Shown piece after piece: positions 1 to 31,052 of a stretch of DNA of 31,052 bases. The translations under genes were made by a program, and so were the position numbers. Within the stretch, counting starts at the first letter, position 1. Each line of letters opens with the position of its first letter. The stretch is taken from the IMG/VR virus record IMGVR_UViG_3300031625_000018, positions 1 through 31,052 of that record; one strand, given 5' to 3'. The notes beneath the pieces are model-generated. The model was given only the letters and a program-made list of their open reading frames with translations. It searched no databases and was not told the DNA's origin. The stretch comes from a virus.

Positions 1-60
1 GTGTCGGCCGCCCCCCCCCGCCCGCCCCCCCCCGCCGCCGCCCCCCCCCCCCCCCCCCCC
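1..60. repeat. Poly-C low-complexity left edge
   Basis: The first 60 bases are almost pure C broken by single G residues, ending with an uninterrupted C run of about 20 bases. Nothing else in the window resembles it. It may be real low-complexity DNA, but a contig beginning in poly-C is also what the complement of a poly-G read artefact would look like. The open frame through it encodes only proline/alanine runs and is not a gene. Confidence 0.85.
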
Positions 61-308
61 CTGCTGCCTTGTTTGTGTGTGGGGGTTTGGGTGCGGGTTG
101 GTTGGTGTTTGGTGCGTAGGCGTGGGCGTCCCTGGGCCCTCCGTCCGTTGTCAGCACGGTTCCGCTGTGAGTGTGGCGGCCACGTTTGACTCTGCCCCGT
201 GTCTCGGTGTTTGTGGGCACGGGGGCAGAAGCCCCTCTGACGGGCGATCGACGCTGGCAGGGCGAAGCCGACTGTGGGGGGTCGGTGCAGTGAGCATAGC
301 AGGCGCGG
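61..308. other. Left non-coding region, G/T-rich
   Basis: No convincing gene is present. Positions 71-130 are strongly G/T-rich on the + strand with G runs at 81-85, 89-91 and 95-97, a possible G-quadruplex. A hairpin lies at 191-229. The stretch ends just before the first gene at 309. By position, left of the terminase genes, it could hold a packaging (pac/cos) site or leader, but I see no sequence that proves this. Confidence 0.5.
191..229 (+). terminator. Hairpin in left non-coding region
   Basis: The left arm at 191-201 (tctgccccgtg) pairs with the right arm at 218-229 (cacgggggcaga), giving an 11-bp stem with one bulged base and a loop of about 16 bases. There is no U tract after it, so it is only terminator-like. 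It could end transcription entering from upstream, or be a structural element of a packaging or leader region. Confidence 0.4.
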
Positions 309-1229
309 GTGTATGGTGTCGAGGTGGACCTTGATGAAGTTTTTGATGAGTGGTTGGAGTCGCGGGTTTCGTCTGACGGTTTGGTTACTGAGGGCGGGTA
401 CGACACTGACTTGGAGGGGATGCGGAGTTGGCGGGCTGATATTTCCGAGTTCGCGTTGTGGTTGGCGGAGAAGGCGCCGGAGATATTCGATGAGTTCCGG
501 GATCAGTATGTTGAGCGGGACCCGGTGGGGTGGGATGCGATCGTCGGGTTTGCTGGCGGTTTCCACGATAAGCCGGCTGGGCCTCCTGACGAATCTCAGT
601 TAGAGAGCGATGTGCAATCGTTGGTGGATACGCCGGTTGGTGATCCTACTGATGGTGGTTTCACTGGTGATCCTGGGCAGCGTGTTGTTCCGCCGCCGGT
701 TTCTACGACTCAGCCGCCGAGAACGACTCCGGTTACTCCGGTTATCCCGGTTACTCCGGATACTCCGCCTGGGATGGGTCCTCGGCATCCGGGGACTTGG
801 CCGGTGGCGCCGGGTCAGCCGATTCGGCCAGATGGTCCTGAACGACAGAGCCGGCCTCCTGAGCGTCGGCCGCATGAGCGCCGGCCGGTTCCTGTTGAGG
901 TGCCTGTTGAAGAGGAGCACGGACACCACTCCAATATCGGTCAGGGGTTTGAGAGACTGATCGGTCACCCCGATGCCGAGGTGGATCATTCGCGTTCGAT
1001 CTGGCCGGGTAAGAGTGGATCGAGTCTGAGGCCGACCCGTGACCAGTGGAGTCAGGCTGGGTGGGACCCTGTGTTCAACTTTGTCGGTTCGCTTGTCGGT
1101 GGTTTGTTCGATCTGTTTGACGGCGAGGACGAGAAGAAGGACCTCGCCGAGGTTTACGGCACCGATGAGCCGGAAACCCGGTTCGCTCAGATGGAGGGTG
1201 GCTGGGTCGATGACACGCGACGCCAGTGA
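309..1229 (+). CDS. Proline-rich phage protein of unknown function
   Basis: A 306-residue protein with a GTG start. I do not recognise a family. The N-terminal 100 residues are acidic and probably helical. The middle, about residues 108-200, is Pro/Thr/Arg-rich and probably disordered (runs such as TPVTPVIPVTPDTPP). The C-terminal part contains a hydrophobic patch near FVGSLVGGLFDLFDGEDE followed by charged residues. It opens the packaging cluster and overlaps the next gene by 20 bases, so it is likely co-expressed with the terminase. The ribosome-binding site at 309 is weak. GTG at 324 and ATG at 420 are in-frame alternatives, the latter preceded by ggagggg. A small-terminase role is possible from position but has no motif support. 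Confidence 0.7.
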   Translation: MYGVEVDLDEVFDEWLESRVSSDGLVTEGGYDTDLEGMRSWRADISEFALWLAEKAPEIFDEFRDQYVERDPVGWDAIVGFAGGFHDKPAGPPDESQLESDVQSLVDTPVGDPTDGGFTGDPGQRVVPPPVSTTQPPRTTPVTPVIPVTPDTPPGMGPRHPGTWPVAPGQPIRPDGPERQSRPPERRPHERRPVPVEVPVEEEHGHHSNIGQGFERLIGHPDAEVDHSRSIWPGKSGSSLRPTRDQWSQAGWDPVFNFVGSLVGGLFDLFDGEDEKKDLAEVYGTDEPETRFAQMEGGWVDDTRRQ

Positions 1230-1464
1230 GATAGAAGCCTTCGACGATTGGCTGCGTTTCGGTATTGAGACAGGGTTCTGCGGGCCACCTGTCTGCACCA
1301 CCCACGATGGGATTCCATCCTCCTTCGAGGAGGACGAGGTTTGGGAAGAGTTCGGTGAGGTCTGCATCCACATGATGCGCCTCTACGCCGACGCTGCTAC
1401 GAAGCAAGGGGTCGAGGAAAACCACTCACCATCTACTTGGCGGTTGACTGAGAACGGCACCTAA
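1210..1464 (+). CDS. Small conserved actinophage-type protein
   Basis: An 84-residue acidic protein; ATG at 1210 lies inside the end of the preceding gene. It has the core FCGPPVCTTHDG followed by an acidic stretch and CIHMMRLY. Similar small proteins with a Cys-Pro-Pro-Val-Cys-x-Thr-His-Asp core and a terminal CxHxxRLY are, from memory, common in actinobacteriophages and have no assigned function. The Cys/His arrangement (FCGPPVC, TH, CIH) could bind a metal, but that is inference. The next gene starts one base after its stop, so it is translationally linked to the terminase. An earlier in-frame start exists but would overlap the upstream gene heavily. Confidence 0.75.
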   Translation: MTRDASEIEAFDDWLRFGIETGFCGPPVCTTHDGIPSSFEEDEVWEEFGEVCIHMMRLYADAATKQGVEENHSPSTWRLTENGT

Positions 1465-1465
1465 G

Positions 1466-3400
1466 GTGGCATCTGGTCGGCCGATTTCTGCTGACACCTG
1501 GATCAAGTTCATGGAACTCCGGGACGGAGGCCAGTCGCGGTATGCGGCAGCCAACCGGATAGGGGTTTCGCAGCGGGCGGCTAAGGATTTCGAGGACGGC
1601 ACCGGGTCAAGCATCGGCCGGCTGGCTAAAGCCGCCTACGAGGACACCCGGAAACCTTCCGTCATCCCAGCATCCTTACTGTCGCCAGAGGCGGTGGAAG
1701 CATTCGAGAACATTGAGATTTTTGCTCGGCGTTACTTTGGGTTGATCTTGATGCCGTGGCAGATCGAAGCGACAGAACAGATCATGGAACTGCAACGCTC
1801 TCCGTATGAAGAGTATGTGGTCATCAACGCTCCACCTGGCTCCGGCAAGTCCACATTCTTCACTCGCATCCTCCCAGCGTGGGCCACTGTCCGGGATCGC
1901 ACCATTCGTGGAATGATTGGTTCCCACACCCAACGGCTAGCGGAGTGGTACACGCGCCGATTGAAGAACGAGTTTGAACGGTCGATCCCCGTGAGGGCTG
2001 AGACGAAAGATTTGAAACTCGGAATGGCGTTGGATGCCGCAGCCGTGTTGTCGGACGACTACGGCCGGTTCAAACCCGACATCAAAGAAGTGTGGCGGGC
2101 CGATCAGTTCACGGTGGCCCAGGAAGGCGATGTCCCTGTATCAGAGAAGGAACCGACCTGGACCTGCTTCGGTGTGGACTCAGGATTCCTGGGTGGCCGG
2201 TTCGATCTGATTATTTGGGACGACCTTTACGACCCTCGGAAAATGCGAACGGCTGATGCGCGCGATGACCTCAAGAGGTGGTGGGATGAAGTCGCGGAAA
2301 CCCGGCTGGAACCTGGAGGGTTGCTGATCCTCCAGGGGCAGCGCATGGCTGCGGACGACATTTACCGGTACGCCCTGGATAAGCACACCGACTTTGAAGA
2401 TGACGAGGAGATCGAGGGGGACCTGCCGGAAGATTTACGGTTGAACGGCGACCGGTACCACCACTTGTATTACCAGGCGCACTACCAAGACCTGTGCATG
2501 AACGAGCACAAGGTGACCGCTGAGCCTTGGCCGGACGGGTGCCTGCTGTATCCACGCCGATTGAACTGGCGGAAACTCAGCCACATCAAGAGCCAAACCC
2601 CTGACCGGTTTGAGATTCTGTACCAGCAGCAGGACGTTGACCCAGCCTCGGTGCTTGTCAACCCGGTGTGGATCAGCGGCGGGTTGGGTGACGACGGCGT
2701 GTTGTATCAGGGGTGCTGGGATGAAGGCCGGGATCTGTGGGAGTTGCCGGAGAATCTCCCCGGTGAACCTTTGATTGTCGCTACGGCTGACCCGTCACCG
2801 TCGAAGTATTGGGCGTTGCAGGTGTGGGCGTATGTGGAGGAGAGCGGCTGCCGGTATTTGTTGGAGTCGTACCGGCAGAAGATGGATGCCCCGACGTTTC
2901 TGGATTGGAACCACAACGAGGGTGTGTTCACTGGCATCGCTGAGGAGTGGTGGCAACGGTCGGTTGATATGGGCCACCCGATCCAGTATTGGGTGATTGA
3001 GTCAAACGCCGCCCAGAAGTTCATTCTCCAGTACGACCATTTCCAAAGGTGGTCATCTCAGAGAAACGTGAATCTGATCCCGCATTACACCCATGCACGG
3101 AATAAGGCTGACCCGGAATACGGGGTTCAAATGCTGGCGAGCATTTATCGGCACGGCCAAGTCAGGCTCCCTGGGAAACAGGGGACTGACGCCCGGCCCC
3201 ATGCACTACTCTTGGTGAGTGAAGTGACCAAGTGGACAGCAGACGGTCACGGTGCCAATACCGACGACTGTGTGATGGCCCAATGGTTCTTCGAACATAA
3301 TGTTCCCAATCTTCAAATACCCAAGGGGAACGTGGTTCCGATGTGGAGGCCGTCATGGATAACGGCAGCCAAAGGAGGCGGGCTCGTTGAAGCCGGCTGA
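1466..3400 (+). CDS. terL: Terminase large subunit
   Basis: A 644-residue packaging motor that pumps DNA through the portal and cuts concatemers. Walker A is APPGSGKST at residues 122-130 and Walker B is DLIIWDD at 247-253. A coupling motif LILQGQR follows at 287-293. The C-terminal RNase H-like nuclease shows the expected acidic residues: D442 (ATADPSPSKYWAL), E512 (YWVIESNAAQKF) and D600/D601 (ANTDDCVMAQWFF). Length is at the upper end for the family. Residues about 11-45 look like a helix-turn-helix (SRYAAANRIGVSQRAAKDF), which could supply DNA recognition normally given by a separate small subunit; no separate terS is evident. The GTG start at 1466 follows the upstream stop by one base. 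Its end overlaps the portal gene by 14 bases. Confidence 0.96.
   Translation: MASGRPISADTWIKFMELRDGGQSRYAAANRIGVSQRAAKDFEDGTGSSIGRLAKAAYEDTRKPSVIPASLLSPEAVEAFENIEIFARRYFGLILMPWQIEATEQIMELQRSPYEEYVVINAPPGSGKSTFFTRILPAWATVRDRTIRGMIGSHTQRLAEWYTRRLKNEFERSIPVRAETKDLKLGMALDAAAVLSDDYGRFKPDIKEVWRADQFTVAQEGDVPVSEKEPTWTCFGVDSGFLGGRFDLIIWDDLYDPRKMRTADARDDLKRWWDEVAETRLEPGGLLILQGQRMAADDIYRYALDKHTDFEDDEEIEGDLPEDLRLNGDRYHHLYYQAHYQDLCMNEHKVTAEPWPDGCLLYPRRLNWRKLSHIKSQTPDRFEILYQQQDVDPASVLVNPVWISGGLGDDGVLYQGCWDEGRDLWELPENLPGEPLIVATADPSPSKYWALQVWAYVEESGCRYLLESYRQKMDAPTFLDWNHNEGVFTGIAEEWWQRSVDMGHPIQYWVIESNAAQKFILQYDHFQRWSSQRNVNLIPHYTHARNKADPEYGVQMLASIYRHGQVRLPGKQGTDARPHALLLVSEVTKWTADGHGANTDDCVMAQWFFEHNVPNLQIPKGNVVPMWRPSWITAAKGGGLVEAG
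3371..3378 (+). promoter_or_regulatory. Strong RBS deciding the TTG start of portal
   Basis: The sequence aaaggagg lies within the end of the terminase gene, eight bases before a TTG at 3387. It is the best Shine-Dalgarno match in the area and is the reason for accepting a TTG start for the portal gene rather than a later codon. Confidence 0.7.
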
Positions 3401-5144
3401 GGAAATCATTGGGCTCCTGCGACAGCGGGAGTCCCAAATGGCACCTGGGCGCGCTCGAATGCGCGCTCTTCGGGATGCCTACAATGGCGATGTTGTTGTT
3501 CCGTTGCCGGAACTCGATGATAGCGAGCAGGTCGCTGTCGCTAATCTCGTTGCGCAGGGTCTCGACCAGACCGCTATGCGCATTTCGTCGGTCATGCCGG
3601 ATGTGATATTCCCGCCGACCGCGGAGCATACGAAAGCCGCCCAGCGTAAGGCGTCGGTTCGTCGGCGTGCCGTGTTGGGGTGGTGGCAGCAGAACCGTAT
3701 GGATTTGAAGTTGGGCCGTCGCGCCAGGCATCTCATCGGGTATGCGAGTTCGACAGTTTCGTTGAGGTTCAACAGCAAGACGGGTACCCCAGAGTGGATA
3801 GTTCGGGACCCGTTGACTTCGTTCCCGTCGCCGATGTTCGGCCCGGATGATCTTGAACCGTACGACTGCATTTTTTCTTACGAGCGGACACTGGACTGGT
3901 TGAAGGACCGGTACCCGGAAGCGTCGGCTGTTCTCCGCAGCGGGAAGAACCAGGGCTCGGACGTGTTCGAGTTGGTCGAGTACATGGATGGCGAGGAGAC
4001 GGTGCTGCTCGCTGTCGGTAAGGCTGCGCCATCGCCGTCGTCGTCGTGGTCGGCGGAGGCTAGTTACGATCCGCCGGTAGCGGAGATTGAACGGGTTAGA
4101 AACCGTACTGGTGTATGCCCAGTGGTTGTCGCTGGCCGTGTGAACCTTGATCGGGCGCAGGGACAGTTCGATGGAATGCTCGGCATGTACCAGACGCAGG
4201 CGAAGTTGATGGCGTTGGAAGTGCTGGCTGTTCAGAAGGGCATCTTCCCTGATACCTGGCTGGTGGCCCGGCCTGGGGAGACCCCCCAGATTGTCAACAC
4301 AGCGAATGGTCTCACGGGTGAGATCGGCGTGTTGAAGGGTGGCGAACTTCGTGACACCGGGTTGAACCCTGGGTTTATGACGAACCCGACGATTGACCGG
4401 CTGGAACGTGGGCAGCGTTTGACGGCTGGTATCCCCGCTGAGTTCGGTGGGGAGTCAGGGACGAACATTCGGACGGGCCGTCGAGGTGACGCGGTGCTGT
4501 CAGCGGTTGTGGATTTCCCCGTCCAGGAAGCGCAGAAGATGATTGCTGCGTCGCTGGCGGTGGAGAACAAGCGGGCCATCGCTCTCGCTAAGACGTATGC
4601 CGGCAACAAAGACAAGTCTTTCTATGTGTCTTGGAAGGGCGCTAAGGGGCCGGTGGATTACACCCCGAACGTTCACTTCGACAGCGACGAGAATGTTGTC
4701 GTGTTCAGCCATCCTGGGTCTGACATCAACAGTCTTGTTATTGGTGCCGGCCAGCGGATAGGTATGGGCACGCTGTCGAAGCGGGCGTTCATGCAGATCG
4801 ACCCGCTGGTTGATGACGCTGAGATAGAGCACGATGCGGTTATCGCTGAATCGTTGGAGCAGGCGTTGCTTTCTTCATTGGCGACGCAGGCGTCGCAGGG
4901 GGGTATCCCCCCTGCTGATTTGGCTCGGATCGCCGAGTTGGTAAAGACGGATCGGGCAGAGTTGGCTGATGCTATTCAGCAGGTTCAGCGCGAAACACAG
5001 GAACGTCAGGCAGAGGAAGTACCGGCAGGGGCTCCCGAAAGTATGCCTGGCCTTGCTCAGCCGGGGGCTGGTGCGGAGGCGAGGCCCGCCAGCCCTCAGG
5101 CTGGGCAACCTTCTCTCCAGGATCTCTTAGCGCAGGTCGGCTAG
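3387..5144 (+). CDS. Portal protein
   Basis: A 585-residue protein directly after the terminase, forming the DNA entry and exit ring at one capsid vertex. Family features seen by eye: an amphipathic N-terminal helix, an internal region typical of portals (GRARMRALRDAYNGD, then FNSKTGTPEWIVRDPLTSFP), a central wing/stem with GIPAEFGGESGTNIRTGRRGD around residues 350-370, and a C-terminal Glu/Gln-rich coiled coil near residues 510-550, ending in a Pro/Ala/Gln-rich tail. Start is TTG, supported by a strong Shine-Dalgarno sequence. Its stop TAG overlaps the GTG start of the next gene. Identification rests on order, length and overall pattern rather than one diagnostic motif. Confidence 0.88.
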   Translation: MKPAEEIIGLLRQRESQMAPGRARMRALRDAYNGDVVVPLPELDDSEQVAVANLVAQGLDQTAMRISSVMPDVIFPPTAEHTKAAQRKASVRRRAVLGWWQQNRMDLKLGRRARHLIGYASSTVSLRFNSKTGTPEWIVRDPLTSFPSPMFGPDDLEPYDCIFSYERTLDWLKDRYPEASAVLRSGKNQGSDVFELVEYMDGEETVLLAVGKAAPSPSSSWSAEASYDPPVAEIERVRNRTGVCPVVVAGRVNLDRAQGQFDGMLGMYQTQAKLMALEVLAVQKGIFPDTWLVARPGETPQIVNTANGLTGEIGVLKGGELRDTGLNPGFMTNPTIDRLERGQRLTAGIPAEFGGESGTNIRTGRRGDAVLSAVVDFPVQEAQKMIAASLAVENKRAIALAKTYAGNKDKSFYVSWKGAKGPVDYTPNVHFDSDENVVVFSHPGSDINSLVIGAGQRIGMGTLSKRAFMQIDPLVDDAEIEHDAVIAESLEQALLSSLATQASQGGIPPADLARIAELVKTDRAELADAIQQVQRETQERQAEEVPAGAPESMPGLAQPGAGAEARPASPQAGQPSLQDLLAQVG

Positions 5145-5515
5145 TGCCCCGCCCTAAAGCGCAACCAGGACAGACCTACGGGAAGCGGAAGGAACAGGTC
5201 GAGTCGCAGCAGGCGATCCCTATTCCTAAGCGTCCACCTGGTGGTGCTGGCGGCTTTGGCCGCCCAACGGAACGGCCTCGTGAGCCGATCACGGCTGGTC
5301 GCCCCACTGGTCCTGGTGCCGGCCCGGAATCGTTGATGATGCCGACCGCTCCGACGGATGGGCGTGAACTTGAATACTCCAAGTCGCTGGTCGAGTTCCT
5401 TCCGATGTTGGAGGTGAGGGCTGCGGAGCCGGACGCTTCTGGCACTTTCCGGTTGTTTGTCCGGAAGGTTCGCCAGATGGCGGCTTTGGCATCCCCACCG
5501 AATCAGACCGTCTAG
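5144..5515 (+). CDS. Small basic Pro/Gly-rich protein, portal-associated
   Basis: A 123-residue protein whose GTG start overlaps the portal stop codon (TAGTG), implying translational coupling. Residues 1-65 are basic and rich in Pro, Gly and Arg and probably disordered (KRPPGGAGGFGRPTERP). Residues 66-115 hold a short conserved-looking segment (APTDGRELEYSKSLVEFLPML). Small proteins with a similar layout occur between portal and internal or capsid proteins in actinophages, from memory, and have no proven role. It may help assemble the portal or internal proteins. It is followed two bases later by the giant gene. Confidence 0.7.
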   Translation: MPRPKAQPGQTYGKRKEQVESQQAIPIPKRPPGGAGGFGRPTERPREPITAGRPTGPGAGPESLMMPTAPTDGRELEYSKSLVEFLPMLEVRAAEPDASGTFRLFVRKVRQMAALASPPNQTV

Positions 5516-5517
5516 CC

Positions 5518-8500
5518 GTGGGCAGCATTTTCAATCGCATCGACGAGATTTGGGATGCCGGCTTTGAGGTAGGTCGGACTGGTGTCGGCACGATCGGTGA
5601 TCTTGTTCAGGCTCCGTTTACCGATGACGAGTACGAAGGTTTCATCGGGACCATGTGGGGTGTCGCCAAGGATCGTGGTGCTGACCAGATCGTCAACCTG
5701 ATCGGCCCTGAGGGGGTTGGCGGGGAAATCATCGAGGCGCTCCCTGAGGGTGTCCGTGCTCCTGGCCGGTCCCTCATCAAAGGTTTGGAGTGGGGTTACC
5801 GGGAAGTAGTCGGCGATCCTCTCTCCGGGTTTGTGACTGCTGTCGCTAGTTACTTCGATGGGGCAGAGGAGGACACCAGCATCTTCCTCACCGGTGAAGC
5901 ACCGGACGACTGGGTGGATCACATCCTTGGTTTTACTGACAGGCTCGTTGAGGGTTACAAGGTCGCGCAGGAGCGCAGCCCAGGCCAGGCGGTTGTCTTG
6001 GCGTTCGCAGCCGGCGATGTGTTCGACCCGAACGCGGGTGCAAGGTTCGAGGGCACAGCCTGGTACACGCTTTCTACCGGAACGCTTGATGCCATGAGTC
6101 GGTGGTTTCTGTCGCCAGATGTTCTGGCTTTCAAGGCTGGTTCAGCGCGCCGGGCTTCCAATCGTGCCGCCCACTTCGCAAACTATTTCGGTGATGCGAA
6201 ACCAACTGGCGGGGCGCTTTCCTCAGGGGTTCGAGCGCAGGCGGCTGCCGGTAGGAAGGGCACCGGGTTCGAGCGGTTCTCCGATGATGTAGTCAAGTTG
6301 GCTACGGAGTCCCCTGAACTTGGTGCGCTCCAGTTTTCTCATATCGCGCAGCGGTTGGCGGTGTTGCGTGTCCAAGCGACGACACTTCGGAACCGAATCC
6401 AAGTGTTGAAGGTTCAAAACAAAACGATCCCCGAGGCGTTGGCTGTTGATGCCAAAGCCGCGATGTTGGAGATCCGAGAGTTGCAGGGGATGGCCGACGA
6501 CTCGGTTGCGTTCTTGGCGGGTCGGGTCAAGGAGAAGTTCTTGAAGAGTCACCATGACGGTGACCTAGTGGCGCACGAGGCTGCTGCTGCATTCCTCGGA
6601 GCGAACGGTTGGAAGGGCGGCGTTGACGATCTTGAAAGCGTCATGCGGTTCTTCATGGGTGAGGCTACGGCTCTTGAACGGATCGCGCAGACAGCACCGG
6701 AGGCGTTCCCCAGGCTGGCTCACTTGTGGAAAACGAAAGCCTGGGTGCCGAGCGCCCATCCGCCTGGTACCCCTGGCGCTGATGCTGTCGCGTTTCTTCA
6801 CGCACAGATGGGACCGAAGGGGACCTGGCGTGGCGTAGAGGAGGATCTGCTGATCGGCTTGTACGGCACGTTGGACAAGTCGCTGGTGCCTACCAGCCGA
6901 GTCAACCTGGGTGACAGGATGATGAGGTCAGATTGGTTGCGTGACCCGGACGCCAACTTGGCTACTCGGGTTGCCCGTACCCCGGTTCGGGTGTTCAAGG
7001 ACATGAAGAACCAGCAGCACATTTGGGCTGGTGACCCGAACAGCGGTGAGCACATGATCCGCCAGTTGCAGGAGTCGGGTCTCTACACGGCTGATGAGAT
7101 GACTTCCTGGCGGGGGAAGTGGGCGGCTTCCCGCGATGTTGGGCGTCCCCTCATGGCGGACGAGAAGCAGGCGGAGTTGCTTATCCGGATGCTGGAGAAG
7201 CATCTACCGGATTTGTCGCCGGATGACATCGACCGTTTGCTTACGGATTTCAGGATCAGTAATAAATCGGCGCAGGTAGTTATGCGGGACGCCCAGATGT
7301 TCGACGCCGAGAACTCTTTGATGAAGGTCGTTGACAATGTGACTGGTGAAACGATGGAGATTTTTTCTCCGTTGACGCCTTCCCAGTTGAAGAACTCGTT
7401 TATTCTTTTCGATGTACGACAGATGAACAGAGAACTGAAACGGTTTGCAACGAAGGGATTTGCCCAGCCGAATGCCGCTGGGGAGTTTACGAAACTGGCG
7501 CTTCAGGAAGTCATGTCGTTGTGGAAGGCCGCTCAGTTGCTTCGGCCTGCCTGGGTGTTCCGGGTGGTTGGTGATGAGCAGTTCAGGATGATGGCGAAGA
7601 TCGGGTCGATGGCCCGGCTCAGCGAGTTGTTGAAGAACGACCGTGGTCATTATGTGAGAGCGGCGATGTCGCGGAAGGTTGTCAAGGACGGTGAGGTCAG
7701 TAGTAAGGCCGTGAGGAAACTCTTGGGTTTCCGCGCTGGTGTCACTGGCGGTCTCGGTTACTTGGTTGGTGGCCTTCCCGTGGCCGCCGGGTTTGCTCTT
7801 GCTTCCGGGGTTAGAAACGTTCACAACGTCCGCCGGTTGACCCGGCGGGTTGGTGACTTGAACCGGGCGAGGGCGTTGGTGAGAACCGGCGAGAAGTTCA
7901 GCATTCAAGAAGCCCAGAACATTCTCAAGAAGTACAAACTCGGGAACATGGACATCCTCGGCTACGAGGTTGAGGCCGCGTTTGGTGATGCGTTTGCGTC
8001 GGCATCTCAGTGGACGAAGTTGAACAGCGCCTCGAACCAGGCTGGGTATCTGCTACTCCAGGAGGAGCGAAAGTTCTACGAGGGTCTTGATGCGACGTTC
8101 GGTGGTGCTTGGAACCGGGTGTTCGATCCGACTGACGGCAAGGAGTTCAACAACTTCTGGGAACGGGTCGTCAACGATCAGTGGGCCAACAACCCTGTCG
8201 GGGCGATCGCTTTCAGGACTCACAGCCTGAACGTGGCGAATGACCAGGCAATCCGGGTCAGGAACCTTGAGCAATGGTTGGAGACCGGGCCTGGTCGAGC
8301 GTTCAAGAATGACAACAAGTTGCGTTTCAGGAATGACCCGGATGGCGAAGTTTGGGCTCAGCAGGTAGTCGAGGCTGCGGACAGGATGCTCGACCCGACC
8401 CTTGCCCGCACCTTGCGGGATCGTTTGGCTGACGGCGGCCGGGTCACGATCGACGATGTTCGAGCACACGCAGACGACTTGCGTGCGCAGGGCACGTTGG

Positions 8501-10404
8501 GGCCTGGTGACGACTGGCGGGAACTTGTCGGCCCGGTCCACGGTCAAGAACTAGAAATAGCGAGTCGCCCGCAGTCCGCCCTGGAAGCCCTCCACAAGCC
8601 GATCAACGCCGCCTACGAGCGGCTCGGTTCCCTAGGTACAGATCACCTGTCTCGCAACCCGTACTTCCGGCATGTGTACCAGAACGAGATGAAGCGGCGC
8701 ATCGGGAAGTTCCAGGAAACCGGCGGTGAATATGTGCTCGACCACGGGGCGCTCCGGTCGATAGAAGCAAGCGCCCGACGTAAAGCACTCATGGAAACCC
8801 GTGACCTCCTTTACGACCTGGCTGAGAGTTCCCGGTTCGCTGACCTCGTTCACAACCTGATGCCGTTCTACAACGCTTGGCAGGAGGTCTTGACCAGATG
8901 GGCGGGGCTTGCTTGGGAGAACCCAGTGTGGGTTTCCCACGCCAGGATGGTTCTCGAAGGGGAGGTAGACCTCGGCGATTTCATGCAGACCGTCGAGGAC
9001 GACCGGGGCGAGCGGTACTACCAGTTCCGTGTCCCCGAGTTTGCTAGAGGGCTGGTGAAGAACGGGTTTGCAAATCTGGCCGGTGACGACTTCGGGTTGA
9101 TCCGATTCCGCGCGGACAGCCTCAACATGGTGACCCAGGGACTCCCAGGGTTCGGGCCGCTTATCCAGTACCCGGCGTCGAAACTGGTGATGGAGAAGCC
9201 GCAACTCATGGAGGCTCTCCAGTTCATGTTGCCGTACGGGCCGGTTGATTCTCTCAGAAATACTTTCCTTCCCGCTTACGGGGAACGTATCTATTCGGCC
9301 CTGTCCCAGGACCGGGCTCACGAATCTCAGGTTCTACGGTTGATGATGCACCGGATGACAGAGATGGCTGAGGGTGAACGCGACGAGATCGACTTCAGCG
9401 ACGGCGACGCAGTGGCTGCATTCATTCAGGAAGCACAGAGTGATGGCCGGAACTTCATGTTGTTCCGTGCTGTGGCCTCAGCGTTCTCGCCGGCTCAGGT
9501 TGGGTTCTCTTCCCCGTACCAGCCTTACATTGAGAAGTACCGGGAGATGAAACGGAAGGACCCTAAGGGTGCTGACGACGAGTTCATGCGGTACCTGATG
9601 GCTGAGGGGCAGGCCGGGTTCTTTACTTTGGCTGCCCGCACCACGCGGAACAACGAGGGGTTGCCGTCTACGATTGAAGCGGTCGAGATCCGGGAGAAGT
9701 ACCAGGATCTCATCAACACTTACCCGTCGCTTGGCGGTTTGATTCTCGGCATCGAGGGTGGTGGTGCCGCGAAGTTCAACGCTGCGGTGTACGAGCGGCA
9801 GTTGAATGAGGAAACGTTCCCAGGTTCGGGTGTGACACGCCGGGAGAGGTTGACGCCGTACGAAATGATCGTGGATGTGCGGGAGCGTGAAGGCTGGGCG
9901 ACGTATGGGATGATTAGTGATGTCATCCAGACGGCGATGCAGGCCCAGGGGCTTCGGAATCTGAGGGGGAAGGCGGGTAAACCACTCGCTCAACTCAAGC
10001 GGGTGGTCGTTTCTAACCTCGCTGAGCGGTATCCACTCTGGTATCGGGACTTGCGAGACCCGGAACTTTCCGAATGGCCGGAGAGAATCGAGGGGATGCG
10101 GGCTATTGTTGCAGATGAACGCCTTTCGGGACGGCAGGACATTGAATCACTTGGTGGTTATCTCGCTGCGAGAGACATGGTGACGGGTGTGCTTGCCTAC
10201 CGTGCCGCTTCGGGGGGTGCATCAACGCTGTCGGCCGAGGCCAACACGGATCTTAGACTTATGTGGGAAACGGTAACGGACAACATGATCGAGAACCCGA
10301 CGTTCTCCGACCTGTTTTGGCGGTGGTTGGAGTACGACAAGTTGCTTTCGGAGACCTGGCCGCCTGAGCAGAAGGCATTGAAGTTGGGGAAGGTGGCAGG
10401 ATGA
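5518..10404 (+). CDS. Giant internal virion / DNA-ejection-type protein (1628 aa)
   Basis: By far the largest gene here, starting with GTG at 5518. It is mostly helical and hydrophilic, with one clear hydrophobic stretch at residues about 740-765 (VTGGLGYLVGGLPVAAGFA) followed by a basic stretch. Segments that look conserved across phages include LLRPAWVFRVVGDEQ (from residue 674) and LMPFYNAW (1114-1121), an aromatic-rich region. No peptidase, MuF, lysozyme or single-subunit RNA polymerase motifs were found. By size, position among portal and scaffold genes and the single membrane-type segment, it is best read as an internal capsid protein ejected with DNA, perhaps forming a channel. That role is inference. 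It overlaps the next gene by 4 bases (ATGA). Confidence 0.75.
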   Translation: MGSIFNRIDEIWDAGFEVGRTGVGTIGDLVQAPFTDDEYEGFIGTMWGVAKDRGADQIVNLIGPEGVGGEIIEALPEGVRAPGRSLIKGLEWGYREVVGDPLSGFVTAVASYFDGAEEDTSIFLTGEAPDDWVDHILGFTDRLVEGYKVAQERSPGQAVVLAFAAGDVFDPNAGARFEGTAWYTLSTGTLDAMSRWFLSPDVLAFKAGSARRASNRAAHFANYFGDAKPTGGALSSGVRAQAAAGRKGTGFERFSDDVVKLATESPELGALQFSHIAQRLAVLRVQATTLRNRIQVLKVQNKTIPEALAVDAKAAMLEIRELQGMADDSVAFLAGRVKEKFLKSHHDGDLVAHEAAAAFLGANGWKGGVDDLESVMRFFMGEATALERIAQTAPEAFPRLAHLWKTKAWVPSAHPPGTPGADAVAFLHAQMGPKGTWRGVEEDLLIGLYGTLDKSLVPTSRVNLGDRMMRSDWLRDPDANLATRVARTPVRVFKDMKNQQHIWAGDPNSGEHMIRQLQESGLYTADEMTSWRGKWAASRDVGRPLMADEKQAELLIRMLEKHLPDLSPDDIDRLLTDFRISNKSAQVVMRDAQMFDAENSLMKVVDNVTGETMEIFSPLTPSQLKNSFILFDVRQMNRELKRFATKGFAQPNAAGEFTKLALQEVMSLWKAAQLLRPAWVFRVVGDEQFRMMAKIGSMARLSELLKNDRGHYVRAAMSRKVVKDGEVSSKAVRKLLGFRAGVTGGLGYLVGGLPVAAGFALASGVRNVHNVRRLTRRVGDLNRARALVRTGEKFSIQEAQNILKKYKLGNMDILGYEVEAAFGDAFASASQWTKLNSASNQAGYLLLQEERKFYEGLDATFGGAWNRVFDPTDGKEFNNFWERVVNDQWANNPVGAIAFRTHSLNVANDQAIRVRNLEQWLETGPGRAFKNDNKLRFRNDPDGEVWAQQVVEAADRMLDPTLARTLRDRLADGGRVTIDDVRAHADDLRAQGTLGPGDDWRELVGPVHGQELEIASRPQSALEALHKPINAAYERLGSLGTDHLSRNPYFRHVYQNEMKRRIGKFQETGGEYVLDHGALRSIEASARRKALMETRDLLYDLAESSRFADLVHNLMPFYNAWQEVLTRWAGLAWENPVWVSHARMVLEGEVDLGDFMQTVEDDRGERYYQFRVPEFARGLVKNGFANLAGDDFGLIRFRADSLNMVTQGLPGFGPLIQYPASKLVMEKPQLMEALQFMLPYGPVDSLRNTFLPAYGERIYSALSQDRAHESQVLRLMMHRMTEMAEGERDEIDFSDGDAVAAFIQEAQSDGRNFMLFRAVASAFSPAQVGFSSPYQPYIEKYREMKRKDPKGADDEFMRYLMAEGQAGFFTLAARTTRNNEGLPSTIEAVEIREKYQDLINTYPSLGGLILGIEGGGAAKFNAAVYERQLNEETFPGSGVTRRERLTPYEMIVDVREREGWATYGMISDVIQTAMQAQGLRNLRGKAGKPLAQLKRVVVSNLAERYPLWYRDLRDPELSEWPERIEGMRAIVADERLSGRQDIESLGGYLAARDMVTGVLAYRAASGGASTLSAEANTDLRLMWETVTDNMIENPTFSDLFWRWLEYDKLLSETWPPEQKALKLGKVAG

Positions 10405-11273
10405 GCGTGCACCCAGTTCAGATGACTCCCGAGGAAATAATGCAGGCGTTGTCTGAGTGGATGGTGAGCACAGGCAACCTGTTTGAGGGCCAGATGGGCC
10501 AGTTCGTCGAGGCGGACCAGCAGTATTCCGGGCTGGTCCCGTCGGGTTACTCGCTGGAGTTCATGTACCCGCAGGATCTGGAGTCAGGTGACTACGAGTG
10601 GGAGTGGGACCCTGATCGTGTGCTCCCGATTTCGGAAGAGGCCACTACCGGACGCCCATCCGAAGAAGGTGTTGGCGGGTTCGGTGCCACGATGGAAGCC
10701 ATGCGGGCAATAAGCAGGGAGCCGTCCCCAGGTGAAGAAGGAGCGATCGAGACTGACGTACCGGTCATGCGTGCTTACACGATGCGTGACGAAATCGACA
10801 GATACCTCAACACCATCCCCGGTTCAGCCGCACAGGAAGCACTCGCCGAAACCCTGTGGTCCAACAACTTCTACACGGATGGCACCAGCCGAGACGAGAT
10901 ACTGCAACCACGCCACATCGACTCCGCGTTCCAACTTGGTGTCACATGGGGAGCACGGCAGGGTGTCTCTATTTGGGACATGGAAGCAGGCCCAGGCCGG
11001 GAGGACACGGCGGCCACGGCGCTCACCGATGCGTCGATCTATCACTCGGCGGAGACGGCAGCGAAGCAGTCGTTCGGTCGTAGTGCTACTTCCGCTGAGA
11101 AGCAGATGGCGGTGAAGATTTCTCGTGCTTTGGAAGCAGCAGGTGTGCCAGTGTCGCGGGCGGACATTGCCGCAGAGTTGGAAACTGGTGCCCCCGATGA
11201 GGTCAAGGCGAGGGACATGAGCACGACGCTTCGTTACCTGATGAAGGCTATGGCTGGTCGGGGGGCGAGTTAG
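10401..11273 (+). CDS. Internal virion protein, unknown function
   Basis: A 290-residue acidic, helical protein sharing an ATGA overlap with the giant gene. The first 120 residues are low in hydrophobic residues and contain acidic/aromatic runs (ESGDYEWEWDPDRV). The last 70 residues form a compact-looking helical module (KISRALEAAGVPVSRADIAA). A similar ending, with an 'ETGAP' motif, appears from memory in other actinophage internal proteins. It is probably an accessory of the ejection apparatus, inferred from its place in the four-gene block 5518-14814. No enzyme motif was seen. Confidence 0.65.
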   Translation: MSVHPVQMTPEEIMQALSEWMVSTGNLFEGQMGQFVEADQQYSGLVPSGYSLEFMYPQDLESGDYEWEWDPDRVLPISEEATTGRPSEEGVGGFGATMEAMRAISREPSPGEEGAIETDVPVMRAYTMRDEIDRYLNTIPGSAAQEALAETLWSNNFYTDGTSRDEILQPRHIDSAFQLGVTWGARQGVSIWDMEAGPGREDTAATALTDASIYHSAETAAKQSFGRSATSAEKQMAVKISRALEAAGVPVSRADIAAELETGAPDEVKARDMSTTLRYLMKAMAGRGAS

Positions 11274-11275
11274 TC

Positions 11276-13291
11276 ATGGGTCTTGACGACTTCACTGCGG
11301 GTGCTGCTGATCCTGGACGCATGTCGTTCGAGGACAGGTTGCGGTTCGCTAAAGACCTCCTTTCCAATCTTGATGCCCCGGAGACTGCCGGCAATGTGCA
11401 TTTCCTGTTGGCCTGGATGGCGAAGGAGAACACCACCGCTGGGGGCGTTTCGAGTAACGGCTCGGGGTTCAACCCGTTGGCTACAACTTGGAACTTTGAC
11501 GGCGGAGCGGCGGCTGGCGATAGGCCGATCAACGGGGACTCAACTCAGAACGGCGGGAACCCGGTTCAGGAATACGGCACTTGGGAGCGTGGCCTGATGG
11601 CGACTCTGCAAACGCTTCTCGGTAAGCCGTCGTGGAAACCGGAGGGCCACTACTCGAACCTGGTCGCGGCGCTTCGTGAAGGCACGAACCTTGACAAGGT
11701 GTCCGCTGATTCGGTGATCCTTGGTGAACTTCAAACCTGGGGTTCGATCAACGTCGATAATCCGCAGTTCGGTACTCGAACCGGGTACTCGTACGAGGAG
11801 TTGGCAAAGGGGTATATCACTGGGGACCAGCCTGAACTGGCTGATGATGGCCCCCTGGATTTCCGGGCGATGCTGTTGGATAAGTTTCCTAATCTTGCAG
11901 CGGCCGGATTGTCGGGCGAAGAGTTCGAAGCGTTTTACCAGAACGCTTTGGACATCGTGGCGGAGCATGGGCTCGAAGGGTTGGATCTGCTCCAGACCAG
12001 CGCGGAAGAGTTGGTCGCGGAGATGCCGTCCGATGAGGAGCCAGCCGTTGTCGTAGAGGTCCCCGTTGTAGATGATCTTTACCCTGGGCTGGAAAGGCCG
12101 GTGTATGACGGCGATTCCCCGTCGGGTCTTGCGATCTTCAACGCTCTCCTCGACAACCCGTTGTTCGCCCCTGATCTCGATTCCGATACGTTTTCATTTC
12201 GTCAGCCTGGGCCTGGTGATCCGGGCACCGGTTATCGGGATGAGTTCCTCCAGGCCGTGGGGTCGTTCGGCGGGAATAGTTACATCGACTACGACACCGC
12301 GCGTCGCTTCGCTGAGGGGTTGTTCCTCAACTTCTCGGACGAGATGCTTGATGAAGTCGCACAGATTGTTTCGTCGGTAACCGCTGAGCAGTACCCCGAC
12401 GAAGCGTCGGCGTATGTTCCTCCCGCCGGGCAGCCGGAGTCTTGGAACCCGGTGGCGGAGTTCGGTTTCATGGCCGACTTCCTCAACCACCCGGAGATCG
12501 GACCACTGCTGCGGCAGGCCGCGGACGAAGGCTGGGACGAACAGAAGTTCATGGACGCGATTTACCTGACGGGCTGGTGGACTCTGACAGAGACCGCTGA
12601 CATCCGGTTCCAGTTCATGGAGTCATGGCAGCCAGCCCAAGCCACAGCGATGAAGGACAACCAGGCGGCTGCGATTCTCAAGATCGCAGACCGGCTTGAC
12701 ATCGCCATTGACCCAGGCCGGTTGGGTGATATGGCACGCAACTCGATCGTCGAGTCGTGGACGGCTGACGACATGAACAGGAAGATCCTGGCCGAAGCAT
12801 CCTGGGCAATGGGCGAAGCCGAGGGTGGAGAGATCGGTGGGAAGATGCGAACGGTTGGCGGGTATGTCGATAAGTATTTCGTGCCGCATAGCGCAAGCCA
12901 GATAGAGGAGTTCGCCCGCAAGTTGTACCTTGGGGATGAAACAGAGGCGGGGCTTGAGGCGTACTTTGCGAACCTGGCGAAGGGGCAGTACCCGTCGTTG
13001 GCTACCCACATTGACCGCGGGTATACGGTGAAGCAAATCTTTGATCCTTACGCCCAGCAGATAGCCGGCCTTCTGGAGATACCTGCTACGAGCGTGGACT
13101 TTGTGAACGATCAAAGGTTCCAACCGATCATTGACCACATCGGTTCCGATAATGAGCATCGCCCGATGACGTTGTGGGAGACGGGTGAGTATGTCCGTGG
13201 TCTCGACGATTGGCAATACACGGATAATGCCAAGACCTCGGCACGGAAACTTTCTGATTTCATTGGTCGGAAGTTTGGGAGCGTTGGCTAA
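11276..13291 (+). CDS. Internal virion protein with N-terminal lysozyme-like domain
   Basis: A 671-residue protein. Residues about 30-140 resemble a phage lysozyme/transglycosylase-like fold: LLAWMAKENT with E51 as candidate catalytic acid, FNPLATTWN at 65-73, VQEYGTWERGL at 97-107 and YSNLVAALREG at 126-136. This series (acidic helix, 'NPL-TT', 'VQ-Y-SW-GL-AT', 'Y--I--ALR-G') is familiar from virion-associated peptidoglycan-degrading domains. The rest is helical, with an acidic linker near residues 250-275 and a C-terminal half (W-rich, repeating helical segments, KGQYPSLATHIDRGYT) shared with other large phage internal proteins. It probably opens the cell wall during DNA ejection. It ends TAATG, overlapping the next gene. 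Confidence 0.7.
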   Translation: MGLDDFTAGAADPGRMSFEDRLRFAKDLLSNLDAPETAGNVHFLLAWMAKENTTAGGVSSNGSGFNPLATTWNFDGGAAAGDRPINGDSTQNGGNPVQEYGTWERGLMATLQTLLGKPSWKPEGHYSNLVAALREGTNLDKVSADSVILGELQTWGSINVDNPQFGTRTGYSYEELAKGYITGDQPELADDGPLDFRAMLLDKFPNLAAAGLSGEEFEAFYQNALDIVAEHGLEGLDLLQTSAEELVAEMPSDEEPAVVVEVPVVDDLYPGLERPVYDGDSPSGLAIFNALLDNPLFAPDLDSDTFSFRQPGPGDPGTGYRDEFLQAVGSFGGNSYIDYDTARRFAEGLFLNFSDEMLDEVAQIVSSVTAEQYPDEASAYVPPAGQPESWNPVAEFGFMADFLNHPEIGPLLRQAADEGWDEQKFMDAIYLTGWWTLTETADIRFQFMESWQPAQATAMKDNQAAAILKIADRLDIAIDPGRLGDMARNSIVESWTADDMNRKILAEASWAMGEAEGGEIGGKMRTVGGYVDKYFVPHSASQIEEFARKLYLGDETEAGLEAYFANLAKGQYPSLATHIDRGYTVKQIFDPYAQQIAGLLEIPATSVDFVNDQRFQPIIDHIGSDNEHRPMTLWETGEYVRGLDDWQYTDNAKTSARKLSDFIGRKFGSVG

Positions 13292-14814
13292 TGGCAACCA
13301 CCATTATTGACGGCAAGGAAGTTACTTACGCCCCGATTCTGAAAGGTCAGGAGGACCTGGAGAATCCGCTCGACCCAGCCCAGGTCGCTGCTCTGGCTGC
13401 TAATGGTGCCGAGTTCCACAACGAGTACCTCATGTCTCATGGCGGCAGTTGGTCCGATCCGTTCTCCGGGGTTCAGATCGGTCAAGTCGAGGATTGGTCC
13501 GGGGTCACAAGCATGTGGACTCGCGAACCGGGCGCTGCTGGGCCTCCGGGCATGTTCGAGCCGGGTGGTGCTCGGGTCGGTGACGCGATGGCAACCTCGA
13601 ACATCCAGACGAAAGCCGGTGAGATTGACCTGACCGACCCGGTTGCCGATCAGAAACTAATAGATGACACGGCGCGGGCTCTCATGGCTAATACGTTCAC
13701 CCCTGACCGTGCCGCCGCTACCGCTGGTTGGGACGAGGTGTATGGCGAGGGGTACCTGGACTCGGTGCGTGCCACGGGTACTGGCATGGATCTCCTCACC
13801 GGTGGCCGGGTGGATTCGGCTGCTGGGTTCGCTCTGCCAGCCGCGGACACAAGTAGCGAACCGGGCGGAAGCGAGATCCTGCCAGCGGACCCGCTGGGGC
13901 TGGGCACCACCTTCGACGATCCTCGGACGGCCCGCGAGATCGTTGCGGATGCGTTGCGAGGCTACGGCCTGGAAGCGTTGCTCGATGACCCTGAGTTGAA
14001 TCTGATTGGCAGATGGCAGGCCACTAACAATCTGGATGCGATATGGGCTGCTGTCCGGCAGGCACCCGTCTACACGGCCAGGTTCCCTGGGATGCAAGCG
14101 TTGGCTAAGCAGGGCCGGGCCATAACGGAGAGCCAGTACGTTGACCTGGAAGAGGGTTACGCGAAGGCGCTTCGCATGTACGGGATGGCCCCAGAGTATT
14201 TCGATTCGCCAGACGACTTCGGTGACTGGATTGCCGGAGACGTTTCCGTTTCAGAAGTGACAAGCCGGCTCGGTGTAGCAACCGACGCTGTGCTTGCTAC
14301 GAGCCAGACGACTAAGGACCTGCTTCTAACCTGGCACGGGATAGATGCTTCCGATTTGACTGCCTATTTCCTGGACCCTGAGAGAGCGACGACAGTGTTC
14401 GAGGAGCGGGAGATGTTGGGTGCTGCCCGGATTGGTGGTGCTGCTGCTGAGACCGGGTTCGGCCCATTGTCCAAAGCGACCGCGACGACGCTGCGTGCTG
14501 CTGGGGTTACTGAGGCGGTGGCTCGTGCAGGGTTCGCGGAGATAGCGCCGTCTACGTTGGCTGAGGAAACTGCGTCGGAGGGTCTCTACACAGATCCGGT
14601 AACCGGCCGGCAGATGGTGAGCGCCGCTGTGGTAGGCCAGCAGAAACCGGGTGACATCACTCGGGCAGAACTGGCGGGCGCGAAGTTCGGTACCGATCCT
14701 GAGGCGGCACGCCGCATAGAAGCACGGAGACAGACACGTTTGGCTGCTTTCCGGCAGACGGGCGGTCCCGCTATGACGGGTGGCGGAGTGGTCGGATTAG
14801 GTTCCGCGTCGTAA
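13291..14814 (+). CDS. Internal virion protein, unknown function
   Basis: A 507-residue protein, last of the four-gene internal block; its ATG overlaps the previous stop (TAATG). The N-terminal 220 residues are Gly/Asp-rich and look flexible. Residues about 215-430 are helical (TAREIVADALRGYGLEALL and following). Near the C-terminus is a module around LRAAGVTEAVARAGFAEIAP, a pattern I associate with internal virion proteins paired with lysozyme-domain partners in other phages. The extreme C-terminus is basic then Gly-rich (RRIEARRQTRLAAFRQTGG). No catalytic motif was seen. It is followed by the promoter-containing gap before the scaffold gene. Confidence 0.65.
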   Translation: MATTIIDGKEVTYAPILKGQEDLENPLDPAQVAALAANGAEFHNEYLMSHGGSWSDPFSGVQIGQVEDWSGVTSMWTREPGAAGPPGMFEPGGARVGDAMATSNIQTKAGEIDLTDPVADQKLIDDTARALMANTFTPDRAAATAGWDEVYGEGYLDSVRATGTGMDLLTGGRVDSAAGFALPAADTSSEPGGSEILPADPLGLGTTFDDPRTAREIVADALRGYGLEALLDDPELNLIGRWQATNNLDAIWAAVRQAPVYTARFPGMQALAKQGRAITESQYVDLEEGYAKALRMYGMAPEYFDSPDDFGDWIAGDVSVSEVTSRLGVATDAVLATSQTTKDLLLTWHGIDASDLTAYFLDPERATTVFEEREMLGAARIGGAAAETGFGPLSKATATTLRAAGVTEAVARAGFAEIAPSTLAEETASEGLYTDPVTGRQMVSAAVVGQQKPGDITRAELAGAKFGTDPEAARRIEARRQTRLAAFRQTGGPAMTGGGVVGLGSAS

Positions 14815-14935
14815 CTTCGTGGTACGGTTACAAATAGATGGTGTTGGCCGCGGACTTCGCTGCTCGCGAGTGCTGACATTATCTGGCCGCCGGCTCTCCT
14901 CCTGGGTCGGTGAGAACCAAAGGGAGAGAACATAG
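14815..14935 (+). promoter_or_regulatory. Promoter-bearing gap before scaffold/capsid unit
   Basis: The largest gap in the structural half of the window. It holds ggtacggttac at 14821-14831, with a TAnnnT-type -10 box (TACGGT, 14823-14828) as used by actinobacterial sigma-70-like factors. No good -35 is seen at 17-18 bases. The same 11-base core, with two purine changes, sits in front of the early module at 25551. Downstream are a palindrome ctcgcgag at 14863-14870 and a strong ribosome-binding site aaagggagag at 14919-14928, eight bases before the scaffold ATG. Likely drives scaffold and capsid expression. Confidence 0.5.
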
Positions 14936-15448
14936 ATGGCTGACGAAACAACCTCCGAGGCTGTTGAACTAGACGCCAACGGCGAACCAAAGCGGAACTT
15001 CCGTCGGGTTCTGGAAGATAGGGCAGAAACAGCAGAGGCCAAAGTGGCTGAACTGGAAGCCCGAGTTTCCGGATTCTTACGGGATACTACTTTCCGTGAT
15101 GCGGGCATTGACATGGCTGATTCGCGCCAACAGTATTTCATTCGTGGATACGACGGCGAGATGGACGCAGAGTCAATCCGGGTAGCGGCAGTAGAGGCGG
15201 GGTTTATCTCCGACTCAGGGCCGACAACTCCGGGTGTTCCGTTGCAGCAGGGTTCCCCTGAGATTCCTCAGGAGACTCCCACGTTGCAGCAGGAACTTAT
15301 GGCCCAGGATCGGATCGCCAATGCTGGGGCTCAGAGCCGACCGGTTACTCCACCGGATCTGAATAGTCAGATCCAGGCGACAACATCGCAGGAGCAACTC
15401 CAGGCGCTGATGGAATCCCAGGGGTACACGTTCAACGTCCAGGGCTGA
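14936..15448 (+). CDS. Scaffolding protein
   Basis: A 170-residue acidic protein immediately upstream of the major capsid gene, the classic position of a scaffold that templates capsid assembly and is then lost. Residues about 22-47 form a coiled coil (RRVLEDRAETAEAKVAELEA). The middle is acidic. Residues 85-150 are Pro/Gln/Thr-rich and probably disordered, with a short helical C-terminus (TSQEQLQALMESQGYTF) that could contact the capsid protein. The ATG is supported by a strong ribosome-binding site and a long leader. The assignment rests on position, size and composition, since scaffolds conserve little sequence. Confidence 0.8.
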   Translation: MADETTSEAVELDANGEPKRNFRRVLEDRAETAEAKVAELEARVSGFLRDTTFRDAGIDMADSRQQYFIRGYDGEMDAESIRVAAVEAGFISDSGPTTPGVPLQQGSPEIPQETPTLQQELMAQDRIANAGAQSRPVTPPDLNSQIQATTSQEQLQALMESQGYTFNVQG

Positions 15449-15477
15449 TTGTTTCTCTGCTTCCTTCTCTCAACAAC

Positions 15478-15482
15478 AGGAG
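15478..15482 (+). promoter_or_regulatory. RBS and pyrimidine-rich leader of capsid gene
   Basis: The 43-base gap before the capsid gene contains a pyrimidine-rich tract (about 15452-15470) and an aggag ribosome-binding site nine bases before the ATG at 15492. No TAnnnT box was seen here, so the capsid gene is probably transcribed from the promoter at 14823. Confidence 0.55.
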
Positions 15483-15491
15483 TATTGACTT

Positions 15492-16421
15492 ATGGCTTAC
15501 ACCCAAAAGTCATCCGTAGCGAGTGACCAGGCTGCTTTCGAGCAGTTGGCTTACTTCGCGTTCCGGTCTCAGCCGTTGCACGCGGACTATGCGTCCGTCC
15601 GTGCAACCAAGCAGACTCACCGGGGCTCAGGGGTGACGTTCACCATTTACGCTGATCTTGCGCAGGCCACAACGGCTCTGACCGAGACCAGTGATGTCAC
15701 AGCAGTTGCAATGTCGGACAGCACCGTTACGGTGAACCTGGCCGAGTATGGCAATGCTGTGGTCACGACTGCCGCACTTCGCGGACAGTCCTTCTTCAAC
15801 GTCGATTCAGATGCAGCCGCGATCGTTGGTTACAACGCCGCGGATTCTCTGGATCAGGTCGTTGCTGACCTGCTTTATGCCGGCTCGAACGTCAAGTACG
15901 TTTCGCAGTCAGCACGGGGCTCACTCGTAGCAGCCAACGTCATCACGTCGTCGGTTGTACGCGAGCAGGTGGCTGCTATGAGAACGGCCTCTGTGCCGAC
16001 TTTCAATGGCGGCTCATACATCGGGTTCATCCACCCGGATGTGGCTTACGACTTCATTGGCGGCACAGCCGTCAACGATCTGCGGTCGTTCCAGATCCGT
16101 CAGGATGCGTCTGGTGTTCGCCAGGGCAGCATCGGGACATTCGACGGTGTTGACTTCATCGAGACGCCTCGGGCTCTGCTCGTCGCTGACGGTGGTTCCA
16201 GTACTGCCGATGCCTACGGCACGGTCATCATCGGCCAGCAGGCCATAGCACATGCCTTCTCGACGATGTACGGGGCAAACCCGTCGGTCGTGGTTGGTCC
16301 TGTGACTGACAGCCTGCGTCGCTTCCAGCCTGTTGGCTGGTACGCCATGTGCGGCTACGGCCGTTTCCGCGAGGCTGCGATCCGTAGGATCGAATCTTGC
16401 TCAAGCATCGGGGCCAACTAG
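15492..16421 (+). CDS. Major capsid protein, N4-gp56 family
   Basis: A 309-residue HK97-fold coat protein. The pattern matches the N4-gp56 family as I know it: FEQLAYFAFRSQPL near residue 15, GVTFTIYADLAQATTAL, then VTVNLAEYGNAVVTT, LRGQSF, an IVGYNAADSLD helix, a late FIHPDVAYDF and FDGVDFIETPRALLV. Length is normal for the family. A scaffold gene precedes it and a strong hairpin follows it, a common arrangement for the most abundantly made phage protein. The C-terminus contains GWYAMCGYGRFREAAIRRIES with two cysteines (C290 region and the last 10 residues). Confidence 0.93.
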   Translation: MAYTQKSSVASDQAAFEQLAYFAFRSQPLHADYASVRATKQTHRGSGVTFTIYADLAQATTALTETSDVTAVAMSDSTVTVNLAEYGNAVVTTAALRGQSFFNVDSDAAAIVGYNAADSLDQVVADLLYAGSNVKYVSQSARGSLVAANVITSSVVREQVAAMRTASVPTFNGGSYIGFIHPDVAYDFIGGTAVNDLRSFQIRQDASGVRQGSIGTFDGVDFIETPRALLVADGGSSTADAYGTVIIGQQAIAHAFSTMYGANPSVVVGPVTDSLRRFQPVGWYAMCGYGRFREAAIRRIESCSSIGAN

Positions 16422-16441
16422 GACCCGAAACAGTAGGTACT

Positions 16442-16477
16442 GGCGGGGATCGGTGAGCAGCGGAGCCGATTCCCGCC
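16442..16477 (+). terminator. Strong hairpin after capsid gene
   Basis: ggcggggatcgg (16442-16453) pairs over 12 bp, with one G-T wobble, with ccgattcccgcc (16466-16477); the loop is 12 bases. It lies 20 bases after the capsid stop and 19 bases before the next small gene. There is no T tract, so it may be a partial terminator or an mRNA-stabilising 3' structure that lets capsid message exceed downstream message. Confidence 0.65.
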
Positions 16478-16496
16478 CGTATCGCTAAGGACACTT

Positions 16497-16553
16497 ATGA
16501 CATACGTCGTAAAACCAAAACAGAAGCGGCGCAAGCCGGGGAAGAAACGCTGA
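16497..16553 (+). CDS. 18-residue basic peptide
   Basis: ATG at 16497 preceded by aagga (16487-16491) and ending TGA at 16551-16553, which overlaps the ATG of the next gene. The peptide is MTYVVKPKQKRRKPGKKR, half Lys/Arg. It lies between the capsid hairpin and the minor virion genes. The ribosome-binding site and exact stop-start coupling argue that it is translated; it may also serve as a translational lead-in to the next gene. Function unknown; nucleic-acid binding or capsid-interior cement is only a guess. Confidence 0.55.
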   Translation: MTYVVKPKQKRRKPGKKR

Positions 16554-16732
16554 TGGGCAAGTATTCATCCGTCGGGATTCTCACTAAGCGGGGTACTTCT
16601 AAGACCTCGACAGTAATCAGGGAATCGGGTGTTGTTGGTGGTACGACAACGGAGCATTGGGACGGAAGGGTGGATGCTAGGGTTATCCCTGAGTCCGTTG
16701 AGGTCCGAGTGATCCAGGAAGGTGACAAGTAA
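16553..16732 (+). CDS. Small virion-module protein, unknown
   Basis: A 59-residue protein (MGKYSSVGILTKRGTS start) whose ATG overlaps the stop of the 18-residue peptide and whose stop overlaps the ATG of the next gene (TAATG). It is rich in Ser/Thr/Val and Gly and looks beta-structured, with ends such as SVEVRVIQEGDK. I do not recognise it. Its place between capsid and minor structural genes suggests a head-decoration or minor virion protein, but only context supports this. Confidence 0.6.
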   Translation: MGKYSSVGILTKRGTSKTSTVIRESGVVGGTTTEHWDGRVDARVIPESVEVRVIQEGDK

Positions 16733-17175
16733 TGGCAGTTACAGCATCGGGTCTGTTCCTGCCGACTTTCGTGGACATCCTGGATGCCACGCAGTTGGCT
16801 ATGAACACGGCTTCGGACACATTCAAGGTCGCGATGATTACCAACAGCGCCACCCCAGACTTCGATACCCACGATCATTGGTCTGATCTTTCTGGTACCG
16901 AGGTTTCTGGTACTGGTTACACGGCTGGTGGTGCAGCCCTCACGTCGGTTACTTGTGCCGGGGCTTCTGGAACAATCAAGTTCGATGCGGCTGATTCGTC
17001 GTGGACAACCTCGACTATCACCAACGCCAGGGCTGCGGTTGTCTATGACGACACGTTGGCTTCTGACCCTCTGGTTTGTCTCGTCAACTTCGGGGCTGAT
17101 TACAGTTCCGCGAACGGGACGTTCACTATCACCTGGAATGCCAGCGGTATTTGGACGCTGGATCTGACGCCGTAA
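16732..17175 (+). CDS. Minor virion structural protein
   Basis: A 147-residue Thr/Ala-rich beta protein. Segments such as GYTAGGAALT, NARAAVVYDDT, LVCLVNFGAD and NGTFTITWNASGIWTL form a pattern I know from many phage genomes as a conserved structural protein of unknown detail, usually near tail or fibre genes. There is no signal peptide and no enzyme motif. Start overlaps the previous stop (TAATG). It may be a head fibre, decoration or collar protein. Confidence 0.75.
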   Translation: MAVTASGLFLPTFVDILDATQLAMNTASDTFKVAMITNSATPDFDTHDHWSDLSGTEVSGTGYTAGGAALTSVTCAGASGTIKFDAADSSWTTSTITNARAAVVYDDTLASDPLVCLVNFGADYSSANGTFTITWNASGIWTLDLTP

Positions 17176-17186
17176 GGGGCTGACTG

Positions 17187-17849
17187 ATGGCTACCGCTTA
17201 TCCTGGCGCACTAGATACTTCTGGTTCTCAACTTCGGACGGACATTGCGTCCACTGACGATCTTGATGCGTCAGGTAAAGAGCACGATGTGATGCACGTC
17301 AATGTGCATGGTGCGACTATTGCCCTGGAAACGAAGATGGGCACGGGTACGTCGAACGCTGCGTCTGCTACGGCTGGGCATGTTCTGACTCATTCGTCTG
17401 GTGGCGCTACAGCGTGGGCGGTTACTGCTGCTGATGCGACGAAGTTGCCGTTGGCTGGTGGCACGATGAGTGGTGAACTTGTCGCCGCTGACCAGTTGGT
17501 GACTCGCCCGGAAATGAAGGACTATTCCGAAACGGTCAACATCATTGGTGGGACTGGTGGCGGTACGCAGGACATCGACTTGACGTTGGGCAACGTGGTG
17601 ACTGCCACGGTTGATACCAGCACTAACACGTTCACGTTCTCCAACCCGTCGCCTACCGCTAAGGCGTGTTCGTTCACCTTGTTCCTCACGAATGGTGGGT
17701 CGCAGACGGTGGCTTGGCCTGGGACGGTTGATTGGGCGGGGGGTACTGCTCCGACGCTTACAACGTCCGGGGTGGATGTCTTGACGTTCACGACGGTTGA
17801 TGCGGGTACCATCTGGTACGGGTTCGCTGCTGGCCTGGCGATGGCGTAA
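17187..17849 (+). CDS. Tail-fibre-type protein
   Basis: A 220-residue protein. It contains the motif KLPLAGGTMSGEL near residue 88, a short segment found in many phage tail-fibre and receptor-binding proteins, and a C-terminal beta domain (SFTLFLTNGGSQTVAWPG, then DAGTIWYGF) typical of fibre heads. The N-terminus has an alanine/His stretch (HDVMHVNVHGATIAL) that may attach it. A ribosome-binding site aagggg lies before ATG 17187. It ends TAATG into the glycine-rich fibre gene, suggesting that the two are partners. Confidence 0.75.
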   Translation: MATAYPGALDTSGSQLRTDIASTDDLDASGKEHDVMHVNVHGATIALETKMGTGTSNAASATAGHVLTHSSGGATAWAVTAADATKLPLAGGTMSGELVAADQLVTRPEMKDYSETVNIIGGTGGGTQDIDLTLGNVVTATVDTSTNTFTFSNPSPTAKACSFTLFLTNGGSQTVAWPGTVDWAGGTAPTLTTSGVDVLTFTTVDAGTIWYGFAAGLAMA

Positions 17850-18820
17850 TGCCTCTTGGGGCATTCAAGGCCGGGTTACTGGGTGCGTCTGGTGGCGCTG
17901 CGGCGTTGGAGTATTCCACAACTGGTTCACCAACCTTGCGTGAATACACCGGTTACAAGTCCCTGCATTGGACGGGTTCAGGCAACTTCGTGATTACGGC
18001 AGGGGCAGATTCCCAGACGTTCGACATCTTTGTCATAGCGGGTGGTGGCGGTGGCGGTGGCCCCGGTTACACCGGTGCGGGTGCGGCTGGCGGCGGCGGC
18101 GCTGGTGGGGCAAGGACTTTCACGGCTCAAGCACTTACCGCTGCGACCCATGCGGTGACCATTGGCGCCGGTGGCGCTGGTGGGATTAGCGCCAGCACCC
18201 AGTACGGCGTGCTTGGCGGCAGCGGAGGGGTTAGTTCCTTTGCAATCTCGGGGGGCAGCACCCATTCGAGTACTGGCGGCGGCGGCGGCGACCGCTCCAA
18301 CGTCCAGGGGACCGGCAGCCCCCGCAGCGGCGGTTCCGGCGGCGGCGGTGGCGGTGGGGATACTGGTACTGGTGGCAGCGGCAACAGCAACTCATACAGT
18401 CCTTCTGAGGGGAATGACGGTGGTGACAGCGTAGGAGACTTCTACGATGGCGGCGGTGCCGGTGGTGGCGGCGGTATGGGCGGCGCAGGAAGCGATGGGA
18501 CGGGAGTCTCTTGGTCGGGTAACGGTGGTGCCGGTGGGGCTAACGGAACCAACAACTATGCCGATGGGACGACGAGTGGCGTAGGGGTCGGACAATGGGG
18601 CGGCGGTGGTGGCGGCGGTGCTGGCTATCTAGGCACCGGTGGCGCTGGGGGCGGTGGTGGCGGTGCTGCTGGACAAGAGGGCATCCCGAACGGCACGCCG
18701 GGTTATACAGCCGATTCTGCTACAGCCAGCACCGGTTCTGGTGGCGGTGGAGGCCAGCAGGATTACAGCACGGGCGGCGCAGGCGGCAGCGGTGGAGTAG
18801 TAATCAGGTGGGCCGTCTAA
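17849..18820 (+). CDS. Glycine-rich fibre / adhesin
   Basis: A 323-residue protein with an N-terminal 60-residue ordered part, then about 260 residues dominated by Gly with Ala, Ser and Thr (stretches such as GGGGAGGARTFTAQAL, GGGGGGDTGTGGSGN). It ends in GGSGGVVIRWAV, a short hydrophobic C-terminus seen in glycine-rich phage fibre tips. The pattern resembles polyglycine II sandwich adhesins of T4-like phages, where such domains bind receptors; that similarity is inference. The DNA is correspondingly GGT/GGC-repetitive, which makes it prone to slippage variation. Stop and next ATG overlap (TAATG). Confidence 0.8.
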   Translation: MPLGAFKAGLLGASGGAAALEYSTTGSPTLREYTGYKSLHWTGSGNFVITAGADSQTFDIFVIAGGGGGGGPGYTGAGAAGGGGAGGARTFTAQALTAATHAVTIGAGGAGGISASTQYGVLGGSGGVSSFAISGGSTHSSTGGGGGDRSNVQGTGSPRSGGSGGGGGGGDTGTGGSGNSNSYSPSEGNDGGDSVGDFYDGGGAGGGGGMGGAGSDGTGVSWSGNGGAGGANGTNNYADGTTSGVGVGQWGGGGGGGAGYLGTGGAGGGGGGAAGQEGIPNGTPGYTADSATASTGSGGGGGQQDYSTGGAGGSGGVVIRWAV

Positions 18821-19176
18821 TGGCTCATTTCGCTGAAATAGACGAAAGCAACACTGTCGTCAACGTGGTTGTTGTCCACAACGATGTCACTATTATCGAC
18901 GGCGTGGAGGACGAACAGCGGGGCATCGACTTCCTCAATGACCTCTACCCAGACTCGGGGACATGGGTCCAGACTTCGTACAACCACAACATCCGCTACC
19001 ACTACGCCGGGATCGGCTACTCATGGGACGGCACAGGCTTCGCCGCCCTCCAGCCGTACCCGTCGTGGTCGCTGGACGAGAACTACGTCTGGCAGCCACC
19101 CAGCCCGATGCCAACGGATACGGTCCATTATTGGGACGAGGACACGACCTCATGGGTTGAGCAAGCAGCCGAGTAA
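18820..19176 (+). CDS. Conserved phage protein (MAHFAEID family), tail-associated
   Basis: A 118-residue protein starting MAHFAEIDESNTVVNVVVV. Characteristic elements are the N-terminal MAHFAxID, a central WVQTSYNHNIRYHYAGIGY, then PYPSWSLDENYVWQPPSPMP and a final YWDEDTTSW. This family is very widespread in marine T4-like and other aquatic phages, from memory, usually near fibre genes and without known function. The start is the ATG overlapping the upstream stop; a longer frame upstream lies inside the Gly-rich gene and is not used. The next gene begins at the overlapping TAATG. Confidence 0.85.
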   Translation: MAHFAEIDESNTVVNVVVVHNDVTIIDGVEDEQRGIDFLNDLYPDSGTWVQTSYNHNIRYHYAGIGYSWDGTGFAALQPYPSWSLDENYVWQPPSPMPTDTVHYWDEDTTSWVEQAAE

Positions 19177-19913
19177 TGCCCGCCCTCGTCCACGAACGCT
19201 TCGAGGGCGACTGGCAGAAAGCCTGGTCAGGTAAAGCCCACAACGGTTACTCGACTACCTCGCGCTCTGAGGGGTCCACTGGGCTACGCATCCTGTTTCG
19301 CAAGGGTTCCCATTACGGCTGCGATCTGCGTCAGGAAGTACCCCCAACCCGTCACGTTCGCATGTCGTACTGGGCGCGGGTTGCCTCAGACTGGGCGTCG
19401 CATTCGACAGGTAAGACCGTCGGCTTCGCTGATCTCCGCTGGAAGGGGCTTCTCGGTCAGTCGTTGGGGCATGGTAACCGTCGGCCTTGGCCGGAGGGGT
19501 TCTCGTTTCGTACCTGGTTTGGACCGGCTTCCTTTGGGCGGTGCCCTATCGGCATGTACGTCTATCACCAGGGGCAGAGGAAGCCGTGGGGTGATTCGAT
19601 CCCTGTCGGGTCTCTTGTGGTTGGGGCTAAACATGTCCTGTTTGAGGTGGAAGCCGACTTGGATGCCGGGTTTATCCGGGCCAGGTTGGATGGTGGTGCC
19701 TGGGTGACTCACCCGATTCAGGTCGGGGAGTTGACAGCGGTCACGACCGCCTGGTTGGACGGCTACTACGGCGGGGTCAAGAAAGCCCCAGCCAACATGG
19801 CTTGGGATATCGACAGTTACCGCCTGGATGATCTCACTGAGCCGGTGGCTGGGTCGATCGCCGACGAGTTGCACGCTCTCGCTGATCGTGTTGCTTTGTT
19901 GGAGGGGGTCTGA
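19176..19913 (+). CDS. Jelly-roll, polysaccharide-lyase-like tail protein
   Basis: A 245-residue protein. The layout resembles concanavalin-type jelly rolls of alginate/glucuronan lyase families (PL14/PL20-like): ERFEGDWQKAW at the start, GLRILFRKGSHYGCDL, a strand SYWARVASDWA followed by GKTVGFADLRW, FSFRTWF, YVYHQGQ, then AWLDGYYGG and a final AWDIDSYRL strand. The last 20 residues (SIADELHALADRVALLEGV) form a coiled coil that could trimerise it. In the fibre module it is a plausible depolymerase or glycan-binding protein for host surface polysaccharide. Catalytic residues cannot be assigned, so a pure binding role is equally possible. Confidence 0.6.
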   Translation: MPALVHERFEGDWQKAWSGKAHNGYSTTSRSEGSTGLRILFRKGSHYGCDLRQEVPPTRHVRMSYWARVASDWASHSTGKTVGFADLRWKGLLGQSLGHGNRRPWPEGFSFRTWFGPASFGRCPIGMYVYHQGQRKPWGDSIPVGSLVVGAKHVLFEVEADLDAGFIRARLDGGAWVTHPIQVGELTAVTTAWLDGYYGGVKKAPANMAWDIDSYRLDDLTEPVAGSIADELHALADRVALLEGV

Positions 19914-19916
19914 CCT

Positions 19917-20153
19917 GTGGAATGGATCGGGGCGTTCGGTGTTATCGCGGCAGCGACTGTGACTGGTTTGTTTAGCATGAATCTGCGTCGCCTCAACCGT
20001 GACAACACTGAGCAGCACGGCCGGTCCATTGACAAACTTGACCATTTGACTAATCAGGTTGAGGGTGTGGCTGAGAATGTGATTGGGTTGACGGTGTGGA
20101 CGAGGGTCCATGAAGAGAAGCACCGCTTGATCGAGGAGAACGGCCGTGGCTAA
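19917..20153 (+). CDS. Small membrane-anchored coiled-coil protein
   Basis: A 78-residue protein with a GTG start three bases after the upstream stop. Residues about 4-22 (IGAFGVIAAATVTGLFSM) form a transmembrane helix. The rest is a basic/acidic amphipathic coiled coil (SIDKLDHLTNQVEGVAEN), ending EEKHRLIEENGRG. The layout resembles small holin-like or lysis-associated phage proteins with one N-terminal membrane helix, but its position among fibres is unusual for that role. Overlaps the next gene by 8 bases. Confidence 0.65.
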   Translation: MEWIGAFGVIAAATVTGLFSMNLRRLNRDNTEQHGRSIDKLDHLTNQVEGVAENVIGLTVWTRVHEEKHRLIEENGRG

Positions 20154-21042
20154 CTACCGCGCATCGTTTGATTACCGGGATGCGATCCGTGATTACTCTG
20201 GTGCTGGGCACATAACGGTTACCCCAGCAACTATCGCTTGTGTCGCGACTCTCCCTGAGGTCCAGCGGAGTCTCCCGTACCAGGCAGCCGGGGTTGATTA
20301 CCGGCAGACCGTTACGACTTACCGTGGGGACAACGCTTCCGAGGTCAACATCGGAGCGGACCCTGCGATAACGGCCGTTATCGGTGTTGGTGCGTTACCT
20401 GCACCTGTGGTTGTTGCGGATGCGAATACTTCCCCAGGGGTTATCGCCGGGGTTGGTGCCGTACCAGCAGTTTCGGTAGCGAGCGTTGTCGATGTCGCAG
20501 CGGGTGTTGTCGCCGGGATCGGTGCTATCCCGAGTGTCGTTGTTCTTCTGTTCACTGAGGCTTTGCCGGCCGTCGCTGCTGGTGTTGGTGCTGTACCCGC
20601 AGCGGTGGTTACCGGGAACGCTGATGTCGCCCCGGCTGCTGTGCCTGGGATCGCTGCTATCCCTGCCGCTGCCTCCATTGTCGGCACAGCGAACGCTGCT
20701 CCGAACACGGTTGCCGGGGTGGTCACTGAGATCGGCCCGAGTCTCCAACACCGGTACCAGCCCACCTACCAGAACACGCTTCCCCGCCTGGCTAAGGGCG
20801 AAGCCAACTACAACCCGTTGGCTGCGATGAACCAGTTGGCCCGGTTCTACTCTGTGGGGTCGGCGGGTATCAACGTATGGATCGTGTCGAACGCCAGTGT
20901 GTCTACGACCCAGCCGGCGGATGAGACTACTATTACAAGGACGCTTTACGGGGCTCACGAGAGCCCCACCGATTTGACATCTACTGAGGTCGCGTTGTTG
21001 ATAACGGCAGGGTATGGCATGGACGTTCAGGTGGCTGCTTGA
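20146..21042 (+). CDS. Minor virion protein with five 22-residue repeats
   Basis: A 298-residue protein with a GTG start at 20146 inside the end of the previous gene. Residues about 77-190 hold five tandem units of exactly 22 residues, with glycines at 80, 102, 124, 146 and 168, each following the pattern hydrophobic-x-G-(V/I)-(G/A)-A-(V/I/L)-P then Ala/Val. The N-terminal part has Tyr/Arg-rich YRASFDYRDAIRDYSG. After the repeats come a Tyr/Pro segment and a beta C-terminal domain (RTLYGAHESPTDL). Alanine/glycine/proline repeats of this kind suggest an extended or solenoid fibre. The family is familiar from phage minor structural genes, without known function. Confidence 0.7.
   Translation: MANYRASFDYRDAIRDYSGAGHITVTPATIACVATLPEVQRSLPYQAAGVDYRQTVTTYRGDNASEVNIGADPAITAVIGVGALPAPVVVADANTSPGVIAGVGAVPAVSVASVVDVAAGVVAGIGAIPSVVVLLFTEALPAVAAGVGAVPAAVVTGNADVAPAAVPGIAAIPAAASIVGTANAAPNTVAGVVTEIGPSLQHRYQPTYQNTLPRLAKGEANYNPLAAMNQLARFYSVGSAGINVWIVSNASVSTTQPADETTITRTLYGAHESPTDLTSTEVALLITAGYGMDVQVAA
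20374..20712 (+). repeat. In-frame tandem repeats, 66-bp unit x5
   Basis: Five diverged 66-bp units encode the 22-residue repeats of the gene at 20146-21042. Units share the core encoding G-V/I-G-A-V/I/L-P; protein spacing is constant (glycines 80, 102, 124, 146, 168) while the third-codon bases vary, so the protein period, not the DNA, appears to be conserved. Confidence 0.75.
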
Positions 21043-21329
21043 TGGGTGAACTACGGTGGGAGAACAATCGTTGGGTGTGTGACGACACGCCTGAGGAGAA
21101 GGCCGCGTTCGCTGCGAACGTCAGGACGTTGATGATTGCCCCGTCTGCTTTGCCGACCCGTAGCGGTGCGGGTGAGGACAAGAAGGCTTGGGCGAAGATG
21201 GAGAAAGATATGCCTGCGTACAAGCGTCTCCGGGATGAGGGGCTTCAGCCTCCTTCGGTGCGTGGTTCCGCTGATCTTGAGGCGAGTGCTGTTAGCAAGG
21301 CTGATATTGAATCGGCGGTGGTGGCATGA
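21042..21329 (+). CDS. Small helical phage protein, unknown
   Basis: A 95-residue protein. The ATG at 21042 overlaps the upstream stop (TGATG), and its own stop overlaps the next ATG (ATGA). N-terminal MGELRWENNRWVCDDTP is followed by a charged, helical stretch with Lys/Glu-rich AWAKMEKDMPAYKRLRDEG and an acidic end. I do not recognise it with confidence. Its place just upstream of the connector gene suggests a tail or connector accessory or chaperone. Confidence 0.65.
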   Translation: MGELRWENNRWVCDDTPEEKAAFAANVRTLMIAPSALPTRSGAGEDKKAWAKMEKDMPAYKRLRDEGLQPPSVRGSADLEASAVSKADIESAVVA

Positions 21330-22219
21330 CGGCTCAAACGTGGATTGACCGTACGCGGGATCTGCTTCTGGCTGGGACGGTGGAGCCACTCAACCGGTTG
21401 GATGGCGCTATCGCTAGCGGTACGACAGCGACGTTCAGTGTGGAGTTCCCGACCGGGGCGATCGCAGCAGGAACGATTATCGAGATCGACACCGAGTTGA
21501 TGTACGTCACCTCCACCAGCGGGTTGAGTGTGACGGTGATGCGTGGCTATGCGGCGTCTACCGCCCCTGCCGCTGGTCATATCGACGACTCGATTATCCG
21601 GGTGAACCCTCAGTACCCGTCGCATCAGATCCTTGATTTCCTCAACGACGATCTGAATGATTTGTCCTCCCCGAACAACGGGCTGTACCAGATCAAGACC
21701 AAGACGTTCACCTATTCTGCCGCCACCCAGGGTTACGACATGAACGCTGATGTGGTCGGTGTCCACCGGGTGACGTTCACTGATCCGGGTGCTGATAAGT
21801 CGGAGCCGGAGGTACGCCGCTGGTCGATACGCCGTAACCGTGATACCGATACGTTTGCTTCGGGGGTTGCCCTGGTTCTAACTGATGCACCCATGCCGGG
21901 GCAGACGGTGCGGGTTGAATACTCAGCGCCGTTCACGACGCTTGCGAGTGAGTCGTCTACTTTGGCGAGCACCGGCCTGCACGCTGAGGCGTACGACCTG
22001 CCGTCCTTGGGGGCTGCCCTGGGGTTGATGACCATGAAGCCCATCCCAAGAGAGTCAGTGACCTCCCAGGGGTCTGTGAGGCGTGCTGAGGAAGTACCTT
22101 CGGGTGCGATCTCGGCGAGCCTTAGGGATCTCAGGTTCCGTAGACAGGATCGGATCACAGCAGAGGCGACTCGCTTGTCGCGTTTGTACCCTGTGCAATG
22201 GGTCCGTTCCGGGAGGTAG
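21326..22219 (+). CDS. Head-tail connector/adaptor protein
   Basis: A 297-residue protein. A beta-rich N-terminal third (TFSVEFPTGAI, IIEIDTELMYVTSTSG, VTVMRGYAASTA) is followed by an acidic helical segment (HQILDFLNDDLNDLSSPN) and GLYQ, then a beta C-terminal part ending in helices rich in Arg (RDLRFRRQDRITAEATRLSRL). The 'IDxELMYV...VMRGY..STA' strand plus the 'N..P..GLY' element is a pattern I associate with phage head-to-tail connector complex proteins. Placed directly before the nozzle-type protein it would be the short-tail adaptor. The gene end supplies the gggagg ribosome-binding site of the next gene. Confidence 0.65.
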   Translation: MTAQTWIDRTRDLLLAGTVEPLNRLDGAIASGTTATFSVEFPTGAIAAGTIIEIDTELMYVTSTSGLSVTVMRGYAASTAPAAGHIDDSIIRVNPQYPSHQILDFLNDDLNDLSSPNNGLYQIKTKTFTYSAATQGYDMNADVVGVHRVTFTDPGADKSEPEVRRWSIRRNRDTDTFASGVALVLTDAPMPGQTVRVEYSAPFTTLASESSTLASTGLHAEAYDLPSLGAALGLMTMKPIPRESVTSQGSVRRAEEVPSGAISASLRDLRFRRQDRITAEATRLSRLYPVQWVRSGR

Positions 22220-22222
22220 ACG

Positions 22223-24085
22223 ATGGCAGCCGGAGATGGCTTCGATGTCATCATCGACGGCCGCGGGTACATGGTGGATCACACCGCGTATCGGCGGCGG
22301 ACTGTTCCCTCGCAGAAGGAACAGCGTGACACCAGCACGGACGTAGGGGAACAGACTCTTTCGGTGGCTGGGCAGTGGGTCCGGTCGCAAACCGATTGGG
22401 TTCATGGTGCCGGCCAGGAGCATTACGACTTCCCTGACTCAGACCGGGCTCGGTTCCTGTCGTCGAAGAACGTAGATGTGTTCTCGGCCAAGGGTGAGGT
22501 TTCGATTACCCGTGAGCCTGAGGCGAAGATCACCGGGACGAACTCGAACCTGTACGCCAAGTTGGTGAACGGCACCGTCTTTTACTTTTCCGACGGGACG
22601 GATTTGAAGTACGGCAACCCGAACGCATCGGCGTCACCGTCTTTCACATCCACCCCAATGGGTGGCACGATCACCGACTGGACTTCTGATGGGGCCAGCG
22701 TGTACGCCACCATCGGGTCTGCGGTCAAGAAGGGCACAGTGTCTAATGCGACGACCGCTTCGACCATCGGGTCGTTCGCAGGCGATGTCATCGAGTTCGC
22801 CAACGGCCGGCTGCTCGCCACTGACGCAGCCCGCATCGTGGAACTCAGCGCAGCCGGCGCGGTACTCACCTTCGACAAGACGTTGGCCGGGACCTGTGTT
22901 GGTATCAAGGGTGGCCCGCAGTCGATCTATGCAGCGTTCAACCAGAACGGCCAAGGGGTGCTCTACACCATTGGGATCTCTGCAACGGATGGTTCCCTTA
23001 CCTACCCTGTGCCGGCCGCTGTGCTCCCCGTCGGGGAAACATTCAATGGCCCGTTCGGTATGGACACGTTCGGCAGCGTGATAGGTGTAGCGACCTCAGC
23101 CGGGTTCCGGCTTGGAGCGATCAGCCCGAACGACAACCAGTCTGTGACCTTCGGTCCTGTCATCGACGTAGGTGGGGCTGTCTATTCGGTACGCATCTCA
23201 GGCCGGTTTGTTTACTGGGGTACGAAGAACGGTGACACCTACAAGGGTGACCTGTCTACGTTCATCGAAACTTTGGTTCCCGCATATTCCAGGTTCGTCG
23301 CCTGGGATTCAGATACCAAGGGAAACGTGCAGAGCCTCGAGGTGGTGGACGGCAAGGTGTTCTTCACTGACAGCCTCGGTGAGTTGTACGGCGAATCGTA
23401 TGCAGGTACTAAGTCTGCAACCGGTGAGATTTCAATGGGCGTTGTCACATACGGGACTATCGCCCCGAAGGTGATCCGCTCAGCAGCAGCACGGTTCAGC
23501 AAAGCGAACATGGCCCCCGGCACAGGAGACATCGACTACCGGAACACGGGCTACGACTACGCCGCCAGTGGTACCAACTATCGGGGGACGACACCTGTAT
23601 CACCAGGTTCGTTGACCGTCAGGATCACAGACGACGAGAACATTTCAACGGATATCGCCCTCAGCGCGGCTACCACCGAAGCGGCTTTCGCCCCGACGAA
23701 TGCCGACGTGTCCAATGAGGCGTTGACGTTGGCGCTAATCTTGACCCGTGACACAACAGACGCGACCACCGGCCCCGTCGTTCAACGCTGGTCACTCAAC
23801 GCTCGGCCACAACCGAGCCGGCTTGAAGAAATCGTGGCCCCTCTACTGTTGCACGGCAGGGTCTCTACTAATCATGGGGCTGGCGCTGCGGTGGGCTATG
23901 ACTCGCAAGACGAGTACCTGGCTCTCCGGGCAATGGCTATGACAGCGCAGACGGTGATCTTCCAGGAGGGGGAACGCACCGAGAACGTAACCGTGGAGGA
24001 TTTGGAACTCGCTCCGATTCGTTATTCGGACGACGGATCATGGTGGGAGGGCACATGCCTGGTGCGACTCATAACGGTTCCGTAA
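22223..24085 (+). CDS. Tail nozzle-like beta-propeller structural protein
   Basis: A 620-residue protein. The N-terminal segment (DGRGYMVDHTAYRRRTVPSQ, then EQTLSVAGQWVRSQTDWVHG and GAGQEHYDFPDSDRARF) matches a family of actinophage minor tail proteins that I know. Residues about 110-400 are a series of short beta blades with Gly/Asp turns (LYAKLVNGTVFYFSDGTD, GKVFFTDSLGELYG), consistent with a propeller like podovirus tail nozzle/tubular protein B. The C-terminal part is a beta-sandwich (LTVRITDDENISTDIAL) plus a segment found in distal tail proteins. Its ATG is supported by a gggagg site at 22211-22216. Confidence 0.7.
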   Translation: MAAGDGFDVIIDGRGYMVDHTAYRRRTVPSQKEQRDTSTDVGEQTLSVAGQWVRSQTDWVHGAGQEHYDFPDSDRARFLSSKNVDVFSAKGEVSITREPEAKITGTNSNLYAKLVNGTVFYFSDGTDLKYGNPNASASPSFTSTPMGGTITDWTSDGASVYATIGSAVKKGTVSNATTASTIGSFAGDVIEFANGRLLATDAARIVELSAAGAVLTFDKTLAGTCVGIKGGPQSIYAAFNQNGQGVLYTIGISATDGSLTYPVPAAVLPVGETFNGPFGMDTFGSVIGVATSAGFRLGAISPNDNQSVTFGPVIDVGGAVYSVRISGRFVYWGTKNGDTYKGDLSTFIETLVPAYSRFVAWDSDTKGNVQSLEVVDGKVFFTDSLGELYGESYAGTKSATGEISMGVVTYGTIAPKVIRSAAARFSKANMAPGTGDIDYRNTGYDYAASGTNYRGTTPVSPGSLTVRITDDENISTDIALSAATTEAAFAPTNADVSNEALTLALILTRDTTDATTGPVVQRWSLNARPQPSRLEEIVAPLLLHGRVSTNHGAGAAVGYDSQDEYLALRAMAMTAQTVIFQEGERTENVTVEDLELAPIRYSDDGSWWEGTCLVRLITVP

Positions 24086-24288
24086 GCCTCAGCACTTACA
24101 TGCTGACCCGGAAGTCTCCAGGGCGGTGGGTGGATTCTCTCCCGGCTGAGATAGTGGACGAGATCATGGGGTCTAAGGCTGGGCCAACGATCGTGGCTGA
24201 CTGGTTGTTGACCCTCGGGTATGAGGGTGCGACCCCTAAGAAATGCGAAGTGCTGACGACGAGCCGAAACAAACTTGCCGACGCTTGA
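24055..24288 (+). CDS. Small protein of unknown function, possible HTH
   Basis: A 77-residue protein starting at ATG 24055, chosen because gggagg (24045-24050) lies just before it; ATG at 24040 is an in-frame alternative. It overlaps the end of the nozzle gene. The segment SPGRWVDSLPAEIVDEIMGS followed by TIVADWLLTLGYEG resembles a helix-turn-helix arrangement of about 40 residues, but no family is certain. It overlaps the metallophosphoesterase gene by 14 bases, so the two are probably expressed together. Confidence 0.6.
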   Translation: MPGATHNGSVSLSTYMLTRKSPGRWVDSLPAEIVDEIMGSKAGPTIVADWLLTLGYEGATPKKCEVLTTSRNKLADA

Positions 24289-25336
24289 GGAGCACGACGA
24301 TCAAGTCGCCGTGCTCGACCGGCTAGGCCGCGTCGAACGTGCCCACGCTAAAGCCAAGACGGAACTAGCGATAGCCCGCAAACAACTCAGCCAACTCCGT
24401 GATTGCGAAGCGTCGCTCCGAGCCCGGCTTGAACTGTTCGAGAGACCAATGGGTAAACCCCCGACCTGGCTTACCCCTAAGCGCCCGAAGAAATCGACAG
24501 CCACTGTGCTCGTCATGCTCTCGGACCTGCACCTCGACGAGGTTGTGGAGCCTGCCGAGATCGGCCATGCGAATGCGTACAACAGGAAGATCGCAGAGCA
24601 ACGGCTTGAACGCTGGACCGAGAAGGTGTTGGAGATGTCTCGGGACTACGTTGCCGGCATCACGATCGACGGGGCAGTCGTCTGCCTGGGTGGCGATCTG
24701 ATCTCTGGCGACATCCATGAGGAACTCGCGGAGACCAACGAAACAACCAGCCTCGATACCGTCGTGTATTGGGCACCGATACTGGCTGGTGCTCTCCGAG
24801 TTTTGGCTGACCACTTCGGCAAGGTGCATGTGCCATGCGTGGTGGGTAACCACGGGCGGACAACTCGTAAGCCCCGGATGAAGTTGCGTGTCAAGACCAA
24901 CCTCGACTGGTTGCTCTGCACGATGATCGCCAACCACCTTGCTGCCGATGACCGGATCACCTGGGACATCCCGGAAAGCGCCGATTGTTTATTCGAGATT
25001 TACGACACGAAGATCCTGTTGACTCATGGCGATCAGGTCAGTGGTGGCGGCGGGGGGTTGGGTGGTTTGTTCGCTCCGCTGTTCAGGTTCAAGGCGAAGA
25101 AGCGGGTCAACACAGAGTTCGACCTGCTAATGCTCGGCCATTTCCACACGCTGATACTGGCTCCGACTTCGGGGTTTGTATGCAACGGCAGTCTCAAGGG
25201 ACCGGATGAGTTCAGCCGGCTGATGAACTTCCCTGACGAGGAACCGCAGCAGGCGTTCCTTGTTTGCACACCAGAGCATGGACCATCCATCCAGGCACCC
25301 ATCTTTGTACGACACCCTAAGGAGAACTGGACATGA
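24275..25336 (+). CDS. Calcineurin-like metallophosphoesterase
   Basis: A 353-residue enzyme with a full set of metal-binding motifs: SDLHLD (D84, H86), GGDLISGDIH (D141), GNHGR (N192, H193), THGDQVSGG (H251) and GHFH (H289, H291). Residues about 15-57 form a Glu/Lys/Ala-rich coiled coil and the loop around 256-265 is Gly-rich. In phages such enzymes can act on nucleic-acid ends, nucleotides or phosphoproteins; the substrate is unknown here. It sits between the nozzle and holin genes rather than among replication genes. The TTG start at 24275 is uncertain, since the clear ribosome-binding match gaggag at 24287-24292 lies after it; GTG at 24311 is the main alternative. Confidence 0.88.
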   Translation: MPTLEEHDDQVAVLDRLGRVERAHAKAKTELAIARKQLSQLRDCEASLRARLELFERPMGKPPTWLTPKRPKKSTATVLVMLSDLHLDEVVEPAEIGHANAYNRKIAEQRLERWTEKVLEMSRDYVAGITIDGAVVCLGGDLISGDIHEELAETNETTSLDTVVYWAPILAGALRVLADHFGKVHVPCVVGNHGRTTRKPRMKLRVKTNLDWLLCTMIANHLAADDRITWDIPESADCLFEIYDTKILLTHGDQVSGGGGGLGGLFAPLFRFKAKKRVNTEFDLLMLGHFHTLILAPTSGFVCNGSLKGPDEFSRLMNFPDEEPQQAFLVCTPEHGPSIQAPIFVRHPKENWT

Positions 25337-25527
25337 CATTCAAACGGGACACGTTCGAGAGGTTGGCTGCCACGGCAGTCCAGGCGTTTCTATCTGTGTT
25401 CGTTCTCACGGATATGGCTACCACTGAAGCGGCTTTGGTCGCGGCTGGTGCCGCTGTGCTGTCGATGCTGAAAGCCATGTTGGCGAAGTCATACGGCACG
25501 GCAGGGACGGCTTCCCTAGTGGACTGA
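25333..25527 (+). CDS. Holin, phage r1t-type
   Basis: A 64-residue protein with two hydrophobic segments, about residues 8-27 (FERLAATAVQAFLSVFVLTD) and 32-48 (ALVAAGAAVLSMLKAML), and a short polar tail (GTASLVD). The pattern F-E-R-x-A-x-T-x-x-Q-A-F and the second helix followed by LKAML match the r1t holin family, which makes lysis pores timing release of the endolysin. It begins at an ATGA overlap with the metallophosphoesterase gene. No endolysin gene is visible beside it. It is the last gene before the early-module promoter. Confidence 0.8.
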   Translation: MTFKRDTFERLAATAVQAFLSVFVLTDMATTEAALVAAGAAVLSMLKAMLAKSYGTAGTASLVD

Positions 25528-25528
25528 C

Positions 25529-25558
25529 TTGCGTAGGTGGGGGAACCTGGGGTACGAT
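25529..25558 (+). promoter_or_regulatory. Promoter of early/recombination module
   Basis: A -35-like ttgcgt (25529-25534), an 18-base spacer and a -10 tacgat (25553-25558) within ggtacgattgc. TAnnnT -10 boxes are typical of actinobacterial sigma-70-class promoters. The 11-base core GGTACGRTTRC is shared with the box before the scaffold gene (14821-14831). The leader to the next ATG (25592) carries a very strong ribosome-binding site, gaggaggga (25578-25586). This is the clearest promoter I found. Confidence 0.65.
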
Positions 25559-25591
25559 TGCGGTGTCGCCTAGCCCTGAGGAGGGACGAGC

Positions 25592-26467
25592 ATGGACACC
25601 GCACCCACGGACGAGCACGGTTTTGTTGCCACGATTCTTGAGACGTACATGCGTCACGAGAACACGGAGGAAGGCGGTCGTCCGACTGCCTTCGGTACTG
25701 CCTTGCGGGGGAGTTACTCCCGGAAGTGTGCCCGGCAGTTGGGGTTCTCGATTGCCGGCGTCCCTGAGACTGAGGACATCAGCCTCGAAACGCTCATCAA
25801 CTTCCTGCTTGGGCGCATCGTCCACGAGAAGATCCAGGATGCGCTGGCGAATCTTGTAACCGGGTTCGAGTCGGAGGTTCCTGTTGACCTGCGACCGTTG
25901 GGTTACGACTTGTCAGGCCACATCGACGGCCGGCTCCCAGAGGGCAAGGACGTGTACGCCCTGGAAATCAAGACGGTCAATGCTTTCCCGTCGAAGTTGG
26001 TGAGGGATGAGGGGCCACGGATTGACGACCTGGTTCAGGCCGGCATCTATGCAGTGGGGCTCGAAGGTTGCGTCGGTGTCCACATGGTGTATGTGTTCAA
26101 GGAATCCAGTTTCCGGGACAAACTCCGTCAGGGTGAGATCATCGAATACCGGGTCCCGTTGGATGAACACTACGGGGATGAGTTCGGGCCACTGGGTGCC
26201 AGCACGTTGCGCGAGTTGGTGACTGAGGAACTCGAACGGTTGAAGGAGATCGGGGATCTGGTCAAGAACGACATCATCCCACCACGGGACATCCCAGGGT
26301 TTGGCCGGGTGGATGCCCCCCCTGGGTATGGGGACAAGAGGGGGCAGCCGTGGCAGTGTCGCTTCTGTCGATGGAACCGGGTGTGCTCGGTGATGCCGTC
26401 TGATCGTGTGGGTCTGGTCAATGCGCCGATCCATGTGCAGCAGAACTGGGGGTCCACCGATGCTTGA
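25592..26467 (+). CDS. Cas4/RecB-like PD-(D/E)XK exonuclease with Fe-S cysteines
   Basis: A 291-residue nuclease. Motifs in order: GRIVHEKIQ (H78), LSGHIDGRL (D112), ALEIKT (E125, K127) and QAGIYAVGL (Q149), the RecB/Cas4 active-site series. Four cysteines are in Cas4/AddB positions: C46 (SRKCARQLG) near the N-terminus and C256, C259, C265 (QCRFCRWNRVC) at the C-terminus, consistent with a 4Fe-4S cluster. Such phage nucleases resect DNA ends for recombination with the annealing protein encoded downstream. The start is supported by the strongest Shine-Dalgarno sequence in the module. It overlaps the next gene by 8 bases. Confidence 0.9.
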   Translation: MDTAPTDEHGFVATILETYMRHENTEEGGRPTAFGTALRGSYSRKCARQLGFSIAGVPETEDISLETLINFLLGRIVHEKIQDALANLVTGFESEVPVDLRPLGYDLSGHIDGRLPEGKDVYALEIKTVNAFPSKLVRDEGPRIDDLVQAGIYAVGLEGCVGVHMVYVFKESSFRDKLRQGEIIEYRVPLDEHYGDEFGPLGASTLRELVTEELERLKEIGDLVKNDIIPPRDIPGFGRVDAPPGYGDKRGQPWQCRFCRWNRVCSVMPSDRVGLVNAPIHVQQNWGSTDA

Positions 26468-26753
26468 TGCGTTCACGGTGGAGATAGATCACATCGGTAC
26501 GGAAGCGGAAGGCCAGACGTGGTGTGATCTTCTGGACGTGGAGCCTCCGTCGCAGAGGGTAGGCCCGGTCCCGACCATCACGAAGGCCACCCCCGGTGCG
26601 AAGCGGTGGCACGTCAGGGACGATGATGGCGAACTGTATTACTCGGGGTGGCTGGTCGGGGATCAGACCTGGGAGGTGGTGTGTGATTGGGCGTCCGGTT
26701 ATGCCGGTGCCCCTCACGTCTTTGATGGTCGCTGGCGGCAGGTCATCGGCTGA
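26460..26753 (+). CDS. Small phage protein, unknown
   Basis: A 97-residue protein. ATG at 26460 lies inside the end of the nuclease gene. It is a beta-rich, Trp-rich protein with a core KRWHVRDDDGELYYSGWLVG, an acidic-turn-strand pattern that I recognise from short actinophage proteins near replication genes, without known function. The stop overlaps the next ATG (TGATG), so it is part of a chain of tiny coupled genes to 27363. An earlier in-frame start exists but would lie deep inside the nuclease gene. Confidence 0.65.
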   Translation: MLDAFTVEIDHIGTEAEGQTWCDLLDVEPPSQRVGPVPTITKATPGAKRWHVRDDDGELYYSGWLVGDQTWEVVCDWASGYAGAPHVFDGRWRQVIG

Positions 26754-26926
26754 TGGGGATTGACGGCTTCACGTTCAACACTCGGACAGCAGAGCGGCGG
26801 TTCTCGGAAGCGCCAAGCAACCTGTGTGTGTGCGGGAGAGACATCGTGAACCACACGTTGAAGGAGAAGCGGGCGTGTAAGCCGGGGTCTAAGGAAGCGA
26901 TCCTGGCAGCGGAGGGGGCGGGCTGA
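26753..26926 (+). CDS. 57-residue Cys-containing small protein
   Basis: ATG at 26753 overlaps the previous stop and its TGA overlaps the next ATG (TGATG). The product begins MGIDGFTFNTRTAERRF and contains LCVCGRDI, NHT and RACKPGSKEA. The Cys25, Cys27, His34, Cys42 arrangement could be a single metal-binding site. Not recognised otherwise; the exact start-stop coupling on both sides is the main evidence that it is real. Confidence 0.6.
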   Translation: MGIDGFTFNTRTAERRFSEAPSNLCVCGRDIVNHTLKEKRACKPGSKEAILAAEGAG

Positions 26927-27072
26927 TGCGATCGGATGCTGATGGTAGGGACCGCCGGTTCGTGAAGTGCCCGTCGTGTGTGAGACATTTCATTGGGCTG
27001 CGGATAGTGGAGTTGTATGACAACTGCTGCCATGCGTGTGGCTCTGCTCTGGATATAGCCAATGCGGAATGA
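26926..27072 (+). CDS. 48-residue zinc-ribbon protein
   Basis: A tiny protein with two CxxC knuckles, KCPSC (C15, C18) and CHAC (C35, C38), 16 residues apart, typical of a zinc ribbon. N-terminal residues are charged (MRSDADGRDRRFV). Start overlaps the upstream stop. It is probably a nucleic-acid or protein-binding accessory of the early module; no specific role can be given. Confidence 0.65.
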   Translation: MRSDADGRDRRFVKCPSCVRHFIGLRIVELYDNCCHACGSALDIANAE

Positions 27073-27079
27073 GGAGACT

Positions 27080-27163
27080 ATGAGGAAGTTCGATCGACTA
27101 TTGCTGGGGTTGGGTGTGGGGATCTGGCTTGGATTCCTAGTGGGGTTTCTGTGGTGGATGTAA
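27080..27163 (+). CDS. 27-residue single-pass membrane peptide
   Basis: ATG at 27080 follows a clear gaggag site (27071-27076). The product is MRKFDRLLLG followed by one hydrophobic helix (LGVGIWLGFLVGFLWWM) that runs to the C-terminus. It overlaps the start of the next gene. Small phage membrane peptides of this type can be superinfection or host-takeover factors, but nothing here shows which. Confidence 0.55.
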   Translation: MRKFDRLLLGLGVGIWLGFLVGFLWWM

Positions 27164-27363
27164 ACACGGATTCCTACTACGAGCCACCCGAGGAGCCAGA
27201 ACTATGCGCTGCTTGTGACGGCGAAGGCTGCGCTCAGTGTGATGTCGGCATAGCGGGGGATGCGTACGCTGACATGCTGATGCAGCGGGCGAAGGACGAG
27301 CCCGATTACGACCGTCCATACGATGAAGTCCATGAAGCATTCAAGGAGGCTGACGATGAGTGA
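27151..27363 (+). CDS. Small acidic protein with CxxC pair
   Basis: A 70-residue, very acidic protein with a GTG start at 27151 (GTG 27154 also possible). Residues 19-30 read CAACDGEGCAQC, a DnaJ-zinc-finger-like half motif able to bind one metal with CxxC-xxxx-CxxC spacing. The C-terminal part is rich in Asp/Glu/Tyr (DEPDYDRPYDEVHEAFKEAD). It overlaps the annealing-protein gene by 8 bases and contains that gene's ribosome-binding site aaggagg (27342-27348). Confidence 0.6.
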   Translation: MVDVNTDSYYEPPEEPELCAACDGEGCAQCDVGIAGDAYADMLMQRAKDEPDYDRPYDEVHEAFKEADDE

Positions 27364-28093
27364 GAAAGAACAGCACGCTGAGGCGAGCGATCAACTGCGG
27401 GCGTTCCACGAGAAGTGGTTTCAACCGCCGAAGGCCCTGATCGGGCAGATGAGTCGGGGTGGTACGACCCTGGATTTCCTTGGGCATGGCAACGCGACTC
27501 GTGCGCTGATCGAGGCTGACCCGTTGTGGCATTGGAGGCCGATGGCCCAGGATGAGAATGGGTTGCCGAAGTTTGATCTCGATAAGAACGGGGAGCCGGT
27601 CGGGCTGTGGATTGTGCTGACCCTTCACGGCAAGAGCCTTCCGGGCTACGGTTCTGTTGAGGCTAGGAAAACAGAGAAGGTCAAGGAACTCATCGGTGAT
27701 GCGATCCGGAATGCAGCCATGCGCTTTGGGTTGGCGCTGGCATTGTGGATCAAGGATGACGAACTTGGCATGACCTTCGCGGGGGCAGAGACAGTCAATG
27801 TCTCTCGCTCTAACAAGGGCGGTTCGGGGGCGGGTGCCCCTCCACCTGCTTCCGATGCCCCCGCCTCCCCGGTTGACCTGGCAGTGGCAGCAGCGATCAA
27901 GGTGGTTGCTGTACGGAACAAGGCGTTGGGTCGTAGCGACAGTGAGTTGAGGTCGCTGGCAACGGAGGCGTTGGGCCGGCCCGTGAAGAGCCGGGCGGAC
28001 ATCCGTTCCCACGAGGACGTGGAGAAGATTGACCGTGCGTTGGACCTGATCGAAACGCCGGCGGCAGCGCCGGCAGAAGGAGAAGCAAAGTAA
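27356..28093 (+). CDS. Rad52/ERF-like single-strand annealing protein
   Basis: A 245-residue protein; ATG 27356 was chosen over an earlier in-frame ATG because aaggagg (27342-27348) lies seven bases before it. The core LDFLGHGNATRALIEADPLW followed by WRPMAQDENGLPKF, GLWIVLTLHG, GYGSVEARK and IGDAIRNAAMRFGLALALW is the pattern of a phage recombinase family related to Rad52/ERF: the 'DAIRNAAMRFG' helix is the strongest cue. A Gly/Pro/Ala linker (about residues 158-180) leads to a helical C-terminal domain. It would anneal single strands in partnership with the nuclease upstream and the SSB downstream. Its stop overlaps the SSB ATG. Confidence 0.8.
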   Translation: MSEKEQHAEASDQLRAFHEKWFQPPKALIGQMSRGGTTLDFLGHGNATRALIEADPLWHWRPMAQDENGLPKFDLDKNGEPVGLWIVLTLHGKSLPGYGSVEARKTEKVKELIGDAIRNAAMRFGLALALWIKDDELGMTFAGAETVNVSRSNKGGSGAGAPPPASDAPASPVDLAVAAAIKVVAVRNKALGRSDSELRSLATEALGRPVKSRADIRSHEDVEKIDRALDLIETPAAAPAEGEAK

Positions 28094-28533
28094 TGATCCG
28101 AGTGAGTGGTGATGGCAACATCTGTCAGGACATGACGCTTCGGTACGTCCAGTCGGGGCGGGCGGTCATCAACCTGCGACTGTCAGTGTTCTCGAAGAAG
28201 GTGAACGACGGGCCGAACGAGCGGTTCTTTATTGACCTGACCTTGTGGGGTGAACTCGCAGAGAACGCAGCGGAATCGTTTGGGAAGGGGGACTCGGTGC
28301 TCTTCACGGGTGTCCTTCAGGAGGAATCGTTTACGAAGCGTGACGGTGAGGAACGGAAGTCGCTGAAGATTATCGGCGACATGGTTGGCCCGTCGCTGCG
28401 GTATGCGACAGCCAAGACAACGGTGGCACAGAACAGCACGTTCCAGTCGGACGATGTGAAGCGTGAAGCGGTGAGCCGGCAGGATGAGATGGTCCAGGAC
28501 GCTCGGGCTTCCACCGATGAAGAGCCCTTCTAG
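28093..28533 (+). CDS. ssb: Single-stranded DNA-binding protein
   Basis: A 146-residue OB-fold protein. MIRVSGDGNICQDMTLRYVQ begins the fold, followed by AVINLRLSVFSKK, ERFFIDLTLWGELAENAAES and KGDSVLFTGVL, with an EERKSLKIIGDMVGPSL strand. The C-terminus ends in the acidic-aromatic tail DEEPF, like the DDDIPF tail of bacterial SSB that docks partner enzymes. It is shorter than host SSB because the linker is reduced. ATG overlaps the upstream stop (TAATG) and TAG overlaps the next GTG. Confidence 0.92.
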   Translation: MIRVSGDGNICQDMTLRYVQSGRAVINLRLSVFSKKVNDGPNERFFIDLTLWGELAENAAESFGKGDSVLFTGVLQEESFTKRDGEERKSLKIIGDMVGPSLRYATAKTTVAQNSTFQSDDVKREAVSRQDEMVQDARASTDEEPF

Positions 28534-28865
28534 TGTCGTCGTCGGCGAACAAACAGAAGGGCACCCGGTTCGAGCGTGAGGTGGTGGAGTTCATCGCGGA
28601 GCGTAAGCCGTATGCGGTGGAGCGTCGGGCACAGTTCGGTGCATTGGATCGTGGCGACATCGTGGGTGTCCCTGACTGGGCGCTTGAATGCAAAGCCGTG
28701 CAGGACTGGTCGAAGAAACTCGGGGCGTTTGTGCGTGAGGCAGAGATCGAAGCGGTGAACGCCCGTGTCCCTTTCGGTGCTGTCATTGTCAAGCGCCGTA
28801 ACGATTCGGTTGGCCGGGCTTACGTCGTGATGTCGTTGGACCAGTTCGTGGAGGTACTCCCGTGA
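28533..28865 (+). CDS. Holliday-junction-resolvase-like PD-(D/E)XK nuclease
   Basis: A 110-residue protein with GTG at 28533 overlapping the SSB stop. Motifs: GTRFEREVVEF (E14), RRAQFGALDRGDIVGVPDW (D42) and LECK (E52, K54), the E...D...ExK series of archaeal-Hjc-type and phage junction resolvases or related endonucleases. The length suits such small nucleases. It forms a recombination set with the nuclease, annealing protein and SSB. Its stop overlaps the next small gene by four bases. Confidence 0.8.
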   Translation: MSSSANKQKGTRFEREVVEFIAERKPYAVERRAQFGALDRGDIVGVPDWALECKAVQDWSKKLGAFVREAEIEAVNARVPFGAVIVKRRNDSVGRAYVVMSLDQFVEVLP

Positions 28866-28984
28866 GAACGCCGGGTGTGCTGAGGTGGTTCCGAACGAAG
28901 CGGGAACTCATCGAGGAGATCAAGTTGCTGGAACGTGTGTATCGGAGGGCATGTGAAGAACAAGGCTGTCGCCCTATTCAATGA
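28862..28984 (+). CDS. 40-residue basic small protein
   Basis: GTG at 28862 overlaps the upstream stop (GTGA). The product, MRTPGVLRWFRTKRELIEEI and onward, is an amphipathic helix rich in Arg/Lys/Glu. It overlaps the next gene by 32 bases, which is more than usual here and lowers confidence. No family was recognised; the coupling to the upstream stop is the main support. Confidence 0.4.
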   Translation: MRTPGVLRWFRTKRELIEEIKLLERVYRRACEEQGCRPIQ

Positions 28985-29312
28985 CCCCGCTTACCTCTCG
29001 ACTTCGCCGTCTGCTCAGGCTGACCGGCTGGTCGAAGCGTGGCGGTCGGTGCCGGAAACCAGGCCGATCATCTGGACGGATCGGAAGAGGAAAGTCTTTG
29101 CTCACCGAGTTCGTGAGGCGATCGAGGCTGGCTTCGAACCTGAGATAATCATTGCTGCTCTGGGTGTCGTGTACCTGGGGCGGGAGGTCATCAGCCAAGC
29201 AGCCTGGGATACGGCGTTGGACATGGCGACCAGGAAGAATGCTGCTGTTAGCGACTATCGGTTGACGGACACGCAGCGATCCATACTCGGCGAGCAGGGA
29301 CTAGGAAGGTAA
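28953..29312 (+). CDS. Phage protein of unknown function, early module
   Basis: A 119-residue helical protein. GTG at 28953 is favoured because cggaggg (28943-28949) precedes it; an upstream in-frame GTG at 28935 has no such site. It includes ADRLVEAWRSVPETRPIIW and a basic/acidic stretch (RKRKVFAHRVREAIEAGFEP) with a hydrophobic helix (EIIIAALGVVYL). The composition suggests a DNA-associated helical protein, possibly of replication, but no family is identified. Confidence 0.65.
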   Translation: MKNKAVALFNDPAYLSTSPSAQADRLVEAWRSVPETRPIIWTDRKRKVFAHRVREAIEAGFEPEIIIAALGVVYLGREVISQAAWDTALDMATRKNAAVSDYRLTDTQRSILGEQGLGR

Positions 29313-29321
29313 GGTCAGTGG

Positions 29322-29624
29322 ATGATCGACGTAACTACCTGGTTCGACGACGCGATCGTTGTGCCATCCAATCGGGACGACTCGCGGTTCCTGGGGGTGC
29401 GGTTCGATGACCCGGACAACAAGGAAATCATCTTGTTCTTTGGGCGTGGCGACTGGGACCAGGACCGCAGACTCACGGAGATGTGCGATACGGCCTTGTC
29501 TATTACCCGAGGCAGCCTCGCTCAACTATCCCAGTTGTTCCTTCAGATGGCACTCCACATGGACGAGGACCATGACTCCCAATCCGAGAACGGCTCAGGC
29601 CCAATCGGTTGGGAGCCGATGTAG
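29322..29624 (+). CDS. Small acidic phage protein, unknown
   Basis: A 100-residue acidic protein. The ATG at 29322 begins nine bases after the upstream gene. Beta-strand-like WFDDAIVVPSNRDDSRFLG and EIILFFGRGDWDQDR precede a helix (SLAQLSQLFLQMALHMDED) and a disordered acidic end. Not recognised. It lies directly before the WhiB gene. Confidence 0.6.
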   Translation: MIDVTTWFDDAIVVPSNRDDSRFLGVRFDDPDNKEIILFFGRGDWDQDRRLTEMCDTALSITRGSLAQLSQLFLQMALHMDEDHDSQSENGSGPIGWEPM

Positions 29625-29628
29625 TCCC

Positions 29629-29934
29629 GTGGGGACAGACCCGACGCCGGGCTGGTACCGGAAGGCTTTGTGTAAGGGACAGACGGAGTTGTTTTATACA
29701 GATGAACCTGGGCGTCCCAGTTCGGTACGGCTGGCTGTGCCGCTCGCTGTGTGTGCTGCCTGCCCTGTCAAGGAGGACTGTCTTACCGATGCGTTGGCTC
29801 GGCGTGAGCCGTACGGCATCTGGGGTGGCACGACTCCGCGGCAGAGATCCCGAATGCTAGGTGTTGATCTCAGCACCATCCGAGACCTGTCGTCAGAAAC
29901 CTGGCGTCGTTATGGGAGGAAAGCCGATGGCTGA
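29629..29934 (+). CDS. whiB: WhiB-family Fe-S transcription factor
   Basis: About 101 residues from GTG 29629, which lies four bases after the upstream stop; ATG at 29572 in frame would add 19 residues but overlap the previous gene by 53 bases. All four Fe-S cysteines are present with WhiB spacing: ALCKG (C15), then CAACPVKEDC (C42, C45, C51). The G(V/I)WGG turn (GIWGGTTPRQR) and a basic C-terminus follow. WhiB proteins exist only in Actinobacteria and their phages. Phage copies can act on host sigma-factor promoters, for example to switch transcription or block superinfection; that role is inferred from mycobacteriophage examples. Start choice is the main uncertainty. Confidence 0.93.
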   Translation: MGTDPTPGWYRKALCKGQTELFYTDEPGRPSSVRLAVPLAVCAACPVKEDCLTDALARREPYGIWGGTTPRQRSRMLGVDLSTIRDLSSETWRRYGRKADG

Positions 29935-30181
29935 TCTTTGTCCTGACTATGAGTTCCCGTCGCCTGGACGTAACAACCAGTACCCGTGGGAGACGTGGCT
30001 CGATGGGGAGTGCCGCAAGATTTACTTGGACGACATCGGTTCGATCTCGTTGCAAGAGTTCGCTCATTACTTTCGCCGGCGTGCGAAGGGTGAGGGCATG
30101 AAGGCCCACGTTCGACGGACTGATTACAACGAACGGCAGCGGGAATACATGGCGGTCATGGTGCAGGCGTACCATGACTGA
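29927..30181 (+). CDS. Small conserved phage protein, unknown
   Basis: An 84-residue protein with ATG at 29927, preceded by gggagga (29914-29920), within the end of the WhiB gene. Contains YPWETWLDGECRKIYLDDIG, then FAHYFRRRAKGEGMKAHVRR and a Gln/Tyr-rich tail. The pattern 'PW..W.dG......F......A...G..V..R' is familiar from actinophage early genes, with no known role. It overlaps the following gene by 8 bases. Confidence 0.65.
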   Translation: MADLCPDYEFPSPGRNNQYPWETWLDGECRKIYLDDIGSISLQEFAHYFRRRAKGEGMKAHVRRTDYNERQREYMAVMVQAYHD

Positions 30182-30293
30182 CGTGGTGAAGTGCCCCATC
30201 TGCAACGGCGCGCCGCGGTACCAGCGTGGGCTGCCATGCGAGTTGTGTTATAGCCGACCGACTGGGGCAGAGAAGGAGCGCAACGGTGACTGA
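30174..30293 (+). CDS. 39-residue zinc-ribbon protein
   Basis: ATG at 30174 within the end of the previous gene. Two CxxC pairs, KCPIC (C7, C10) and PCELC (C22, C25), form a minimal zinc ribbon; the rest is basic then acidic (TGAEKERNGD). The gene overlaps the next by 8 bases and contains its ribosome-binding site. Probably a partner or accessory of the following helical protein, by position only. Confidence 0.6.
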   Translation: MTDVVKCPICNGAPRYQRGLPCELCYSRPTGAEKERNGD

Positions 30294-30618
30294 CGAGGAG
30301 ACACGACGAATCCTGTTTCTTCTGTCGTCGATCTGGAACCAGAAGGTGAGCGAACCAACGCTTGAGGTGTGGAGGAAACGGCTCGGTGGCTTCGATGATT
30401 ACAACGCTGTAGTCGAGAGCATCGAGAGGTTGACTGATACCTCCAGTTACTGGCCGAGCATCGCGGATGTTGTCGAGACGTACAAGGCAGTGACGCGGGC
30501 ATACCGGTACCACCCAAGCACACATGCCTTGCCTCCCCCCACGGGTGAGCATGTGAGCCAGGCTGTGAGCCTGGCAATGGTGAAGCAGTGTCGGGTAAAC
30601 CTGGATGCGTCTGGGTGA
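30286..30618 (+). CDS. Possible replicative-helicase loader
   Basis: A 110-residue helical protein with GTG at 30286, supported by aaggag (30273-30278). The pattern 'W(N/x)xx...T...W...L......A...I..L.....WP...d' (IWNQKVSEPTLEVWRKRLGG, then SSYWPSIADVVETYKAV) resembles phage helicase-loader/G39P-type N-terminal domains. If correct it would bring the host DnaB helicase to the phage origin, consistent with no helicase gene in the window. The assignment is tentative. It is the last gene before the right non-coding region. Confidence 0.5.
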   Translation: MTDEETRRILFLLSSIWNQKVSEPTLEVWRKRLGGFDDYNAVVESIERLTDTSSYWPSIADVVETYKAVTRAYRYHPSTHALPPPTGEHVSQAVSLAMVKQCRVNLDASG

Positions 30619-30693
30619 GGGTTGCTCTGTCGGGTCTCTTTGTAGTTTAGGAAGTCAGGGTTGTGGGGGAGGGCTGCGTTGCCGGGTCTCTTT
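30617..30693 (+). repeat. Imperfect 25-base direct repeat
   Basis: Copies at 30617-30641 and 30669-30693 match at 21 of 25 positions and share the exact core cgggtctcttt. They are offset by 52 bases and begin at the stop codon of the last gene. Could be protein-binding sites or a remnant duplication. Confidence 0.7.
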
Positions 30694-30729
30694 TGTGCTG
30701 GCGCAAGCAAGGCTTTGGGGGAGGAGGTA

Positions 30730-30741
30730 CACCGTAAGGTG
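30730..30741 (+). ncRNA. Short GNRA-tetraloop hairpin
   Basis: cacc (30730-30733), loop gtaa (30734-30737), ggtg (30738-30741). GUAA is a GNRA-type loop. It is followed closely by two further hairpins, so a structured RNA is possible; alone it is weak. Confidence 0.3.
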
Positions 30742-30749
30742 GACCGAGC

Positions 30750-30764
30750 CCCCCGCACCGGGGG
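30750..30764 (+). terminator. GC-rich hairpin, 6-bp stem
   Basis: cccccg (30750-30755), loop cac, cgggggg-type arm cggggg (30759-30764). Very stable for its length but without a T tract. Part of a cluster of hairpins after the early operon. Confidence 0.35.
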
Positions 30765-30782
30765 TGGGGTTCCGGGGCACAG

Positions 30783-30802
30783 CCTGAGGTCGGTTGCTCA
30801 GG
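30783..30802 (+). terminator. Perfect 6-bp hairpin
   Basis: cctgag (30783-30788) pairs with ctcagg (30797-30802) around an 8-base loop. The third hairpin within 75 bases. Role unknown: operon end, RNA structure or origin element. Confidence 0.35.
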
Positions 30803-30882
30803 TTGTGGGGCGGAGGTGTTAGCGCCCTGTGCATGGCGTCTGCGTAGTTTGCGGGCGGTGTGCGCTGGGCTCCTTGCTCTGT

Positions 30883-30921
30883 TGTCGCTTGTCGCTTGTG
30901 GTTGCGGTGTCGCTTGTCGCT
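30883..30921 (+). repeat. TGTCGCT heptamer iterons, two tandem pairs
   Basis: tgtcgct occurs at 30883-30889, 30890-30896, 30908-30914 and 30915-30921: two head-to-tail pairs offset by 25 bases. Repeated short direct repeats downstream of a possible helicase loader recall initiator-binding iterons of replication origins; this is inference. Confidence 0.6.
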
Positions 30922-30970
30922 GGCGTGGGTCGCAGGTGCTTACTGCGACTAAGAGATGGGCTGTCCCTAG

Positions 30971-31005
30971 CCACCAGGCCGCCGGCCATATCGGCGGCCT
31001 AGTGG
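30971..31005 (+). terminator. Long hairpin near right edge
   Basis: ccaccaggccgccg (30971-30984) pairs with cggcggcctagtgg (30992-31005) at 13 of 14 positions around a 7-base loop. The inner 8 bp are perfect and very GC-rich. There is no T tract after it. Could be a terminator or an origin/packaging structure. Confidence 0.5.
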
Positions 31006-31052
31006 TTCGGTAGTTGCTATGCCGCTGAGGGTCCAGTCCCGGCGGGGTCGTG

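Follow-up and report, generated by a model that had tools for sequence, protein, structure and literature searches.

Ejection proteins were described in a 2022 review as a feature of podophages with Gram-negative hosts that is absent from the phi29-like phages of Gram-positives (PMC8954989). Five proteins of phage SU10, gp20 to gp24, have been shown to leave the virion (PMC9509320). Genes for internal virion or ejection proteins are found outside the portal-scaffold interval in T7, N4, SU10, P22, phiKMV, and epsilon15, and in most of these phages the portal, scaffold, and capsid genes are neighbors. The window analyzed here, the whole 31,052 bases of IMG/VR record IMGVR_UViG_3300031625_000018 (linear class), is probably a fragment of a viral genome and carries four large genes at this position. 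An earlier note had read them as a distinct ejection apparatus of an actinobacterial short-tailed lineage and had stated that ejection genes lie elsewhere in T7- and N4-like phages, which the comparison of gene orders bears out. On the evidence below, we consider it likely that the block, together with a small adjacent gene, codes for the set of internal proteins ejected by a lineage of short-tailed phages infecting Actinobacteria.

A block of four large genes between portal and scaffold

The block spans positions 5518 to 14814 (9,297 bp, 30% of the window) and consists of four codirectional plus-strand ORFs of 1,628, 290, 671, and 507 amino acids (p1628, p290, p671, and p507), exactly as the earlier note had them. 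Consecutive ORFs touch, with overlaps or abutments of no more than 4 bp. The portal gene and a 123-amino-acid ORF (p123) lie upstream, and a 170-amino-acid scaffold-like ORF and the major capsid protein (MCP) gene lie downstream. The features of the window are as follows.

1466 to 3400, + strand: TerL (terminase large subunit), context gene; PHROG 38, E = 2e-48
3387 to 5144, + strand: portal protein, context gene; place and size as in the annotated portals of FlowerPower and Treat, and lineage profile
5144 to 5515, + strand: p123, small cysteine-poor protein, 123 amino acids; PHROG 8200
5518 to 10404, + strand: p1628, putative giant internal/ejection-type protein; PHROG 10618 (unknown function), E = 2e-42; homolog of FlowerPower gp9
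7756 to 7812, + strand: hydrophobic Gly/Ala-rich stretch of p1628, residues 747 to 765; KD 1.49
10401 to 11273, + strand: p290, fast-evolving block protein without a predicted TM segment; 120 profile matches; place of FlowerPower gp10
11276 to 13291, + strand: p671, N-terminal module and conserved C-terminal domain; homolog of FlowerPower gp11/gp12
11333 to 11830, + strand: N-terminal module of p671; recurs on p671 and p507 relatives
12473 to 13288, + strand: all-helical C-terminal domain of p671, residues 400 to 671; AF2 pLDDT mostly >90
13291 to 14814, + strand: p507, conserved core at residues about 212 to 422; PHROG 8424, E = 2e-42; homolog of FlowerPower gp13
14936 to 15448, + strand: scaffold-like protein, 170 amino acids, context gene; PHROG 7813; putative scaffold by position
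15492 to 16421, + strand: MCP; PF13252, E = 7e-29
21326 to 22219, + strand: head-tail adaptor, SU10 type (tail-tubular-A-like); PF24175
22223 to 24085, + strand: candidate nozzle protein, 620 amino acids, by position; PHROG 11667 (unknown function)

Searched against PDB profiles, the window portal gave three matches, all to portal proteins and all weak (E = 0.02 to 0.04). The capsid is of the N4 gp56 type, as had been claimed: besides its PF13252 match, the lineage MCP profile reaches N4 gp56 (E = 4e-4). The claim that tail-tube genes are absent did not hold, given the SU10-type adaptor gene and the candidate nozzle gene after it. The window's adaptor falls below the PF24175 cutoff (E = 5e-5), while 14 of 33 homologs match (best E = 5e-8); the candidate nozzle gene follows the adaptor in relatives too and is conserved. 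No long-tail genes were recognized in the window. Genes for fibre-like proteins are found at 17187 to 18820, away from the block. A WhiB regulator gene (PF02467, E = 4e-16) supports an actinobacterial host, and relatives infect Streptomyces and 'Ca. Nanopelagicales', in agreement with the host group first proposed.

The block is a conserved hallmark of a phage lineage

Iterative profiles of the four block families were run on a sample of 164 fetched loci and identified 118 members of the p1628 family, 120 of p290, 148 of p671, and 141 of p507. All 65 loci with both a portal and an MCP gene have the order portal-p123-p1628-(p290)-p671-p507-(scaffold)-MCP on one strand, with 8.4 to 13.5 kb between portal and MCP, although some of these loci share a contig, so that the independent contigs are slightly fewer. 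Because each family drew 118 to 148 profile matches and the order was kept in 65 of 65 loci, the block ORFs are not chance reading frames. The portal-proximal block is a hallmark of this lineage and is specific to it within the sample examined. p123 lies between portal and p1628 in every such locus and is probably a fifth member of the block. p290 is not universal, as it was not detected in 3 of the 65 loci (Planktophila phage E7 [L004], L133, and L146). A scaffold-like gene lies immediately 5' of the MCP gene wherever one was detected.

About 30 GenBank phage records contain relatives of the block, so the arrangement is not unique to the window, and annotated relatives exist. In IMG/VR, p1628 relatives are encoded on at least 207 matched stretches, and related capsids on at least 599. 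The position of the block is unusual, as claimed at the outset. No prophage copy could be confirmed in one scan covering 84,980 genomes of bacteria and archaea, which fits a virulent lineage. Searches with tblastn and profiles link the block to the Streptomyces podoviruses of the Beephvirinae (cluster BF), in which gp9 is the counterpart of p1628, gp11 and gp12 are both counterparts of p671, and gp13 is that of p507; p290 occupies the position of gp10. Genomes of cluster BF are about 44 to 46.5 kb long, and several related contigs measure 36 to 48 kb. The cultured members are these Streptomyces phages and Planktophila phage LanE43AprE7 (OX376640, identified by strain name), which was cultured on 'Ca. 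Nanopelagicales' (PMC10202952). In GenBank the block genes of cultured relatives are labeled hypothetical or minor tail, and in the literature searched their products are not called ejection proteins.

The giant protein p1628 is predicted to be a helical chassis, with insertions in its relatives

Structure prediction of single proteins, one of the checks proposed at the outset, gave confident helical models for the C-terminal parts of p1628 and p671. The AF2 model of p1628 residues 430 to 1628 (pLDDT 81, pTM 0.70) is mainly helical and globular rather than an extended ruler. Foldseek found no fold match for it in the PDB and, among viral models, returned its own lineage, including the Manuel homolog; weak matches to large polyvalent-protein-associated proteins (probability mostly <0.7, TM about 0.1) were not used. 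Residues 747 to 765 form the KD peak of the protein, and much of the subclade has a similar peak at this position; this stretch might possibly be a membrane-active segment. In p1628 relatives, a few sites carry insertions, which can reach several hundred residues. In the homolog from locus L146, an ADP-ribosyltransferase domain (E = 7e-24) is inserted in the chassis, a domain content that points to putative injected cargo.

These insertions, the ADP-ribosyltransferase, and the polyvalent-protein matches would favor a reading in which p1628, and perhaps p507 and p290, are injected effectors of host takeover, p671 alone acts on the wall, and no conduit is formed. However, most p1628 members contain no effector domain recognizable in a Pfam scan, the chassis is conserved in all members, which suits a structural role, and the fold matches are too weak to count. 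We regard this reading as rather unlikely.

Wall hydrolase modules are exchanged within the p671 family

A Pfam scan of 94 p671 family members found NlpC/P60 domains in 7, SLT in 6, SLT_3 in 5, phage lysozyme in 2, and VanY in 1, as well as peptidoglycan-binding domains. The hydrolase modules sit upstream of a common C-terminal domain, for which Foldseek found no PDB fold match. p671 is represented by two paralogs in Beephvirinae-like members; in FlowerPower, gp11 has an NlpC/P60 domain at residues 17 to 125 and gp12 an SLT domain at residues 8 to 95. A peptidoglycan hydrolase, common though not universal in the podoviral ejection class, is thus present in the p671 family. The window's own module, at residues 20 to 169, had no Pfam, PDB, or phage match, and its alignment to the profile of SLT-bearing gp12 (71 columns, E = 0.04, probability 1%) is suggestive at most. 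It recurs in six p671 members (L126, L114, L115, L122, L010, and L149) and is also found on the p507 homolog of L011, which indicates shuffling between p671 and p507. From its place in the protein, we infer that it is a lysozyme-like wall hydrolase. Module shuffling has likewise been reported for the ejection proteins of T7 and K1E (PMC8954989).

Cysteine is almost excluded from the block proteins

The four block families contain 41 cysteines in 353,633 residues (0.12 per 1,000), compared with 870 in 155,406 residues (5.6 per 1,000) for five other families from those loci (TerL, portal, MCP, adaptor, and nozzle); the counts rest on related homologs, which are not independent trials. For every other residue, depletion in the block families stays within about twofold. 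None of the four block proteins contains cysteine in 79 of 100 loci, and p1628 of the window has none. Cysteine is also absent from 86 of 89 p123 homologs and 139 of 141 p507 homologs. The controls, which are ejection proteins proven or accepted as such (SU10 gp20 to gp24, P22 gp7, gp20, and gp16, T7 gp15 and gp16, phiKMV 35 to 37, and N4 gp50 to gp52), have no cysteine at all. A 2010 paper on an N4-like phage suggested that the lack of cysteine in the virion RNA polymerase (vRNAP) serves passage through the tail and periplasm (PMC3715699). The signature has exceptions in both directions: cysteine is also missing from the lambda tape measure gpH and from some scaffolds and capsids, and a few cysteines are present in T7 gp14 and the large proteins of epsilon15 and crAss001. 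Since gpH lacks cysteine, exclusion should be read as "inside the DNA channel or ejected" and not as "podoviral ejection protein." The block suggests low cysteine content as an easy indicator of proteins whose route leads through portal and tail.

Hydrolase modules are common in external tail lysins as well, and together with the current GenBank labels they would fit a location of the block proteins on the outside of a short tail, as tail-associated lysins or spikes, instead of inside the head. We judge this very unlikely, because the conserved domains are alpha-helical and not beta-rich, the exclusion of cysteine is in common with proven ejected proteins, the genes lie beside portal and scaffold, and the fibre-like proteins are encoded elsewhere.

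A siphovirus-like tail module, with p1628 as tape measure, p290 and p671 as Dit/Tal-like proteins, and p507 as a further minor tail protein, would account for sizes and an order resembling TMP-Dit-Tal, for the "minor tail protein" label of p671 relatives, and for the missing cysteines, which tape measures lack too. The tails of Abafar and Destructrice, which carry the block order, measure 16 ± 2 nm by electron microscopy (PMC11536984, PMC13097060), and the FlowerPower group are podoviruses (PMC9753666). At 1.5 Å per residue (PMC11536984), a ruler of 1,628 residues would predict a tail of about 240 nm. p1628 is therefore not a tape measure, since relatives with homologs of about 1.6 to 1.7 thousand residues have 16-nm tails; the Destructrice paper also reports no identifiable tape measure. 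Tail length, the position of the block ahead of scaffold and capsid, the globular model, and the SU10-type adaptor lead us to reject the tape measure/Dit/Tal reading, which is barely credible. Short-tailed virions are thus documented by microscopy for relatives, and the window itself is known from its genes, with an SU10-type adaptor among them.

The interval between portal and scaffold is a frequent site of genes for MuF and core proteins, so that head morphogenesis factors needed for assembly and not ejected would suit the position, but this is the least credible reading, as no protease profile and no Pfam MuF match was found (in 94, 26, 66, and 58 family members) and wall hydrolase modules make little sense in assembly. 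The search for tape measure or MuF profile matches, which the earlier note had named as telling against its reading, thus came back empty.

Proposed mechanism and significance

The ejection protein reading rests on gene content and order, conservation, the family's hydrolase modules, cysteine exclusion, and the short tails published for relatives. We propose that the block proteins would be incorporated around the portal as the head is assembled and, after adsorption, would exit through portal, adaptor, and nozzle before the DNA. The exchangeable N-terminal module of p671 would open the thick peptidoglycan locally, and its helical C-terminal domain would anchor the protein in the particle. p1628 and p507, usually with p290, would prolong the short tail to form a conduit, or pilot, reaching the single membrane, and p1628 could bear extra enzymatic cargo. 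That the proteins are packaged in the head, are ejected, and form a conduit, and that the window's p671 is a hydrolase, are thus predictions from the genes and their relatives. The best reading is that this is a nonhomologous ejection set, suited to thick-walled, single-membrane hosts and relocated beside the portal.

We also lean, with less assurance, toward a broader view in which a large, mainly uncultured actinobacterial phage lineage has a nonhomologous ejection machine for hosts with a thick wall and one membrane, encoded between portal and scaffold, p1628 is a modular chassis with injected enzymes such as ADP-ribosyltransferase, and wall-cutting modules swap freely between subunits. As a candidate ejection system for actinobacterial hosts, the block is concrete and conserved and is testable in cultured Streptomyces phages, and it provides likely functions for genes labeled hypothetical or minor tail.

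Comparison with known systems

The closest arrangement is that of the Beephvirinae of cluster BF (FlowerPower, Treat, Manuel, and Abafar), in which gp9, gp10, gp11/gp12, and gp13 likewise lie between portal and scaffold/MCP. Their MCP is 38% identical to that of the window and their portal only about 19 to 20%. Unlike the window, they have p671 as two paralogs (NlpC/P60 and SLT), an array of about 21 tRNA genes between p507 and scaffold, and an endolysin gene between TerL and portal. LanE43AprE7 has portal, p123, p1628 (1,764 amino acids), p671 (442), p507 (530), a scaffold-size ORF, and MCP in the same order, whereas its MCP is larger with an insertion, p290 was not detected, and the record is unannotated.

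Related capsids also occur in phages with a different layout. Bacillus phage Page (Pagevirus) has a TerL and an MCP related to those of the window (the MCP by lineage profile, E = 7e-44), but its portal, scaffold, and MCP genes are adjacent; it encodes a cysteine-free protein of 1,679 residues, of unknown function, last before the holin and with no detectable homology to p1628. The capsid of Vibrio phage D65 is related to that of the window (profile E = 6e-26) and lies close after the portal or its position.

SU10, a kuravirus, shares with the window a cysteine-free ejection set with one giant member (1,473 amino acids) and a related adaptor family, but its ejection genes are at the far end of the structural module and show no sequence homology. 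The T7 core proteins gp14, gp15, and gp16 resemble those of the window lineage in being clustered, with one giant protein, a wall hydrolase domain, and cysteine-free gp15 and gp16, and differ in that the genes lie downstream of capsid and tail-tube genes, gp14 is a multi-TM protein, and there is no homology. When proteins of T7, N4, SU10, Page, and Vibrio D65 were searched with the profiles of the four block families (hmmsearch --max), only noise came up, and PDB profiles gave nothing credible for any of the four. N4 gp50 (vRNAP) was not among the p1628 profile matches listed, in which the best N4 protein had an E value of 0.33, and identity with the N4 vRNAP was rejected for lack of homology. 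No gp14-like multi-TM protein was found, as no 19-residue window in the four block proteins exceeds KD 1.6. The block genes are clustered and include a very large member, as in a T7/P22-type set, and their products are predicted to be internal virion proteins. The block does not lie downstream of capsid and tail-tube genes. Homology as far as searched (T7 and SU10 proteins and PDB profiles), gene position, and the gp14-type membrane protein set it apart from the T7, P22, and SU10 families. We infer that the block works like the ejection sets of these phages but is not a member of their families.

Variation in the block proteins

Two loci fetched for comparison carry variant homologs of the putative ejection proteins encoded between portal and scaffold/capsid. 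The p1628 homolog at L146:5396-12283 contains an inserted ADP-ribosyltransferase domain (PF03496, E value of 7e-24; protein residues 1132 to 1321), and this 2,295-residue protein is Cys-free over its full length despite the insert. At L011, the p507 homolog (1344-2630) bears the N-terminal module of the window's p671, which is a module swap between neighboring block proteins.

The unannotated record OX376640, titled "Caudovirales sp. ct2KA10," is Planktophila phage LanE43AprE7 according to its strain name. This phage of "Ca. Nanopelagicales" belongs to the window's lineage of actinobacterial short-tailed phages; p290 was not detected in its locus.

Other genes and gene starts

Other features of the window are as follows.

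309-1229, proline-rich, Cys-free ORF (306 aa) upstream of the terminase gene
18595-19176, ORF matching PHROG 7759 over residues 76 to 190 only
24275-28865, early module encoding metallophosphoesterase/exonuclease (PHROG 284), holin (PF16945), Cas4/RecB-like nuclease, single-strand annealing protein, SSB, and PD-(D/E)XK nuclease
29359-29934, WhiB transcription factor (PF02467, E value of 4e-16)

No homolog of the 306-aa ORF was found among the fetched loci, Pfam, or PHROGs. The long start of the WhiB ORF is probably wrong, because the PF02467 domain is limited to residues 99 to 166. ORF 18595-19176 more likely starts at the ATG at 18820 (MAHFAEIDE...); ahead of this codon, the ORF overlaps the glycine-rich gene 17849-18820 in a different frame.

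Cysteine exclusion in podoviral ejection proteins

In Bacillus phage Page, gp20 (L168:19786-24825) is a Cys-free hypothetical protein of 1,679 aa encoded ahead of the holin gene, and the upstream gp18 and gp19 are also Cys-free. Together, these three proteins likely form an ejection set that has gone unrecognized in this Bacillus podovirus.

Of the known podoviral ejection proteins that were checked, nearly all lack cysteine, and most portal, adaptor, and nozzle proteins contain some. The absence of cysteine may be a general marker; it is shared by T7 gp15/16, P22 gp7/16/20, SU10 gp20-24, phiKMV 35-37, and N4 gp50-52 (L165, L166, L167, L170, and L172).
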